In this document: positions 1 to 64,000 of the stretch, one piece after another | Layout: each line of letters starts with the position of its first letter | How positions within the stretch are numbered: the first letter of the stretch is position 1 | Assembly: GCF_035953295.1 (NCBI RefSeq) | Contig: NZ_CP108370.1 | Location: forward strand, 6,247,001 to 6,311,000 | DNA from: Streptomyces sp. NBC_01335 | GTDB taxonomy: Bacteria > Actinomycetota > Actinomycetes > Streptomycetales > Streptomycetaceae | Direction of reading: 5' to 3' | Length of the DNA: 64,000 nucleotides | Position numbers and translations under genes: made by a program | Notes under the pieces: generated by a model | What the model was told of the DNA's origin: nothing | Databases searched by the model: none | Seen by the model: only the letters and a program-made list of their open reading frames with translations

Positions 1-561
1 GGGGGTGACTCCCAGACCGACGAGCCTGCGTTCGGCGGGAGCCTCGACGGTGACCGTGTCGAAGGAGAGGTCCTGCCAGCTTTCCGCGGCCGCGGGCCCA
101 TGCAGGATCGTGCGCACGGCGAGAGCACTCGCCGAGGCGAGACTCCGGGTCACGAAGAGACCCAACTGCGCGTCGTGGGGCAGTGCGGCGAACAGCTCCG
201 GCGTGATGGCACCGACCGGGGCGACGACCGTCACCGGCTCGCGCCGGCTGTGCTCGACCGCCGCGGCGAACGGTGCGCCCACGCACGGGCGCCCGGTGGC
301 GCCGGCCAGTACCTCACCCACCCCCGTGTAACGGTCGTCGCACACGTACACCTGACCGTGCCACTGTCGCGGCGCGGTCTCCGACACGGTCGGCAGGCCG
401 TCGATGGTCGTGCGGAAGGTGTCCCAGTACGGGGCGAGGACGGGGAGTGGGGCGTCCGGCCGCCCCACTCCCCGCGCGTGGCGGAGATAGGCCGATTCCG
501 TGTCGACCGCCACGACGGTACGTCCGGCGACGCGAAGGACCTCGGGGGACTGGCCCTGCAT
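1..561 (-). CDS. Unrecognised cluster protein, 3' end beyond window
   Basis: The reading frame starts with ATG at 561 behind a clear AGGAGGA ribosome site and stays open for 187 codons to the window edge, so the C-terminus is missing. The visible protein begins MQGQSPEVLRVAGRTVVAVD. I see no signal peptide, membrane segment or motif that assigns it to a family. It lies 95 bp downstream of the tRNA-synthetase-like gene on the same strand, so it probably belongs to the transcription unit that starts at the radical-SAM gene. The function is unknown. Confidence 0.7.
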   Translation of the reverse strand, partial: MQGQSPEVLRVAGRTVVAVDTESAYLRHARGVGRPDAPLPVLAPYWDTFRTTIDGLPTVSETAPRQWHGQVYVCDDRYTGVGEVLAGATGRPCVGAPFAAAVEHSRREPVTVVAPVGAITPELFAALPHDAQLGLFVTRSLASASALAVRTILHGPAAAESWQDLSFDTVTVEAPAERRLVGLGVTP

Positions 562-656
562 GAGTCTTCCTCCTGATACGGGATGGTTGTGGGTCACATG
601 GGTGCGCTTCTCGGCGTTCGAGACCGGCGCTCGCGGGATGCGGTCCCGGGGTCCGC

Positions 657-1874
657 TCAGGGCTCGAGGTGATCGACGAACCGGGGGAACGGCACCAGCT
701 GCCTGGTATTGCCCAGCCCCATGCACTTCGCCATGAGCCGGTCGATGCCGAGACCGAAGCCGGTGAGCGGTGGCAGGCCGCTCTCGAGGACGCTCAGGTA
801 GTAGCCGAAATGCTCCGCGTCGAGCTGTTGCTCGGCCATCCGCTGTCTCAGGCGCTCGGGAGAGGTGACGCGTTCGCCACCGTCGATGATGTCGACCTCG
901 TCCCAGTACAGCCTGAAGTCGTTCGCCACCTCCACCTCGTTTCCGCCGAGCCGCTCGTGACGGGTGGACGAGAAGAAGGCCTTGTGCGCGGCGGGCATGT
1001 CGATGACCCAGAAGAGAGTTCTGCCCAGATGCCGCGCCACCGACCGTGCGTGGTAGCGCTTGATCCGGTTCCCCCGGGTGAGCGGGGCGCACTCCTCGTC
1101 CTTCGCCGTGATGGCGAGCACCTCTTCGTAGGTGACGACGGGTACGTCCTCGAGATGGCGGTCCGCGACGGGCGCGCCCGTGTGCGCGCAGACCGTGCGG
1201 ACGATCCGGTCCGACAGGGCGATCATGTCGTCCCGGTTCCGGTAGGCGGCTGTCGCCTCCAGGATGAGGAACTCGCTGAGGTGCTGCGAACTGTGGTTGA
1301 TGTCCGCGCGGAAGAGCGGTGAGATCTCGAACACCGAGGAGAAGTCACCAGCGGCGAAGGCCGTGTGGAAAAGCAGGTTGCTGAGCGTCAGATAGGCCTC
1401 CTGACCGAAGAAGTCGACCTTGAACTTCATGGTGGGGCCGTCCGCCATGTGCCCCACGATCCGTGGGGACTGGACCTCGACGTACTTCTCGTTCTCCATC
1501 AGGTCCCGGACGGCCTTGATGGCCGTCCACTTCGTCAGGAGCCGCCGGTGGACCTCGGGCAGCCTCATGTGGACGTGCTGTTCGGTGAGGATCTCCCTGC
1601 TGTACGGCAGTTGCCGCATCCGTGCCGTGGTGGTGGACGTGTTCTCGCCGGTCACCTCGTAGTCGTCGACCACGATCTCCTCGGAGAACTTCCTGGACTT
1701 CGTGGTCGCTCGCAGGGTTCCGGTGAGGCGGACGACGGACTCCTCCGCGATCCTGGGCCTGCCGGGAAACACGCACAGGTACTCACGGTCCGGGCAGCGC
1801 AGCACGGCGAACGCGAGCCGCTTGCCCATGGGCCTGATTTCGTAGAGGCGGCCCGAGAGTGTGGTCCGGGACAT
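657..1874 (-). CDS. Class II aminoacyl-tRNA synthetase paralogue (Asp/Asn type)
   Basis: The 405-residue protein has the archaeal/eukaryotic AspRS-AsnRS layout. An N-terminal OB fold spans about residues 5-75. It is followed by a class II core with motif 2 (FRAD, 188-191, then QHLSEF) and motif 3 (GFGLGIDRL, 372-380), and a PFPRF tail like that of AspRS. The ATP-site arginines are kept, so adenylate formation is plausible. The QSPQLFK segment that holds the substrate Gln and Lys in AspRS reads LSNLLFH here (164-170), so the amino-acid pocket has changed. ATG at 1874 has GAGGAG about 8 bases upstream; an earlier in-frame start at 1916 would overlap the previous gene. It lies 10 bp after the radical-SAM gene. 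Inferred roles are an amide- or ester-forming ligase in the pathway (as with archaeal AsnA-type paralogues) or a resistance synthetase. It is not the housekeeping enzyme. Confidence 0.8.
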   Translation of the reverse strand: MSRTTLSGRLYEIRPMGKRLAFAVLRCPDREYLCVFPGRPRIAEESVVRLTGTLRATTKSRKFSEEIVVDDYEVTGENTSTTTARMRQLPYSREILTEQHVHMRLPEVHRRLLTKWTAIKAVRDLMENEKYVEVQSPRIVGHMADGPTMKFKVDFFGQEAYLTLSNLLFHTAFAAGDFSSVFEISPLFRADINHSSQHLSEFLILEATAAYRNRDDMIALSDRIVRTVCAHTGAPVADRHLEDVPVVTYEEVLAITAKDEECAPLTRGNRIKRYHARSVARHLGRTLFWVIDMPAAHKAFFSSTRHERLGGNEVEVANDFRLYWDEVDIIDGGERVTSPERLRQRMAEQQLDAEHFGYYLSVLESGLPPLTGFGLGIDRLMAKCMGLGNTRQLVPFPRFVDHLEP

Positions 1875-1884
1875 TTCAGACTCC

Positions 1885-2862
1885 TCAGACGAGCGGAAGC
1901 ATGGCCTTGTTGGCACGGTTGACGCGGTGTTCCTTGGCGGCTTCGGTGAGCATCTGGCCGCAGCCTCCGTCGATGTCGCGTGCCTTGCTCGGCATGATGT
2001 AGGTCGGCAGCCCTCCGGCCACGAGGCGGTCGCGGAAACGCTCTACGACGTCTTCCTCCACCCGGCTGAACGGCAGGCCGGGAACGTCGTTCCACAGCAG
2101 GAGCTGGACGCGGAAGTACCGCGGGTCAAGCAGCCCGATGAGCCGGTCGGCGTCCGCGTCGTCGTCGTTGACGCCGTTGAACAGCAGGTAGCTGACGTCG
2201 ATGACCCGTCCGTGGGCGCGGGCGAACCGTTCGGCCGCACGCAGGAGTTCGGCGATGGGGTTCGCCCTGTTGAGCGGGATCAGGCGGGTGCGCACCTCGT
2301 CGGTCGTGGCGTGCAGGGAGAGGAACAGATCGACCGAAGGGGCCTGTTCCGTCAGGGTGTCCAGGGCCGGGAGCACACCCATGGTGGATACCGATATGTG
2401 GGCGACGCCCGGGTCGGACTCCAGCAGGGACACCGCGCGCAGGACCTCCTCCAGGTTGAGCAGAGGTTCGCCCATGCCGGCGAAGATCACCCGGGTGGGC
2501 GTGGTCCGCTCCTCCAGCACGCGGGTCCGCCGTACCTGGGCGACCATCTCCTCCGCCGTCAGGTCTCGCCTCATCGGCTGGAGACCCGTCGCGCAGAAGC
2601 GGCATGCGACATTGCACCCGGCTTGACTGGACACACACACGACGTGGCCCCGCGAGTCCCGCACCGGCGTGGCGATGCGCTCGTCCGGCACGGCGGTGGA
2701 TCCGTCTCCGCCCAGGGTGAACGAGAGGCTCTCCACCTGGTTTCCGTCGTGGAGCCGCCAGAGTGTCTTGGTGCTGCCGTCGCTGCTCGTGGCCTGCTCG
2801 ACGGGGACGACGAGCAACGCCTCGTCGATGGGGCCGGAGTGCCGCGGAGAGCTGGGGTTCAT
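1885..2862 (-). CDS. RlmN/Cfr-like class A radical SAM methyltransferase, short form
   Basis: The 325-residue protein carries the 4Fe-4S motif CxxxCxxC at Cys83, Cys87 and Cys90 and the C-terminal GGCGQ with Cys301. That Cys corresponds to the residue that resolves the methyl-enzyme intermediate in RlmN (Cys355) and Cfr (Cys338). Family members methylate A2503 of 23S rRNA by the methyl-Cys route; Cfr-type C8 methylation gives resistance to peptidyl-transferase antibiotics. Canonical RlmN and Cfr are about 350-390 residues long, with an N-terminal accessory domain of about 90 residues that binds RNA. Here only about 25 residues precede the core strand (SSDGSTKTLWRL). The open frame upstream of ATG 2862 does not resemble that domain. 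The start is supported by AAGGAAG. It may be a self-resistance enzyme or a pathway methyltransferase. Confidence 0.85.
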   Translation of the reverse strand: MNPSSPRHSGPIDEALLVVPVEQATSSDGSTKTLWRLHDGNQVESLSFTLGGDGSTAVPDERIATPVRDSRGHVVCVSSQAGCNVACRFCATGLQPMRRDLTAEEMVAQVRRTRVLEERTTPTRVIFAGMGEPLLNLEEVLRAVSLLESDPGVAHISVSTMGVLPALDTLTEQAPSVDLFLSLHATTDEVRTRLIPLNRANPIAELLRAAERFARAHGRVIDVSYLLFNGVNDDDADADRLIGLLDPRYFRVQLLLWNDVPGLPFSRVEEDVVERFRDRLVAGGLPTYIMPSKARDIDGGCGQMLTEAAKEHRVNRANKAMLPLV

Positions 2863-3063
2863 GGATCTGCTTCCTTCCGTCCGTGTACGCGTCGCGGTGC
2901 CGCCGACGGCGGGTTTCCGTGCGGGGGAGCCCTGGCGCCGCGGGGCCCGTGGGGTTCTGGGAGCGGGCGGGGCGGCCCGGAGGAGCCCTCGGGAGAGCGG
3001 TCCCTCGCACTGGCTCTCCGCCCACTCTGCCGTGGCCACGGGGGCCGCAGAAGGCCTGGCACG

Positions 3064-3090
3064 TGGACTGAACCGGCCTTGGCACGTTGT
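3064..3090 (-). promoter_or_regulatory. Cluster motif, copy 1 (upstream of radical-SAM operon)
   Basis: This is a 27-bp element. On the plus strand it reads TGGAC-TG-AACCGGCC-TTGGCACGT-TGT. It is shared with copies at 9217 and 30784 (22/27 and 19/27 identities). It lies about 200 bp upstream of ATG 2862. In the gene sense its core ACGTGCCA is repeated directly about 23 bp further on (ACGTGCCAGGCC). The likely role is binding of a pathway regulator or part of a promoter. Confidence 0.6.
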
Positions 3091-3151
3091 GTCCGGCTTC
3101 GCGGGACCGGGTCTGCGGGCAGGGCGTCTTCCGGGCCCGGGAGGCGTGCTC

Positions 3152-4657
3152 TCAGGTGGCGCCGGAGGATTTCGCGTCGCGTATCCGGTCCGCGAGCGCC
3201 CGGCGGTCGACCTTTCCGTTGCCGTTCAACGGAAGCTCGCCGAGGACGGTGCACGAGGGCGGCACCTTGACCGCCTCGATCTGTTCGCGCATCCGGAGAA
3301 GGACCTCCGCGGGTTCGAGCTCCGCGACCACGACGAGTTCGGCGGGACGCCCGGCGTCCGGCGGCAGGACCACCGCCCTCGCGACACCCGGCACCCGTCG
3401 GGCCGCCGCCTCGACTTCCGTGGTGCTGACACGGAAACCTTGCTGCTTGTAGAGGTCGTCGCGGCGTCCGTCGAAGTAGACGTACCCGTCCGCGTCGACC
3501 CAGCCGTAGTCTCCGGTCCGCAGTTCCGGGAACAGGCCGTGGCGGCGGGGGAAGCGCCGCTCGGTCAGCTCGGGGCGTTCCCAGTAACCGGCCATCACGT
3601 TCGGTCCGCTCACCGTCAGTTCACCGGTCTCGCCGGCGGGCAGTCGCTCACCGTTCGCGTCGCAGGCGAATACCTCGGTGCCCGGCAGCGCGAGTCCGCA
3701 CGAACCCGGGCGGTCCAGGTCGCCGTCGGGGGGCATGATGGCGGCGCGTTTGCACTCGGTCAGGCCGAACATCAGATGGATACGTGCCCCGGGCAGTGCC
3801 TCCCGCAGTTCCGCGAGCGTCGAGGCGGAGACCGCGGCCCCCGTGTTGGTCATCAGCCGCAGCGCGGGACGCGGGCCCGACGACCGGCGGAGCAGCCAGG
3901 CGAGGCTGTCGCCCAGGGAGGGGACCATCGGCAGCACCGTGGCCCGGCACTCCAGCAGCCGGCTCAGCAGCAGCGGTCCCGAGTCCCTCGCGTCCCCGAG
4001 ACGCACGTGGGCTCCCGAGAGAGCCCCCAGGAAGACCTGGTAGAGGCCGTAGTCGAAGGAGAGCGGAAGCGGGCAGAACACCGTGTCGTCCGGCCGGTAG
4101 TCCAGGACGGACTGGATGGCGGAGAGCGCGAAGACGGCTTGCCCGTGGGTGCTGACGACTGCCTTGGGCGCGGACGTGGTGCCGGACGTGTAGATGAGGC
4201 ACACGGCGTCGCCGGACAGCGGCGCGGGCCACGACGCGATTTCAGGTCCGTCGTCGTCGGCGTCGAGCGCCTGCGGCGGGACGGCGGCCAGCCCTCGCGC
4301 CTCGGCGGCTCGCAGCGCGCTCTCGTCGTCGGAGACCACGAGAGCCGGGCGGCAGTCGTCCAGTACGTGGTCCAGCGGAACGCCGCGTACTTGTTCGTGC
4401 ACGATGCAGAACGCCACTCCGAGCCGTGACGCGGCCAGGGCCAGCGCCGGCACGAGAACACCGGTGGGCAGGGCGATGACCAGCCGGTCGTGGCGTCGCA
4501 GCCCCATGGCGTACAGCGAACGGGCCAGGGCGACCGTCCTGGAGCGCAGTTGGCCATGGGTCAGCACGGTGCGGGCGTCGGAGACCGCGGGGCTGTCCGG
4601 CCACGTGCGGGCCGCTTCGTCGACGAGGTCGTGCAGCAGCGGCGCGACGGCGTTCAC
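3152..4657 (-). CDS. AMP-forming acyl/aminoacyl ligase loading a carrier protein
   Basis: The 501-residue ANL-superfamily enzyme has the usual adenylation motifs in order: YTSGTTSAPKAV (A3), FGLTE (A5), RTGDYG (A7) and NGNGKVDRR (A10). It has no fused carrier domain. It resembles stand-alone ligases that load an amino acid onto a discrete ACP (DltA-, PltF- or VinN-like). The start is GTG 4657, overlapping the stop of the ammonia-lyase gene by GTGA, which indicates translational coupling; longer in-frame extensions upstream are not protein-like. Its neighbours include an ACP, a PLP decarboxylase and an ammonia-lyase, so it probably activates an acidic amino acid such as aspartate for the ACP at 7742-8017. 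Substrate identity is inferred from context only. Confidence 0.85.
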   Translation of the reverse strand: MNAVAPLLHDLVDEAARTWPDSPAVSDARTVLTHGQLRSRTVALARSLYAMGLRRHDRLVIALPTGVLVPALALAASRLGVAFCIVHEQVRGVPLDHVLDDCRPALVVSDDESALRAAEARGLAAVPPQALDADDDGPEIASWPAPLSGDAVCLIYTSGTTSAPKAVVSTHGQAVFALSAIQSVLDYRPDDTVFCPLPLSFDYGLYQVFLGALSGAHVRLGDARDSGPLLLSRLLECRATVLPMVPSLGDSLAWLLRRSSGPRPALRLMTNTGAAVSASTLAELREALPGARIHLMFGLTECKRAAIMPPDGDLDRPGSCGLALPGTEVFACDANGERLPAGETGELTVSGPNVMAGYWERPELTERRFPRRHGLFPELRTGDYGWVDADGYVYFDGRRDDLYKQQGFRVSTTEVEAAARRVPGVARAVVLPPDAGRPAELVVVAELEPAEVLLRMREQIEAVKVPPSCTVLGELPLNGNGKVDRRALADRIRDAKSSGAT

Positions 4658-5094
4658 CGTCCGGCTCCGGCCCGGCCGGTACGTGCCGACGACTCGGAGA
4701 CGGCGGCCCAGGGCAGGACCAGGGTGCCCTGGCCCTCGCAGACGAGAACCTTCTGGTCCAGGACCTCGGCGCGGGAGGGACCGAGGTCGTAGCGGGCGGA
4801 GATCACCTTGTGGGCGGTGAACCCCACGAGGCATCTGAGGCGCGACCGGAGTTTCAGCTCGGCGGTCGCCTCGATGAAGTCGCCGGGCCTGAGCGGCGCC
4901 GTGAAGCGCAGCCCGGTGTACTCGGACAGCAGCCCCTCGTCACCGCAGGAGCGGACGCCGATTTCGGTGGCCAGGTCGCCGAAGACGCGCAGGACGAACG
5001 CGGCGTCGATCAGTTCGCCGCCGTAGTGGGCGTCCGCCTGGCCGAGCCGCAGCCGTATGCGGGAGGTGATGGCCGGGGTCGTGTGCATCGACAT
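4654..5094 (-). CDS. Hotdog-fold beta-aminoacyl-thioester ammonia-lyase
   Basis: The 146-residue single-domain hotdog protein resembles 3-aminobutyryl-CoA ammonia-lyase (Kal of lysine fermentation) and beta-alanyl-CoA ammonia-lyase (about 145 residues). Recognisable blocks are DAHYGGELIDAAFVLRVFGD, then LATEIGVRSCGDEGLLSEY, then RPGDFIEATAEL. Known members eliminate ammonia from beta-amino thioesters, or add it in reverse. Placed beside an AMP-ligase, an ACP and a VinO/BtrK-like decarboxylase, it could convert beta-alanyl-ACP to acryloyl-ACP. The start is ATG 5094 or ATG 5088; both lie just behind GGAG at the end of the acpS gene, so the choice is uncertain by two codons. Confidence 0.75.
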   Translation of the reverse strand: MSMHTTPAITSRIRLRLGQADAHYGGELIDAAFVLRVFGDLATEIGVRSCGDEGLLSEYTGLRFTAPLRPGDFIEATAELKLRSRLRCLVGFTAHKVISARYDLGPSRAEVLDQKVLVCEGQGTLVLPWAAVSESSARTGRAGAGR

Positions 5095-5095
5095 G

Positions 5096-5503
5096 TCACT
5101 CCAGGAGAGGATGGGCGATGGCGACCGCGATCGCCACACCCTTCTTGTGGGCGATCGAGACCGCGACCGAACCGATGCCGGTCGTGGCGGCGTGATCGGC
5201 GGCCCGTCCCAGGAGCCGCACGACGGGGCTCCCGTCCGCGCGGCGGCCGATCTCTATGTGGCGCGGAGCGATGGCACGGCCGGCTCCCCGGCCGATCGCC
5301 TTGACGACCGCCTCCTTCGCCGCGAAGCGGGCCGCGAGGAACTCCTGCCTCCGGGCAGGACCCAGCGAGTCGGCGTACCCGCGCTCCCAGGGGCTGTAGG
5401 CGAACTCGAGGAACCAGGAGCGCGTGATGAGCCGATCGAGTTCGTCGACGCCCAGGATGTCGACACCGGGGCGGGCGGCGGGGTGAGGGGGCACCGGTTC
5501 CAC
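5096..5503 (-). CDS. acpS: Holo-ACP synthase (AcpS-type phosphopantetheinyl transferase)
   Basis: The 135-residue protein transfers 4'-phosphopantetheine from CoA to the conserved Ser of carrier proteins. It shows the AcpS signatures GVDILGVDELDRL (Mg-binding Asp), RFAAKEAVVKAIG and VSIAHKKGVAIAVAIA. Its length matches AcpS (about 125-135) rather than Sfp (about 230). GTG 5503 follows the stop of the decarboxylase gene by 2 bp; GTG 5494 is an alternative, and neither has a strong ribosome site. A dedicated AcpS inside the cluster probably primes the discrete ACP and perhaps the ACP/PCP domains of the assembly line. Confidence 0.88.
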   Translation of the reverse strand: MEPVPPHPAARPGVDILGVDELDRLITRSWFLEFAYSPWERGYADSLGPARRQEFLAARFAAKEAVVKAIGRGAGRAIAPRHIEIGRRADGSPVVRLLGRAADHAATTGIGSVAVSIAHKKGVAIAVAIAHPLLE

Positions 5504-5505
5504 GG

Positions 5506-6780
5506 CTACAGCTCGACCAGGGTCTGCGGGTCCAGGAGGTCGTCGAGCGTGTCCCTCCTGCGGACCAGGTGGGCCTTTCCGTCGTGGACCAGGACCTCGG
5601 CGGGATAGCCGTGGCTGAGGAAGCGGCCCGGCGAGGCGCTCGGACCGTACGCGCCGGAGCGTCCGACCCCCAAGAGGTCTCCGGGGCGGACGGCGGCGAG
5701 GGTGACATTCTTGGCCAGCACGTCGGCCGGGGTGCAGAGGGGACCCGTGACCGTGCACCTCATCGTCGACGGTTCGCCGCGGTGGTCCAGTACCCCCAGA
5801 GGAAAGTTGCGCCGGACGAAACTGCCGACACCGACGGCCGCCATGTGGTGGTTGGTCCCGCCGTCGGCCACCACGAACGTCTCGCCCATGGACTCCTTGA
5901 CGTCCAGGACCCGGACGACGTACGTGCCGGACGCGGCGGTGAGATGGCGTCCTGCCTCCAGGATGAAGCGGCAGCCGGGGTGCGTGCGGGCGAAGTCGTC
6001 CACGGCGTCGTTGATCCCGTCGACCAGGGCACCGAGGTCGGGGTCCTTCTCGTGTTCGAAGTACGCCACGCCGATGCCTCCTCCGAAGTCGACGGTACCG
6101 AGCGGGATACCGAGGTCCTCGGAGAGCCGTCCCGCCACGGCGAGGACCGCGCGTGTGTTGTGGACGACGTCCTCGTGCCGGAGGAACCGGGTCCCCAGAT
6201 AGGCGTGGATCCCCGTGACGCGAAGGTGGCGCAAGGAGGCCAGTTCCGCGCGCGACCCGCGCAGCAGGTCGGCGTCCATGCCGAACTGGCGGGGCTTGCC
6301 GCCCATGGCCAGACCCGAACCCGATGTCGGGACAGGGGGGTTGACGCGCAGCATCACGGGGACGCGGGCGGCCCTGTCGGAGAGTGCCGCCACCCGGTCG
6401 AGCCGGCGCAGCTCACCGAAGGACTCGCAGACCACCGCGCGGATGCCGGCCCGCACGCAGGCGGCGAGCTCCCGGGCGGTCTTGCCCGGCCCGAGGAAGA
6501 TGATGTCCTCGGGCGCGAACCCCGCGCGCAGTGCGGTGAACAGCTCTGCCTCGGAGGACACTTCCGCTCCGGCTCCGAGCGATCTGAGGCAGGCGCTGAC
6601 GCTGATGTTGGGGTTCGCCTTCAGCGAGTAGAAGATGTCCACCGAAGGGCGCAGCCCGTCCCGCAGCCTGCGGTAGTCGTCGCCGATGGACTGTGCGTCG
6701 TAGACGAACAGGGGGGTCCCGAACTCCTCGGCGATGCCGGAGACCGGCAGGCCCTGGATGCGGGTTTGGTGATGGGGCAT
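5506..6780 (-). CDS. PLP decarboxylase, LysA fold (BtrK/VinO-like)
   Basis: The 424-residue fold-type III PLP enzyme is of the diaminopimelate/ornithine decarboxylase family. Lys54 in YSLKANPN binds PLP. HAYLGTRF, a glycine-rich phosphate loop (DFGGGIG), EAGRHL and the C-terminal GPLCTPADV (catalytic Cys) follow in order. Relatives in biosynthetic clusters, BtrK (butirosin) and VinO (vicenistatin), decarboxylate an acidic amino acid held on an ACP. The neighbouring ligase, ACP and ammonia-lyase support that role rather than lysine synthesis. ATG 6780 has GAGG about 8 bases upstream. The acpS gene follows after 2 bp. Confidence 0.85.
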   Translation of the reverse strand: MPHHQTRIQGLPVSGIAEEFGTPLFVYDAQSIGDDYRRLRDGLRPSVDIFYSLKANPNISVSACLRSLGAGAEVSSEAELFTALRAGFAPEDIIFLGPGKTARELAACVRAGIRAVVCESFGELRRLDRVAALSDRAARVPVMLRVNPPVPTSGSGLAMGGKPRQFGMDADLLRGSRAELASLRHLRVTGIHAYLGTRFLRHEDVVHNTRAVLAVAGRLSEDLGIPLGTVDFGGGIGVAYFEHEKDPDLGALVDGINDAVDDFARTHPGCRFILEAGRHLTAASGTYVVRVLDVKESMGETFVVADGGTNHHMAAVGVGSFVRRNFPLGVLDHRGEPSTMRCTVTGPLCTPADVLAKNVTLAAVRPGDLLGVGRSGAYGPSASPGRFLSHGYPAEVLVHDGKAHLVRRRDTLDDLLDPQTLVEL

Positions 6781-6875
6781 GCGCAAACCTCGTTCTCTCG
6801 GGAGCGGAAGGCCGGGGTGAGGGGGGAATGCCGCCGCGGACCGCGTCCGCCTCCGCACTCGGGTCGGTACGTTCC

Positions 6876-7745
6876 TCACCGGGCGCGGGCGTCCGCGGCC
6901 GGAGTACGGGAGCCGGTGCGCAATGCCAGTAGATGGCTGTTCCCGGGGGCGCGCGCATCGGTCTCACACAGCACGACCAGGTCGTAGGCCGCGCTCCATG
7001 CCGAGTGGTTCCGGGCGAGTTCGAGCCAGACACCGGTGCTGTACACCGCTCTGTCCACCCGGTGCACGGCTGCCCCCGGTGGGACGGGCAAGGCCGGATC
7101 GACATGGGGCCCCAAGACGATCAGCACCCTTCGAGGGCCGTTCTCCTCGGCGTACCGGGCCAGGCTTTCGCCGAGGGGGGCGGTGGAGTCGGGGCCGCGC
7201 ATCTCGGACACCTCCTCGACGCGCGCGCCGTCACCCGCGTCCAGCACCAGGAGCACCGCCGAGTCGGACGGCCGGGCCTTTCCGAGGCCCGCGCCGGGCA
7301 CCGCGTGGGTGCTCTGCTCGGCGATCAGGACCGCCGTTTTCCGGGCCCGGCCGGACCGGTGCTGGGCCGACGCGATCCGCAGCGCGGTGAACGCCGCGGC
7401 GCTGCCCTGTTCCGAGACGGTGAAACGGCGCCGCGCTCCGCCCAGGCGGCCGTACAGGTACGGAGCGACCGGGGCGTACGGATGGAGGTCGGGCAGCGCG
7501 CTCGCCACCACGATCAGATCGGGGCTGCCCGCCTCGGCGGCGACCACGTCGTCGGCCAGCAGCGCCTGCGCCAGGTCGAGGTGACTGACGCGTGGACCGG
7601 AGCGGAGCAGTTCATGGTCCACGAGTGCGTCGAACGGGCGGTGGAGGTCGTCGGTGTACATGAGTTCCAGCGGCCCGGGGACCCAGCCCGACCCGGTCGG
7701 GGAGACCACGGACGCCGCCGCGCGCAGAGCTGGACGGGAGGTCAA
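6876..7745 (-). CDS. KAS-III-like protein lacking the active-site cysteine
   Basis: The 289-residue protein appears to have a ketoacyl-synthase (thiolase) fold and follows a true KAS III and an ACP. At the nucleophile elbow it reads FTVSEQGSAAAF where KAS enzymes carry Cys, so it probably has no condensing activity. It may act as a partner subunit of the KAS III at 8014-8994, in the manner of chain-length-factor pairs; that is inference. TTG 7745 is chosen because GAGGAGG lies 8 bases upstream and it overlaps the ACP stop by TTGA; an internal ATG would discard part of the fold. A 95-bp gap follows before the decarboxylase gene. Confidence 0.65.
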   Translation of the reverse strand: MTSRPALRAAASVVSPTGSGWVPGPLELMYTDDLHRPFDALVDHELLRSGPRVSHLDLAQALLADDVVAAEAGSPDLIVVASALPDLHPYAPVAPYLYGRLGGARRRFTVSEQGSAAAFTALRIASAQHRSGRARKTAVLIAEQSTHAVPGAGLGKARPSDSAVLLVLDAGDGARVEEVSEMRGPDSTAPLGESLARYAEENGPRRVLIVLGPHVDPALPVPPGAAVHRVDRAVYSTGVWLELARNHSAWSAAYDLVVLCETDARAPGNSHLLALRTGSRTPAADARAR

Positions 7746-8017
7746 GGACGCACCTCCTCGCCCTGCTGTGCGGTCAGTTCCCGGAGGACGAACGCGGCGA
7801 AGGTGCCCACGGTCCTGAAGTCGTCCATGTCCAGCGACTCGGGGTCGACGAGCAGGCCGAAGGCGTCCTCCATGGCCATCAGAAGTTCGAGGCTGGTCGT
7901 CGAGTCGAGGTGCAGGTCCTCGAACAGGCGGGTTTCGTCGCTGAGACCCGACACCGGGCGGTGGAGCGTCTCGGAGAGCCCGGCTTCGACGGCTGCGACA
8001 ACGGTGCGGTGGTTCAC
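7742..8017 (-). CDS. Discrete acyl carrier protein
   Basis: The 91-residue protein is a free-standing carrier protein. The phosphopantetheine Ser is Ser39 in HLDSTTSLELL, with the usual acidic helix II. GTG 8017 has AGGAGG about 9 bases upstream and overlaps the KAS III stop by GTGA. Downstream it overlaps the KAS-like gene by TTGA. The tight coupling with KAS III suggests that it carries the starter made by the ligase, decarboxylase and ammonia-lyase. Confidence 0.9.
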   Translation of the reverse strand: MNHRTVVAAVEAGLSETLHRPVSGLSDETRLFEDLHLDSTTSLELLMAMEDAFGLLVDPESLDMDDFRTVGTFAAFVLRELTAQQGEEVRP

Positions 8018-8994
8018 GGTCGGTTTCCTCCTGTGGGAAGAGGACAGGGCGGCCGGGTGAGAACGGTGGCTGCGTAGCTGCCTCCCACACCGACCGCCGC
8101 CATCAGGTAGTTCCCTCCGGCACGGATCCGGCCCTCGGCCCGGAGCGTCGCGTAGTTGATGAGGGGGTCGGCGGAGAAGCAGTGGCTGTAACGGGGGATG
8201 TTTTCCAGGAAGACCGTGCTCAGGGGGATGCCCAACGACTTCGCGGCCTGGCGCCAGAAGGTCTTGTTCACGTTGTGCGGGACCACCAGGTCGAGGTCGT
8301 CGAGGGTCAGGCCCGCCTCGGCCACGGCCTGAAGCATCGTCTCGACGAGGAATCGCACGCCGGTCTCGCCGGTCTGCCTCGCGTCGTCCGGCGGCCGGAC
8401 ATCGTCGCGGACCGCGTGGGAGCGGATCACGTCACCGTCCCCGCCCAGGGTCAGCAGACACGCCGCTGCCCCATCCGCGAGCAACTGACCCAAGGAGTAA
8501 TCCAGTTGTGCCAGTGGAGAGAAGACGCGCTCCCCGGAGACGATCAACGCGCAGTCACCCTCCGCTCCTTCGGCGCGCAGGAGGTCCGCGGCGAGGTCCA
8601 GGGCGACGAGGCTCTGTGCGCAGTTGTGCTGGGTGACGGCGAACGCGTCGGCGTGTTCCAGACCCAGCGACGAGGCGAGGATCCGCGCGGGGTCGACGTC
8701 GGCCGGTGCCACCTGCTGGACCGCGTGCGCGTAGATGACGTAGCGGACCCGGTCGGGGCGGTCGAGGGCCGCCACGACCTCGACCGCGGCCGGCAGAAGC
8801 AGGTCGAAGAGGCCCGAGTCCGGGTCGAGCCGCAGGTTCTCCAGGCCGTGGACGCGCCGGAAGACGCGACGCTGCGCCGTGGACAGCCCGTGGTCGTCGA
8901 GTACTTCCTCGACGGACATCTCCCTGTCGGGGAAGTGCGAGGCGACCACGCCCAGCGTCACCGGCAGCGGCCGCGCGCGCGTGGTGACGCTCAT
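8014..8994 (-). CDS. 3-oxoacyl-ACP synthase III (KAS III) family enzyme
   Basis: The 326-residue protein has the FabH fold. The nucleophile is Cys125 (TQHNCAQSL), and the first His is His240 (VVPHNVNK). The usual Asn of NTSSAS is replaced by His271 in YSHCFSADP, as also happens in KAS-III-like enzymes that form esters or amides or transfer unusual acyl groups. It therefore may not perform simple decarboxylative condensation. ATG 8994 gives a normal N-terminus, but GAGG lies directly against it, so the ribosome site is poor. It heads the starter-unit operon, 222 bp below cluster motif copy 2. Confidence 0.85.
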   Translation of the reverse strand: MSVTTRARPLPVTLGVVASHFPDREMSVEEVLDDHGLSTAQRRVFRRVHGLENLRLDPDSGLFDLLLPAAVEVVAALDRPDRVRYVIYAHAVQQVAPADVDPARILASSLGLEHADAFAVTQHNCAQSLVALDLAADLLRAEGAEGDCALIVSGERVFSPLAQLDYSLGQLLADGAAACLLTLGGDGDVIRSHAVRDDVRPPDDARQTGETGVRFLVETMLQAVAEAGLTLDDLDLVVPHNVNKTFWRQAAKSLGIPLSTVFLENIPRYSHCFSADPLINYATLRAEGRIRAGGNYLMAAVGVGGSYAATVLTRPPCPLPTGGNRP

Positions 8995-9298
8995 CCTCGC
9001 ACCGCCGGACACCGGGGCCGTCGGCCCGGCTTCGGAAGGGCGGGGGTCGCGCGTGGGGTGGTGGAGTTTCCGGTGCCGGAGCTCCGGCGCACTCGATCTC
9101 TCACGGTGTCTCTCCTGCTCGTACGGACCGGCTTGGAGCACGACGGGGCCCGGCTGCGTATCGCCGTGCCGTGTTCACTGTGCCCCGCGCGCGACGGTCG
9201 GAGAAGATTTACCGGATGGACAGAACCGGCCCTGGCCTGTTGCGGCCTTTCGGCCGGGCGGGACAGGCCGGCGCCCGCTCGGCAGGAAGAAATTCCTC
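8995..9298. other. 304-bp intergenic region upstream of KAS III
   Basis: No gene is seen. The region holds cluster motif copy 2 at 9217-9243, and in the minus sense TAAATC follows just below it (9204-9209). GC-rich complementary stretches lie between 9243 and 9285 and could end the thioesterase transcript, but no clean hairpin with a T run is present. Confidence 0.6.
9217..9243 (-). promoter_or_regulatory. Cluster motif, copy 2 (upstream of KAS III operon)
   Basis: On the plus strand it reads TGGAC-AG-AACCGGCC-CTGGCCTGT-TGC, matching copy 1 at 22 of 27 positions and copy 3 at 20 of 27. It lies 222 bp upstream of ATG 8994 in the same orientation relative to its gene as the other copies. It is probably an operator or promoter element. 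Confidence 0.6.
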
Positions 9299-10096
9299 TC
9301 ATGCGTTCCGCCCGCCCGCCCTGTCGATATCCTCGGCGACAATGCGGACCAGTTCCCGCTCCGACTGGCCGAGATAGAAATGGTCGCCCGGAAACATCCG
9401 TACGCCCGACCAGTTCTCGGCGCAGTGGCGCCATTCGCGCAGATCGCCGGGAGAGCACACGGGGTCGCGGTCTCCGCCGCAGGCGGTCACCGGAGTCCGC
9501 ATCAGGGCGGGCCCCGCCACGTGGTGGCGGTTGAGCAGGCGGTAGTCCGCGAGCAGGGGCGGCAGCAGCAGTGGCCGCAGCTCGGGGTCGTCGTACGCCG
9601 CGAATCCTGGCCCGGACAACTCCCCGACGGAGCGGAGGATCTCCGCCTCGCTCAGATGGGGGACGTTGTCGCGCTGGGCTTCGTGCTGCGGGCCCCGGCC
9701 GGACACGTACAGGTGCAGAGGCGTGGCCGGCCCGTCCCGTTCGAGCAGCCGCGTCACCTCATGGGCGACGGCCGCTCCCATGCTGTGTCCGAACAGGACG
9801 AAGGGCAGGTCCAGATGGGGCGTCAGCGCCTCCAGGACGCGCTCGGTCATCTCCTCCATCGTCCCGACGCAGGGTTCACCGAGGCGTTCCTGGCGTCCGG
9901 GGTACTGCACGGCGAGCAGCTCGACGTGGTCCGGGAGGTGTGCCCGCCACCCGTGGTAGAGGCTCGCGGTACCGCCCGCGTGCGGGAAGCAGACGAGCCG
10001 GACCGTCGGGGCGTGCCCCGCGTACCGCCTGAACCATCTCTCCCTCGGAGGGGGCGACGGCCGGCTCCCCGCTGAGGGCCGGGGTTCGGGCGTCAT
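9299..10096 (-). CDS. Type II thioesterase
   Basis: The 265-residue alpha/beta hydrolase is of the GrsT/RifR type, which clears stalled or wrongly primed carrier proteins in NRPS and PKS lines. It shows LVCFPHAGGTA (oxyanion region), GHSMG with Ser105, GDRDPV (Asp) and GDHFYL (His). ATG 10096 overlaps the transporter stop by ATGA; no strong ribosome site is seen, so translation is probably coupled. No integrated thioesterase domain occurs in the synthetases of this window, so it is the only thioesterase visible here. Confidence 0.92.
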   Translation of the reverse strand: MTPEPRPSAGSRPSPPPRERWFRRYAGHAPTVRLVCFPHAGGTASLYHGWRAHLPDHVELLAVQYPGRQERLGEPCVGTMEEMTERVLEALTPHLDLPFVLFGHSMGAAVAHEVTRLLERDGPATPLHLYVSGRGPQHEAQRDNVPHLSEAEILRSVGELSGPGFAAYDDPELRPLLLPPLLADYRLLNRHHVAGPALMRTPVTACGGDRDPVCSPGDLREWRHCAENWSGVRMFPGDHFYLGQSERELVRIVAEDIDRAGGRNA

Positions 10097-11457
10097 GAGG
10101 AGGCCACCCGTCCGCTGTGCCGGTGGAAGAAGAAGGCCTGCCCGGCCAGCAGTGCCAGATTGGCGCAGGCCAGGGCGGTCCACAGAGAGGTGAGGCCACC
10201 TCCGGACGCGGTGATGGCGACCGTGAGGGCTGCCAGGGCCCCGTAGGCGGCGGCGAAGACGGCGAGGCTGGGTACGGTGCGCTTCAGCCCGATCAGGCCG
10301 AACCCGAATACCGCCTGCAGCGCGTCCGTGGCGACTACCAGCAGGACGAGCGGCAGGAGGTCGGTCACCCGTTCTCGGAGCACCGGATCGTCGGTGTACA
10401 CGGACACCACGTCGCGGCGCAGGACCAGCAGCACCGTCCCCAGCACGACCACCGCGCCGAGGGCGACGGACGCCCCGGCGAACAGAACGCGCCGGATCCG
10501 GCCGGCTTCCCCGGCCCGCACGTGACCGGCCATGAGAGGGACCGTCGCCTGGCCGACCGCGACCGCCGCGGTGAACATCAGATTGACCAGGGAGAGGGAA
10601 ATGCTGTGAGCGGCGGCGCTCCGGGTGCCCGTACGGGCGGCGGAGAACCCGATGACGCCCAGCACGGCGAACTTGATCAGCACGGTGGCGGCCAGCGGGA
10701 TGCCGACGCGGGCGATCCTGAGCACCTCGCGCGGGCGCAGAGGTCCAAACACGAGGGGCCGGCCGCCGAGCGCGGGGGAGCGCCGCAGCGCGCGGTGGGC
10801 CCAGGACGCGCCGATGGAGCTGGACGCCAGCATGGCCAGGCCCGCACCGGGCAGCCCGAGGCCGGAGAACGAGCCCACGCCGCCCACCAGGAGCAGGGAC
10901 AGGACCACCGCGGTGCCGGTGCCGGCGAGTCCTGCCCGCATGACGGACTTTCCCTGCCCGAGGCCCACGAGCGTCGAGGTCGAGGCCGAGCCGAGCGAGG
11001 TGACGACCAGACTCGCGGCGAGCAGCCACGGGAAGATTCCGAGCTGCTCCAAGGTGCTCGCCGGGACACCGCCGAGGCGGCCGATCAGCGGGACCGCCGC
11101 CACCGCGACCGCCCCCGTCAGGCCGACCCCCAGGCCGAGCCACTTCGCGTCGCGGACCATCGGGAGCAGCTCGTCGGGGTCTTCCCTGTGCGCCGCCACG
11201 AAGGGCATGACGCCCCGCATGGCGCCGGCGACCGCCGCCGCGGAGGGGCTGTAGACCGCGATGGTGACGGCGAAGGCGGCGAGGGAGACCGTCCCGTGGC
11301 GACCCAGCACGGCGGTGTCCACCAGAGCCCCCGCCGAAGCGGCGACCATCGTCACGTAGAGCGGCAGTGCGACCGAGGCTATCTTCCAGGCACTGCTTCC
11401 GGAGACCCGGGAGAAAACAGACGAATTACTACCGCTCAGAGTCTTCGTTTCGGTCAT
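10093..11457 (-). CDS. MATE-family efflux transporter
   Basis: The 454-residue integral membrane protein has about twelve hydrophobic segments. MATE-like features include an early helix ending TAVLGRHG and a repeated second half (GVIGFSAARTGT). It would export a drug-like product using an ion gradient, which fits self-protection by export. ATG 11457 with GGTAGGG upstream is preferred over ATG 11475. It is co-transcribed with the thioesterase (ATGA overlap) and diverges from the acyltransferase gene. Confidence 0.85.
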   Translation of the reverse strand: MTETKTLSGSNSSVFSRVSGSSAWKIASVALPLYVTMVAASAGALVDTAVLGRHGTVSLAAFAVTIAVYSPSAAAVAGAMRGVMPFVAAHREDPDELLPMVRDAKWLGLGVGLTGAVAVAAVPLIGRLGGVPASTLEQLGIFPWLLAASLVVTSLGSASTSTLVGLGQGKSVMRAGLAGTGTAVVLSLLLVGGVGSFSGLGLPGAGLAMLASSSIGASWAHRALRRSPALGGRPLVFGPLRPREVLRIARVGIPLAATVLIKFAVLGVIGFSAARTGTRSAAAHSISLSLVNLMFTAAVAVGQATVPLMAGHVRAGEAGRIRRVLFAGASVALGAVVVLGTVLLVLRRDVVSVYTDDPVLRERVTDLLPLVLLVVATDALQAVFGFGLIGLKRTVPSLAVFAAAYGALAALTVAITASGGGLTSLWTALACANLALLAGQAFFFHRHSGRVASS

Positions 11458-11601
11458 GAACCCTACCGTTTCCATTCTTGGACATGATGATCAAGCGTGC
11501 CGGAGCAATTGATGTCGCCCAGTCGAAAGGTATTTACAAAACAATCCCTGCGGGTACTCTGGCGGCTTGACAGTGAATTGACTTCGTCGTGGGGAAAGTA
11601 A
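11458..11601. promoter_or_regulatory. Divergent promoter region, MATE / acyltransferase
   Basis: These 144 bp are clearly richer in A and T than the flanks. On the plus strand TTTACA (11533-11538) and TACTCT (11555-11560) are spaced 16 bp and make a reasonable sigma-70-like promoter about 40 bp before the acyltransferase ATG, which has GGGGAAAG as its ribosome site. No equally good promoter was found towards the transporter. Confidence 0.4.
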
Positions 11602-12549
11602 ATGAGTAGGCATGCTTTTGTGTTTCCGGGACAAGGATCCCAGGCAGAGGGAATGGGAAGCGACCTGGCCCGGGAGAGCGACGGTGCCGCGCGCTCGTAT
11701 TTCGGAGCGGCGGACGACATCCTGGGGTTCGGGCTGAGCCGGCTGTGCTTCGAAGGGACGGCGGACGAATTGCTGGACACGTCGGTCACACAGCCCTGCG
11801 TCTTCGTCACCGGCCTCGCCTTCGCCACCGCCCTGCGGGAGCGGGGCGTGACGCCCGAGGTGGTCGCCGGGCACAGCCTGGGTGAGTACACCGCGCTGGT
11901 GTCGGCCGGTGTGCTGGACTGGGAGGACGCACTGCGACTGGTGCGCCTGCGAGGGCAGCTGATGGCGCGGGTCAACCTCCGCACCCCGGGCGGCATGGCC
12001 GCCGTACTGGGTCTGCCCTCCACGACGGTCGAAGACCTGTGCGCGCGGACGGCGACGAGCGGGCGGGTCGAGGTCGCCAACTACAACTCCGCCCTTCAGA
12101 CGGTCGTTTCCGGCACCGCCCCCGGCCTGGAGGAGTTCGCGCGCGCCGCGATGGAGGCTGGTGCGGAGCGAGTGGAGCCGCTGCGCACCGGCGCTCCTTT
12201 CCACTCCAGCGCGATGAAGGACATCGAGCAGGAGTTCGGTGATCGTCTGGACACCGTGGAGTTCGCCGATCCTTCGGTCCCGGTGATCGCCAACGTCCAC
12301 GCGGGATACGTCGGATCGGGCACCGAGGCGCGCGACCTGCTGCGCCGTCAGCTCTCCTCGCCCGTGCAGTGGCACCGGACCGTCGAACTCCTGCGGGCCG
12401 AAGAGGTCGACGCACTCGTGGAGGTCGGCCCCGGAAGGGTGCTGACCAATCTCAACCGCGTCACGGCCCCCGCGATCCCCGCGATGGCCGTCGGCACGGT
12501 GAAGCAGCTGGACACGGCCGTGCAACGGCTCGCTCCGGCGCGGGTCTGA
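11602..12549 (+). CDS. Discrete malonyl-CoA:ACP acyltransferase (trans-acting AT)
   Basis: The 315-residue protein has a FabD fold: FPGQGSQ near the N-terminus, the catalytic GHSLGEY with Ser92, an Arg-containing VRLRGQLM that binds the malonyl carboxylate, and a GAPFHSSAM segment with the catalytic His. The His-centred FHS sequence fits malonyl-CoA. Both AT domains embedded in the PKS modules of this cluster have lost their serine, so this enzyme most likely loads them in trans. It is the only plus-strand gene of the cluster and faces the monooxygenase gene, whose 3' end is 17 bp away. Confidence 0.92.
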   Translation: MSRHAFVFPGQGSQAEGMGSDLARESDGAARSYFGAADDILGFGLSRLCFEGTADELLDTSVTQPCVFVTGLAFATALRERGVTPEVVAGHSLGEYTALVSAGVLDWEDALRLVRLRGQLMARVNLRTPGGMAAVLGLPSTTVEDLCARTATSGRVEVANYNSALQTVVSGTAPGLEEFARAAMEAGAERVEPLRTGAPFHSSAMKDIEQEFGDRLDTVEFADPSVPVIANVHAGYVGSGTEARDLLRRQLSSPVQWHRTVELLRAEEVDALVEVGPGRVLTNLNRVTAPAIPAMAVGTVKQLDTAVQRLAPARV

Positions 12550-12566
12550 CCGGGCGGGGCGGACGT

Positions 12567-13595
12567 TCACAGGTCCGCGCACCGCTCGGCGAGGCGCGTC
12601 AAGTGCTCCAGAGCGGCCAGGACCTCGTCCGCCCCGGCACCGAAGTCGATCAGGCAGGCGATCTCGTCGACGCCGAGCTCGGCGAGCGAAGTGACCAGCG
12701 GTACACAGCTCTCGACCGAACCGATGAGGCACCGGGTCCGCGCGTACTCGGTGTAGCGGTGTTCCAGCAGTTCCTCGACGGCCTGTTCGGACACCTCACC
12801 GTCCGCGCCGGTCCCGTCCATTCCGAACAGCGTCATCGACGACCGCATGTAGGCGGTCATCGGAGCGCGCGCCGCGTTCAGCGCCGCCTCCGGGTCGGCG
12901 TCGACGAACGTGTGAAGCATCACCGCCACCCGTTCGTCGTGCGGGCCGTGTCCTGCCCCGACCAGCGCGTCCCCGTACCGCACCAGATTGTCCTCCAGGG
13001 TCTCCCAGGACTGCCCGAGCAGATGCGTCAGGATTCCGTACCCCTGCTCGCCCGCCCAGGAGAAGGTGTCGGGAGAGCCTGCCGCGGTGATCCACATCGG
13101 GATACCGCCGCGCACCGGACTCGGCCGGCTGCGGATCTCCTGCTCGGTCCCGTCCGGTGCTCTGCGCGAAACCGGCTGTCCCGCCCAGAGCCGGCGCAGC
13201 TCGTCCACGCCGTCCCGCAGCGCGGTCCTGCGGTCCGCGAAGTTCCCCGGTGCCAGGACGAAGTCGCGGGGATTCCAGCCCGACGCGACGGCGAGGCCCG
13301 CACGCCCGCCGGAGAGCTGGTCGACGACCGCCCAGTCCTCGGCCACGCGGAGCGGATCGTGCAACGGCAGCACGACGCTTCCCGCGCGCACGTCGATCCG
13401 TCGTGTCACCGCGGCGACGGCCGCCCCCGTGACGGCCGGGCTGGGAAACGGGGAGCCGAAGTCGTGGAAGTGCCGCTCCGGCGTCCACACCGCGGAGAAT
13501 TCTCCCCGGTCGGCGAAGCGCGCGGCTTCGAGGAGCAACCGGTACTGCTCGGCCGAGTCGGCTCCGTTGGCGAAGAAGAACAGACTGAATTTCAT
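12567..13595 (-). CDS. LLM-class flavin monooxygenase (MupA/Atu3671 type)
   Basis: The 342-residue luciferase-like TIM-barrel protein opens with MKFSLFFFAN. It has the WTPERHFHDFG block and GRAGLAVASGWNPRDF of the subfamily found in NRPS/PKS clusters and in mupirocin MupA. It should use FMNH2 and O2 to oxidise a carrier-bound or released intermediate. ATG 13595 overlaps the stop of the hybrid synthetase by ATGA, so it is the last gene of the core operon. The exact oxidation is unknown. Confidence 0.85.
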   Translation of the reverse strand: MKFSLFFFANGADSAEQYRLLLEAARFADRGEFSAVWTPERHFHDFGSPFPSPAVTGAAVAAVTRRIDVRAGSVVLPLHDPLRVAEDWAVVDQLSGGRAGLAVASGWNPRDFVLAPGNFADRRTALRDGVDELRRLWAGQPVSRRAPDGTEQEIRSRPSPVRGGIPMWITAAGSPDTFSWAGEQGYGILTHLLGQSWETLEDNLVRYGDALVGAGHGPHDERVAVMLHTFVDADPEAALNAARAPMTAYMRSSMTLFGMDGTGADGEVSEQAVEELLEHRYTEYARTRCLIGSVESCVPLVTSLAELGVDEIACLIDFGAGADEVLAALEHLTRLAERCADL

Positions 13596-16500
13596 ATGCG
13601 CTCCATGACTGAGCCGTCCCGCTCTTCCGCCCCGGCCGCACCCGCTCCGGGGCCGGCGGAGAAGGCGAGGGTGTAGAGGGCTTGTCGGTAGTGGTCCAGC
13701 AGCTGCGCGTCCTGGACCTCGGACGCCCCCCGCGCGTACTTGAGCGAGACCCGGAACGACTTCCCCGCGTCCACGACCGTGAAGTGGACACGCAGGCGGG
13801 GTGCGAGGGGGTCGGGACCGACACCACGCAGACCATCCGGCCGGTTGCCGTCGTCCCGGGCGTAGTTGAACACCACGGGCAGGTCGCCGAACGCCCGGAG
13901 TGCCGGGTCGTCCGCGGCGAGGTCCGCGAAGGGCACGGTCCGCAGTTCCCGGATCCGGTCGAAAGCGTCGCGCACGGTGGTGAGCACCGAAGCCGGAAAC
14001 CCGTCGACGGGTATCGACAGGGGCACCGGGACCGTGTTGGCGAAGCCGCCGACCGAACGGTCGAGATCGGAGTGGCACCGTCCGTCGAGCGGAACCGCGG
14101 GGCAGACGTCCTCACGGCCGTCGGCTTTCGCCAGGGCCATCGCGAAGGCCGTCAGATGGACGACGAAGGGGGTGACGCGCAGGTCCGAGCAGAGGGAGCG
14201 CAGCGCGTCGTGCAACCTGCCGGTCGGAGCCCAGCTCAGGCGGTCCGCGAGCGGGCCGACGTGCGGCCGGTCACCGGCTTCGGCCGGCAGGATTTCGTGC
14301 CAGACGCGGGCGGCTTCCCGCGCGCGGGGGCCGTCGCCCAGCGCGTGACGCCACGACAGGTACCGCAGAAAGCCGTCGTCGACCTCGGCCGGACGTGGGT
14401 CCTCGGACACCGGTGGGGAGTCCGCTCGGCACGCCTCGGCGATCTCGTGGCACAGCGTCAGCATCCCGCGCCCGTCGAGCACCAGCAGATGGACGGTGAC
14501 GGCCAGGAGGTTCCCGCTCACCGTCAGACGGACGAGCGGTTCGCGCGCGGGGTCGATGGGGGTGCCCTGCGCTTCGTCGTGGAGGCTGTTCGCGGCGGCC
14601 GTTCCCGTCCCGCGGGACGCGCCTACGCGAACAGGCACGGCACCGGGCTCGGCGAGGACGGGCCTTTCCCCGTAGGCGCCGCCCTTGCGGCGCATGTCCG
14701 GGAAGAACAGCCGCAGAGCGGGGTGGCGTGCGAGCACCGCGGCGGCCGCGGCACGCACCCGGGCGGGATCGAGCGGACGGGAGGCGGCGAACACGAATGT
14801 CTTCTGGAACTCCGAGGACGCCCGTACGAGAGGCCGGAGACCGGGCGGCAGCGCGACCGGCGGTCCGGACGGGGGGAGCTCCTCCTCGGCCGCGTCCGCC
14901 GACGGACCCCGCTCAGCAACGAGCCGGGCCAGCTCCGCCGCGGTTCCCCACCGGTACAGCTCCGGTATCCCGAGCCGCACTCCGGTCCGCTCACGCAGGA
15001 CGTGCATCAGCCGGGTCGCCAGCAGCGAGTGGCCGCCGGCGTCGAAGAAGTCCTCGTCGGCATCCAGCTCCGGCCGTCCGAGTACCTGCCGGAACACGGC
15101 GAGGACGTCGGTGGTCGCCCGGTCCTCCGGCGCGGCGTGACCGCTCCGGGACGCGGGGCCGGCGCCGGGCGCGGGCAGCCGGGTCGGATCCACCTTCCCG
15201 TTGCCGTTGACCGGCAGGGCGTCGACGACGGTGAACGAGGACGGGACCATGGCAGCGGGCAGATCCTCGCGCAGCCTGCGGCGCAGTCGCCCGGCCAAGT
15301 CCTGTGCGGCGGGCGCCGCCACCAGATAGGCGTCGAGCCTCCGGTCGCCGTCCGGCCCGCTCGCCACGAGCGCCACGTCCCGAACGTCGGGGTCGCGCCG
15401 GACAGCGACCTCGACCTCTCCGGGCTCCACGCGGTAGCCGCGGATCTTGATCTGCTGGTCCGCGCGGCCGACGAAATCGATGTGTCCGAGGCTCGAAAGC
15501 CGCGCCCGGTCACCACTGCGGTAGCTGCGCGCACCGCCGTCGGTGCGGAAGCGTTCCGCGGTCAGGTCCGGGCGGCCCAGATAACCGGTGGCCACGCAGT
15601 CGCCGCCGATCGCCAGTTCGCCCACGGCGCCACGCGGTACGGCGCGGCCCCGGTCGTCCTGGATCTCCAGGACGACGTTCTGGACGGGCGAGCCGATGGG
15701 GGCGTGCCGGGGCCATGCGCGCGGCGGACCGGTGAAGCGGTAGGAGGTCACCACATGGGTCTCCGCGGGCCCGTAGTTGTTGATCAGCGCGCAGCCGTCC
15801 AGGCGCTCGAAGAAGTCGATCAGCGACTCGCTGACGCGGAGCTGCTCGCCGGTGGAGGCCACTTCCCGAAGGGAGGCGAACGGGCCGACGTCCCGGGCGA
15901 AGCGAGCGGCCAGGGCGTGCAGGAGCGACACCGGGACGATGGCCTTCTCGACACCGTGCTCGCGCACGAAACCCGCGAACAGGTCGTGGTCGTGCTTGGT
16001 CGCCTCGTCCGCGACGAACAGCGAGCCCCCCGAACACAGCGCGGCGAACGTCTCGTGGAACGCGGCGTCGAAACCGAAGGACGCCAGTTGCATCCACCGC
16101 AGCGCCGAAGTGTGACCCGAAGTCTCCCAGTGGATGAGGTTGGCGAGGGCCCGGTGCGGGAAGTGGATGCCCTTCGGCCGCCCCGTCGTGCCGCTCGTGT
16201 ACGTCAGATAGGCGCCGGCACCGAGGTCCACGGAGTCTCCGGGAACAGGACCGGTGGGTCCGTCCGCGGCCGCTCCATCGACGGCGGGGAGCGATACGGC
16301 CCGTGCGAAGGGCGCGAACTCCGCGTCCTTCGCGTCGGCGCACAGTACGAAACGCGGACGGCAGTCCTCCGCGATCGTGGCGAGCCGTTTCCGCGGCAGG
16401 GTCAGGTCGAACGGAACGGCCGTCGCCCCCGCCCGCAATGCCCCCAGGAGCCCCGCGATCAACGGAACTCCGCGTTCCATGGCGATGCCGACGCTCTCCC

Positions 16501-19500
16501 CGTGGGTCACACCGAGTTCGGTCAGCCGGGCGGCGACGGCTGCCGACAGCGCGCTCAGCCGACCGTAGGTGAGGGAGGAACGGCCGTCGTGCACCGCGAG
16601 CCGGTCGGGCGTCCGGGCGGCCTGCCGGGCGAATACGGCGTGGACGGGCATCGCGGGGACGGGCACGACGGGACCGGACAGCAGGGCGGAGACCTCGGCC
16701 GCGGCCTCCGGCGGCTCGACCGAGGCGCACGCGATCGTCCCGTTCGGCGCCCGGGTCAGGGTGTCGAGCGCGTGGACGAACGACTCCTGCCAAGCGACGA
16801 CCGTCGCACGGTCGAACCGCTGGGTGTCGAACACGAACCGGCCGGCCAGGGTCCCGTCGCGGCCGAACCACCAGTCGAGCGAGAGCTCGTACGGGCTGGT
16901 GCCGCGCTCGAACGGTACGGGGAGCGCGCGGAGCCCGTCCGGTGGGTCAGGAACGCTGGCGTCCGGGCTCAGCATGTTGAACAGGACGTCGAGCAGGGGA
17001 GGCTGCTCCGGCCCGCCCTCCTCCCGCAGCTTCCGGGAGAGGACCTCGAACGGCAGGTCCTGGTGGTCCAGCGCGGCGACGACCCGGCGGGCCAGTGCCC
17101 CGTGCAGGTCGGCGAAGGGCCGCGTCCGGTCGACGGAGATCCTCAGCGGCAGGGTGTTGACGAAATTGCCCACGAGATCGCGGGCGTGCGGCCGGTGACG
17201 TCCGGACACCGGGACGCCCACCAGGAACTCGTCGCGTCCGCCGACCCGGGAGAGCAGGACGGCGAACACCGCGAGGACGACGGAGAACGGGGTCGACCGT
17301 GTGCGACTGGCGAGGTCGGTGACCCGCCGGGAGACCTCGGCGGACGCCGTGAACGCGACGGTGTCACCACGATGGCGGCCTGCCTGCCGAGGCCGGTCGC
17401 CCGGGAGCTCGAGAGGTTCCGGACGGTCATTCAACTCGGCCAGCCAGAAACCGAGTTGTCGATCAGCCTCCGAGGAGGCGAGCCACTCCTCCTCCGCTCG
17501 CACGTGCGCCGCCAAAAGTCCTTCGACCGGTGGAAGGACCGGGCACGCGGATCCCGTGCGTCCCGCGTAGCAGGCGTAGAGGTCCCGGAGCAGCAGGCCG
17601 GTGGAGAAGGCGTCCGCGACGATGTGGTGGACGACGAGGACGAGCACGTGACGGTCGGGCGCCGTCCGCAGCAGCGCGCTCCGCAGCAGCGGGGGCACGT
17701 CGAGCGAGATGGTGCGATCGCTCATGCGGGTGATCTCGCGGCGCAGTTCCGCCTCGTCCGCGACGTCCACGACCGGTAGATCGACGGCCACGTCGGCCAG
17801 GATCTCCTGCGTCGTTCCCCGGGCCGACGTGTGGAAGACCGCGCGCAGACTTTCGTGCCTCCGCAGGACGTCCCGCAGGGCCTCACGCAGCGCATCGGCG
17901 TCGAGGGAGCCGCGCAGATCGGCGAGCACGGGCACGTTGTACGCCTCGGCGGCGCCCTCGACCTCGCTCAGGAAGAGGAACCGCTCCTGGAGGCTGGTGA
18001 CCGGAAGGCGGATTCCCCCCTGGTGCCGGACGGCCGGTGCGTCGTTCACCCGCTCGTGGTCTCCTGCGAGCCGCGCCAGCGAGGCCGGTGACGGATCGCT
18101 CAGGAACGAGCCGACGGGTATGGGCCGACGCCAGCGGGACCGCGCCTCCGCGACGACGCGGGTGGCGAGCAGAGAGTCGCCGCCCAGGTCGAAGAGACTG
18201 TCCCGCGCCGACACTTCGGTGACTCCGAGAGCGGCACGGAAGATCTCGCGGGCCGATTCCTCCAGATCTTCGGGGTCCTCTTCGGGCCGGACCGAGCCGG
18301 ATCCGGAGTACGGGACGGACACCGGCGAGACAGGGTCCAGCCAGTGGCGCCGCCGCTCGAACGGGTAGCCGGGCAACTCGGCGCAGCCGCCGGCGCTCGT
18401 GGCGGCGAAGGCCGCCGCCTCCCCTCCCAGACCCAGCGCCCACGCGTGGCCCAACCCGGCCGCCAGGGCCTCATGGGGCGGCAGCCCGGGAAACACGACG
18501 GCGACCGCGTCGCCGAAGACCGCAGGGAGGACGGCGCCGGACCCGGGACCGGTCGGCAAGCACACGACGGCGGAAATCTTCGGCGGGAGCCTGCGGCGGC
18601 CGGGGGTGGCGGGAGAGCCCGCCGAAACAGCTGCCAGGTCCGGGCGGACGCCGGGCGAGCACCACTCGGACCCGTCGGGGTCGTACCACGCGACAGCCGC
18701 CGGGCGGGCCGCGTTCCGCAGCATGTCGCCGAGCGGCCGGGTGGTGGCCCGGCCGGCCAGCACACCGGAGGCGTCCTCCTCGGAGAACACCCCGGTGAGC
18801 ACGGCTGCGGCGAGCCAGGACCGGTGGTCCGCCAGGACGGCGCCGGGCGTGACGCCGTGCTCGGCCCAGACGGCCGCGCAACCGAGAGCCACGACGGAGT
18901 CCGTGAGGAGCGCCGGGGCGTCCTCCACCAGCGACTCCAGCGCACGGTCGGCCGTCGTGCCCCGTCCGGCGGCCCACGGGCCGACGAGCCGTCGCGCGGT
19001 TTCGCGGAAGGCCGGCCGGCCGGCGACGAGGGCGTCGAGGTACTTCTGCCCGAAGGGCTGTTCCGAGGTGTTCCGGAGCAGGAACGCGGGCGGTCGTGGC
19101 GTGGTGTCCCGGTCGGTGCCGGGCAGTGTCACGCACGTGCCGGAGGAACGCCACAGCAGCGCGCGGCGCAGCGGGTGTCCGGACCGGGACCGCACCAGCG
19201 CCGACCCGACGTCCGCCACCGCGTGCGCGGACAGCCCGGCGAGTCGGCCGCGCAGGAGGACCTCCAGCCTGTCGAGCGCTTCGGGCGACCGGGCGGAGAA
19301 CGGCAGTACCAGCGTGTCCGGAACGGCGGGCCGCGGGGCCTCGGGGGTTTCGGGAGGCTCTTCGACGAGGAGGTGCACGTTTGTGCCGCCCACCCCGAAG
19401 GCGCTGACTCCGGCGATCAGTGGGCCGGGCGCGGACCATGTGCGCAGGGCGTGGTTGACCCGGAACGGCGAGGAGACGAAGTCGATGTGCGGATTCGTCT

Positions 19501-20677
19501 CCTCGGCACCGGGCGACGCGGGCAGCGTCCGGTGCCGGAGCGAGAGCACGACCTTGATCAATCCGGCGATCCCCGCAGCGGAGTCGAGATGGCCGATGTT
19601 GGACTTCGTCGAGCCGATGGCGCAGAACCCGATCCTGTCGGTGCTCTGCCGGAACGCGCGTGTCAGCGCCTCGACCTCGATGGGGTCACCCAGCGGCGTA
19701 CCCGTGCCGTGAGCCTCCACGTAGGAGACCTCGTCCGCCGTGATGCCCGCCAGGCGGTGCGTCGAGGCGATCACCGCCTCCTGCCCGCGGAGGCTCGGCG
19801 CGGTGTAACCGCTCTTGGCCGCGCCGTCGTTGTTCATGTCGCTGGCGCGGATGACGGCGAGGACCCGGTCGCCGTCGGCCAGCGCGTCTTCCAGACGCCG
19901 GAGCACCACGAGACCCGCCCCGCTCGCGAAGACGGTGCCCGCGGCCTGCGCCGAGAAGGGGCGGCAGAGGCCGTCCGGGGAAGCGATGCCCCCTTCCGTG
20001 TACATGTACCCCACGTCGTGCGGCCGGATGGCCGAGCCACCGGCCAGCGCCACGTCGGTGTCGTAGTTCAGCAGGGCACGGCACGCCTGATGCACCGCGG
20101 CCAGGCTGGAGGAGCAGGCGCAGTCCACGGCGATGCTCGGTCCGGTCAGCCCGAGCCGGTAGGACAGGGACGTCGCGGTGAAGCCCCGGTCGTTGCCCAT
20201 CAGGACGCGGTGCCAGCCGAGCCCGCGGATCACCTCCGGGTGGCCGAGCACGTTGCTCAGCAGGTAGTCCGAGTGATTCATGCCGAGGTACACACCGACA
20301 CCGGCGGGCGGAGCGGCGGGGTCCAGGCCGGCGTCCTCCAGGGCGTGCACGGCGGTCTGCAGCAGGATGCGCTGCTGGGGATCGGTGGCCGCCGCCTCGG
20401 CCGGAGTGAGGCCGAAGAACTCGGCGTCGAACAGGCTGGGATCGGAGAACGGCTTGCGCCACGGTACGTACGACGGCGCGTCGACGATCTCGCGCGGGCG
20501 CCCGGAACCGAGCAGTTCCTCCCGGGGGACCTCTTCCAGGGGCGCGGCGCCCTCGCGCAGCAGATTCCAGTACTCCGCCGGTGAGTCCGCCCCGGGGAAG
20601 CGGCAGGCCATTCCGGTGACGGCGATCAGAGGCTGTACGTCGTCCGGGTCGGTGGTGCCGGTGGTGTCGGTGGTCAT
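13592..20677 (-). CDS. Hybrid PKS-NRPS: KS-AT(dead)-ACP-C-A-PCP-C(dead)
   Basis: The 2361-residue protein has these domains: KS about 15-440 (Cys188, His323, His363); AT remnant about 540-775; ACP (Ser835); condensation about 890-1330 (HHIVAD, 1017-1022); adenylation about 1345-1840 (YTSGTTGRPKG, NYGPAE, NGNGKVD); PCP (Ser1884); and a final condensation-like domain about 1940-2340. In the AT the GHSxG serine position is His618 (ADHRSW). In the last domain the HHxxxDG motif reads HLLVLDG, so the catalytic second His is Leu2064. The adenylation pocket reads DAHVATNVVK by the Stachelhaus positions, which I cannot assign. There is no KR, DH, ER or thioesterase domain. It should extend a chain by one malonyl unit and one amino acid. 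It overlaps the upstream NRPS by ATGA. Confidence 0.9.
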   Translation of the reverse strand: MTTDTTGTTDPDDVQPLIAVTGMACRFPGADSPAEYWNLLREGAAPLEEVPREELLGSGRPREIVDAPSYVPWRKPFSDPSLFDAEFFGLTPAEAAATDPQQRILLQTAVHALEDAGLDPAAPPAGVGVYLGMNHSDYLLSNVLGHPEVIRGLGWHRVLMGNDRGFTATSLSYRLGLTGPSIAVDCACSSSLAAVHQACRALLNYDTDVALAGGSAIRPHDVGYMYTEGGIASPDGLCRPFSAQAAGTVFASGAGLVVLRRLEDALADGDRVLAVIRASDMNNDGAAKSGYTAPSLRGQEAVIASTHRLAGITADEVSYVEAHGTGTPLGDPIEVEALTRAFRQSTDRIGFCAIGSTKSNIGHLDSAAGIAGLIKVVLSLRHRTLPASPGAEETNPHIDFVSSPFRVNHALRTWSAPGPLIAGVSAFGVGGTNVHLLVEEPPETPEAPRPAVPDTLVLPFSARSPEALDRLEVLLRGRLAGLSAHAVADVGSALVRSRSGHPLRRALLWRSSGTCVTLPGTDRDTTPRPPAFLLRNTSEQPFGQKYLDALVAGRPAFRETARRLVGPWAAGRGTTADRALESLVEDAPALLTDSVVALGCAAVWAEHGVTPGAVLADHRSWLAAAVLTGVFSEEDASGVLAGRATTRPLGDMLRNAARPAAVAWYDPDGSEWCSPGVRPDLAAVSAGSPATPGRRRLPPKISAVVCLPTGPGSGAVLPAVFGDAVAVVFPGLPPHEALAAGLGHAWALGLGGEAAAFAATSAGGCAELPGYPFERRRHWLDPVSPVSVPYSGSGSVRPEEDPEDLEESAREIFRAALGVTEVSARDSLFDLGGDSLLATRVVAEARSRWRRPIPVGSFLSDPSPASLARLAGDHERVNDAPAVRHQGGIRLPVTSLQERFLFLSEVEGAAEAYNVPVLADLRGSLDADALREALRDVLRRHESLRAVFHTSARGTTQEILADVAVDLPVVDVADEAELRREITRMSDRTISLDVPPLLRSALLRTAPDRHVLVLVVHHIVADAFSTGLLLRDLYACYAGRTGSACPVLPPVEGLLAAHVRAEEEWLASSEADRQLGFWLAELNDRPEPLELPGDRPRQAGRHRGDTVAFTASAEVSRRVTDLASRTRSTPFSVVLAVFAVLLSRVGGRDEFLVGVPVSGRHRPHARDLVGNFVNTLPLRISVDRTRPFADLHGALARRVVAALDHQDLPFEVLSRKLREEGGPEQPPLLDVLFNMLSPDASVPDPPDGLRALPVPFERGTSPYELSLDWWFGRDGTLAGRFVFDTQRFDRATVVAWQESFVHALDTLTRAPNGTIACASVEPPEAAAEVSALLSGPVVPVPAMPVHAVFARQAARTPDRLAVHDGRSSLTYGRLSALSAAVAARLTELGVTHGESVGIAMERGVPLIAGLLGALRAGATAVPFDLTLPRKRLATIAEDCRPRFVLCADAKDAEFAPFARAVSLPAVDGAAADGPTGPVPGDSVDLGAGAYLTYTSGTTGRPKGIHFPHRALANLIHWETSGHTSALRWMQLASFGFDAAFHETFAALCSGGSLFVADEATKHDHDLFAGFVREHGVEKAIVPVSLLHALAARFARDVGPFASLREVASTGEQLRVSESLIDFFERLDGCALINNYGPAETHVVTSYRFTGPPRAWPRHAPIGSPVQNVVLEIQDDRGRAVPRGAVGELAIGGDCVATGYLGRPDLTAERFRTDGGARSYRSGDRARLSSLGHIDFVGRADQQIKIRGYRVEPGEVEVAVRRDPDVRDVALVASGPDGDRRLDAYLVAAPAAQDLAGRLRRRLREDLPAAMVPSSFTVVDALPVNGNGKVDPTRLPAPGAGPASRSGHAAPEDRATTDVLAVFRQVLGRPELDADEDFFDAGGHSLLATRLMHVLRERTGVRLGIPELYRWGTAAELARLVAERGPSADAAEEELPPSGPPVALPPGLRPLVRASSEFQKTFVFAASRPLDPARVRAAAAAVLARHPALRLFFPDMRRKGGAYGERPVLAEPGAVPVRVGASRGTGTAAANSLHDEAQGTPIDPAREPLVRLTVSGNLLAVTVHLLVLDGRGMLTLCHEIAEACRADSPPVSEDPRPAEVDDGFLRYLSWRHALGDGPRAREAARVWHEILPAEAGDRPHVGPLADRLSWAPTGRLHDALRSLCSDLRVTPFVVHLTAFAMALAKADGREDVCPAVPLDGRCHSDLDRSVGGFANTVPVPLSIPVDGFPASVLTTVRDAFDRIRELRTVPFADLAADDPALRAFGDLPVVFNYARDDGNRPDGLRGVGPDPLAPRLRVHFTVVDAGKSFRVSLKYARGASEVQDAQLLDHYRQALYTLAFSAGPGAGAAGAEERDGSVMERI

Positions 20678-23600
20678 GGGCGCTTGTGCTCCGATCGCTC
20701 ACGTCGTTTGCGGGCCACTTGCTGTCGTCGCCGTGCCTGGGCCACGCGGCGGGCGTCGGTCGCCCCGTCCGGGACGGGGCGGGTCCGGTCCGTCTCCGGC
20801 GCGCCTTCGAGGCAGGCCGCGTATCCCCGGACGGTCGGGTGGCGGAACAGATCGACGATCCGGGCCGAGGGCGTGATCCGGCCGCGCACTTCCTGAAGGA
20901 GCCGGGCCATCAGGATGGATGTTCCGCCCGAGCGGAAGAAGTCGTCGCCGGGGCCCACGGTGTCGTCGCGCAGTACCTCCCGCCACACGCCCAGGAGCCG
21001 CTCCTCCAGTTCGGTGGTGACAGCGGCCGCCGGCGGTGGGTCCACCTCGAACACCACCGGTCGTAGGGCACGGCGGTCGGTCTTCCCGCCGGCCGTGGTG
21101 GGCAATGAGGAGAGGGGGACGAAGGCCGCAGGCAGCATCTGGTCCGGCAGCAGGGCGGCGAGCGCGCCGCGCAGCTTCGCCGGTTCCAGGGGCACGGGCC
21201 TCGCCTCCGGTACGTAGTGGGCGACGAGCACGTCCCGGTCTCCCCGTCGCTGCACCGTCACCGCCGACGCGGTGACGCCGTCCAGTGAATTGAGGGCGTG
21301 TTCCACCTCCTCCAGTTCGATCCGGTACCCGTTGATCTTCACCTGGTGGTCGACCCGGCCGGCGAGTTGGAGGGAACCGTCCGCGAGCAGGCGCGCGACG
21401 TCTCCGGTGCGGTAGAGGCGTCCGGCGCCAGGGAGGCCGGGCAGCTCCACGAAGGCTTCCCGGGTGAGGCCCGGGAGTCCCGCGTAGCCCCGGGTCACTC
21501 CCGCGCCGCCGAGGAGGAGTTCGCCGTACATGCCCACCGGGACCGGGCGCAGCGCGGAATCGACCACGTGGGCGGTGGTGTTGGCCAGCGGTCGGCCGAC
21601 GAGCACGCGGTCCGGTGCGGGCGGTACTTCCCAGGAAGTGGACCAGACCGTTGTCTCCGTGGGCCCGTACATGTTGAGGACCCGGGGGATCCCCGCGTTC
21701 TTGAGCCGGGCGGCGAGCACCGTGTCCAGGGCCTCACCGCCGACCATGAGGAGGTCCAGGCGGCCGAGCGCCGCTTCCGCGCCCGGCAGCCGCAGGACCT
21801 CGCGCACGAGTGTGGGCGTGGCCTGCATCGCGGTGACCCCCTCGCGGGAGATCAGCTCCGGAATACCCTCCGGTTCCCGCATGTCCCCGGTGACGGGAAC
21901 GTTGAGCAGGGTTTCTGTGGTCTCGGCCAGTACCACCGGCAGCCCCCGGGAGAGGGTCCACAGCAGTTCGACCACGGCGATGTCGAAGGTGACGTCGGTG
22001 ACGGACAGCCATACCGCGGCATCGTCGACCCCGAGCACGGCGTCCAGTGCCGTGACCAGGTTGCTCAGATTGCGGTGGGTGACCTCGACGCCCTTCGGAC
22101 GGCCGGTCGATCCCGACGTGAAGATCACGTACGCGGACCCGCCGGCGGCCGCCCGGGCGACGGGGGCCTGCGGGGGCGCCGCCGCGGACACCAGGTCCCC
22201 GACGAGCAGGCGCAGGCCGGTGAAGCCGGAGACCCTGTCCTCGTAAGGCGCACCGAGCACGACCGCCGCGCACCCGGCGGACTCCAGAATCCCGTCGGTC
22301 CGGTCGGCCGGGTGGGTACCGCTGAGCGGTACGTACACCAGGCCGGCCTCCATCAGCCCCAGCAGCACCGCGACCAAGTCCGGCGTACGGGGCAGGAGCA
22401 GTCCCACACGCTGTCCGGGGAGCAGACCCGAGGCACGCAGGGCGGCGGCGACGCGGGCGGCACGCGCGGCGAGTTCCCCACGCGGGACGGTCGTTCCCCG
22501 GAAGGTCAGCGCCGCGGCACCGGGGGCCTCGGCGAGGCGTCGGCGGATCAGCGTGTCCAGGGTGGTCTCCGGAACAGGGCACTTCTGGGCGGCGTTCCAC
22601 TCCTCGGTGGCCCGTACGCTCGCCGGTTCGAGGAGGGCGAGTTCACCGAGCGGGGTGTCCGGCGACTCGGCGAAGAGCCGGACGACGTCCTCGAACCAGC
22701 CGGCGAAGCGGCGCGCGTCGGTCTCGTCGAGGAGCGTTCTGTTGTAGATCATGATGCCCGCGAGGCCGTCGTCCACGGCCCGCAGCTTGAACATGACGTC
22801 GTACTGGGCCGAGTAGATGGGCGGCACGACGGTCCTGGTCTCGACGCCCGCCAGGTCCAGTTCGACCGCCGGGTAGCTCTGCAGGATGAAGATGGTCTGG
22901 AAGATCGGCGAGTGGGAACTGCTGCGCTCCGGCGACACCGCCCGCACCACCTGGTCGAACGGGAGGTCCTGGTGGGCGAAGGCCTCGAACGCCGTCTGCC
23001 GGGTACGGGCGAGATACTCGCGGACGGTGAGCGATTCGTCGACGCGACTGCGGATGGTGATCGAGTTGAAGAAGAGCCCGAAGGTGTTTTCCAGCACGGG
23101 ATAGGGACGGTTGGCCAGCGGGCTCCCCACCGCGAGGTCGTTCTGCCGGGTCATGCGGGAGAGCAGGAACGCGTACGCGGCCATGAGGGCGCTGTAGAGG
23201 GTGGAGCCGGTGTCCTCGCAGAGGACCCGCACCCTGTCGAGCGTCTCGGCGCCGTAGTGGAAGTCGAATCCCTCGCCCTGGTAGCTCTGCACGGCCTCGC
23301 GGGAGCGGGCCGGCGCGAGATCCAGTGCCGGGGGCAGACCGGCGAGCGCGGCACGCCAGTACTCCGTCTGGTTCCGTGCCAGCTCGCCGCCCAGCCAGCT
23401 CCGCTCCCAGACCGCGTAGTCGGCGTACTGGACAGGGAGTTCGGGCAGATCTGCCGCCCGCCCCTCCGTACGCGCGGCGTACAGCTCGGAGATCTCCCGC
23501 TTGAGCAGGTTGGCGGACCAGCCATCGGATATGACGTGGTGCTGCGTCACCACGAAGGTCCACCGCCGGGGCCCGGTACGGATCAGATCGAAGCGGATCA

Positions 23601-24141
23601 GAGGTGCGGCGGAGAGGTCGAAGCGCGTGGTCACGAGCGAGCGGACCAACGCCTGCGCCGCCTCGGGGCCGGACACCTCGTGGGTGGTGAACGCGGCGGG
23701 ACAGCGCGCGTCGATCCTCTGCTCCAGGCCCGTGTCCGTCTCGACGAGAGAGGTCCGCAGCGCCTCGTGGCGCCGGACCACGTCGTCGACCGCTCCCCGC
23801 AGCGCCTCGACGTCGAGCTCACCGCGCAGTTCGTTGACGAAGTACATGTTGTAGACGGGAAGATCGGTGGCCGTCTGTTCCACCAGCCAGAGCCGGTGCT
23901 GGGCGTACGAGGCGGGAATCGGAGCCGAGCGGTCGACCCGCTCCATGCGGACGTCGCGGCGGGCCTCGTCCTGCTGGTGCTCGCGCAGGAAGCGCAGGAT
24001 CTCCGTGCGATGGTGCCGGATGGTGTCGGTCGTCTCCGGGGTCAGCTCGCCGTCCGCCGCGGAGACGGTCAGCTTGTCGCCCCGCAGACCGATCCGGACA
24101 CCCCGGGCCGACAGGTCTTCGAGCAGGCGGGTGACCTTCAC
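20674..24141 (-). CDS. NRPS with TubC docking domain: C-A(Gly)-PCP
   Basis: The 1155-residue protein begins with a TubC-type docking domain (about 1-55, MKVTRLLEDLSARGVRIGLR with the first codon GTG). A condensation domain follows (about 72-500, HHVISDG at 201-207), then adenylation (about 510-1010, FTSGSTGRPKG, MYGPTE) and a PCP (Ser1075). The pocket reads DIVQMGMVWK, close to the known glycine code DILQLGLIWK, so glycine is predicted. A strongly basic tail (about 1130-1155) may contact the KS of the next protein. GTG 24141 overlaps the PKS stop by GTGA. Confidence 0.9.
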   Translation of the reverse strand: MKVTRLLEDLSARGVRIGLRGDKLTVSAADGELTPETTDTIRHHRTEILRFLREHQQDEARRDVRMERVDRSAPIPASYAQHRLWLVEQTATDLPVYNMYFVNELRGELDVEALRGAVDDVVRRHEALRTSLVETDTGLEQRIDARCPAAFTTHEVSGPEAAQALVRSLVTTRFDLSAAPLIRFDLIRTGPRRWTFVVTQHHVISDGWSANLLKREISELYAARTEGRAADLPELPVQYADYAVWERSWLGGELARNQTEYWRAALAGLPPALDLAPARSREAVQSYQGEGFDFHYGAETLDRVRVLCEDTGSTLYSALMAAYAFLLSRMTRQNDLAVGSPLANRPYPVLENTFGLFFNSITIRSRVDESLTVREYLARTRQTAFEAFAHQDLPFDQVVRAVSPERSSSHSPIFQTIFILQSYPAVELDLAGVETRTVVPPIYSAQYDVMFKLRAVDDGLAGIMIYNRTLLDETDARRFAGWFEDVVRLFAESPDTPLGELALLEPASVRATEEWNAAQKCPVPETTLDTLIRRRLAEAPGAAALTFRGTTVPRGELAARAARVAAALRASGLLPGQRVGLLLPRTPDLVAVLLGLMEAGLVYVPLSGTHPADRTDGILESAGCAAVVLGAPYEDRVSGFTGLRLLVGDLVSAAAPPQAPVARAAAGGSAYVIFTSGSTGRPKGVEVTHRNLSNLVTALDAVLGVDDAAVWLSVTDVTFDIAVVELLWTLSRGLPVVLAETTETLLNVPVTGDMREPEGIPELISREGVTAMQATPTLVREVLRLPGAEAALGRLDLLMVGGEALDTVLAARLKNAGIPRVLNMYGPTETTVWSTSWEVPPAPDRVLVGRPLANTTAHVVDSALRPVPVGMYGELLLGGAGVTRGYAGLPGLTREAFVELPGLPGAGRLYRTGDVARLLADGSLQLAGRVDHQVKINGYRIELEEVEHALNSLDGVTASAVTVQRRGDRDVLVAHYVPEARPVPLEPAKLRGALAALLPDQMLPAAFVPLSSLPTTAGGKTDRRALRPVVFEVDPPPAAAVTTELEERLLGVWREVLRDDTVGPGDDFFRSGGTSILMARLLQEVRGRITPSARIVDLFRHPTVRGYAACLEGAPETDRTRPVPDGATDARRVAQARRRQQVARKRRERSEHKRP

Positions 24142-26684
24142 AGTTCGATCGCTCCGTTTCCGTCGTCGGTGACCGTGAGCGAGGCGAAGAGCCGTGCCGA
24201 CGAGAGCTTCTCCTCGACGAGGTCCGCCATCGCGCGCAGCGTCTCCGCTTCGAGCAGGTCGCCCAGGGAGACCCTGACCCCCAGGCCGTCCCAGATCCTG
24301 GCCATGACCTGGGAGGCCAGCAGCGAGTGGCCGCCCAGATGGAAGAAGCTGTCGTCGGGCCGGACCTGCGGGACGCCGAGGACGTCGCGCCAGATGGCGG
24401 CGACCTCCGTTTCGGGGTCCGCCCCTGCGGGCGGGAGGGCCGGAGCCCGTGTGCCGGGCTTCTCCGCGCCGGCGGTGGGCGGGACCGGCCAGTGGCGTAC
24501 TTCGTCGAAGGGATACGGCACGAGAGTGGTGATCCGGCCGGTGGCGGGACCGCACACCACGTCCCAGTCCACCTCGACGCCGCGCTCCCAGCTGTGGGCG
24601 ATCAGCGCGAGCCATCGGTCCCAGGAGCCGAGCGCGGCGAAGAGGTCCGGGTGCTCGCCGGACGGTTGGGGAGAGGCCGTGCCCATCACCTCGCCACGTG
24701 TCATCTCCAGCAGGGACTCGCCGGACGGCGTGTGGCCGGCGGCCGTCACGTGGCCGGAGAAACCCGAACGGACCTCGCGCACCAGGGGGCTCAACGCGGT
24801 CTCCCACAGCTCTTTCGCGAGTGAGTCGAGCAGACGCTCGCACGCGCTCAGGTCCGAGCCGGGGCGGCCCGCCTCCACGGCCCGCACGTGGAGGAGCGCG
24901 CAACGCAGTGCCGTGTCCGCGGGCATCCCCCCGGCGGCTGCCACCGCGAGGTACTCCCCCGCGCCGTGGCCCAGCAGCACGGGTACCCCGGCCAGTGCGT
25001 CGAGCGCCCACAGCGCCGAGCGGAAGAAGTCAGCGTACGGGGCACGGATGCCGGGGGTGAGCAGCGCCCGGAGCGTGGGAAGCCCCTCGGTGAATTCGGT
25101 TCCGAGCGGGGTGGACGGGAGCGAACGGGCGTCGACGGCGAGGACGAAGGGCTGCGGGGCGACCGGTCGGACCGGCTCGCGCAGCGCGGCTCCGAGGTCC
25201 GCGGCGGGTGCCAAGACCCAGGCCCGGCGCAGCGGCTTGGCGATCCGGTGGCTCTGCAGAGTCCGCGCGACGTCCGCCCGCGGCAGTTCGGCGACCCGGT
25301 CCGCCAGCCGGGTGCGCAGCCGTTCGAACGCCTCGGTGCTGTGGGCCGACACGGGGAAGATCCGCGCCCGGTCCGGCGCACGACGGGCCGGGCGTGCGGC
25401 GGGAGGCTGTTCCAGGACCACGTGCGCGTTCGTCCCACCGATGCCCAGCGCCGTGACGGCCGCGCGCCTCGGCAGCGAGGGCTGGGGCCAGGGTTGCGCA
25501 CGCCGCCCGACGCGGAGTCCGGTGCCCTCCAGCCGGATCTCGGGGTTGAGTTCCTCGTGACCGTGGGTCGGAGGGACGGTGCCCTCCCGGACGGCGAGGA
25601 CGGCCTTGACGAGTCCGGCCATGCCGGCCGCGCTGTCCAGATGACCGACCGACGACTTCACGGCTCCGACCACGCAGGGCGTGCGCACGTCGAGGAATTC
25701 CCTGGCCTCCCGGAGCGCCGCCATCTCCACGGGGTCGCCCAGGGGGGTACCCGTGCCGTGGGCTTCGACGTACCCGATGCTGCCGGGGTCCACGCCGGAG
25801 TCGGCGAGGGCCGCGATGATGACGTCGCGCTGTCCCCGGACGCTGGGCGCGGCGAAGCTCTGACGGTCGGCGCCGTCGTTGTTCAGCGCCGATCCCCGGA
25901 GGACGGCGTGGACGGTGTCGCCGTCCCGCAGCGCGTGCGCGAGCCGTTTCAGCACGACGACACCCACACCGCTGCCCGGTACCGTCCCCGAGGCGCGCCG
26001 GTCGAAGGGGCGCAGTTCGCCGTCGGGCGAGGCGACGCCGCCTGCCGTGGCGTGGTAACCGTGGTGCAGCGGCAGACGCAGGGAGACGGCTCCGGCGAGC
26101 GCGACGTCGCAGTCGCCCGCCAGCAGGCTCCCGCGGGCCAGGTGGACGGCGGCCAGCGAGGTCGAGCAGAGGCTGCTGACGAAGACGCTCGGTCCGTGCA
26201 GGTCGAGGTGGTAGGAGACGCGCAACGGCAGAGTGGACGGACTGTCCGGGACGGCCGCACGGCCCTGGTGGTCCGGCAGCCCGGCGTACCGGTTCTCCCC
26301 GCTGCCGCAGAAGACACCGACGTTCCGGCTCCCCGCCCCCGTCCAGCCGGCGTGCTCCAGGGCGCGCACGGCCTCCTGGAGGAAGAGCCGCTGCTGGGGG
26401 TCCATCGAGGTGGCTTCGGCGGGTGAGACGCCGAAGAAGCCCGCGTCGAAGAGGTCGAAGTCGTCGAGCGTGCCGGAGACCGGAACGTAATCGGGGTGCT
26501 GGTCCGCGGGTGCGGACCCACGTTCGGACACCCCGTCCCATCCCGCCCCCACCGACGGACCGAGCGCGGAACGCCCGCTCACGAGGTTGGACCAGTACTG
26601 GTCGACGTCGCGTGCTCCAGGAAAGCGGCACGCCATTCCGATCACCGCGACGGCGCGTTCGTCCTGCTCAGCGGTCATGGTCAT
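24138..26684 (-). CDS. PKS module: KS-AT(dead)-ACP
   Basis: The 848-residue single module has KS about 11-430 with the triad Cys173 (SSLCSTS), His309 and His348; AT remnant about 510-735; and ACP with Ser787. The AT nucleophile elbow reads GHGAGEY, so the catalytic Ser is Gly574, and no FHS-type His block is visible. Extension units must therefore come from another AT, most likely the discrete enzyme at 11602. With no KR the product keeps a beta-keto group. ATG 26684 has GGAGG 6 bases upstream and overlaps the previous stop by ATGA. Confidence 0.92.
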   Translation of the reverse strand: MTMTAEQDERAVAVIGMACRFPGARDVDQYWSNLVSGRSALGPSVGAGWDGVSERGSAPADQHPDYVPVSGTLDDFDLFDAGFFGVSPAEATSMDPQQRLFLQEAVRALEHAGWTGAGSRNVGVFCGSGENRYAGLPDHQGRAAVPDSPSTLPLRVSYHLDLHGPSVFVSSLCSTSLAAVHLARGSLLAGDCDVALAGAVSLRLPLHHGYHATAGGVASPDGELRPFDRRASGTVPGSGVGVVVLKRLAHALRDGDTVHAVLRGSALNNDGADRQSFAAPSVRGQRDVIIAALADSGVDPGSIGYVEAHGTGTPLGDPVEMAALREAREFLDVRTPCVVGAVKSSVGHLDSAAGMAGLVKAVLAVREGTVPPTHGHEELNPEIRLEGTGLRVGRRAQPWPQPSLPRRAAVTALGIGGTNAHVVLEQPPAARPARRAPDRARIFPVSAHSTEAFERLRTRLADRVAELPRADVARTLQSHRIAKPLRRAWVLAPAADLGAALREPVRPVAPQPFVLAVDARSLPSTPLGTEFTEGLPTLRALLTPGIRAPYADFFRSALWALDALAGVPVLLGHGAGEYLAVAAAGGMPADTALRCALLHVRAVEAGRPGSDLSACERLLDSLAKELWETALSPLVREVRSGFSGHVTAAGHTPSGESLLEMTRGEVMGTASPQPSGEHPDLFAALGSWDRWLALIAHSWERGVEVDWDVVCGPATGRITTLVPYPFDEVRHWPVPPTAGAEKPGTRAPALPPAGADPETEVAAIWRDVLGVPQVRPDDSFFHLGGHSLLASQVMARIWDGLGVRVSLGDLLEAETLRAMADLVEEKLSSARLFASLTVTDDGNGAIEL

Positions 26685-29600
26685 CCTTTGCCTCCGGTCG
26701 GGGCGGGAACGAGGCCGGAAGTGCGGCCGGAGTCGTCGAGCGCGTCGGCCAGGGCCGCTACGGTCGGGTATTTGAACAAGTCGGTGACGGTGGCGCCGGG
26801 AGAGATGTCGGCCCGTATCCGCTGATGGAGCCTGAGGAGAGTCAGCGAACTGCCGCCCAGCGCGAACAGGCTGACGTCCCGGGGCACACGCTCCGGTGCG
26901 ACGCCCAGCACCTCGGCCCACAGCGACCGCAGACGGCCCTCGAACGCCGAGCGCGGCTCGGTCCCCGCGCCCGGTGCCCGTCCCGTCGGAGGAACCGGCA
27001 GGGCGCGGACGTCGGTCTTGCCGGTCGCGGTGACGGGAATCCGGTCGAGACGTACGAGGGTGCTGGGCAGCAGTTCGCGGGGGAGTCTCTCGGCGCAGTG
27101 CGCGAGGACGGCGTCGTCGGTGACCGCCGGATCCGCCACCAGATAGGCGACCAGAGCGTCGTCCCGGCCGGGAGGGACGGTGACGACCGCGTCGCGCACT
27201 CCGGGCAGTGCGCCGATCAGCGCTCCGAGTCCGGCGAGGTCGACGCGAATCCCGCGCACCTTGGTTTCGGTGTCCTCCCGGCCGAGGAACTCGATCGCTC
27301 CGTCAGGGCGGAAGCGAGCGAGGTCTCCCGTGCGGTACAGCAGTGTGTCCAGACCGGTGCCCGCCGGAGCGGGCACGAAGCGTTCCCGGGTCAGCTGCTC
27401 CCGGTGGGCGTAGCCGGTGGCCAACGGCAGCCCACCGAGGTGGAGTTCTCCAGTGAATCCGGGTGGAAGCAGCTGGCCGCCCCTGCCCAGCACGTACGCC
27501 TGGCCACCGCCGATCGGGCGGCCGATGGGCACCGGACGGTCCTCGTCACGCCCGTCCGGGGCGACTTCGTGGTACGTGGCGTCTATGGTCGCCTCGGTCG
27601 GCCCGTACAGGTTGACCACCCGGGCACCGGTCCTGCGGCGGGTCTCCTCGGCGACCCGGCTGCCCAGCGGCTCACCACCGACGAAGACCCATTTCAGCGC
27701 CGCGTGGTCGCCGGCGTCCGGCTCGGCCAGCACGGCCTTGAGGACGGTCGGCACGAACTGGACGACACCGACCGCGTACCGGCTCATCTCGGACAGCAAC
27801 AGGGCGGGGTCGCGGTGGGCCGAAGAAGGCGCGACGACGACCCGGGCCCCGACGGTCAGCGGAAGAAGGTACTCCCACACCGACGCGTCGAAGATCTGTG
27901 GTGTCTTGAAGTAGAAGCAGTCCTCCGGGCCGAAGCCGAAGGCGGCGGCCTTCCAGCGCAGATGGTTGGCGATCGCCCGGTGCGGGATCACCACGGTCTT
28001 GGGCAGACCGGAACTTCCCGACGTGGTGATCAGATAGGCGGGGTCCTCGCCGTGGGGTTCGGCGTCCCGGAACGGAGCGTCCGCGACGGCCTCGCACATG
28101 TCGACGACGGGGAGCCCCGTGAGCAGGGCCTCGTCGCCGGGTCCGGCGACCACGACGGCCGCCGCTCCCGCGTCCGCGAGCAGGAAAGCCCTTCGCCGCT
28201 CCGGCTGTTCGACGTCCACGGGCAAGAAGGCCAGACCACTGCGGAGTACGGCCAGCACCGCCGTGACGAATCGCGCCGATCGCGGCAGGCAGATCGCCAC
28301 GACGCTTCCGGCCGGCAGCCCGAGCGCCGTCAGAGCGGCGCCCAGGGCGCGACTGTCGGCCTCGAGTTCCCGGTACGTCGTCTCCCGGCCGTCCGCCACC
28401 AGTGCCACCGCGCCGGGCGCCGCGGCCGCGCGCGCCGCGAAGGCGGCCGCGACATTCCACGCGGGTGCTTCGGGTACGGGAGGGTTCCACGCGCCGAGCA
28501 GCAGCGAGCGGTCGTCCTCACCGGTCAGTTCCACCGCCGTGGCCGGTCCGTCCCAGCCACTGACGATCTGGCCGACCACCTCCTGGAACGCGGCCCCGAA
28601 CCGCCGCGCGGTCTCGGGGCCGTACGCCTCGGTGTCGTAGTCCAGCCGCGCGGTCGTGCCGGAGTTCCGCACGTAGACGCTCAGGACCAGGTCGGCCTTG
28701 TTGTGCGCCGGGCGCAGCGGGAACCACTCCACCGCGAGACCGCGCAGCCGGAGTTCCCCGGTGCCGGGCACGTTGTTGACGGAGAGCATCACCGGCGGTG
28801 AGCCGATGCCCGCCGGATGCGCCGCACGGAGGCGGGAACGGAATTTCGTCAGTGGGGCACCGTGCCGTCCCAGGCACTCCAGCATCGCTCCGTGCACCGC
28901 GCGGACGTACTCCTGGAGGCTCCGGCTCTCCTCGGGCGGACATCGGAAGGCGAGCATGTCGGTGAAGAGTCCGACGACCGGCTCGTACTCCATGCGCCGC
29001 CAGTCCACGGCCGGATAGGAGATCACCGTGTCGGTCGAGCGCAGGAAATGCCGGGTGGTGAGCGAGAGCGCGGCCATCAGCAGGGCGGTGGGGGTGGTGC
29101 CGAGCCGCTCGGCCGAGGCGGCGAGCCCCGCGGGTATCAGGACCGGCAGGGAGGAGGCGAGGGGCGGACGGGTGTCGGCCCGGGACCCCGCGGCGGCGGT
29201 GAGTCCGGACAGGCCGTCCAGGTAGGTGTGCCAGAAGTCGCCGAGCGCCTCGGCCTCCTGGGTCGCGAAGAACGCGCGCTGGTCCCGGGCGTATGCGAAG
29301 TACCGCGCTTCGACGGTGGCGGGGCCGGATGCACCGCCGTCCAGAGCCGCCGCGTACCCCGTGGCGAGATCATCGGTGATCCGTGCGACGGAGGGCGCGT
29401 CCACCACGATGTGGTCGAAGACCATCACCAGGACGTACCGCTCGGGGGCGAGGCGCAGGAGATGGGCGCGCAGGCGGCAGGCCGCGTCGGGCCCGAACGG
29501 GAGGGACACCACCCGCGCGAGCTCCTCCTCCAACGCGTTCCCGGTCACGTCGTGGACGGTGAGCACGCGGTCCGGGACCTCGCGCACCTCCTGCAGGACG

Positions 29601-29809
29601 CTCCCGTCGGGCCGGGCGCGCACGGTCACACGCAGGACCGGGTGGCGTTCCACCACGGAGCGGAAAGCCGCCTCCAGGGCTGTCGGGTCGACGGAGCCGG
29701 ACAACCGGTAGCCCACCGGGACGTTGTAGGCGTCGCTGTCGGGGCGCAGTTGCTGTGAGGCCCAGACCGCCCATTGCTGCTGGGTGAGCGGAATCCCCTC
29801 CGACGTCAC
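26681..29809 (-). CDS. NRPS: C-A(Gln)-PCP
   Basis: The 1042-residue protein is the first synthetase in the operon. The condensation domain (about 5-440) has FDHIVVDA at 131-138, keeping the catalytic second His133 but with Asp for the first His. The adenylation domain (about 450-945) has TTSGSSGLPK, LYGPTE and VTATGKTD. Its pocket reads DAWQFGLIDK, the code known for glutamine modules such as tyrocidine. A PCP (LGGSSL) follows. A condensation domain at the head of the line fits acylation of glutamine by a starter delivered from another carrier, perhaps the discrete ACP. GTG 29809 overlaps the oxygenase stop by GTGA. Confidence 0.9.
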   Translation of the reverse strand: MTSEGIPLTQQQWAVWASQQLRPDSDAYNVPVGYRLSGSVDPTALEAAFRSVVERHPVLRVTVRARPDGSVLQEVREVPDRVLTVHDVTGNALEEELARVVSLPFGPDAACRLRAHLLRLAPERYVLVMVFDHIVVDAPSVARITDDLATGYAAALDGGASGPATVEARYFAYARDQRAFFATQEAEALGDFWHTYLDGLSGLTAAAGSRADTRPPLASSLPVLIPAGLAASAERLGTTPTALLMAALSLTTRHFLRSTDTVISYPAVDWRRMEYEPVVGLFTDMLAFRCPPEESRSLQEYVRAVHGAMLECLGRHGAPLTKFRSRLRAAHPAGIGSPPVMLSVNNVPGTGELRLRGLAVEWFPLRPAHNKADLVLSVYVRNSGTTARLDYDTEAYGPETARRFGAAFQEVVGQIVSGWDGPATAVELTGEDDRSLLLGAWNPPVPEAPAWNVAAAFAARAAAAPGAVALVADGRETTYRELEADSRALGAALTALGLPAGSVVAICLPRSARFVTAVLAVLRSGLAFLPVDVEQPERRRAFLLADAGAAAVVVAGPGDEALLTGLPVVDMCEAVADAPFRDAEPHGEDPAYLITTSGSSGLPKTVVIPHRAIANHLRWKAAAFGFGPEDCFYFKTPQIFDASVWEYLLPLTVGARVVVAPSSAHRDPALLLSEMSRYAVGVVQFVPTVLKAVLAEPDAGDHAALKWVFVGGEPLGSRVAEETRRRTGARVVNLYGPTEATIDATYHEVAPDGRDEDRPVPIGRPIGGGQAYVLGRGGQLLPPGFTGELHLGGLPLATGYAHREQLTRERFVPAPAGTGLDTLLYRTGDLARFRPDGAIEFLGREDTETKVRGIRVDLAGLGALIGALPGVRDAVVTVPPGRDDALVAYLVADPAVTDDAVLAHCAERLPRELLPSTLVRLDRIPVTATGKTDVRALPVPPTGRAPGAGTEPRSAFEGRLRSLWAEVLGVAPERVPRDVSLFALGGSSLTLLRLHQRIRADISPGATVTDLFKYPTVAALADALDDSGRTSGLVPAPTGGKG

Positions 29810-30612
29810 AGAGCGACCTGGAGGGGGGAGTGGTCGCGCGCGGCCAGGAACTCCGGCCGAGGCAGGGCGCCGCCGCTCGGAGCGTTGTCCACGCTGTTGT
29901 ACGTGAAGATGGCCATCCGGCGGTCGTGCGGCGACATGTTGCTGCTCGAACCGTGCACGATCCGCGAGTCGAAGAAGAGCAGGGAACCGGGGCCGCCCGT
30001 GGCGGAGACGATGCCGCCGGCGGCGGTGAGCCGGGTGACGGTTTCCCGGTCGACCGTGTACTCCAGCTTCGCCGCCAGATGGCTCCGCCAGGACTTGTCC
30101 GCCGTGTCCTCGGCCCCCTCCACCGCGTGCAGGGTGTCGCCGTCGGCGGTGCGGTGGGATCCGGGGATGAAGAGGAGCGGGCCGTTGTGTTCGGTGGCCC
30201 CGTCCAGGAGCACTGCCACGTTGACGACCCGGGGTTCGGCCATGCCGTCCTCCCGGTTCCAGAAGGTGAAGTCCTGGTGCCATGGCCATACGTCCCCGGA
30301 GATGGCCCGCTTCGCGTTGATCTTCGACTGGTGGACGTACACGTCTCCGCCCACGATCTGGCGTGCGGGAACCAGCAGCCGCCGGTCCCTGACGAGGTCC
30401 GCGTACGGACCGGGAGCCTGGTGGCAGCCGTGCACCGCGCGGACCGTGCTGCCGTCGGCCTCGAACACCCGGCCCGGCGCTTCGGTGCCGTAGAGCGCCT
30501 CGGCCTCCTCCGCGAGCGCCTCGACGTCCGCCGGGCCCAGAACATCGGGAAGCACGAGGAAGCCGTTGTCGGCGAAGTCGAGCAGCTGGTCTTCGCTCAG
30601 GCGATGATCCAT
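29806..30612 (-). CDS. EctD/PhyH-type Fe(II)/2-oxoglutarate dioxygenase
   Basis: The 268-residue protein shows the iron triad His112, Asp114 (WHQDF) and His220 (IVHGSS), with Arg231/232 likely to bind 2-oxoglutarate. HQSKINAKRAISGD ahead of the WHQDF motif is typical of the ectoine-hydroxylase branch. It should hydroxylate a free or carrier-bound amino acid; the adjacent glutamine-type module makes glutamine a candidate, but this is inference. ATG 30612 has AAAGG 8 bases upstream and is preferred over GTG 30621. It is the first gene of the core operon, 171 bp below cluster motif copy 3. Confidence 0.88.
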   Translation of the reverse strand: MDHRLSEDQLLDFADNGFLVLPDVLGPADVEALAEEAEALYGTEAPGRVFEADGSTVRAVHGCHQAPGPYADLVRDRRLLVPARQIVGGDVYVHQSKINAKRAISGDVWPWHQDFTFWNREDGMAEPRVVNVAVLLDGATEHNGPLLFIPGSHRTADGDTLHAVEGAEDTADKSWRSHLAAKLEYTVDRETVTRLTAAGGIVSATGGPGSLLFFDSRIVHGSSSNMSPHDRRMAIFTYNSVDNAPSGGALPRPEFLAARDHSPLQVAL

Positions 30613-30670
30613 CGCATGCACCTTTCATGATCGAGGTTCGCCGGCGGCAGTCGTACCGTCGGAGCGAGCG

Positions 30671-30722
30671 GGCCCGCGGCCCCACCGGGGCCTGAGTCCC
30701 GCACGGCCCCTGGCCGCGGGCC
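30671..30722 (-). promoter_or_regulatory. Nested hairpin in leader of the core operon
   Basis: The outer arms GGCCCGCGGCC (30671-30681) and GGCCGCGGGCC (30712-30722) are perfectly complementary over 11 bp. Inside them GGGGCC (30687-30692) pairs with GGCCCC (30705-30710). It lies between motif copy 3 and the start codon at 30612, so it would form in the leader RNA. It may be an attenuator or simply a stable structure; no T run follows. Confidence 0.45.
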
Positions 30723-30783
30723 TCCTGGCGGAGCGCTGACGTCATCCTTGGTGACCGGTACGGGGCCGACAAGCTTCGACGCC

Positions 30784-30810
30784 TGGACACAACAGTCCCT
30801 GGCACGTATC
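30784..30810 (-). promoter_or_regulatory. Cluster motif, copy 3 (upstream of core operon)
   Basis: On the plus strand it reads TGGAC-AC-AACAGTCC-CTGGCACGT-ATC. It matches copy 1 at 19 and copy 2 at 20 of 27 positions. It lies 171 bp upstream of the oxygenase ATG in the same orientation as the other two copies. Confidence 0.6.
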
Positions 30811-30930
30811 GGCCACGGCGCACACCGGCCGCGCGCACGGAGGGAGCGAGGAGGGAGGGGGAGCGGGCCGCGCGGCGGAGAAAATCCCTGGTGAGGAGGG
30901 CATCCGCCGCCCATACTCGGACGGGTGTTC

Positions 30931-32460
30931 ATGACGATCAGTACGACCGGAACCCCGGAACGCCCCGCGACCGACCTCGGCTTCCTGCTGCACAAGCATC
31001 CCGACAAGGCGCAGACGTTCTCCACCTCGCACGGCACGGCGCACGTCTTCTACCCCGAGGCGTCCCCCGAGCGGTGCACGGCCGCGCTGCTGCTGGAGGT
31101 CGATCCGGTGGCACTGGTCCGGCGCGGCAAGGGCAAGGGACGGGGCGGAGCTCCCGACGCGGCGCTCGCGAGTTACGTCAACGACCGTCCGTACGCGGCC
31201 TCCTCGCTCATGTCCGTGGCCATGACGACCGTCTTCAAGTCGGCGCTGCGGGGTGACTGCCGGGCCATGCCCGACCGGGCCGACGCACCGCTGCCGCTGC
31301 GCATCGAGGTGCCCGCCCTGCCCGCGCGGGGCGGCGCCGAGCTGGTGGCGAAGCTGTTCGGACCGCTCGGCTGGACACGGGTGGACGCGGAGCCGGTACC
31401 GCTGGACGAGCGGTTCCCCGAGTGGGGGGACTCCCGTTACGTACGGCTGGTCCTGGAAGGGGAGCTGAGGCTCTCCGACGCGCTGCGCCAGCTCTACGTC
31501 CTGCTGCCGGTGCTCGACGACGCCAAGCACTACTGGGTGGCGCCGGACGAGGTGGACAAGCTGCTGCGGGCCGGGGAGGGGTGGCTCGCCGTGCACCCGG
31601 AGCACCGGCTCATCACCAGCCGTTACCTCTCGCGTCGTTGGGGGCTGACCCGCCAGGCCGAGCAGGCGCTGGAACTCGTACGCCTCGCCGAGTCCGACGA
31701 CCTCGACGTGGAGAGCGTGGACAACGCGGTGGACGAGGCCACGGACACCCCGGAGCGTCCGGTTCCGCTCGCGCAGCAGCGGCGCGAGGCGATCCTGGCA
31801 GCCCTGCACGGCGCCGGTGCGGCACGGGTGCTCGACCTCGGCTGCGGACAGGGGCAGTTGGTCCAGGCACTGCTCAAGGACGTGCGGTTCACCGAGATCC
31901 TCGGGGTCGACGTGTCGATGCGCGCGCTCACGATCGCCGCGCGCCGGCTCAGGCTGGAGCGGATGGGCGAACGGCAGTCCCGCCGGGTCGCGTTGCTGCA
32001 GGGCTCGCTCACCTACACGGACAAGCGGCTGCGGGGGTACGACGCGGCGGTGCTCAGCGAGGTCGTGGAGCACCTGGACCTGCCGAGGCTGCCCGCGCTG
32101 GAGTACGCGGTGTTCGGCTCGGCGCGCCCCCGGACGGTGCTCGTCACCACGCCGAACGTCGAGTACAACGTGCGCTTTGAGACCCTTCCGGCCGGGCACG
32201 TCCGCCACGGCGACCACCGGTTCGAGTGGACCCGGGCCGAGTTCGGCGACTGGGCCGACGGCGTGGCGGACCGCTACGGCTACACGGTCGCGTTCACCCC
32301 CGTCGGGCCGGACGACCCCGAGGTGGGACCGCCCACCCAGATGGCGGTGTTCACGCTGGCCGAGAGCGACGACGCGAGCCGCACCGGGACCGGGAGCAAG
32401 AAGAACCAGAGCATGAACCAGAGCGAGAACCAGAGAGCGAAGGAGGCGAAGGCGGCATGA
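30931..32460 (+). CDS. hen1: Hen1 3'-terminal RNA ribose 2'-O-methyltransferase
   Basis: The 509-residue bacterial Hen1 has an N-terminal bacterial-specific half followed by a SAM methyltransferase domain. DLGCGQG lies near residue 300. Metal ligands are in VVEHLD and RHGDHRFEW, and FETLPAGHVRHGD is characteristic of Hen1. It methylates the 2'-OH of the 3' end of cleaved RNA before ligation, protecting the repaired site. It is paired with Pnkp (ATGA overlap), as is usual. ATG 30931 is used; GTG 30925 is an alternative, and no strong ribosome site precedes either. The C-terminus is a short hydrophilic repeat (NQSMNQSENQ). Confidence 0.95.
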   Translation: MTISTTGTPERPATDLGFLLHKHPDKAQTFSTSHGTAHVFYPEASPERCTAALLLEVDPVALVRRGKGKGRGGAPDAALASYVNDRPYAASSLMSVAMTTVFKSALRGDCRAMPDRADAPLPLRIEVPALPARGGAELVAKLFGPLGWTRVDAEPVPLDERFPEWGDSRYVRLVLEGELRLSDALRQLYVLLPVLDDAKHYWVAPDEVDKLLRAGEGWLAVHPEHRLITSRYLSRRWGLTRQAEQALELVRLAESDDLDVESVDNAVDEATDTPERPVPLAQQRREAILAALHGAGAARVLDLGCGQGQLVQALLKDVRFTEILGVDVSMRALTIAARRLRLERMGERQSRRVALLQGSLTYTDKRLRGYDAAVLSEVVEHLDLPRLPALEYAVFGSARPRTVLVTTPNVEYNVRFETLPAGHVRHGDHRFEWTRAEFGDWADGVADRYGYTVAFTPVGPDDPEVGPPTQMAVFTLAESDDASRTGTGSKKNQSMNQSENQRAKEAKAA

Positions 32461-35114
32461 ACGGCACCAGCGACAGCAACAGCGACAAGCACCTCGACAC
32501 CACCGACACCACCAGCACCACCGACATCACCACCAGCACTACCGACACCACCAGCACCACCACCGGCCGCGCGCCCGTCGGGCCCCGGACGCTGCCTGTC
32601 CCCGACCTCTCCCTCGTCGTGCTGATCGGGGCCACCGGCTCCGGCAAGTCGACCTTCGCGCACCGCCACTTCAAGCCCACCGAGGTCGTCTCCTCGGACT
32701 TCTGCCGCGGCCTGGTCGCCGACGACGAGAACGACCAGAGCGCGAGCCGCGACGCCTTCGACGTGCTCCACTACATCGTCGGCAAGCGCCTCGAAGCGGG
32801 CCGGCTGACCGTCGTGGACGCCACCAACGTGCAGTCCGAGGCCCGCCGCAAGCTCGTCCAGCTGGCCAGGGAGTACGACGTGCTGCCGGTGGCCGTGGTG
32901 CTCGACCTGCCCGAGGAGGTCTGCCAGGCGCGCAACGCGGAGCGGCCCGACCGGGCGGACATGCCGCGCCACGTCGTCCAGCGCCACCGGCGCGAGCTGC
33001 GCCGTTCGCTGCGCGGTCTGGAACGCGAGGGCTTCCGCAAGGTGCACCTGCTGCACAGCGAGGAGGAGACCGACCGGGCGGCCGTCGTGCGCGAGCGCCG
33101 GTACAACGACCTGCGCCACCTCACCGGTCCCTTCGACATCATCGGTGACATCCACGGGTGCAGCAGCGAACTGGAGTCCCTGCTCGCCAAGCTCGGTTAC
33201 ACGGACGGCAGCCACCCCGAGGGGCGCACGGCGGTCTTCGTCGGCGACCTCGTCGACCGGGGCCCGGACAGCCCCGGGGTGCTGCGCCGGGTGATGTCCA
33301 TGGTCGCCTCGGGCGACGCCCTCTGCGTGCCCGGCAACCACGAGAACAAGCTCGGCCGCTACCTCAAGGGCCGCAAGGTCCAGCACACCCACGGACTGGC
33401 CGAGACCATCGAGCAGCTGGAGCGCGAGGACGAGACCGCCCCGGAGTTCCGCGAGCAGGTCGAGGAGTTCGTCGCGGGGCTCGTCAGCCACTACGTGCTG
33501 GACGGCGGCGACCTCGTGGTGTGCCACGCCGGGCTGCCGGAGAAGTACCACGGCCGCACCTCCGGCCGGGTCCGCTCGCACGCCCTGTACGGCGACACCA
33601 CCGGCGAGACCGACGAGTTCGGCCTGCCCGTGCGCTACCCGTGGGCCGAGGAGTACCGGGGCCGCGCGGCCGTCGTCTACGGCCACACCCCGGTGCCCAC
33701 CGCCTCCTGGGTCAACAACACCCTCTGCCTGGACACCGGGGCGGTCTTCGGCGGCAAGCTGACCGCGCTGCGCTGGCCGGAGCGCGAGATCGTCGACGTA
33801 CCCGCCGAGAAGGTCTGGTACGAGCCGGTCAAGCCGCTGGCGACCGAGGCGCCGGGCGGCAGGGAGGGCCGTCCGCTCGACCTCGGGGACGTCCACGGCC
33901 GCCGGATCGTGGAGACCCGCCACATGGGCCGGCTCTCGGTGCGCGAGGAGAACGCGGCCGCCGCGCTCGAAGTGATGAGCCGGTTCGCCGTCGACCCCAG
34001 GCTGCTGCCGTACCTCCCGCCGACCATGGCGCCGACCGCCACCTCCCACGAGGACGGCTACCTGGAGCACCCGGCCGAGGCGTTCGCGCAGTACCGGGCG
34101 GACGGGGTCAGCACGGTCGTGTGCGAGGAGAAGCACATGGGTTCGCGCGCGGTCGCCCTGGTCTGCCGGGACGCCGCCGCCGCCCGTGAGCGGTTCGGTA
34201 CGGACGGGCCGGCCGGCGCGCTCTACACCCGCACCGGGCGGCCGTTCCTGGACGACGCGGAGCTCGCCGGAACGCTCCTCGGCCGGATCGGGGCCGCGGT
34301 CACCGCCGCGGGGCTCTGGGAGGAGTGGGACACCGACTGGGTCCTGCTCGACGCGGAGTTGCTGCCCTGGTCGCTGAAGGCGGCCGGACTGCTGCGCTCG
34401 CAGTACGCCGCCGTGGGCGCCGCCGCCGGTGCCGCCCTCCCGCCGGCCCTCGCCGCGCTGGAGGCCGCCGCGGCCCGGGGCGTCGACGTGGCCCCTCTCG
34501 CCGGTCGCCAGCGCGAACGGGCCGGGGACGCCGCCGCGTTCACCGAGGCGTACCGGCGCTACTGCTGGAACACCGAGGGGCTCGACGGGGTGCGGCTCGC
34601 ACCGTTCCAGGTCCTCGCGGTGCGGGGGCGTTCGCTCGCCGCCGAACCGCACGACGCGCAGCTCGGGTGGCTGGACCGGCTGGTCGAGCACGATCCGACC
34701 GGCCTGCTCCAGGTCACCCGCCGGCTCGTCGTCGACACCGGCGACGAGGCGTCCGTCCGCGCGGGCGTCGACTGGTGGCTGGAGATGACCGGCAGCGGCG
34801 GCGAGGGCATGGTCGTCAAGCCGCTCGGCGCTCTCGTACGGGACGCCAAGGGGCGGCTCGTGCAGCCGGGCGTCAAGGTGCGCGGCCGGGAGTACCTCCG
34901 GATCATCTACGGCCCCGAGTACACCCGCCCCGACAACCTGGCGCGGCTGCGCTCCCGGTTCCTCGGCCACAAGCGGTCGCTGGCGCTGCGGGAGTACGCA
35001 CTCGGCCTGGAGGCGCTCGACCGGCTGGCCGAGGGCGAGCCGCTCTGGCGGGTCCACGAGGCGGTCTTCGCCGTCCTCGCCCTGGAGTCGGAGCCGGTCG
35101 ACCCCCGGCTGTGA
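32457..35114 (+). CDS. pnkp: Polynucleotide kinase-phosphatase-ligase Pnkp
   Basis: The 885-residue RNA end-healing and sealing enzyme has three domains. The 5' kinase has a P-loop GATGSGKST near residue 57. The calcineurin-like 2',3'-phosphatase has GDIHG near 230, GDLVDRG, GNHE and GHTP. The C-terminal ligase-type adenylyltransferase has EEKHMGSR near 557; its Lys accepts AMP. It repairs RNAs cut by ribotoxins together with Hen1. ATG 32457 has AGGAGG upstream and overlaps the hen1 stop. Before the kinase domain is an unusual Thr/Asp/Ser-rich stretch (residues 14-36). Confidence 0.96.
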   Translation: MNGTSDSNSDKHLDTTDTTSTTDITTSTTDTTSTTTGRAPVGPRTLPVPDLSLVVLIGATGSGKSTFAHRHFKPTEVVSSDFCRGLVADDENDQSASRDAFDVLHYIVGKRLEAGRLTVVDATNVQSEARRKLVQLAREYDVLPVAVVLDLPEEVCQARNAERPDRADMPRHVVQRHRRELRRSLRGLEREGFRKVHLLHSEEETDRAAVVRERRYNDLRHLTGPFDIIGDIHGCSSELESLLAKLGYTDGSHPEGRTAVFVGDLVDRGPDSPGVLRRVMSMVASGDALCVPGNHENKLGRYLKGRKVQHTHGLAETIEQLEREDETAPEFREQVEEFVAGLVSHYVLDGGDLVVCHAGLPEKYHGRTSGRVRSHALYGDTTGETDEFGLPVRYPWAEEYRGRAAVVYGHTPVPTASWVNNTLCLDTGAVFGGKLTALRWPEREIVDVPAEKVWYEPVKPLATEAPGGREGRPLDLGDVHGRRIVETRHMGRLSVREENAAAALEVMSRFAVDPRLLPYLPPTMAPTATSHEDGYLEHPAEAFAQYRADGVSTVVCEEKHMGSRAVALVCRDAAAARERFGTDGPAGALYTRTGRPFLDDAELAGTLLGRIGAAVTAAGLWEEWDTDWVLLDAELLPWSLKAAGLLRSQYAAVGAAAGAALPPALAALEAAAARGVDVAPLAGRQRERAGDAAAFTEAYRRYCWNTEGLDGVRLAPFQVLAVRGRSLAAEPHDAQLGWLDRLVEHDPTGLLQVTRRLVVDTGDEASVRAGVDWWLEMTGSGGEGMVVKPLGALVRDAKGRLVQPGVKVRGREYLRIIYGPEYTRPDNLARLRSRFLGHKRSLALREYALGLEALDRLAEGEPLWRVHEAVFAVLALESEPVDPRL
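32496..32564 (+). repeat. Low-complexity ACC/GAC triplet repeat in pnkp
   Basis: The 5' end of pnkp contains imperfect runs of GAC-ACC-ACC and AGC-ACC-ACC, encoding about 23 residues of Thr, Asp and Ser. Such repeats can change length by slippage. The stretch lies outside the kinase domain and is probably a flexible linker. Confidence 0.75.
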
Positions 35115-35142
35115 CGTACCGCTGTGACGTACCGCTGTGACG
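35108..35142 (+). repeat. 13-bp tandem repeat over the pnkp stop codon
   Basis: GCTGTGACGTACC occurs at 35108-35120 and again at 35121-35133, with a third partial copy (GCTGTGACG) to 35142. The first copy contains the pnkp stop (TGA 35112-35114), so the duplication adds further TGA codons behind it and does not change the protein. Confidence 0.85.
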
Positions 35143-35206
35143 CACGTCCCGCGATCGGCAGGCGGTTCGCGGGGTGAAGCGGGTGCCGCCCGGTGAGGAT
35201 GGGGAC

Positions 35207-36439
35207 ATGGGATTCCACGTCGACTCCGAGGCCGGGCGGCTGCGCCGCGTCATCCTGCACCGCCCCGATCTGGAACTGAAGCGGCTCACCCCGAGCAACA
35301 AGGACGCGCTCCTCTTCGACGACGTGCTCTGGGTGCGCCGCGCCCGGCAGGAGCACGACGGCTTCGCGGACCTGCTGCGCGACCGGGGCGTCGAGGTCCA
35401 CCTCTTCGGCGACCTGCTCCGGGAAGCGCTGGGCGTCCCGGTGGCCCGGCGGCTGGTGCTGGACCGGGTCTTCGACGAGAAGGAGTACGGCCCGCTGGCC
35501 ACCGAGCACCTGCGGGCGGCCTTCGAGGAACTGACCCCGGCGGAGCTGGCCGAGGCGCTGGTCGGCGGGATGACCAAGCGGGAGTTCCTGGACCGGCACG
35601 CCGAGCCGGTCTCGGTCCGCTTCCACGTCATGGAGCCGGACGACTTCCTGCTCGGCCCGCTGCCCAACCACCTCTTCACCCGGGACACCTCCGCCTGGAT
35701 CTACGACGGGGTTTCCATCAACGCGATGCGCTGGCCCGCCCGGCAGCGCGAGACCGTCCACTTCGAGGCGATCTACCGCCACCACCCGCTCTTCACCGGC
35801 CCCGAGGCAGGGGTCTTCCACCACTGGTCGCAGGGCCAGCACGACTACCCGTCGACCATCGAGGGCGGTGACGTGCTGGTGATCGGCCGGGGCGCGGTGC
35901 TCGTCGGGATGAGTGAGCGCACCACCCCGCAGGCGGTCGAGATGCTGGCGCGCGGGCTCTTCGACGCCGGTTCCGCGCACACGATCGTGGCGCTGGACAT
36001 GCCGAAGCGGCGGGCGTTCATGCACCTGGACACCGTGATGACGATGGTCGACGGCGACACCTTCACCCAGTACGCCGGACTCGGCATGCTCCGCTCGTAC
36101 ACCATCGAGCCGGGCGACGGGCCCCGCGAACTCAAGGTCACCGACCATCCGCCCGAGCACATGCACCGGGCCATCGCCGCCGCCCTCGGCCTGGACGCGA
36201 TCCGTGTCCTCACCGCCACCCAGGACGTCCACGCCGCCGAGCGCGAACAGTGGGACGACGGCTGCAACGTCCTGGCCATCGAGCCCGGGGTGGTCGTCGC
36301 CTACGAGCGCAACGCCACCACCAACACCCATCTGCGCAAGCAGGGCATCGAGGTCCTGGAGATCCCGGGCAGCGAGCTGGGGCGGGGCCGGGGCGGCCCC
36401 CGGTGCATGAGCTGCCCCGTCGTACGCGATCCGGTGTGA
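35207..36439 (+). CDS. arcA: Arginine deiminase
   Basis: The 410-residue protein hydrolyses arginine to citrulline and ammonia in the cytoplasm. It shows FTRDTSAWI, the guanidinium-binding [10 protein letters not shown] and the C-terminal [12 protein letters not shown], with the catalytic Cys at 400. Its length matches the family (about 410). ATG 35207 follows GAGGATGGGG. The next gene is an ornithine carbamoyltransferase, which would take citrulline to ornithine and carbamoyl phosphate. No carbamate kinase is in the window. Confidence 0.95.
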
Positions 36440-36499
36440 GAGCTGTCCCGTAGGCCGCGTCCGGCCACTCCCGCCGGGTGGGCGGGCTCCGCACGACTC

Positions 36500-36527
36500 T
36501 GTATAGCGATGCATTGCCTCGTATACA
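36500..36527. promoter_or_regulatory. Palindrome upstream of the carbamoyltransferase gene
   Basis: TGTATA and TATACA flank 16 bp that include GATGCAT, about 55 bp before ATG 36581. The A/T-rich, palindromic character and the arginine-pathway context suggest an ArgR-like operator. A second GATGCAT lies at 37679-37685, before the permease. The match to any known ARG box was not tested, so the assignment is tentative. Confidence 0.4.
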
Positions 36528-36580
36528 CTTCCAGGGTTACGGTACGCCGAAGATCCCCGTCCGACCCAGGAGCAAGAACC

Positions 36581-37591
36581 ATGGCCATAGACCTCGCAGG
36601 CCGTCACTTCCTCAAGGAGCTCGACTTCACCGCCGAGGAGTTCCTCGGGCTGGTCGAGCTGGCCGCGGAGCTGAAGGCGGCCAAGAAGTCGGGGAGCGAG
36701 GTCCAGCGGCTGCGCGGCAAGAACATCGCGCTGATCTTCGAGAAGACGTCGACCCGCACCCGCTGCGCCTTCGAGGTCGCCGCCGCGGACCAGGGCGCCT
36801 CCACCACGTACCTGGACCCCTCCGGTTCGCAGATGGGGCACAAGGAGTCCGTACGGGACACGGCGCGGGTGCTCGGCCGGATGTTCGACGGGATCGAGTT
36901 CCGGGGCGACAGCCAGCAGGCGGTCGAGGAGCTCGCCGCCTACGCGGGCGTCCCGGTCTTCAACGGCCTCACCGACGAGTGGCACCCCACCCAGATGCTC
37001 GCCGACGTCCTCACCATGGTCGAGCACACCGCCAAGGACATCCGCGACGGCGGCTTCGCGTTCGCCTACCTCGGCGACGCCCGCTTCAACATGGGCAACT
37101 CCTACCTGATCACCGGCGCGCTGCTCGGCCTGGACGTGCGGATCGTGGCACCCGAGGCGTACTGGCCGCACCAGGACATAGTGGCGCGGGCCCGGGAGCT
37201 GGCCGCCGGCAGCGGCGCGAAGATCACCCTCACCGAGGACATCGCCGAGGGCGTGGCCGGGAGCGACTTCATCGCCACCGACGTCTGGGTCTCCATGGGC
37301 GAGCCCAAGGAGGTCTGGGCCGAGCGCATCGCCGCGCTCGCCCCGTACACCGTGACCATGGACGTGCTGCGCGCCACGGGGAACCCCGGCGTGAAGTTCC
37401 TGCACTGCCTGCCCGCGTTCCACGACCTCGGCACCGCGGTCGGCCGGGAGATCCACGCCGTGCACGGGATGACCGAGCTGGAGGTCACCGACGAGGTCTT
37501 CGAGTCCGCCCACTCGGTGGTCTTCGACGAGGCGGAGAACCGGATGCACACCATCAAGGCGATCCTCGTCGCCACGCTCGCGGGCGCCTGA
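36581..37591 (+). CDS. argF: Ornithine carbamoyltransferase
   Basis: The 336-residue protein interconverts ornithine plus carbamoyl phosphate and citrulline. It shows the carbamoyl-phosphate site [20 protein letters not shown], the ornithine region DVWVSMGEP and [11 protein letters not shown] 36581 has AGGAG 9 bases upstream. Next to arcA it is probably the catabolic enzyme (arcB function) of the arginine deiminase pathway, although sequence alone does not separate it from anabolic ArgF. Confidence 0.93.
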
Positions 37592-37732
37592 GCGGGACCG
37601 CCCACGGGCACGTGAGGGGAACGCCCGCGGGCGCCCGAAGCGCACGAGGAGACAGCTTTTTGTCCCGAGTGCATGGTGATGCATCCAATTGGGTGAACAT
37701 GCGCGTCGGCGGCTACCATGATTCGTCTCGTT

Positions 37733-37760
37733 GGGGTCCGAGCTTGCAGGCTCGGGCCCC
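37733..37760 (+). promoter_or_regulatory. Hairpin in the leader of the permease gene
   Basis: GGGGTCCGAGC pairs with GCTCGGGCCCC around a TTGCAG loop, forming an 11-bp stem with one G-T pair. It lies about 80 bp before ATG 37840, within the 248-bp gap after the carbamoyltransferase gene. It may terminate the upstream transcript or fold in the permease leader. Confidence 0.5.
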
Positions 37761-37839
37761 ATTGCCATGTGCGGCACCGCCCCCCACGGCGTGCCGGGCG
37801 TGGTCCCCCCACCGCACCACCAGAGAAGAGAAACGCCGC

Positions 37840-39312
37840 ATGAGCGCGCAGCGCACGATCCGGCCGGGCCCACCCAGCTCCGGCCCGCGCCGCAAGAGCC
37901 CCGAACAGCTGGTCGCCGAGTCCGGCGCGGACCTGGAGGGGCACGGCCTCAAGCGCACCATGGGCCTGTTCCAGCTGGTCTGCTTCGGTGTCGGCGCGGT
38001 CGTCGGCACCGGCATCTTCGTCGGGCTCTCGGACAGCGTCTCGGAGGCCGGCCCGGCGGTCGTGATCTCGTTCGTGCTGGCGGCGATCACCTGCATCTTC
38101 ACGGCGTTCTCCTTCGCCGAACTGGGCGGCGCGATCCCCGTCTCCGGCAGCTCCTACTCCTTCGCCTACGCCACCTTCGGCGAGCGCACCGCGTTCCTCG
38201 TCGGCGGCTGCCTGCTGCTGGAGTACGGCGTCTCGGTCTCCGCGGTCGCGGTGGGCTGGAGCCAGTACGTCAACGAACTGCTGCACAGCCTCTTCGGGGT
38301 GCAGCTGCCCGAAGCGCTCTCCGGCGGCCCCTCCGACGGCGGTGTCGTCAACCTGCCGGCCGTCCTGGTGATCGCCATGGCCGCCGCGCTCCTCGTGCGC
38401 GGAGTCCGGGAGAGCGCGAGCGCGACCGCCGCGATGGTGGTCCTCAAGATCTCCATCCTGATCGCGTTCTGCGCCATCGCCTTCACCGCGTACCGGCACG
38501 ACAACCTGTCGCCGTTCGCGGGCAGCGGCATCTCCGGGATCACGTCCGGGGCCTCGCTGGCCTTCTTCTCGTACATCGGCTTCGACGCGATCACCACCGC
38601 CGGCGAAGAGGTCAAGAACCCCCGGCGGAACATCCCCGTCGCGATCATGATCTGCCTCGGTCTGGTCACGCTGCTGTACTGCGCGGTCGCCGTCGCCGCC
38701 ATCGGGGCGCTCGGCCCGGAGAAGGTCGCGGACACGCCCGCCGCACTCTCGGCCGTGGTCAACCAGGTCACCGACTCCACGGTGGGCGGCGGCATCGTCG
38801 CGTTCGGCGCGGTCGTCGCCATCGCCTCCGTGGTGCTGGCCGTGATGTACGGCCAGACCCGCATCCTCATGTCGATGGCCCGGGACGGACTCGTGCCGAG
38901 GATCTTCGAACGGGTCTCGCCCAAGACCCACACCCCGGTCGCCAACACCTGGATCGTCGCCGCCGTCTTCGCGGTCCCGGCCGCCTTCTCCTCGCTCGAC
39001 GCGGTGGTGAACCTGACCACCATCGGCACCCTGGGGGCGATGGCCGTCGTCAACCTCGCCGTCATCCAGCTGCGCCGCCGCAACCCCGGGCTGAAGCGCT
39101 CCTTCCGGGTGCCGCTCTACCCCGTCAGCCCGGTCCTGGGCGTCGCGTTCTGCCTGTACCTGATGTACGGGACCGGCTGGGAGGCCTGGGCCGAGTTCGC
39201 GGCCTTCCTGGTCGCGGGCTCCCTGCTGTACACCTTCTACAGCCGGAGCCGCTCGCGCCTGGTCAGCTCTGTGGAGCAGGACCCGGCTGGGCAGGCACCA
39301 CCGGCAGCGTGA
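37840..39312 (+). CDS. APC-family amino acid permease
   Basis: The 490-residue membrane protein has about twelve helices. The first carries GVGAVVGTGIFVGL, the substrate-binding loop of amino acid-polyamine-organocation carriers, and FFSYIGFDAITTAGEEVKNP is typical of cationic amino acid transporters. Following arginine deiminase and ornithine carbamoyltransferase, it may import arginine or exchange it for ornithine (inference). ATG 37840 has GAAGAG upstream. Its last 50 bases overlap the 3' end of the opposite-strand ATPase gene. Confidence 0.88.
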   Translation: MSAQRTIRPGPPSSGPRRKSPEQLVAESGADLEGHGLKRTMGLFQLVCFGVGAVVGTGIFVGLSDSVSEAGPAVVISFVLAAITCIFTAFSFAELGGAIPVSGSSYSFAYATFGERTAFLVGGCLLLEYGVSVSAVAVGWSQYVNELLHSLFGVQLPEALSGGPSDGGVVNLPAVLVIAMAAALLVRGVRESASATAAMVVLKISILIAFCAIAFTAYRHDNLSPFAGSGISGITSGASLAFFSYIGFDAITTAGEEVKNPRRNIPVAIMICLGLVTLLYCAVAVAAIGALGPEKVADTPAALSAVVNQVTDSTVGGGIVAFGAVVAIASVVLAVMYGQTRILMSMARDGLVPRIFERVSPKTHTPVANTWIVAAVFAVPAAFSSLDAVVNLTTIGTLGAMAVVNLAVIQLRRRNPGLKRSFRVPLYPVSPVLGVAFCLYLMYGTGWEAWAEFAAFLVAGSLLYTFYSRSRSRLVSSVEQDPAGQAPPAA

Positions 39313-39712
39313 ACCAGACCGCCTTGCCGTGCTCCGTGGTGCGGTGACCGCAGGCGGAGCTGAGGGTACGGATCAGCAGCAGGCCGCGCCCGTGCTCCTG
39401 CCACGGGTCCGGCATGGTGTCCGGGCCCGCGGCGGCCAGTCCGCCCGGCGGCTCGGGGTCGCGGTCGTGGACCTCCACCTGGCAGCCGGTCGGCAGCAGC
39501 TCCACCACCAGCTCGATGGGCTCCTGGCCGTCGGTGTGCTCGACGGCGTTGGTGACCAGCTCGGCGGTGAGCAGCTCGGCGGTGTCACTGTCCGGGGGTG
39601 CTTCGATGTCGTTGAGCGCGCTGCGGACGAGGGCGCGGGCGATCGGCACGGCCGCGGTCGTGTGCGGCAGCTCGATGCGCCAGGAGGCGGGTGCGGGATC
39701 GACGGGCGGCAA
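39263..39712 (-). CDS. RsbW-like serine kinase/anti-sigma ATPase domain protein
   Basis: The 149-residue single HATPase_c (GHKL) domain has ELVTNAVEH (N box), HDRDPEPP (G1-like) and GRGLLLIRTL (G2). It belongs to the many small Streptomyces ATPases that act as anti-sigma factors or switch kinases in stress regulation. TTG 39712 is the only upstream start, with GGAAG 6 bases before it. Its partner is not in the immediate neighbourhood. Confidence 0.85.
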   Translation of the reverse strand: MPPVDPAPASWRIELPHTTAAVPIARALVRSALNDIEAPPDSDTAELLTAELVTNAVEHTDGQEPIELVVELLPTGCQVEVHDRDPEPPGGLAAAGPDTMPDPWQEHGRGLLLIRTLSSACGHRTTEHGKAVWFTLPVVPAQPGPAPQS

Positions 39713-40068
39713 GACGGCTTCCGTTTCGGGTCGCGGGGTTCCTTGCGCGGAAGCCGTCCAGTGACGGAGGGGCCGTCGTGAGGTGCGCGGCCGTCCACAT
39801 CGGGATGGCTTCCGTGTTCCAACCTACGGATCGGGACGTCCAGGCACAGGGGCCACCCGACCGGTATGAAAAGGACTTTCGGGCCACACTCTCACGAACC
39901 GCCCGATCCGTGGCTGTGAGGACAGTCACTCTACGCGGCGCCGGGTGATGCCCGTACCACCCTGTGCGGCCGCACGTGCGCGCTTCCCGCGCCCCGGACG
40001 CGGGACGGGGCCCGGTCGTCCGTGCGGACGGCCGGGCCCCGTCGGGGTACCGGGTGGAGCGGGGCGGA
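39713..40068. other. 356-bp intergenic region
   Basis: No gene is seen. The left part must carry the promoter of the small ATPase gene, but no clear hexamers stand out. The right part holds the terminator hairpin at 40004-40043. Confidence 0.6.
40004..40043 (-). terminator. Terminator hairpin after the FAD monooxygenase
   Basis: GACGGGGCCCGG and CCGGGCCCCGTC pair over 12 bp, with TCGTCC/GGACGG continuing the stem towards a GTGC loop. It starts 25 bp beyond the stop at 40069. There is no T run, as is common in Streptomyces. Confidence 0.7.
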
Positions 40069-41202
40069 TCAGTACGGCTTGACCAGCACGTGGGCGGCGC
40101 CGGGGATGCCGATCTTCAGGAGCTCGTCCTCCTCGGGCGTCGTCGGGTTGCCGGTCTCCTGCTTGAGGACCGCCCGCGACAGGCTCTGCACGAACATCGC
40201 GCGGGGCCGGCGCCGGGCCTCCCACGCGGCGAGGGCCGCCGGGACGTCGGCCTCGGCGTCCAGCGACCGGGCCAGCACCAGGGCGTCCTCCACGGCCATC
40301 GCCGCGCCCTGCGCCAGCTGCGGCGCGCTGGCGTGCGCGGCGTCGCCGGCGAGCACGATCCGGCCGACGTGCCAGGGCTCCTCGACGGTCACCTGGGAGA
40401 TCCGGGAGTACACCACGGCGGCCGGGTCGGTGACGTGCTTCACCGCCTCGGCCACCGGCCCGCCGAACGCGGCGAGGCGCTCCACGAGCTCCTCGTGCGC
40501 CCGCTCCGGGTCCGGCCGGAAGTCCGGCTCCTCGCCGAAGACCGCGCCCAGGTACATCAGCTCGTCGGTGATCGGAGTGAGCAGCGCCTTGGCGTCCTCG
40601 TTGCCCGCGCTCATCACGACACCCTGGACCTCCGGCAGCCGCGGCACGGTGACGCGCCAGTTCGCGAAGCCCGTGTACTCGGGGGTGTACGTGTCGCCGT
40701 ACAGCCGCTTGCGCAGCGGCGAGCCGATGCCGTCGAAGCCGACGACCAGGTCCCAGCGGGCGGACGAACCGTCCGACAGGGTCACGTCGACCCCGGCACC
40801 GTCGTCGGACAGCTCGGTGATCGTCGTGCGGTAGGAGACGGACGCGCCGGCGGCCGACGCGGCCTCGGCGAGGATCCGGGCCAGCTCGGGCCGGGGTATG
40901 CCGTTGTTCGAGGGGGCGTCGTCCATGCGCGGCTGCGGGATCTTGGCCAGCGGGGTGCCGGTCGGGTCGCAGATGGTGAGGATCTCCCACTCGAAGCCCG
41001 CTTCGAGGCAGGCGTCCAGGGCCCCGATCTCCCGCATGACGTGCAGGGCGTTGGACGGCTGGATGATGCCGACGCCGAGAGCCTCGACGCCGTCGCGCAC
41101 TTCGGCGACCTGGACGGTGTGACCGCTCCGGGCGAGCGCGGTGGCCAGGGTGAGGCCGCCGATCCCGCCGCCGTGGATCAGTACGCGCAGGGGTGTTGCC
41201 AT
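40069..41202 (-). CDS. FAD-dependent monooxygenase
   Basis: The 377-residue group A flavoprotein hydroxylase has the dinucleotide motif GGGIGGLTLATAL at residues 11-23, the DG-type WDLVVGFDGIGSPLR, and the FAD-binding GRIVLAGDAAHASAP with an active-site-lining PQLAQGAAMAVEDA. It probably hydroxylates an aromatic or similar small molecule. ATG 41202 has GGAAAGAG upstream. It lies 65 bp after cvnD on the same strand, in the place where many conservons carry a cytochrome P450. Confidence 0.9.
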   Translation of the reverse strand: MATPLRVLIHGGGIGGLTLATALARSGHTVQVAEVRDGVEALGVGIIQPSNALHVMREIGALDACLEAGFEWEILTICDPTGTPLAKIPQPRMDDAPSNNGIPRPELARILAEAASAAGASVSYRTTITELSDDGAGVDVTLSDGSSARWDLVVGFDGIGSPLRKRLYGDTYTPEYTGFANWRVTVPRLPEVQGVVMSAGNEDAKALLTPITDELMYLGAVFGEEPDFRPDPERAHEELVERLAAFGGPVAEAVKHVTDPAAVVYSRISQVTVEEPWHVGRIVLAGDAAHASAPQLAQGAAMAVEDALVLARSLDAEADVPAALAAWEARRRPRAMFVQSLSRAVLKQETGNPTTPEEDELLKIGIPGAAHVLVKPY

Positions 41203-41267
41203 GTGTGTTCTCTTTCCGAGGAGGTCGAGGGGGTGAGGAACGGGGGGAAGGCGCGTGCGGCGGGCGT

Positions 41268-41837
41268 TCAGCCGACCGCCGCCGGCAGGGCCATCAGATG
41301 GTCGACCAGGGCCAGCAGCACGTCACGGCCGAAGGACCGCTCACGCACGTCGCCGACGAGGAGGGGGACGTGCGGGTCCAGGTCGAGCGCCGCGCGGATC
41401 TCCCCGGGGCTGCGGGTGTTGTGCCCGTGGAAGCAGTTGATCGCCACCACGAACGGGATGTCCCGGCTCTCGAAGAAGTCGATCGAGGCGAAACTGGTGT
41501 CCAGCCGGCGGGTGTCGGCGATGACGACACCGCCCAGGGCCCCGTTGACCAGGTCGTTCCACATGAACCAGAAGCGTTCCTGCCCGGGCGTGCCGAACAG
41601 GTAGACGACCAGCTCCGGGCTGACCGTGATGCGGCCGAAGTCCAGCGCGACCGTCGTGGTGCTCTTCTGGCCGACACCGGCCAGGTCGTCCACACCGATG
41701 CTGGCCTTGGTCAGGAACTCCTCGGTGCGCAGCGGGGCGACCTCGCTGACCGCGCCCACCAGGGTGGTCTTTCCGACGCCGAAGCCACCGGCGATGAGTA
41801 TCTTGACGGCGCTGGGCGCCGCTTGAGGCGTTGTCAT
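41268..41837 (-). CDS. cvnD: Conservon small GTPase-like protein CvnD
   Basis: The 189-residue protein has the P-loop GGFGVGKTT (18-26) and the switch-II-like GTPGQERF, and ends with a Ras-like fold typical of CvnD. In Streptomyces coelicolor the four Cvn proteins form a membrane-associated complex likened to eukaryotic G-protein signalling. ATG 41837 is 5 bp after cvnC. Confidence 0.93.
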   Translation of the reverse strand: MTTPQAAPSAVKILIAGGFGVGKTTLVGAVSEVAPLRTEEFLTKASIGVDDLAGVGQKSTTTVALDFGRITVSPELVVYLFGTPGQERFWFMWNDLVNGALGGVVIADTRRLDTSFASIDFFESRDIPFVVAINCFHGHNTRSPGEIRAALDLDPHVPLLVGDVRERSFGRDVLLALVDHLMALPAAVG

Positions 41838-41842
41838 CTTGC

Positions 41843-42259
41843 TCAGAGTCTCCGGAGTCCGTCACGTACGGCGGCCAGCAGGCCCATGTCGGCCCCGCCG
41901 GAGGCCCGTGCCACCGAGAGCGGGGCACGGGCCAGCAGCAGGCCCTGGGAGACCAGATCCGCCAGCAGGATCTTGGTCACCGAGATCGGCAGGTCGAGAT
42001 CGGCGGACACCTCGGCGACCGCGGCGGGGTGCATGCAGCGGTCGAGGATCATGCGGTGTTCCGGCTGGAGCCGGACCGGCCGCAACGGCGCACCGTGCTC
42101 GTCCCGCAGCTCGCGCGCGGTCGTCAGCACGGTGATGAGGGTGAAGTCGTCCCGCTCGGGAGCGGTCCGGCCCCGGGTGATCGTGTACGGGCGCACCATG
42201 GTGCCCGCACCGTCGTCCTCATAGGCGTCGATCTCGTCGTCGTCCCAGTAGGGCGTCAC
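41843..42259 (-). CDS. cvnC: Conservon DUF742 protein CvnC
   Basis: The 138-residue protein of the DUF742 family has VRPYTITRGRT near the N-terminus and a winged-helix-like LPISVTKILLADLVSQGLL in the second half. GTG 42259 overlaps the cvnB stop by GTGA. It acts with CvnA, B and D; its biochemical role is not established. Confidence 0.93.
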   Translation of the reverse strand: MTPYWDDDEIDAYEDDGAGTMVRPYTITRGRTAPERDDFTLITVLTTARELRDEHGAPLRPVRLQPEHRMILDRCMHPAAVAEVSADLDLPISVTKILLADLVSQGLLLARAPLSVARASGGADMGLLAAVRDGLRRL

Positions 42260-42693
42260 ACCCGCTGCCCGTCCCCGGTGCCGAAGGCGTCGAACTCGCC
42301 GCGCACCGGCGCGGTGAGCTTCTGGCCGACCTGCTGGACCAGGTTGTGCATGGCGAGCGACATCACCTCGGCGTCCACCTCCTGGGAGGCGACGACGGCG
42401 AGGTGGGTGCCCTGGCCGGCGGTGATGATGAAGAGCCACAGGTCGGCCAGCTCCACGATGACCTGGTGCACCGTGCCGCCCCGGAACAGCTGGCCCACGC
42501 CCCGGGCGAGGCTCTGCTGCCCGGTGCAGATCGCGGCGAGCCGCTCGGCGTCGGACCGGTCGATGGTCCGGGAGTGGCTCACGACCAGTCCGTCGTCGGA
42601 CAGCAGCACGGCGTTGACGGTCTCAGCCACCGAGTCCACCAAGCCGTCGAGCAACCAGTCGAGATCCTGGAGCGTGGCCGTTGTGCGTGTCAT
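42256..42693 (-). CDS. cvnB: Conservon roadblock/LC7 protein CvnB
   Basis: The 145-residue roadblock/LC7 domain shows LDWLLDGLVDSVAETVNAVLL at the start and GQGTHLAVVASQEVDAEVM in the core. Such proteins bind or regulate small GTPases, here CvnD. ATG 42693 overlaps the cvnA stop by ATGA. Confidence 0.94.
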   Translation of the reverse strand: MTRTTATLQDLDWLLDGLVDSVAETVNAVLLSDDGLVVSHSRTIDRSDAERLAAICTGQQSLARGVGQLFRGGTVHQVIVELADLWLFIITAGQGTHLAVVASQEVDAEVMSLAMHNLVQQVGQKLTAPVRGEFDAFGTGDGQRV

Positions 42694-45584
42694 GACCGTT
42701 CTTCTCTCGGGTTGAGGGGCGAAGGGGGAGGGGGAGTCTGCGCGGACGTCCCGTCGGCCGAACGCGCCTCGCGCGACCGCCGCTGGAACGCCCCGATCGC
42801 CGCACCGGCACGCCGGGGAGCGGGCCTGAGCAGGGGGTTCTCGTCCCAGCTCGGGGTCCTGGGCGCGGCGGCCGGACGGCCGGCCGCGGGGTCGACCCGC
42901 AACTCGTCTACCAGGCTGGCCTGACGGACCCGGCGGGGGAGCGGGGGCTCCGAACCGGGTGCCGGGGCGTCCCCGCCGGGCGGGAGCGCCGGATGGCCCA
43001 GGACCTCGGGCTGCCGGTCGCCGCCGTGCGCGTGGTTCCCGTAGGGCGAGGTGTCCGTGTCCGGGTAACCGCCCGGGTACGACGGCTGCTCCTGGTACGG
43101 CTCCTGGTACGACTCCGGGTAGGCGGGCCCGGGGTCGGGGAACTGCCCGGCCCGCGCGTCCTCGTCCCCGAAACCGTGCCCCGGCACCGGGTACTGCCCG
43201 GCCGCCGTCATGTACGGCTGCTCCTGGGCGGCGTACCCCTGGTCGCCGGACGCGTAGGGGGCCGAGGGCCCGTACGCCTGGTCGCCCGGACCGTAGGGAG
43301 GCTGGTCGCCGGAACCGTAGGAGCCCTCGGGGGTGCCGTACGACTCCTGCGCGGGGGCGTAGGAGGTCTCGGCGTACGACTCCTGGCCGTACGGCTCCTC
43401 GGGGGCGGAGTACGGGGGTTCCGGGACGCTGTACGTACCCGACTGGACCGGCCGGTCCGTGTCCGTGGCGGCGGCGGGGGGCCGGGCCTCGGACGCGACG
43501 GGGGGCGCGGACCGCTGGGAGCGGGCGGCGGCGTGGTCGACCAGGGCGGTGACTCCGGCCATCGCCCGGCCCTGGACGCGGGACGGCAGCGCACCGGTGG
43601 AGGCGGGGGCCTCCTCGCGTACGGGCTCCGGCGCGGGGGCCGGGGCCGCGGACACGGCGGCGACCGGGCGCCCGGTCGGATGGGCGACCGTGAGCTCGTC
43701 GGGGACGAGGACGACGACCCGGGTGCCGCCGAACGCCGACGAACGGAACTCCACCCGCAGGTCGTGCTGGTGGGCGAGGCGGGAGATCACGTGGAGGCCG
43801 AGCCGGATGTCCTCGGAGTGGGCGAGCACGTCCATCCGGGGCGGCCGGCTCATCAGCTCGTTGGCTTCCGCCAGTTGGTGCTCCTCCATGCCGAGTCCGC
43901 GGTCCTCGACCTCGATGGCCAGACCGCGGCTCACCTTGGCGGCGCGCACCTCCACCGGACTCGGCGGACGGGAGAACGTCAGCGCGTTCTCGATCAGTTC
44001 GGCCAGCACGTGCGAGACCGGGCCGACGGCCCGCTCGGAGAGCCAGGGCGTTCCGTCGAGGTCGAGCACCACCCGCTGGTAGTCCTGCACTTCGCCCTGG
44101 GCGGAGCGCATGACGTCCAGCAGCGGAACGGGCTTGCGCCAGCGCCGGTGCGGGGCGCCGCCGGCCAGGATGACCAGGTTCTCCTCGTACCGGCGCAGAC
44201 GCGCGGTGAGGTGGTCCAGGTCGAAGAGGCCGTCGAGCACCTCGGGGTCCTCGTGCTTGCGCTCCAGCTCGTCCAGCTTCTTCAGCTGCTGGCCGATGAG
44301 CTGCTGGGTGCGGCGGGCGATGCGCTGGAGGAGGCGTTCGAACCCGCGGTGCTGGTCCGCCTGTTTGACGGCGGCGGCGAGCGCGCTGGTGCGGGCCAGG
44401 TTGAGCGCGTCGCCGAGCTGGGTGATCTCGTCGCCGGCCTTGCCCTTGCGGTCCGACTCGATGGCGCGGGCCTCGGCCTCGACATCGATCTTCTCGCCCT
44501 GGCCGAGCCGTTCGACGACGTCCGGCAGGGTGCGTTCCAGCTCCTCCGCGCGGTCCTGGAGACCCTTGATGCGGCGGCGCAGGTTACGCGTGAGGCGCCA
44601 GGTGGTCAGGACGACCGCGATCACGGCCAGCAGGCCGACCACCGTGGTGACGATCATCTTGACCAGCAGCGACACGATGGTGTTCTTGCCGATCGAGACC
44701 ACCAGCGAGGTGCGGTGTTCGAGCAGACTCACCAGTTGGGGGGTGACCTCGTCCATCGTCGAACGCCAGGTCTTCTCCGAGGCAGTGATCCGGACGAACC
44801 CCTTGGAGTCGGCGTCGCGGGGCGCGAGGATCTGCGACTCCAGCTTCGTCTTCGTCTTCCACGCCTCGCCGTCGGCGATCTTGTTCCACATCGCCCGCTC
44901 GTCGGCGGGGAGGTTGGGGAGCACCTTGGTGGAGTACTGGAAGGACTGGCCGGTGATCTCCTCGCGCAGCTGCGCGAGGTCGGCGGTGCTGAGCTTGCCG
45001 TCGGGCCAGCCGCGGGCCAGCAGCGCGTCCGAGCGGGAGACCATCTCCTTGACCCAGAAGAGGTCGACCAGCGGCGCGGACGCCGTGGTCACCTCGCCGT
45101 TGTCCACCTGGCTGAGGGCGGCGAAGAGCTGGAGGTCGACCGCGATGAGGTCGGTGTAGTAGCCGTAGACGACCGCCTGCTGCTCGTCGTCGCCCTGGTC
45201 CACCAACGTCCGTTGCGCGGGAAGCTGGTTGATGGACTCACGGGCCTTGCCGACGGCCTCGCGCACCTTGGCGGGGGCGCTGTCGGCGGAGATGTCCGAG
45301 ACGGACTGGAAGGTCTCGATCGCCTTGTCGGTGAGCTTGCGCTGCCGCTGGAGCGCCTCCTTCGAAGCATCGGGATCGGCCAGCGCCTCTGCGCTGAGCC
45401 GCCGTTCCTCCTGCAGGTTGTAGTACACGATGTTGGACGGCTGGCCGGCCTTCTGGGCCAACTGCCCCTGGGCTGCCTGCCGCTGGAAGTCGAGCAGGAT
45501 CTGACCACTGGTGACCGCCCAGAGGGCCGCGAGGGCGATGCCGGGGACGATGGCCAGGATGAGCAGGGCTGTCCGCAGCGACAT
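42690..45584 (-). CDS. cvnA: Conservon sensor histidine-kinase-like protein CvnA
   Basis: The 964-residue membrane sensor has a transmembrane helix at about 5-27, a nitrate/nitrite-sensing-type extracellular domain to about 320, a second helix about 318-345, a HAMP region, and an ATPase domain with ELIENALTFS and EDRGLGM near 545-590. From about residue 640 the tail is rich in Pro, Tyr, Gly and Gln with repeats such as YGPGDQ and YGSGDQ. No clear DHp histidine box is seen, as in other CvnA proteins. ATG 45584 has no good ribosome site, so the true start could differ slightly. Confidence 0.9.
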   Translation of the reverse strand: MSLRTALLILAIVPGIALAALWAVTSGQILLDFQRQAAQGQLAQKAGQPSNIVYYNLQEERRLSAEALADPDASKEALQRQRKLTDKAIETFQSVSDISADSAPAKVREAVGKARESINQLPAQRTLVDQGDDEQQAVVYGYYTDLIAVDLQLFAALSQVDNGEVTTASAPLVDLFWVKEMVSRSDALLARGWPDGKLSTADLAQLREEITGQSFQYSTKVLPNLPADERAMWNKIADGEAWKTKTKLESQILAPRDADSKGFVRITASEKTWRSTMDEVTPQLVSLLEHRTSLVVSIGKNTIVSLLVKMIVTTVVGLLAVIAVVLTTWRLTRNLRRRIKGLQDRAEELERTLPDVVERLGQGEKIDVEAEARAIESDRKGKAGDEITQLGDALNLARTSALAAAVKQADQHRGFERLLQRIARRTQQLIGQQLKKLDELERKHEDPEVLDGLFDLDHLTARLRRYEENLVILAGGAPHRRWRKPVPLLDVMRSAQGEVQDYQRVVLDLDGTPWLSERAVGPVSHVLAELIENALTFSRPPSPVEVRAAKVSRGLAIEVEDRGLGMEEHQLAEANELMSRPPRMDVLAHSEDIRLGLHVISRLAHQHDLRVEFRSSAFGGTRVVVLVPDELTVAHPTGRPVAAVSAAPAPAPEPVREEAPASTGALPSRVQGRAMAGVTALVDHAAARSQRSAPPVASEARPPAAATDTDRPVQSGTYSVPEPPYSAPEEPYGQESYAETSYAPAQESYGTPEGSYGSGDQPPYGPGDQAYGPSAPYASGDQGYAAQEQPYMTAAGQYPVPGHGFGDEDARAGQFPDPGPAYPESYQEPYQEQPSYPGGYPDTDTSPYGNHAHGGDRQPEVLGHPALPPGGDAPAPGSEPPLPRRVRQASLVDELRVDPAAGRPAAAPRTPSWDENPLLRPAPRRAGAAIGAFQRRSREARSADGTSAQTPPPPSPLNPREERS

Positions 45585-45906
45585 GGGGGTCGAGTCGGTG
45601 CGCCGAGACGCGCGCGTGCGCAGGGCATTCTCCTTGACGTGGTGACGGTCTCACGACCAGTCAATTCCGTTGAGAACTTCGACACATAGATACTAGGCAC
45701 AGTGAAAAAATGAAGAGAAAGTGGGCTCACATGAACAACACCGGTCCCACGCATCCCTCACACGCGTAGGCGCCGCGCAGAGGCCGCCTGCGGGGACCGC
45801 CCGGGTGGACATGGGGCGCCGCCGCACCTCGTGCGGCGTGCCGGACGGGTGAACGCCTTCGGGGGATATATCCATACTCAGTGCCTCATTCTCCGGACAC
45901 CCCGCT
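45585..45906. promoter_or_regulatory. 322-bp divergent region, cvnA / mrpA
   Basis: The region is richer in A and T than its flanks, especially 45655-45735. It must hold promoters for both operons. Possible -10 sequences are TAGTAT in the cvnA direction (near 45690) and CATACT in the mrpA direction (near 45874), neither with a convincing -35 partner. Confidence 0.4.
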
Positions 45907-48882
45907 GTGATCGCGCTCGTCCTCTGCCACTTCGCCCTGGCGGCCTGCGCCGGTCCCCTGGTGCACCGGCTGGGCAGCCGTGCGTTCGCCGTGCTCGCGC
46001 TCCCCCCGGCCGCCACCACGGTCTGGGCCTTCACGATGTGGACGAACGCCGCAGACGGGCGGGCCGGCACCTGGTCCTGGGAGTGGATCCCCGCGTACGA
46101 CGTCTCCGTCGACCTGCGCCTGGACGCCCTTGCCGAGCTGATGGTGCTGCTCGCCGCCGGGGTCGGCACCCTCGTGCTCCTCTACTGCGCCTCGTACTTC
46201 GCCGACGACACCCCCCAACTGGCCCGGTTCGGCGGGAACCTGCTGGCCTTCGCCGGCGCGATGCTCGCGCTCGTCCTCGCCGACGACCTGATCACGCTCT
46301 ACGTGTTCTGGGAGCTGACCACCGTCTTCTCCTACCTGCTGATCGGGCACACCAGCGAGAAGAAGCAGAACCGCAGATCGGCGCTCCAGGCCCTCACCGT
46401 CACCACCCTCGGCGGACTCGCCATGCTGGTCGGGTTCCTGATCATCGGCCGGGCGGCGGGCACTTACCGGATCTCCGGGATCGTCGCCGACCCGCCCACC
46501 GCCTCCGTCGCCGTCCAGGTCGCCGTCGCGCTGGTCCTGGCGGGCGCGCTGTCCAAGTCCGCCATCTGGCCGTTCTCCCTCTGGCTGCCCAACGCCATGG
46601 CCGCCCCGTCCCCGGTCAGCGCCTACCTGCACGCCGCCGCGATGGTGAAGGCCGGCGTCTACCTGGTGGCCCGGCTCGCCCCCGCCTTCGCCGACGTACC
46701 GCTGTGGCGCCCGGTCGTCCTCGTGCTCGGCGCCGCCACCATGCTGCTCGGCGGCTGGCGCGCGCTGCGCCTGCACGACCTCAAACTCGTCCTCGCCTAC
46801 GGCACGGTGAGCCAACTCGGCTTCCTCACCCTGCTGGCCGGGGACGGCAGCCGGGACGCCGCACTCGCCGCCGCCGCGATGATCCTGGCGCACGCCGTGT
46901 TCAAGGCCCCGCTCTTCCTCGTCATCGGGATCGTCGACCACGCGACCGGCACCCGCGACCTGCGCCGGCTCTCCGGCGTCGGCCGCTCCCTGCCGCTCGT
47001 CTGCGCCGTCGGCGTGCTCTCCGCCGCGTCCATGGCCGCGCTGCCCCCGATGCTCGGATTCGCCGCCAAGGAAGCCGCGTTCGAGGCACTCCTGCACGGG
47101 GACACCGCCGACCTCTGGACGCTCGCCGCCACCGTGGCGGGCTCCGCGCTCACCACCGCGTACGCCCTCCGGTTCGTCTGGGGCGCCTTCCTCCGCAAGC
47201 CGGGCACCGCCGACACCCCCGTCCACCGGGTCTCCGCCGCCTTCCTCGCCCCGCCCGCCGTGCTCGCCGTCGCCGGGCTGGTGCTCGGGCCCGGGGTCGG
47301 CTGGACGGACCACCTGTTCGCCGCGTACGCCGACGCGTTCCCGGCCACCGCGTACCCCTACCACCTCGCGCTCTGGCACGGCTTCACCACCGCGCTGCTG
47401 CTCTCCGCCGTCGCCTGGGTGGGCGGCGCCCTGCTCTTCGCCGCCCGCGCCCCCGTCCGTACGTTCTCCCGGCGCATCGCCTGGCCCACCGCCGACAGCG
47501 TCTTCGGCCACCTGCTGCTCGGCCTGGAACGCCTCGCCCTCCAGATCACCGGCCTGGTGCAACGAGGTTCGCTCTCCGTCTACCTCGCCACCACCCTGCT
47601 CGTCCTGATCGCCGGACAGCTCGCGGTCCTCGTCACCGACCGCCCCTGGGACGACGCGGCCGCCCCCCGGCTCTGGGACTCCCCGCTCCAGGGCGCCCTG
47701 GCGGTCCTCACCAGCGCCGCGGCCCTGCTCTGCCTCACCGTGAGCCGCCGCATGAAGGCCGTGGTGCTGGCCGGTCTCACCGGCTACGGCACCGCGCTGC
47801 TCTTCGTCGTCCAGGGCGCCCCGGACCTGGCGCTGACCCAGTTCTGCGTGGAGACCGTCTCGATGATCGTGTTCGTGCTGGTGCTGCGCCGGATGCCGGT
47901 GCACTTCCAGGAGACCGTCAGCTCCTGGCGGCGGGCCGTACGCATCCCCGTCGCCCTCGCGGCGGCCGCCACGTTCGGGGTCGCCGTCTGGGTCTCCGCC
48001 GCCGCGCGCACCGCCGAACCGGCCGGCGCGGCGATGGTGGCGGAGGCCGCGAGCCACGGCCTCAAAGACGTCGTCGCCACCATCCTGGTCGACCTGCGGG
48101 CCTGGGACACCATGGGCGAGTCGGCGGTGCTCGCCGCCGCCGCGGTGGGCGTCACCAGCCTGATCTACCTGCACCGCAGGAGCGAGCAGCCACCACCCGC
48201 CTCCGGCGAGGAGCCCTCCGGCCGCTCCCCGTCCGCCGCCCCCGCACCGGCCGGCCTCCCCTCGCTCACCGCCACCCCGGCACCCGGCACCGCCTGGTCG
48301 CTCTCCCGCGGCCGCGAGGCACTCACCGGACTCCCGCAGGGCGACGAGGGCGCCCCCGAACGCGACTGGCTCGCCGCGACCTCCACCCTCGCCCCCGAAC
48401 ACCGCTCACTCGTCTTCGAGGTGGTGGCCCGGCTGCTCTTCCACCCCGTCCTGGTGCTCTCCGTCTACCTCCTCTTCTGCGCGGAGAACATGCCGGGCGG
48501 CGGGTTCGTCGCCGGACTGGTCGGCTCCGTCGCCCTCATCACCCGCTACCTCGCGGGCGGCCGGTTCGAGCTCGCGGAGGCGGCACCGCTGCCCCCCGGA
48601 CTCGTCACGGGCATGGGCCTGTTCCTCTCCACCGGCGTCGCCCTGCTCGGACTCTTCGACGGCACCGTGCTGCACGCCTGGACCTACCACGGCCACCTCC
48701 CGGTCCTCGGCGACTACCACCTCGGCACCTCGGTGCTCTTCGACTGCGGGGTCTACCTGCTGGTCCTCGGCGTCGTCCTCGACATCGTCCGCGCCCTCGG
48801 TGCGAAGATCGACCGGCAGATCGAACGAGCCGCCGCCCTGCGGCACCAGGGCCCCGCCGAGGCGGGGGGCGGCGCCCGGTGA
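45907..48882 (+). CDS. mrpA: Mrp antiporter subunit A fused to subunit B
   Basis: The 991-residue multi-helix protein resembles the NuoL/MrpA antiporter subunit, with AMLALVLADDLITLYVFWELTT and WPFSLWLPNAMAAPSPVSAYL. After a Pro/Ala-rich linker (about 760-820) a C-terminal MnhB-like domain carries YLLFCAENMPGGGFVAGLVG. The complex exchanges cytoplasmic Na+ for H+ and supports pH and salt tolerance. GTG 45907 is used; the ribosome site is weak. It begins a six-gene operon with 4-bp overlaps throughout. Confidence 0.93.
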   Translation: MIALVLCHFALAACAGPLVHRLGSRAFAVLALPPAATTVWAFTMWTNAADGRAGTWSWEWIPAYDVSVDLRLDALAELMVLLAAGVGTLVLLYCASYFADDTPQLARFGGNLLAFAGAMLALVLADDLITLYVFWELTTVFSYLLIGHTSEKKQNRRSALQALTVTTLGGLAMLVGFLIIGRAAGTYRISGIVADPPTASVAVQVAVALVLAGALSKSAIWPFSLWLPNAMAAPSPVSAYLHAAAMVKAGVYLVARLAPAFADVPLWRPVVLVLGAATMLLGGWRALRLHDLKLVLAYGTVSQLGFLTLLAGDGSRDAALAAAAMILAHAVFKAPLFLVIGIVDHATGTRDLRRLSGVGRSLPLVCAVGVLSAASMAALPPMLGFAAKEAAFEALLHGDTADLWTLAATVAGSALTTAYALRFVWGAFLRKPGTADTPVHRVSAAFLAPPAVLAVAGLVLGPGVGWTDHLFAAYADAFPATAYPYHLALWHGFTTALLLSAVAWVGGALLFAARAPVRTFSRRIAWPTADSVFGHLLLGLERLALQITGLVQRGSLSVYLATTLLVLIAGQLAVLVTDRPWDDAAAPRLWDSPLQGALAVLTSAAALLCLTVSRRMKAVVLAGLTGYGTALLFVVQGAPDLALTQFCVETVSMIVFVLVLRRMPVHFQETVSSWRRAVRIPVALAAAATFGVAVWVSAAARTAEPAGAAMVAEAASHGLKDVVATILVDLRAWDTMGESAVLAAAAVGVTSLIYLHRRSEQPPPASGEEPSGRSPSAAPAPAGLPSLTATPAPGTAWSLSRGREALTGLPQGDEGAPERDWLAATSTLAPEHRSLVFEVVARLLFHPVLVLSVYLLFCAENMPGGGFVAGLVGSVALITRYLAGGRFELAEAAPLPPGLVTGMGLFLSTGVALLGLFDGTVLHAWTYHGHLPVLGDYHLGTSVLFDCGVYLLVLGVVLDIVRALGAKIDRQIERAAALRHQGPAEAGGGAR

Positions 48883-49580
48883 CCGTCAGCGCCTCCCTGC
48901 TCGCCACCGCCGTCGTGCTCTGCGCGGTCGGCGGCATCCTCATGCTCACCAGGCCGCTGACCCGCATCCTGCTGGGCGCGGTGATCATCGGCAACGGCAT
49001 CAACCTCCTCGTGCTCTCCGGCACCGGCTCGGCCGGCGCGGCGCCCCTGCTCTACGGCGTACCGCTGCGCGAGGTCACCGACCCGCTGCCGCAGGCCATC
49101 GCGCTCACCGCGATCGTCATCACCCTCGCCACCACCGCGTTCCTGCTCGCCATGGCCTACCGCAGCCACCAGCTGACCGGCACCGACGAGGTCCACGACG
49201 ACCTGGAGGACCGGCGCATCGCGCTCCGCGCCGAGGTACGCGGCGAACGCGCCCAGCTCATCGAGGAGTACCGGACCGGGGACGCCCCCACCAGCGAGGA
49301 ACGCGCCCGCTACCTGGAGGAACGCCGCCGCCTGCGCCACCGGCTGCGCGCCGACCGCGCCCTCCAGGCCCGGGGGAGGGACGCGACCGGAGACCTCTGG
49401 CACGACGTGCTCGGCGCCGACCCGGAGGACTACGCGGAAGCCGCCGGTGCGGAAGCCGCCGGTAGGGAAGCCGCCGGCACGGAAGAACCCCCCTCGGGCG
49501 ACCCCTCGCGCGGCCCCCGCCCGGGAGACGACCCGCACCGCCCCCGCCCGGGAGACGACCACCGAGGAGACGCCGGATGA
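48879..49580 (+). CDS. mrpC: Mrp antiporter subunit C with long hydrophilic tail
   Basis: The first about 110 of 233 residues form the NuoK/MrpC fold of three helices (GNGINLLVLSGTG, IVITLATTAFLLAMAYR). The remaining about 120 residues are charged and repetitive, ending with GDDPHRPRPGDDHRGD; typical MrpC proteins are near 115 residues. GTG 48879 overlaps the mrpA stop (GTGA). Confidence 0.9.
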   Translation: MTVSASLLATAVVLCAVGGILMLTRPLTRILLGAVIIGNGINLLVLSGTGSAGAAPLLYGVPLREVTDPLPQAIALTAIVITLATTAFLLAMAYRSHQLTGTDEVHDDLEDRRIALRAEVRGERAQLIEEYRTGDAPTSEERARYLEERRRLRHRLRADRALQARGRDATGDLWHDVLGADPEDYAEAAGAEAAGREAAGTEEPPSGDPSRGPRPGDDPHRPRPGDDHRGDAG

Positions 49581-51232
49581 ACGCCCTCGTCCCGCTGCCG
49601 GTGCTGCTGCCGCTCTGCGCCACCGGACTCAGCCTCGCCTTCGGCACCCGCCTCAAGCGCTTCCAGCGCTTCATCAGCGTCGCCGTGCTCACGCTCGTCC
49701 TCGGGCTCTCCGCGGGACTCATGGCCGCCACCCAGTCCGAAGGGCCGCTCTCCGTCCACCTCGGGGACTTCGCCCCGCCGCTCGGCATCACCCTGGTCGC
49801 CGACCGGCTCTCCGCCCTGATGCTGACCGTCTCCTCGGCCGTCACCCTCTGCGTGCTCGTCTACTCCCTCGGGCAGGGCATGGCCGACCGGGACGAGGAG
49901 ACACCCGTCGCCGTCTTCCACCCCGCCTACCTCATCCTGGTCGCCGGGGTCTCCTGCACCTTCCTCGCCGGAGACCTCGTCAACCTCTACGTCGGCTTCG
50001 AGATCATGCTCGTCGCGAGCTTCGTGCTGCTCACCCTCGGCGGCACCGGGCCGCGCGTGCGCGCCGGATCCACCTACGTGATCATCTCGCTCTTCTCCTC
50101 GATGCTCTTCCTCACCGCCATCGCCATGACCTACGCGGCGACCGGCACCGCCAACTTCGCCCAGCTCGCCCAACGGCTGCCCGAACTCCCGCTCGGCGTG
50201 CAGACGTTGATCCAGGCGATGCTGCTGACGGTCTTCGCCGTCAAGGCCGCCGTCTTCCCGCTCGGCGCCTGGCTCCCCGACTCGTACCCCACGGCGCCCG
50301 CGCCCGTCACCGCCGTCTTCGCCGGGCTGCTCACCAAGGTCGGCGTCTACAGCATGCTGCGCACCGAGACGCTGCTCTTCCCCGGCAACCGGGTCGGCGA
50401 CCTGCTGATGGCCCTCGCCCTCGCCTCGATGATCGTCGGCATCCTGGGCGCCGTCGCCCAGACCGACCTCAAGCGGCTGTTCTCCTTCACCCTGATCAGC
50501 CACATCGGCTACATGATCTTCGGTATCGGCCTCGCCACCCGCCAGTCCTACGGCGGCGCGATCGTCTACGTCACCCACCACATCACCGTGCAGACCACGC
50601 TCTTCCTCGTCGCCGGGCTGATGGAACGCCGGGGCGGCACCACCGAACTCACCCGGACCGGCGGCCTCGCCCGGGCCGCCCCGCTGCTCGCCGTGCTCTA
50701 CCTCGTCCCCGCCCTCAACATGGCGGGCATCCCGCCCTTCTCCGGATTCATCGGCAAGCTCGGCCTGATGCGCGCCGGTGTGGCCGACGGCAGCGTCTGG
50801 GCCTGGCTCCTGGTGGCCGGCTCCACGGCGACCAGCCTGCTCACGCTGTACGTGATGGCCAAGGTCTGGAACCTGGCGTTCTGGCGCGACGCCCCGCCCG
50901 GACAGGCCCTCGACGGCACCGTCCTGGAGGCCGACTCCGACGAGGACGACGACGACACGGACATGGGACCGGACCGCATGCCCGGCACGGGCGACGAGCC
51001 GGTGAGCCGGCTGCCCGGACCGGCCGGACGCGCGTTCGCCGCCACCCTGCACGGGCGCGCCATCACCACCACGACCCGGCTGCCCCGCACCATGGTCGCG
51101 GCCACCGCCGCCGGAGTCGCGATCAGCCTCTCCTTCACCGTCTTCGCCGGACCGCTGACCACCTACACCGACCGGGCCGCCGCCGAACTCCTGCGGCGCA
51201 CCCCCTACATCGAGGAGGTGCTCGGCCGGTGA
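49577..51232 (+). CDS. mrpD: Mrp antiporter subunit D
   Basis: The 551-residue NuoN/MrpD-type proton-translocating subunit has MLVASFVLLTLGG, the membrane Lys region TVFAVKAAVFPLGAWLPDSY and QTDLKRLFSFTLISHIGYM. An acidic linker (DSDEDDDDTD) precedes the last helix. ATG 49577 overlaps the mrpC stop by ATGA. Confidence 0.95.
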   Translation: MNALVPLPVLLPLCATGLSLAFGTRLKRFQRFISVAVLTLVLGLSAGLMAATQSEGPLSVHLGDFAPPLGITLVADRLSALMLTVSSAVTLCVLVYSLGQGMADRDEETPVAVFHPAYLILVAGVSCTFLAGDLVNLYVGFEIMLVASFVLLTLGGTGPRVRAGSTYVIISLFSSMLFLTAIAMTYAATGTANFAQLAQRLPELPLGVQTLIQAMLLTVFAVKAAVFPLGAWLPDSYPTAPAPVTAVFAGLLTKVGVYSMLRTETLLFPGNRVGDLLMALALASMIVGILGAVAQTDLKRLFSFTLISHIGYMIFGIGLATRQSYGGAIVYVTHHITVQTTLFLVAGLMERRGGTTELTRTGGLARAAPLLAVLYLVPALNMAGIPPFSGFIGKLGLMRAGVADGSVWAWLLVAGSTATSLLTLYVMAKVWNLAFWRDAPPGQALDGTVLEADSDEDDDDTDMGPDRMPGTGDEPVSRLPGPAGRAFAATLHGRAITTTTRLPRTMVAATAAGVAISLSFTVFAGPLTTYTDRAAAELLRRTPYIEEVLGR

Positions 51233-51846
51233 GCCGCCGATTCCCGCACGGGCCCGGGATGCCACCGCTCAGCCTCACCCTGGGCAGGAGCGGGCGCCGC
51301 GTGCTCGACCTGCCGCTCATCGGCTGGCTCACCCTGATCTGGGTGATGCTCTGGTCCACCCTGACCTGGGCCAACGTCCTCATCGGGGTGATCGTCGCGG
51401 TGGCCGTCTGCCTGGCCTTCCCGCTGCCCCGGGTCGACCTCGGGCTGCGGCTGCACCCCTGGGGCATCCTGGTGCTCGCCGGCTACCTGCTCTACGACAT
51501 GGTCACCTCCGGGGTGAGGGTGGCCGGGCAGATCCTCGCCGGCAGGCCGCACCGGGCCGCCGTCATCGCGGTGCCGCTGCGCTGCCGGAGCGACCTGATG
51601 CTCGCCGCCACCGCCGTCGCCGTCTCCAACGTGCCCGGCGGCGCCATCGTCGAGGTGCGCCGCTCCACCGCCACCGTCTTCCTGCACGTGCTCGACGCCG
51701 ACCGGCCCGCCGAACTCGACGCCGCCCGGCGCTCGGTGTGGCGGATGGAAGCCCTGGCCGTACGGGCCTTCGGGACCCGGGACGAGATCGCCCGGGTCGC
51801 GGAGCCGCCGCCGTCCCACCCGCAGACCGGGAGCACCCCCGCATGA
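51229..51846 (+). CDS. mrpE: Mrp antiporter subunit E
   Basis: The 205-residue protein has the MnhE pattern: helices around WLTLIWVMLWSTLTWANVLIG, a YLLYDMVTSGVRVA segment, and the soluble region ATAVAVSNVPGGAIVEV with LHVLDAD. GTG 51229 overlaps mrpD (GTGA). ATG 51259 is an alternative start that would drop ten residues. Confidence 0.92.
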   Translation: MSRRFPHGPGMPPLSLTLGRSGRRVLDLPLIGWLTLIWVMLWSTLTWANVLIGVIVAVAVCLAFPLPRVDLGLRLHPWGILVLAGYLLYDMVTSGVRVAGQILAGRPHRAAVIAVPLRCRSDLMLAATAVAVSNVPGGAIVEVRRSTATVFLHVLDADRPAELDAARRSVWRMEALAVRAFGTRDEIARVAEPPPSHPQTGSTPA

Positions 51847-52178
51847 CCACGACCGAGAGCACCGACCGCTGGCTGCTGTACGTGGCGGTGGCGATGATCG
51901 TCGTCGCCGGCCTGCTGCTGCTCGCCCGCATCTGGCGCGGCCCCTCGATGCTCGACCGCGCGCTCTCGCTCGACGTGTGCGCGGCCCTGATCATCGCCGG
52001 GCTCGGGGCCCGCGCGGCGCTGGTCCGCGACACCTTCTACTTCCCGATCATGCTCGTGCTGGCGTTCCTCGGCTTCACCGGGTCCGTCGGCATCGCCCGC
52101 TTCATCGCGGTACGCGACCGGCCGCGCCCGCGCCGCCGGCCGGACCGTCCCACCGGCACGAAGGAGATGGGACCGTGA
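51843..52178 (+). CDS. mrpF: Mrp antiporter subunit F
   Basis: The 111-residue protein has three helices, with the family sequence RIWRGPSMLDRALSLDV and FTGSVGIARFI. It ends in a basic tail. ATG 51843 overlaps mrpE (ATGA). Confidence 0.93.
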   Translation: MTTTESTDRWLLYVAVAMIVVAGLLLLARIWRGPSMLDRALSLDVCAALIIAGLGARAALVRDTFYFPIMLVLAFLGFTGSVGIARFIAVRDRPRPRRRPDRPTGTKEMGP

Positions 52179-52528
52179 CCATCTGGCTCACCGTCGTCGA
52201 CACCGCCGGCGCCGTCGCCATCCTGCTCGGCGCGGCGACCTGCCTGCTCGGTACCTTCGGCATGCTCCGGCTGCCCGACGTGCTCTCCCGCAGCCACGCG
52301 GCGACCAAGCCGCAGACCCTCGGCATCCTGCTGGTGCTCGTCGGGGTGGCGATGCGGCTGCGCGGTGGGATGGACCTCGCGACCCTCGCCCTGATCCTCT
52401 TCTTCCAGATGATGACCGGTCCGGTGGCCGCGCATCTGGTCGCCCGGTCCGCGTACCGGACCGGCCAGATCGACCACGACGACCTGCTCTTCGACGACCT
52501 GGACACCCAACTCACCGAGGAACGCTGA
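52175..52528 (+). CDS. mrpG: Mrp antiporter subunit G
   Basis: The 117-residue protein has three helices with GTFGMLRLPDVLSRSHAATKPQTLG, the MnhG signature. It is the last gene of the antiporter operon. GTG 52175 overlaps mrpF (GTGA) and has AGGAG about 10 bases upstream. Confidence 0.94.
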   Translation: MTIWLTVVDTAGAVAILLGAATCLLGTFGMLRLPDVLSRSHAATKPQTLGILLVLVGVAMRLRGGMDLATLALILFFQMMTGPVAAHLVARSAYRTGQIDHDDLLFDDLDTQLTEER

Positions 52529-52618
52529 CCCTTGAGTCGTCCGCACCTCTTCGGCGCGGTATGCCCGGAAACAGAAGCGTGTCATGATGCGGGTCAACTG
52601 CCGGACGCTGGGGGGCGT

Positions 52619-53365
52619 ATGGGAAGCACGGGTACGGTGCTGCGCGAGTTGCGCGGGGCACAGAAGACCGCCAAGGGTGTCTCGCTCTACTCGCGGTATG
52701 TGAACAGGCCCGCCGGACGGGTGCTCGCGGCGGCGGCCTTCCGGGTGGGGCTCACACCCAACCAGGTCACCCTGGTGAGCGCCGTGTTCACCTTCGCCTC
52801 CCTCGCGGCCCTCGCGCTGGCGGCGCCCTCCTGGGCGCTCGGGGGGCTCGTCTGGGCCGGGCTGGTGGTGGGCTTCGCCTTCGACTCCGCCGACGGCCAG
52901 CTCGCCCGGCTCACCGGGCGCGGCGGCCCGGACGGGGAGTGGCTCGACCACGTGGTGGACTGCGCCAAGATGATCCTGGTCCACACGGCCGTACTGATCT
53001 CCCTCTACCGCTCCGACGTCTACAGCGTCGGTGAACGGCGCAGTGATACATGGCTGTTGCTGCCGTTGGGCTTCCTCTTCGTCGCCGTCCTCACCTTCTG
53101 CGCCGGACTCCTGCGCGAGCAGCTGGGCAAGGCCGCGCAGCGCGGGGGCGCCGGGGCCGCCGCCCCCGCCGGGCCGGTCTCCCCGGTCCGCGCCGTCGCA
53201 CTGCTCCCCGCCGACTACGGGGTCTTCTGCCTGGTCTTCCTGCTGCTCGGCGAGCCCGCGGCCTTCCTGGCGGGGTACGCGGTGCTCGCCGTCGTGCACG
53301 CGCTGTTCCTGGTGGCGTTCCTGGCCAAGTGGTTCAGGGAGCTGAGAGCGCTCCGGGCCGCGTGA
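52619..53365 (+). CDS. CDP-alcohol phosphatidyltransferase family protein
   Basis: The 248-residue membrane enzyme has the CDP-alcohol motif D-x2-DG-x2-AR-x8-G-x3-D-x3-D, beginning FDSADGQLAR near residue 85. Family members transfer a phosphatidyl or phospho-alcohol group from a CDP-linked donor to an alcohol. ATG 52619 follows a GGGGGG stretch. The TagD-like nucleotidyltransferase on the opposite strand overlaps its 3' end by 32 bp and could supply a CDP-linked substrate. Confidence 0.88.
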   Translation: MGSTGTVLRELRGAQKTAKGVSLYSRYVNRPAGRVLAAAAFRVGLTPNQVTLVSAVFTFASLAALALAAPSWALGGLVWAGLVVGFAFDSADGQLARLTGRGGPDGEWLDHVVDCAKMILVHTAVLISLYRSDVYSVGERRSDTWLLLPLGFLFVAVLTFCAGLLREQLGKAAQRGGAGAAAPAGPVSPVRAVALLPADYGVFCLVFLLLGEPAAFLAGYAVLAVVHALFLVAFLAKWFRELRALRAA

Positions 53366-53783
53366 CGAGCACGTCCAGCGCCTTGCGCAGTTGGGTGCTG
53401 GACGTGTGCACGGTGTACGGGAAGTAGACGACCTCCACGCCGACTTCGGCGAAGTCGCGTTCGAGCTTCTTCCCCTTCTCCGTACCCCGCCAGTCGTCGC
53501 CCTTGAAGATCACGTCGAAGCGGACCTGCTGCCAGGTGTCGATCTTCTCCGGCACGGTCTCCACGAAAGCGGCGTCCACATGGCGGATGCTGCGGACGAT
53601 CTCCAGCCGCTCCGGCAGCGGGATCACCGGCCGGTGGCCCTTGGCGAGCTCGGCCATCTCGTCGGAGACGACCCCGGCGACCAGGTAGTCGCACTGACTG
53701 CGGGCATGACGAAGGATGTTGAGGTGACCCACGTGGAACAGGTCGTACACGCCCGGCGCGTAACCCACCCTGTGCTGCACCAT
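53334..53783 (-). CDS. TagD-like nucleotidyltransferase
   Basis: The 149-residue protein of the cytidylyltransferase superfamily has the nucleotide-binding YDLFHVGHLNIL at residues 13-24 and a later TVHTSSTQLRK where family members carry the ISTSxI-type motif. It most resembles glycerol-3-phosphate cytidylyltransferase (TagD) and RfaE-type enzymes, which make CDP-glycerol or an ADP-sugar. ATG 53783 follows GGGAGAG. It diverges from the glycosyltransferase gene. Confidence 0.85.
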   Translation of the reverse strand: MVQHRVGYAPGVYDLFHVGHLNILRHARSQCDYLVAGVVSDEMAELAKGHRPVIPLPERLEIVRSIRHVDAAFVETVPEKIDTWQQVRFDVIFKGDDWRGTEKGKKLERDFAEVGVEVVYFPYTVHTSSTQLRKALDVLVTRPGALSAP

Positions 53784-53935
53784 CCGTTCTCTCCCCCCAC
53801 GGTGAACGTCATGTGCTGATGTTTCCAACGACCTTACTGTGAAGAACACTTGTGCAACCCGTGAACGGATAAGCTCGACGCGGGGCTGTTCCCTCGGGGA
53901 ACAGGGGGCCGTTCCGGGGGGAAGGCGATCGTCCG

Positions 53936-55198
53936 ATGTCCGCTGCCGCACCACGCACGCCGCTGCACGACCGCAGAATCCTGGTGGTCTCGACCAACTA
54001 CGCGCCGGAGCTGACCGGCATCGGCCCGTACGCCACCCAGCTCGCCGAACACTGGGCGGCCACGGCCGCGCGCGCCGACGTGCTCACCGGGATGCCGCAC
54101 TACCCGTCCTGGCGGACCGACGCGGAGTACCGGGGTGTCTGGCGCACCACGGAGAGGCGCGAGGGGGTCCACGTCCACCGCCGGCGCCACTACGTACCGT
54201 CCCGGCAGACCGCGCTGCGCCGGGGCCTCTTCGAACTGACCGTCCTCGGCCACGGACTGCTCGCCCCGCCGCCCGGCCGCCCGGACGCCGTCGTCGCCCA
54301 GATGCCGAGCCTCGCGGGCGGCGTCGTCGGCGCCCGGATCGCCCGCCGCCACGGCGTCCCGTACATCCCCGTCGTCCAGGACCTGATGGGCGCCGCCGCC
54401 GCCCAGAGCGGCATCCGGGGCGGCGGCAGGGCGGCGTCCGCCGCGGCGGCGGCCGAGCGGTACGCGCTGCGCGACGCGGCGCTGGTCGGCGTCATCCACG
54501 AGAGCTTCGTACCCGGCGTGAGGGCGCTCGGCGTCGACCCCGCCCGCATCCGTACCGTCCCCAACTGGACACATGTCCAAGGCCCCACGGCCGACCGGGC
54601 GGCCACCCGCGCCCGCCTCGGCTGGCACCCGGACTCCCCGGTGCTGCTCCACTCGGGAAACATGGGGCTCAAACAGGGACTCGACGTGCTCGTCGACCTC
54701 GCCCGGCTGGCACCCGACGTCCGGGTCGTCCTGATGGGCGACGGCAACCAGCGCGAGGCACTGCGCGCACGGGCGGCCCAGCTGGCCAACCTCGACTTCC
54801 TGCCGCCCGCCGCGGCCGAGGACTTCACCGACGTCCTCGCCGCCGCCGACGTCCTCGCCGTCACCCAGCGCGCCTCCGTCCTCGACATGTCCGTCCCCTC
54901 CAAGCTCACCTCCTACTTCGTCTCCGGGCGGCCCGTCGTCGCCTCGGTGGCCGACGGCGGCGGCACCGCCGAGGAGGTCCGCCGCTCCGGCGCCGGCGTG
55001 CTGGTGCGGCCCGAGGACCCTGCCGCCCTGCTCGCCGCCGTACGCGAGCTGGCCGCCGACCACGCGGAGGCCGGCCGGCTCGGCGCACGCGGAGCCACCT
55101 ACGTCGCACAGCACCTGAGCCGCGAGGCGGGGCTCGCCCGTTTCGACGCCCTGCTCGCCGAGGCACTCGGGAACGCACAAGGGAGCACACGCCGATGA
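53936..55198 (+). CDS. GT4-family glycosyltransferase (WcaI/WbuB-like)
   Basis: The 420-residue protein has the GT-B layout. An N-terminal Rossmann half starts VVSTNYAPELTGIGPYATQL. The C-terminal half has LLHSGNMGLKQGLD for the nucleotide-sugar and SVPSKLTSYFVSGRPVVAS. It would add a sugar to a lipid-linked glycan on the cytoplasmic face. ATG 53936 follows GGAAGG. It starts a three-gene coupled unit with the Wzz-like protein and flippase (ATGA and GTGA overlaps). Confidence 0.9.
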   Translation: MSAAAPRTPLHDRRILVVSTNYAPELTGIGPYATQLAEHWAATAARADVLTGMPHYPSWRTDAEYRGVWRTTERREGVHVHRRRHYVPSRQTALRRGLFELTVLGHGLLAPPPGRPDAVVAQMPSLAGGVVGARIARRHGVPYIPVVQDLMGAAAAQSGIRGGGRAASAAAAAERYALRDAALVGVIHESFVPGVRALGVDPARIRTVPNWTHVQGPTADRAATRARLGWHPDSPVLLHSGNMGLKQGLDVLVDLARLAPDVRVVLMGDGNQREALRARAAQLANLDFLPPAAAEDFTDVLAAADVLAVTQRASVLDMSVPSKLTSYFVSGRPVVASVADGGGTAEEVRRSGAGVLVRPEDPAALLAAVRELAADHAEAGRLGARGATYVAQHLSREAGLARFDALLAEALGNAQGSTRR

Positions 55199-56886
55199 CC
55201 CATCCGATCCGACCCCTGGACGACCAGGACGAGCCGGCGCTCCTGCGCGACCAGTTCCGCCAACTCCTGCGCTACCGGAGCCTGCTCGCCACCGGGGTGC
55301 TCCTCGGGCTCCTCGGCGGCGGCTACCTCGCCGTCGCGGGCGACGAGACCTGGTCGGCCACCGGCGAGGTGCTGGTCCGCTCCGCGACCGCCGACCCCTT
55401 CGCCACCGGAGCCTCCGCCGACAAGGGCATCAACATCGGCTCCGAACGCCAGACCGCCGTCAGCGACACCGTCGGCACCCTCGCCTCGCGCACCCTGGCC
55501 GCCAAGGGCGACAAGGTCTCCTCCCGCGACCTGCTCGCCGGGCTCCAGGTCACCAACCCGCCGAACACCCTCACCCTCCGGTTCGCCTACACCGGTGCCA
55601 CCCCGCAGCAGGCGCGGGACCGCGCCGAGGCCCTCGCCACCGCCTACCTCGCCAACCGGAAGCAGCTCACCGAGGACAGCATCGAGAACATGGCGAACGG
55701 CTACCGCGCCCAGCTCAAACCGCTGGAGGAGAAGCGCGACCAGCTGGAGGAGCAGATCGGCTCCTCCACCGCCGACGACATCACCAGCGCCCGCGCGAGC
55801 CTCATCGTCTCCATCTCCGAACTCAGCCAGAAAATATCCGAGTTGAAGGCGCTGGACGCAACCCCCGGCTACCTCAACAAGAAGCCGGTGACGCCCACCG
55901 CACCCACCGGCGCGGGTCTGCCTCTCCTCCTCGGCCTCGGCGGAGTCGTCGGCCTCGCCCTCGGACTGCTGCTCTCCTGGGTGCGCCTGGTCTTCGACCC
56001 GACCGTACGCTCCACCCACGAGCTGGTCCGCTCGCTCGGCGCCCCCCTGCTCGGCACCCTCCCCAGGGAGCGCGCCGCCGGCACGGCCCTGCTCGCCATC
56101 GGACGCGGCGGCAGCAGACTCGCCGAGGAGTACCGCGCGGTGGCCTTCCGGCTCGCCTACGACCCCGCCTTCGCCGACAACCGCCGGCTGCTGGTCACCG
56201 CCCCGCGCGGGGACAACTCGGCCGCCACCGCGGCGGCGGCCAACGTCGCCGCGGCCTTCGCCGAGATGGGCCGCGACGTCCTCCTCGTCGAGGCGGACCT
56301 GCGGACCCCCTCCCTCGCCCGCGACCTGGGCCCGGCGGTCAGCGAACCCCGGCCCCGGTGGGCCTCGGACGACAAGCGCGGCTGGCCGGCCGGCAGCCGT
56401 ACCAACGTCGACGTGCCCGGCTCCGGCGCCTTCGCCCTGGTGGCGGGCGCCCAGGTGGACAACGTCCCCCGCGCCCTCACCTCGGCCCCGGTCGGACGGA
56501 TCGTCGCCGAGGCGGACGCGCCCGGAGCCGTCGTCATCGTGCTGGCCCCGCCCGTCCTCTCGTACGCCGACGCCGTCGCCCTCGTGGACCGGGTGGGCGG
56601 CGTCATGATCGTCTGCGACCCGCGCGAGGTGCACCGCAGCGACCTGGAACGCATCCGCGAGGTCGTCGGCGCGGCCGGCGGCCACCTGCTCGGGGTGCTC
56701 CTGCACCCCGGACGCACCCGGCGGGCCCGCAAGGAGCACAGGAAGCACCAGAAGTCCGCCGGACGGCGGGGCGGCGGTGGCGGACAGGGGCCCGAACCCG
56801 AGGAGGCCGAACGGCCGGAGATCACCGGCGACCCGGCGGAGACGATGGGGCTGCGCACCTTCACCGTGCCGCCCGCCCGCCGGTGA
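55195..56886 (+). CDS. Wzz/BY-kinase-like polysaccharide co-polymerase, degenerate P-loop
   Basis: The 563-residue protein has an N-terminal transmembrane helix (about 30-48), a coiled periplasmic-type region (about 140-225), a second helix (about 240-263) and a C-terminal BY-kinase-like domain. The Walker A position reads APRGDNSAATA, without the GK[ST] lysine, while Walker A' (VLLVEADLRTP) is recognisable. It probably regulates chain length or export without ATP hydrolysis. ATG 55195 overlaps the glycosyltransferase stop. The C-terminal tail is basic and Gly-rich. Confidence 0.85.
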   Translation: MTHPIRPLDDQDEPALLRDQFRQLLRYRSLLATGVLLGLLGGGYLAVAGDETWSATGEVLVRSATADPFATGASADKGINIGSERQTAVSDTVGTLASRTLAAKGDKVSSRDLLAGLQVTNPPNTLTLRFAYTGATPQQARDRAEALATAYLANRKQLTEDSIENMANGYRAQLKPLEEKRDQLEEQIGSSTADDITSARASLIVSISELSQKISELKALDATPGYLNKKPVTPTAPTGAGLPLLLGLGGVVGLALGLLLSWVRLVFDPTVRSTHELVRSLGAPLLGTLPRERAAGTALLAIGRGGSRLAEEYRAVAFRLAYDPAFADNRRLLVTAPRGDNSAATAAAANVAAAFAEMGRDVLLVEADLRTPSLARDLGPAVSEPRPRWASDDKRGWPAGSRTNVDVPGSGAFALVAGAQVDNVPRALTSAPVGRIVAEADAPGAVVIVLAPPVLSYADAVALVDRVGGVMIVCDPREVHRSDLERIREVVGAAGGHLLGVLLHPGRTRRARKEHRKHQKSAGRRGGGGGQGPEPEEAERPEITGDPAETMGLRTFTVPPARR

Positions 56887-58124
56887 GGGCCCGCGGCGCG
56901 GTCGTCAGCTCCGTCGCGGACCAAGGGGTCGCCGCCCTCACCAACATCCTGGTGCTCATCGCGGCGGCCCGGCTCTCCACCGTGGCCGGCTTCGCCCGGT
57001 TCTCCGCGGTCTACCTCGTCTTCACCGTGCTGCTCGGCGTCTTCGGCGCCTACACCGGCCAGCCGCTCGTCCTCACCCGGGGCGGCGACGCGGCCCGGAA
57101 CGCCTGCCGCTCCGCCGTCGCCTTCGCCCTGCTCGCGGCGGCCGTGCTCGGCGCCCTCCTCGCGGGCGGCGCCCTCCTCGTCCCGGGGGACACCGCCCGC
57201 GCCCTGCTGGCGCTCGGACTCGTCCTGCCGGTCGTCCTCGGCCAGGACGCCATGCGGTACGCCTTCTCCACCCTGCGGCTGCCGCACCTCGCCCTCGCCG
57301 CCGACCTGCTCCGCCTCGGCTGCGTCCTGGGCGCGCTCGGAGTGCAGAGCCACGGAGCCGGGGCCGCCCGCCTGGTCGCCGTCTGGGGGCTCTCCGCCCT
57401 TCCCGCGCTGCTGCTCTCCGCCGCCCTGCTGCGGAGCCGTACCGCCGGGGCCCGCACCGAACTCCGCCCGTACCTGCGCCGCGGTCACCTGGGGCAGCGG
57501 TTCGTCGTGGAGTTCGGGGTCGGAAACGCCACCAGCCAGCTCTCCGTGCTCGGCCTCGGCACGGTCGGCAGCCCGCTCGTGGTGGGCGCCCTGCGCGGCG
57601 CGACCACCCTCTTCGGGCCGCTCAACGTGCTGTTCACCTCCGCCACCAGCTTCGGCCCGCCGCTGCTGGCCCGGGTCGGCGACGAGCGGCGCCGCATACG
57701 GGCCACCGCCGCGCTCGCCGGGGTACTCGCCGCGACCGCCGCGCTCTGGGCCACCGCCCTCGCCCTCCTCCCGGACAAGGTCGGCGGCCAACTCCTGGGA
57801 GACACCTGGCAGTCCGCCGCCGCGCTGCTGCCCGCGACCGGCAGCCAGTACGCGGCGATGGCCTTCGGCACCTGCGGACTCCTCGCCCTGCGGATGCTCG
57901 ACCCGCGCACCACGCTCTCCATCCAGGTGGTGTTCTCGCTCGCCGCCGTCGTCTTCCTGATCGCCGGTTACGCCCTCGCCGGGGTCACCGGCGCCGCCTG
58001 GGGGCTCTGCCTGGGCTCCGTCTGCAAGGCCGTCGCCACCTGGACCCGGGTGGCCAGGCTGCGGCGCGCCGACGGGGCCGGTACGGGGTCCGTCAGCGCG
58101 AGCGCTGTTCGCTCCGTTCCGTGA
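56883..58124 (+). CDS. Polysaccharide flippase (Wzx/MurJ-like)
   Basis: The 413-residue protein has about twelve hydrophobic helices in the arrangement of lipid-linked oligosaccharide flippases. It begins VSSVADQGVAALTNILVLI, the usual first helix of that family. GTG 56883 overlaps the Wzz-like stop by GTGA. Its 3' end overlaps the opposite-strand polymerase gene by 32 bp. Confidence 0.82.
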   Translation: MRARGAVVSSVADQGVAALTNILVLIAAARLSTVAGFARFSAVYLVFTVLLGVFGAYTGQPLVLTRGGDAARNACRSAVAFALLAAAVLGALLAGGALLVPGDTARALLALGLVLPVVLGQDAMRYAFSTLRLPHLALAADLLRLGCVLGALGVQSHGAGAARLVAVWGLSALPALLLSAALLRSRTAGARTELRPYLRRGHLGQRFVVEFGVGNATSQLSVLGLGTVGSPLVVGALRGATTLFGPLNVLFTSATSFGPPLLARVGDERRRIRATAALAGVLAATAALWATALALLPDKVGGQLLGDTWQSAAALLPATGSQYAAMAFGTCGLLALRMLDPRTTLSIQVVFSLAAVVFLIAGYALAGVTGAAWGLCLGSVCKAVATWTRVARLRRADGAGTGSVSASAVRSVP

Positions 58125-59622
58125 ACGTGGTGACGAACGCCAGACAGAGCGCCGCGATGGCGAGCTTCCCCACCGACTGGAGGAGCGGGCCGCGCAGCAG
58201 GATGAAGGTGTAACCCGCCACCAGCGGCGCCGCGATCGCCAGCACGCTCCCCGGGCCCGGCCCGGCCCGGGTGACCGCGAGCGCGTACCGGCGGTCGGTG
58301 CGCGCGGCGACGTACCCGATCAGCGCCAGGCCCCCGACCATTCCGGCCGGACCGAAGTCCACCCAGAACTCGGTCCACAGCGGGGCCGAGAGGTTGGTCA
58401 TGTTCATCCCCATCCACTGCCCCACCCGGACCCCGGTGTCCTCCGGCTTCCCGCTCCACACCGCGCGCGGCACGAAGAAGAGCGCGGAGCCCGCGAGTTG
58501 GCGACCGTACGTGTGGCCCCGGGTGTCCACCCAGGCGATGGTGTTGGCGAACATGACCGTCTGGTCGTAGTCCTTCGTCGCCAGCGGCTCGAAGGCCGAG
58601 GCCGACTGCACCGGCCGGTACCCCGAGTCGTCGTACCGGAACCGGTCCGCGTACGGGAAGAGCACCAGCGCCCCCACCACGCCCAGGGCCAGCACCGTGC
58701 GGTAGACCGCCGCGCTGCTCGGGAACGCCGTGAAGAGCAGCGAGACGAGGACCGTCAGGAACCAGTAACGCGCGTTGGAGATCGGGTTGTTGACGACCAG
58801 GTTGAGCGCGAGAAGCGCGGTCCACGCGAGCACCGTAGACGGCGAGCGGCGGGCCCGGCGCGAGGTCACCAGGCGGCGCGTCCAGAAGAGCAGGGCCAGC
58901 AGCGCGGGCACCGTGCCGAAGCCCTTCAGGAACGCCGAGCCGACGTTCGACTCGGTCGAGGCGACCCCGCTCTGGGCCACCGACGCGCTGATCTCCTGCC
59001 GGCTGCTGAAGAAGATCGCGGGCCCGCCCAGCTTCACCACGTAGTACCCGCTCGCCGCGAACGCCACCAACAGCAGCAGCCGCAGCCGGGTACGGCTCGC
59101 GATCGCCGGCCGGCCGCGCCGCGACCGCGAGGAGGGTGACCGGCGCCGGAGCGGGCGACGCGAGGCCAGCAGCGCGCCCAGGTCGAACGCCGAGCACCCG
59201 ACGAGGATCATCGCGGTGGCCGTCACCAGATCCGCGCGGGGCCCCACCAGGGGAGTCGGCGTCTGCCCGATCACCGCCTGCGCCAGCGGCGCGACACCCA
59301 TCGCGATGTACACGAACATCCAGAACACGCCCTGGAGCAGACGCCGCCGGGTGGAGAGGATCATCGTCGCCAGCCGGGCGCCCGCGTAGCACGTCAGGAC
59401 CAGTTGCAGCCAGAACACGGTGTCCCGGCTGCCCGTCCCCGGCTGCGCCGCGACCACCGCGGGCAGGAAGACGACCAGGCCCAGGATCAGCGGCACCGCC
59501 AGCGCCCGCGACAGCATCGCCCACGCGAGCGGCCTCGTCACGGGCTCCAGGGTCCGCCGGACCGTGGCCGCACGGGATGCATGGGCCTTCGCGGCCGGAG
59601 CCGTGTCGTACACGGACGTCAT
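58093..59622 (-). CDS. O-antigen polymerase-like membrane protein
   Basis: The 509-residue protein has about eleven helices and a large loop (about 325-420) with DYDQTVMFANTIAWVDTRGH and FFVPRAVWSGKPEDTG, features of Wzy/oligosaccharide-repeat polymerases. It probably joins the repeat units made by the neighbouring glycosyltransferases and exported by the flippase. ATG 59622 follows GGGGGG. Assignment rests on topology and context. Confidence 0.75.
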   Translation of the reverse strand: MTSVYDTAPAAKAHASRAATVRRTLEPVTRPLAWAMLSRALAVPLILGLVVFLPAVVAAQPGTGSRDTVFWLQLVLTCYAGARLATMILSTRRRLLQGVFWMFVYIAMGVAPLAQAVIGQTPTPLVGPRADLVTATAMILVGCSAFDLGALLASRRPLRRRSPSSRSRRGRPAIASRTRLRLLLLVAFAASGYYVVKLGGPAIFFSSRQEISASVAQSGVASTESNVGSAFLKGFGTVPALLALLFWTRRLVTSRRARRSPSTVLAWTALLALNLVVNNPISNARYWFLTVLVSLLFTAFPSSAAVYRTVLALGVVGALVLFPYADRFRYDDSGYRPVQSASAFEPLATKDYDQTVMFANTIAWVDTRGHTYGRQLAGSALFFVPRAVWSGKPEDTGVRVGQWMGMNMTNLSAPLWTEFWVDFGPAGMVGGLALIGYVAARTDRRYALAVTRAGPGPGSVLAIAAPLVAGYTFILLRGPLLQSVGKLAIAALCLAFVTTFTERSEQRSR

Positions 59623-59726
59623 GCGCCCCCCGTTCCGTGGACCTGCGAACACCTTAACGAATCAACCCACTTGAGGGGGTGCGATGACTACTCTGTGAAA
59701 ACCGGCCGAGGTTGAGGGGAACCCTG

Positions 59727-60896
59727 GTGAAAATCCTGCACGTCGTCACGCTGCACACCCCGGACCACGCGTTCGGCGGGCCCACCCGAGTGGCGCTCAA
59801 TCTCTCCAAGGTCCAGCGGGCGGCCGGTGACGACGCCCGTGTCATGGCCCTGGGCGACGGCTTCGGACCCGGCGAACTACCCAGGGAAGTAGAGGGAGTT
59901 CCGGCCCTCCTCCACCGCGCCCGGCACGTGCTGCCGATGTTCGAGGTCAGCGGGATCACCTCCCTCGCCCTGCTGCGCGCCGCCCGCCGCGCCATGCGCG
60001 ACGCGGACCTCGTCCACGTACATCTCATGCGCGACCTGGTGACCCTGCCCGTCGCCCTCCTCGCGCTCGCGACCCGTACCCCGCTGGTCGTGCAGACCCA
60101 CGGCATGATCGACCCCACCGAGAAGCCGGTGGCGAAACTGACCGACCTGCTCGGCGTACGGAAGGTGCTCCGCGAGGCCGACGCCGTCCTGCACCTCACC
60201 GAGACGGAACGCCTCGACGTCAACGCGGTGGCCGCGCCGGTCGCCCTCACCCGCACGGTCCGGCTGGTGAACGGGGTACGCCCCCAGGAGCGCAAACCGG
60301 CCCGCGAGCCAGGCCGGCCGCCCACGATCCTCTTCCTCGCCCGCGTCCAGGAACGCAAGCGCCCCGAGGACTTCGTCGCGGCGATGCCCGCCGTTCTCGC
60401 CCAACACCCCGACGCGCGGTTCGTGTTGGCGGGCCCTGACACCGGGGCCCTGGCGGGCACCCTGGCGCTGGCGGAGAGGCTCGGCGTCACCGGCTCCCTC
60501 GACCACGTGGGCCCGCTCGGCCACGAGGAGGTCCTGGCGGCGGGACGCGAGGCCGACGTCTACGTGCTCCCGTCGATCGAGGAGCCCCTCGGGGTCTCGG
60601 TCCTGGAGGCGATGTCGGTCGGCACCCCGGTCGTCATCACCCGCACCTGCGGTCTGGGCCCGGACGTGGCCAAGGCCGGGGCGGGCCGGGTGATCGACAG
60701 CCGGGTCGGCGAGGACGCGGCCAACGCCGCCAAGGTCGCCGAGGCCGTCCTCGAACTCCTGGAGCCGGAGGCCGCCGCCGAGGCCGGCAAGGCCGCCTGG
60801 GGCCTGGTCAACGCCGACTTCACCATCGACGTGGTCACCGCCACCCTGCGCCGGACCTACGAGGACGTGGTCGGGCGCAGGCGACGGCGGGGGTGA
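59727..60896 (+). CDS. GT4-family glycosyltransferase
   Basis: The 389-residue GT-B enzyme opens VKILHVVTLHTPDHAFGGPT and has the donor site ILFLARVQERKRPED and the E-x7-E block PSIEEPLGVSVLEAMSVG. It transfers a sugar in the same surface-glycan pathway. GTG 59727 with GAGGGG about 8 bases upstream is preferred to TTG 59712. Only 4 bp separate its stop from the stop of the opposite-strand ATPase gene. Confidence 0.9.
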   Translation: MKILHVVTLHTPDHAFGGPTRVALNLSKVQRAAGDDARVMALGDGFGPGELPREVEGVPALLHRARHVLPMFEVSGITSLALLRAARRAMRDADLVHVHLMRDLVTLPVALLALATRTPLVVQTHGMIDPTEKPVAKLTDLLGVRKVLREADAVLHLTETERLDVNAVAAPVALTRTVRLVNGVRPQERKPAREPGRPPTILFLARVQERKRPEDFVAAMPAVLAQHPDARFVLAGPDTGALAGTLALAERLGVTGSLDHVGPLGHEEVLAAGREADVYVLPSIEEPLGVSVLEAMSVGTPVVITRTCGLGPDVAKAGAGRVIDSRVGEDAANAAKVAEAVLELLEPEAAAEAGKAAWGLVNADFTIDVVTATLRRTYEDVVGRRRRRG

Positions 60897-60900
60897 ACCG

Positions 60901-61533
60901 TCAGCCGGTCCGGAGGTCGCGCACCTCGACGGTGAGCCGGGGCCAGGGGCGCTCGAACGCTTCGGGGGAGAGGGAGGCGGTGCGCAGCTCCGCGCAGGGG
61001 CGGAAGCGGACGGTGGTGCCCGTGGAGCCTGTTGAGCCGGTGGTGCCACGGTCGGTGACCGCTGTCAGGTCCGTCACCGGGACCCCACGTTCGTAGCGCT
61101 GCGTCCAGGCGCCGTCCGCCCGCCGGTTGGTGTGGACGAGCCACTCGCTGAGCGCCGCCACGACCGACATACCGCGTCGCGGGTGCCCGTCGGGGAGCGT
61201 CTGCGCGCCGGGACGGTCGAAGAACCGGAGGTCCTTCGTGGCCATGACCGGCTTCTTCACCGGGCGGCCCCGCGCGTCGAGCCGGGTGTCCGTCCCCCGC
61301 CCGTCGTCCGCGACGGAGACCGAGCCGTCCGGGTGGAGGGTGACCGTGCAGCGCCCGCTTCCCCGGTCCTCCGCCTCGTCCGCCGCGTAGGCGATCACCT
61401 CCAGGATCAGATGGCCCGAGCCGCCGGGCGCGAACACGGCCGGATCGCTCCGGACCTCCGCGAGATGGGCGTGGTCCACGGTGCCGGCCCAGTCGTGGGT
61501 GGTGTTGCGCCAGGGGACGGGGGTCGTTTCCAT
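60901..61533 (-). CDS. Orphan GyrB-like GHKL ATPase domain protein
   Basis: The 210-residue protein resembles only the N-terminal ATP-binding part of GyrB/ParE. It shows ILEVIAYAADEAEDRG (N box), VSVADDGRGT (G1), and MATKDLRFFD with LPDGHPRRGMSVVAALSEWL (ATP-lid-like). It lacks transducer, TOPRIM and C-terminal domains, so it cannot be a topoisomerase subunit alone. ATG 61533 follows a GGGGAG stretch. Small GyrB-like ATPases of this kind appear in actinobacteria; their role is unknown. Confidence 0.8.
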   Translation of the reverse strand: METTPVPWRNTTHDWAGTVDHAHLAEVRSDPAVFAPGGSGHLILEVIAYAADEAEDRGSGRCTVTLHPDGSVSVADDGRGTDTRLDARGRPVKKPVMATKDLRFFDRPGAQTLPDGHPRRGMSVVAALSEWLVHTNRRADGAWTQRYERGVPVTDLTAVTDRGTTGSTGSTGTTVRFRPCAELRTASLSPEAFERPWPRLTVEVRDLRTG

Positions 61534-61585
61534 GGAGGGATTCTCCCCTCCGGGCGGACCCGGGTACCACGGGCTGGGCGAACAT

Positions 61586-61619
61586 GGGTGAGGGGTCCCG
61601 AAGCCGGGACCCCTCACCC
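61586..61619 (-). terminator. Perfect 15-bp terminator hairpin after adenosine deaminase gene
   Basis: GGGTGAGGGGTCCCG and CGGGACCCCTCACCC pair without mismatch around a 4-base loop. It begins 13 bp past the stop at 61633 and ends the deaminase transcript; no gene enters it from the other side. Confidence 0.88.
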
Positions 61620-61632
61620 GTGTTCCTGTCGA

Positions 61633-62649
61633 TCAGCCCTGGTACGCGTCCAGTTCGGCGAGGAAGCTCTCCCGGACCGAGGGCGCCGCCCACGAGATCC
61701 CGATGGCGTTCCGCTGGAGGAGGACCAGCTCCTCGTCCGAGAGGGCGGCGGGGCCGCGCAGCGCCGCGAGGTTCTCGGAGACGTAACCCGGGAAGTACGC
61801 CGGGTCGTCGGAGTTGACCGTGACCTTGACGCCCTGGTCGAGGAGCGCGCGGATCTCGGCGGCCTTCAGGCCGTCCGTGACATGGGAGTTGGAGATCGGG
61901 CAGACGGTGAGGCCGATGCCGCGCTCGACGATGCGGGCCACCAGCGCCGGGTCCTCCAGGGCGTTGACGCCGTGGTCGATGCGGTCGACCCCGATCTCGT
62001 CGAGCACCTGGCGGATGTGCTCCGTGGAGTTCTGCTGGTCGACGTCGCAGTGCATCGTCAGCCGGAAGCCCTCGGCGCGTGCCCGGGCGAAGACCTCGCG
62101 GAACTTCACCGGCGGGTTGCCGGCCTCGTCGGAGTCCAGGCCGACGCCGATGATCCACTCCTTGTACGGCAGGGCCTGGACGAGCGTCGCCATGGCGAAC
62201 TCGGCCTGGAAGTCCCGCAGGAAGCACATCACCAGACGGCCCCGGAAGCCCGTCGCCCGCTCGGCGTCGTCCAGTGCGCGGGTCAGGCCCCGGATGACGG
62301 TGTCGAAGGCGACACCGCGCGCGGTGTGGGCCTGCGGGTCGAAGAAGATCTCCGCGTAACGGACGTTCTGCGCGTGCGCCTTGGCCGCGTAGGCGGCGGC
62401 GAGGTCGTAGAAGTCCGCCTCGGTACGGAGCACGGACATGCCCTCGTAGTAGACGGCGAGGAAGCCGGGCAGGTCGTCGAAGTCGTACGCCTCGCGGAGC
62501 GCGGCCTCGTCGGCGTACGGCAGCTCGACGCCGTTGCGGCGGGCGAGCGCGAACTTCAGTCCGGGCTCCAGGGTGCCCTCGATGTGCAGGTGCAGTTCGC
62601 ACTTGGGCAGACCCGCGACGAAGGGGTCCACGGTGACGGTCTCGGTCAT
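61633..62649 (-). CDS. Adenosine/adenine deaminase
   Basis: The 338-residue amidohydrolase of the adenosine deaminase family has the zinc ligands in CELHLHIEGTLEP, MHCDVD and the downstream DHGV, plus VNSDDPAYF near residue 290. The LHIEGTLEP, LDSDEAGNP and VNSDDPAYF blocks resemble the bacterial adenine-deaminase branch (AAH type) as much as adenosine deaminase, so the substrate is uncertain. ATG 62649 has GAGGAG upstream. It follows an adenine deaminase gene by 24 bp, which fits purine salvage. Confidence 0.88.
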   Translation of the reverse strand: MTETVTVDPFVAGLPKCELHLHIEGTLEPGLKFALARRNGVELPYADEAALREAYDFDDLPGFLAVYYEGMSVLRTEADFYDLAAAYAAKAHAQNVRYAEIFFDPQAHTARGVAFDTVIRGLTRALDDAERATGFRGRLVMCFLRDFQAEFAMATLVQALPYKEWIIGVGLDSDEAGNPPVKFREVFARARAEGFRLTMHCDVDQQNSTEHIRQVLDEIGVDRIDHGVNALEDPALVARIVERGIGLTVCPISNSHVTDGLKAAEIRALLDQGVKVTVNSDDPAYFPGYVSENLAALRGPAALSDEELVLLQRNAIGISWAAPSVRESFLAELDAYQG

Positions 62650-62673
62650 GGCGATCTCCTCGGTGGGGACGGG

Positions 62674-64000
62674 TCAGTTGGCGGCGGGAAGCAGGATGTC
62701 GACGACGTCCTGGGTGTGGTAGCTGACGACACCCAGGTCGGTGACGGCGTACTCGGGGATCGCGGTGATCTCCAGGAAGATCAAGTAGCCGAACGCCGAG
62801 GGGAGTTCGCAGCCGAGCGCGCGGGACGCCGCCTCCAGGCGGTCCTCAGCGTCGGCCATCTCCTCCGGGGTGAGATCGGCGACGATCCCGGCCACCGGCA
62901 GCGGCAGGAACTCCTTGATCACACCGCCGTCCACGACGACCTGGCCGCCGCCGTGCTCGGAGAGGTGGTTCACCGCCAGGGCCATGTCGGCCCGGTCCGC
63001 GCCGACGCAGACGATGTTGTTGTCGTCGGGGGCGGCCGAGGAGGCGATGGCGCCCGACCGCAGCCCGAACCCGTTGATCATCGCGGTGACGGTGGCGCCG
63101 TCGTTCTTGCCGTACCGCTCGGAGACCGTGACGTACAGCGCGTCCTGCGCGAGGTCGGCGCGGACCGTGCCGTCGACCACCGGCAGCGTCATCTCGACGC
63201 CCTTGCGGACGAACGGGACGGTGCGGTCCATCTCCACGACCAGCACCCGGGCCTCGTCGCCCTCGGCGGCGATGCCGACGCCCTCCGGCGCGAGCGGGGC
63301 CACCCGGAAGGCGGGGGAGAGCGCCGGGGTGCGTACGGGCGGCTGCGGGGCGCGCAGGGTGCGGCCGTTCTCCGCGACCAGCTCACCGCGCGCGAACACC
63401 CGCTCCACCTGGAAGGACTCGGGGGAGTCGACGATCAGGACGTCCGCGAAGCGGCCGGGCGTGATCGAGCCGACGAGGTGGTCGATGCGGTACATCTCGG
63501 CGCAGTTCAGCGTGGCCATCTGGATCGCCTCGACCGGGCGGACACCGGCCTTGATCGCCATCCGGACCAGCTTGTCGAGGTGGCCCTCGCGGATGATGTC
63601 GGCGACGTGCATGTCGTCGGTGCAGAACCCGACGTGCCGGGACTGGGCGCCGAACTCGGTGACGGTGCGCACGTTCTCGTTCATGAAGTGCGCGACCGAG
63701 GACTCGCGGATGAGCAGCGACATGCCGGCCCGCAGCTTCTGGAGGGCCTCCTCGGCGGTGTAGCTCTCGTGGTCGAGGCGGACGCCCGCCGCCGACAGCG
63801 CGTTGATGGTGGTCTGCGCGGCCATCGGGGCGCAGCCGAAGATCGGCAGCCGGTTGCGGTGGGCGAGTTCGAGGGCGCGCAGCACCTTCTCGTCACGGTT
63901 GAGGACGAACTCCGCGACTGTCTCCCACACGCCGAAGCACTCGGCCCAGCCCTGCGTCTCCTCGTGCTCCTCGGGCCCGAAGGAGAACCCGACCGTGGTC
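62674..64000 (-). CDS. ade: Adenine deaminase, N-terminus beyond window
   Basis: The frame is open to the right edge, giving 441 residues of the C-terminal part. The amidohydrolase core shows FCTDDMHVADIIREGHL and PVEAIQMATLNCAEMY. The adenine-deaminase C-terminal domain is recognised by the GGQVVVDGGVIKEFLPLPVAG block and ends ILLPAAN. It hydrolyses adenine to hypoxanthine. It is transcribed ahead of the adenosine/adenine deaminase gene, 24 bp away. Confidence 0.9.
   Translation of the reverse strand, partial: TTVGFSFGPEEHEETQGWAECFGVWETVAEFVLNRDEKVLRALELAHRNRLPIFGCAPMAAQTTINALSAAGVRLDHESYTAEEALQKLRAGMSLLIRESSVAHFMNENVRTVTEFGAQSRHVGFCTDDMHVADIIREGHLDKLVRMAIKAGVRPVEAIQMATLNCAEMYRIDHLVGSITPGRFADVLIVDSPESFQVERVFARGELVAENGRTLRAPQPPVRTPALSPAFRVAPLAPEGVGIAAEGDEARVLVVEMDRTVPFVRKGVEMTLPVVDGTVRADLAQDALYVTVSERYGKNDGATVTAMINGFGLRSGAIASSAAPDDNNIVCVGADRADMALAVNHLSEHGGGQVVVDGGVIKEFLPLPVAGIVADLTPEEMADAEDRLEAASRALGCELPSAFGYLIFLEITAIPEYAVTDLGVVSYHTQDVVDILLPAAN

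Follow-up and report, generated by a model that had tools for sequence, protein, structure and literature searches.

A seven-gene operon of Streptomyces sp. NBC_01335 as a candidate carrier-bound route from aspartate to acryloyl-ACP

In the 64,000-nucleotide stretch of Streptomyces sp. NBC_01335 DNA analyzed here (the window), a seven-gene operon on the minus strand (3152-8994) probably encodes a carrier-bound route from aspartate to acryloyl-ACP, a reading of its chemistry drawn from genes, families, motifs, recurrence, and gene fusions observed by sequence. The genes are transcribed in the order KAS III, ACP, KAS-like partner, decarboxylase, AcpS, ammonia-lyase homologue, and ligase, and were read as one operon because the gaps between them are short or overlapping (-4, -4, 95, 2, 1, and -4 bases; Table 1). 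In the proposed pathway, AcpS would arm the stand-alone ACP, and the VinN-type ligase would activate the side-chain carboxyl of L-aspartate and load it onto the ACP, giving beta-aspartyl-ACP. The BtrK-type decarboxylase (DC) would strip the alpha-carboxyl to give beta-alanyl-ACP, from which the hotdog lyase (KAL) would expel ammonia to give acryloyl-ACP, whose acryloyl group KAS3 and the Cys-less KASx would accept. For relatives of these enzymes, loading and decarboxylation are known from the literature, and AFC-BC11 biosynthesis offers a precedent for both in vitro (PMC12186527); we infer the loss of ammonia on ACP and every later step.

Table 1. Features of the proposed cassette and of the surrounding cluster (positions in the window).
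Feature	Position	Strand	Product	Evidence
KAS III-like condensing enzyme/acyltransferase (KAS3)	8014..8994	-	326 aa	PF08541 64 bits
Stand-alone ACP, phosphopantetheine site Ser39 (LDS motif)	7742..8017	-		PF00550 36 bits
KASx, short thiolase-fold partner without catalytic Cys	6876..7745	-	289 aa, TTG start	
PLP decarboxylase (DC), BtrK/VinO type	5506..6780	-	424 aa	TIGR03099 351 bits
AcpS-type phosphopantetheinyl transferase, dedicated	5096..5503	-	135 aa	PF01648 52 bits
Hotdog ammonia-lyase homologue (KAL)	4654..5094	-	146 aa	NF052388 116 bits, E 1.2e-33
VinN-type beta-amino-acid adenylation enzyme/ligase	3152..4657	-	501 aa, GTG start	Pfam AMP-binding 223 bits, TIGR03098 270 bits
Type II thioesterase, start approximate	9299..10100	-		PF00975 142 bits, residues 382-606 of ORF 9299-11143
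Discrete malonyl transferase, FabD type	11602..12549	+		TIGR00128 288 bits, cut-off 261
MupA/Atu3671-type luciferase-like monooxygenase, same cluster	12567..13619	-		TIGR04020 436 bits, cut-off 244
NRPS-PKS assembly line, upper end approximate	13592..29830	-		
EctD-like PhyH gene, after the assembly line	29806-30621			

All the genes named in an earlier note on this DNA were found on the minus strand where it had placed them; its list omitted the Cys-less, KAS-like KASx. The window proteins score below the strict NCBIfam cut-offs of TIGR03098 (592), TIGR03099 (478), and NF052388 (160). KAL, at 116 bits against the 160 of curated Kal (3-aminobutyryl-CoA ammonia lyase), was for this reason treated as a relative only and not filed as Kal itself.

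The core genes (activating enzyme, ACP, AcpS, decarboxylase, and ammonia lyase) recur together in other actinobacteria, which argues that the operon is not a chance assembly. Among the best 80 of at least 514 KAL loci, DC, ligase, or AcpS homologues lay beside KAL in 30, hereafter cassette loci, and none did in the other 50. Within these 30 loci, AcpS (adjoining KAL in every case) and an activating enzyme were present in 30, and DC and ACP in 29 each; the activating enzyme was a VinN-type ligase in 26 and an ATP-grasp enzyme, likened to BtrJ, in the ligase's place in four. A weak "ligase" match in L041, belonging to a separate adenylation domain, was not counted. In a one-genus sample, KAL was detected at E <= 1e-25 in 11 of 392 genomes, including that of NBC_01335, and all 11 belong to the set of 41 in which DC was detected at E <= 1e-70; AcpS adjoined KAL in 10/10 of the KAL genomes other than our own. 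A second genus search, centred differently, returned the same KAL genomes and no additional ones. The nearest clusters, compared by proteins only, were those of Streptomyces misionensis, S. spectabilis, and NPDC strains.

Gene fusions join the same partners. A DC-KAL fusion of 574 aa (DC part 347 bits, KAL part 105 bits) is carried on a Rhizobium gallicum plasmid, where it adjoins genes for a VinN-type ligase, an ACP, and EctA-like and EctC-like proteins. AcpS-KAL fusions were found in Lentzea (P0038) and on a Streptomyces plasmid (L158); these actinobacterial fusions score 143-144 bits against the Kal cut-off of 160.

The window DC is closer to BtrK of butirosin biosynthesis, its closest solved relative (7ru7/2j66, 311 bits), than to ornithine decarboxylase or to diaminopimelate decarboxylase, the next PDB match (171 bits). 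Its PLP-binding Lys54 and C-terminal Cys349 were kept in 32/32 aligned rows (the window and 31 loci). A tree was built of the window DC and those from 13 EctA-type loci (out of 22), five KAS/ligase loci, four KAS/ATP-grasp loci, and nine loci lacking KAL. The window DC stood by itself on a long branch, outside every starred set, and the tree gave no answer as to which of the two downstream consumers described below is ancestral. The butirosin pathway (BtrI/BtrJ/BtrK) uses the ATP-grasp enzyme BtrJ instead of a ligase, with glutamate rather than aspartate as the substrate, and is not known to include an ammonia lyase.

Two kinds of consumer, a pattern absent from the earlier note, adjoin the 30 cassette loci (among the best 80 of at least 514): EctA in 22, the KAS3 and KASx pair in seven, both in none, and neither in one. 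EctC homologues lay beside 19 of the 30, and at one locus (L019) EctA, EctB, and EctC all score above their NCBIfam cut-offs; the window cassette has neither EctA nor EctC. Although these neighbours recall the ectoine pathway, EctABC(D), the CoA pyrophosphate loop RGxG[LI]A was found in 0/29 distinct cassette EctAs, in contrast to 8/8 canonical EctAs (the latter read from the alignment), and a canonical EctA is also present in 7/7 of the EctA-cassette genomes checked. The missing acetyl-CoA loop fits the expectation for an ACP donor, and the EctA-like proteins of the cassettes are predicted to use ACP, not CoA.

We compared the proposed route with known systems. Besides the shared steps, the beta-amino-acid macrolactam starter pathway has a second aminoacylating ligase (VinM), a transfer AT (VinK), and a peptidase (VinJ). 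As in the window, the vicenistatin and fluvirucin starter pathways (VinN/VinL/VinO, FlvN) combine a VinN-type ligase, a stand-alone ACP, and a PLP decarboxylase whose substrate is the amino acid on the ACP, but they retain the amine and attach a second amino acid to it (PMC11284099), whereas the window adds an ammonia-lyase homologue, a dedicated AcpS, and then the KAS pair. The AFC-BC11 lipopeptide pathway of Burkholderia (AfcQ/AfcK/AfcP) likewise takes L-Asp through its beta-carboxyl, decarboxylates it on one ACP, and has KAS III-like enzymes in its cluster; unlike our proposal, however, its product is an oligo-beta-alanine, and "ammonia" and "acryl" occur 0 times in the main text of the paper (PMC12186527). 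The earlier note knew of no described pathway that pairs a carrier-bound decarboxylase with this ammonia-lyase, and searches of the open-access literature returned no description of the cassette, although one could exist in subscription papers or preprints.

The assignment of the third step depends on KAL. By sequence, its nearest solved relative is a beta-alanyl-CoA:ammonia lyase, the sole ammonia lyase among the matches; by hotdog fold, 4mtu ranked first in Foldseek, and a re-ranking of the same matches agreed on beta-alanyl-CoA:ammonia lyase. Profile and fold alike place KAL in one hotdog family with beta-alanyl-CoA:ammonia lyase (Acl) and Kal; these two have been described on CoA thioesters (PMC4619459), a point against the proposed route, whereas cassette KALs adjoin or are fused to ACP enzymes. 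At L56, L86, R87, and V90, for example, the KALs of the 30 cassette loci are distinct from those of the remaining 50 (best 80 of at least 514 loci). Within the family-wide set of 37 shared positions, the window KAL departs at seven, including D50 and R88, both of which are Cys; 4mtu has D at position 50 and Y at position 88, as read from the alignment by eye. These substitutions, together with the fact that hotdog thioesterases have the same fold and that beta-alanyl-ACP pathways are on record (PMC11284099; PMC12186527), would suit an unlikely alternative in which the nitrogen is kept, the pathway goes no further than beta-alanyl-ACP, which is also the case for fluvirucin and AFC-BC11, and the KAL of the window group has drifted to an editing thioesterase or a structural subunit. 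The 30 positions that are kept (Y24, D40, T43, E44, D52, Y59, D72, and E75 among them) and the top rank of 4mtu argue against such drift, as does the result that a ligase match above 90 bits, that is, a close VinN-type ligase, was found in 0/10 of the KAL-less DC loci opened. Moreover, the larger cassette group would feed EctA/EctC, whose usual acyl group is the amine-free acetyl.

We next consider the amino acid. The nearest PDB sequence to the window ligase is VinN (3wvn, 381 bits; next non-VinN match, 206), and its D202, K303, and R304 align with VinN D230, K330, and R331, which are kept in 27/27 ligases (the window and 26 cassette loci from the best 80 of at least 514 KAL loci). In VinN-type enzymes, the bulky F231 and S299 face the beta13-beta14 loop, and the cassette ligases have Tyr and Thr there in 27/27 cases, bulky and not identical. 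The Asp of the VinN type binds the amino group, and the Lys-Arg pair lies in that loop (PMC11253843; PMC12186527). The window ligase is predicted to activate L-Asp at the beta-carboxyl. The Tyr and Thr replacements, the preference of VinN for 3-methylaspartate with only low efficiency on L-Asp (PMC11284099), and the 3-aminobutyryl-CoA in Kal's name would be compatible with 3-methylaspartate or another acidic amino acid leading to methacryloyl- or crotonyl-ACP. We regard this as quite improbable, given that KAL's nearest solved relative is a beta-alanyl enzyme and that a search of the NBC_01335 genome for subunit E of glutamate mutase gave no match, a result that has a weak control (0/14 control genomes above the cut-off) and favours Asp over 3-methyl-Asp. 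Very improbable is a role for KAL as a Michael-addition catalyst that adds another amine or nucleophile to a transient acryloyl-ACP to make a new beta-substituted propionyl unit: ammonia lyases of the Acl/Kal kind are reversible and a reactive acryloyl thioester would be readily trapped, but the analyses run gave no sign of a second substrate site, and the enzymes downstream of the recurring cassette are unrelated to one another. The order put forward in the earlier note, aspartyl- to beta-alanyl- to acryloyl-ACP, is consistent with the nearest solved relatives (VinN, BtrK, and beta-alanyl-CoA:ammonia lyase), the acid-binding residues of the ligase, the glutamate mutase result, the recurrence, and the DC-KAL and AcpS-KAL fusions.

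For the final step, KAS3 carries a Cys125-His240-His271 triad, with His in place of the usual Asn of the KAS III (FabH) Cys-His-Asn triad. Its PDB matches are weak, the nearest being FabH 2ebd at only 48.6 bits. In an alignment of 23 rows, the Cys was present in all 22 complete rows and His271 in 23/23, and His240 was not aligned in L026 and L041. KASx was considered as a false ORF, and this was rejected on the basis of a conserved family (at least 11 homologous proteins, from the 8000 candidates sharing most words that were scored) and a confident thiolase-fold model. The pair may carry out a decarboxylative condensation with malonyl-ACP, giving a beta-keto acyl group of the vinyl-ketone type, or may transfer the acryloyl group to an NRPS. 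The neighbouring NRPS-PKS line, ordered C-A-PCP / KS-(dead AT)-ACP / TubC-C-A-PCP / KS-(dead AT)-ACP-C-A-PCP-C, could receive the starter, and the FabD-type transferase may supply malonyl units both to the condensing enzymes and to the PKS modules in which the AT is dead. In the first NRPS gene, the ORF reaches 30838, yet the C domain begins at residue 348. The adenylation codes, read by eye at the GrsA positions, look Gln-like, Gly-like, and unclear, and do not identify the product; a stand-alone adenylation domain left of the window, read in the same way, we take to be Cys-like.

Taken together, we lean, on balance, towards a partly plasmid-borne core cassette that supplies acryloyl-ACP to two unrelated consumers in actinobacteria and rhizobia, with acrylate as a carrier-bound unit: a CoA-freed EctA with ectoine synthase, yielding a 2-vinyl-tetrahydropyrimidine ("vinyl-ectoine"), and KAS3/KASx, providing NRPS-PKS lines with their primer in the form of a vinyl-ketone or acrylamide warhead. 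If the proposed route is true, acrylate would be a carrier-held biosynthetic building block made from aspartate in three steps, and the EctA-like enzymes would form a class for which ACP is the predicted carrier in place of CoA. Searching for KAL genes that adjoin AcpS would be a way to find clusters in which Michael-acceptor warheads are likely.

Homologues of the BtrK/VinO-type decarboxylase (DC), the ligase or AcpS were found beside KAL, the hotdog ammonia-lyase homologue, in 30 of the best 80 of 514 KAL loci from a genome scan, and in none of the remaining 50. These 30 cassettes contained AcpS in every case, DC and an ACP in 29 each, and either a VinN-type ligase (26) or an ATP-grasp enzyme (4) as the activating enzyme; one locus (L039) held AcpS, KAL and ligase only. 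Among 392 sampled genomes of the window's genus, KAL was detected at E <= 1e-25 in 11, the strain's own included, all within the 41 genomes with a DC at E <= 1e-70, and AcpS adjoined KAL in all ten of the other KAL genomes. A 574-aa protein of Rhizobium gallicum plasmid pRgalIE4872a, annotated as 'alanine racemase', is a DC-KAL fusion, with DC at residues 31-434 (347 bits) and KAL at residues 448-563 (105 bits). The fusion gene lies between the genes for an EctA-like GNAT, which at 105 bits stays below its cut-off (120.6), and for a VinN-type ligase that shares the TECKR motif of the cassette ligases; beyond the ligase, the plasmid encodes an ACP and a homologue of ectoine synthase (185 bits). 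In Lentzea (P0038) and on one Streptomyces plasmid (L158), KAL is instead fused to AcpS. Because KAL is fused both to DC and to the ACP-arming AcpS, these fusions are the strongest sign that KAL acts on the ACP-bound DC product.

In PDB sequence searches, the window DC scored 311 bits against BtrK and 171 bits against the next family, and the nearest solved relative of the window ligase was VinN (381 bits; best non-VinN chain, 206 bits). BtrK, whose PDB title is L-glutamyl-[BtrI acyl-carrier protein] decarboxylase, decarboxylates an ACP-bound amino acid. The same substrate type is described for VinO and AfcP (PMC11284099, PMC12186527). VinN is described as binding its acidic beta-amino acid through D230, which contacts the amino group, and through two residues of the beta13-beta14 loop, K330 and R331 (PMC11253843); the alignment placed counterparts of all three residues in 27/27 ligases (the window's and 26 from other cassettes). 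Vicenistatin producers obtain 3-methylaspartate through glutamate mutase (PMC11284099). Since a search of the strain's own genome for subunit E of this mutase gave no hit, with a weak control (0/14 control genomes over the cut-off), L-Asp is the likely substrate of the window ligase, although the same source gives L-Asp as a poor substrate for VinN itself.

The most likely route, as predicted from sequence, would convert L-Asp to beta-aspartyl-ACP, then to beta-alanyl-ACP and acryloyl-ACP, which would pass to KAS3/KASx, the KAS III-like enzyme and its Cys-less partner. Loading and decarboxylation would follow homologues with in vitro precedent, while ammonia loss on the ACP is suggested by homology, fusion and context. 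A FabD-type AT is encoded near the window cassette, and malonyl condensation by KAS3 would fit its aligned Cys-His-His triad, known from KAS I/II. Against this, an acyltransferase role is described for AfcL, the KAS III-like protein of AFC-BC11 (PMC12186527). The individual parts are already known; their combination was not found in the open-access literature, with subscription papers and preprints outside that search.

Features of the window and of other loci (prefix L)
Feature	Position	Strand	Remark
Divergent class II aaRS-like protein, Asp/Asn type	657-1874	-	beside cluster
Second divergent class II aaRS-like protein, Asp/Asn type	L108:11845-12864	-	beside cluster
S66 LD-carboxypeptidase	L108:10703-11995	-	adjoins second aaRS-like gene
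Second RlmN/Cfr-like radical SAM protein	1885-2862	-	TIGR00048 216 bits vs cut-off 290
Discrete FabD-type AT	11602-12549		accompanies degenerate-AT PKS modules
PKS modules with degenerate AT region	13592-20677 and 24138-26921	-	read by eye
EctD-like PhyH oxygenase	29806-30621	-	184 bits vs cut-off 336; far end of NRPS genes
Hen1-PNKP RNA repair pair	30925-35114	+	adjoins cluster
DC-acyl-CoA dehydrogenase fusions	L169:5983-8457, L170:5971-8409		KAS III, ACPs, ligases nearby

Downstream, the 30 cassettes (best 80 of 514 loci) were of two types: 22 had EctA homologues (EctC was also present within the fetched DNA in 19 of the 30), and seven had KAS3 and KASx, the group of the window cassette; none had both EctA and the KAS pair, and one had neither. 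A canonical EctA was also present in 7/7 EctA-cassette genomes checked, scoring 195-210 bits versus 122-152 bits for the cassette copy. The motif RGxG[LI]A, which we take to be the acetyl-CoA loop of GNAT enzymes, was kept in 8/8 canonical EctAs, the own genome's included, and in 0/29 distinct cassette EctAs, which carry RHG[IV]P..LG or nearly so instead, as a cassette ACP serving as acyl donor would predict. The window has an EctD-like gene at the NRPS end, yet its cassette lacks EctA and EctC.

The cluster seems to continue left of the window, where a stand-alone A domain, a methyltransferase, an S66 peptidase, a second aaRS-like protein and an MFS pump are encoded. With the window aaRS-like copy as query, 13 proteins were retrieved at E <= 1e-30, query included; the genome has a longer AspRS-like gene at another place. 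For strain NPDC001351, the longest contig is given as 24069 bases for KAL, for KASx and for the aaRS-like protein alike, so all three probably share a contig and the window aaRS-like gene probably belongs to the cluster. The two aaRS-like proteins could possibly provide self-protection or an amide-forming enzyme. The S66 LD-carboxypeptidase family also includes MccF, which confers immunity to microcin C; the peptidase and the second aaRS-like gene beside it together hint at a product directed at AspRS/AsnRS. The RlmN/Cfr-like copy above the TIGR00048 cut-off sits elsewhere in the genome. By eye, the degenerate AT regions read GHGAGE or HRSWLA where GHSxGE is expected. Genes for arginine deiminase and ornithine carbamoyltransferase come after the Hen1-PNKP pair.

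DC occurred without KAL in 30/41 DC genomes of the 392-genome sample. Nine of ten such loci opened (L139-L143, L145-L148) encoded an ATP-grasp enzyme, KAS3 and an acyl-CoA-dehydrogenase-family protein, the family being assigned from two tested members, both acyl-CoA dehydrogenases; the tenth (L144) held DC alone. DC-acyl-CoA dehydrogenase fusions are encoded on alphaproteobacterial plasmids of Gemmobacter (824 aa) and Tritonibacter (812 aa), near ligases with TECHR versus the TECKR of the cassette ligases, and belong to a sister pathway. Decarboxylation on the ACP thus seems to be followed by either dehydrogenation or deamination, and either would give an unsaturated acyl group.
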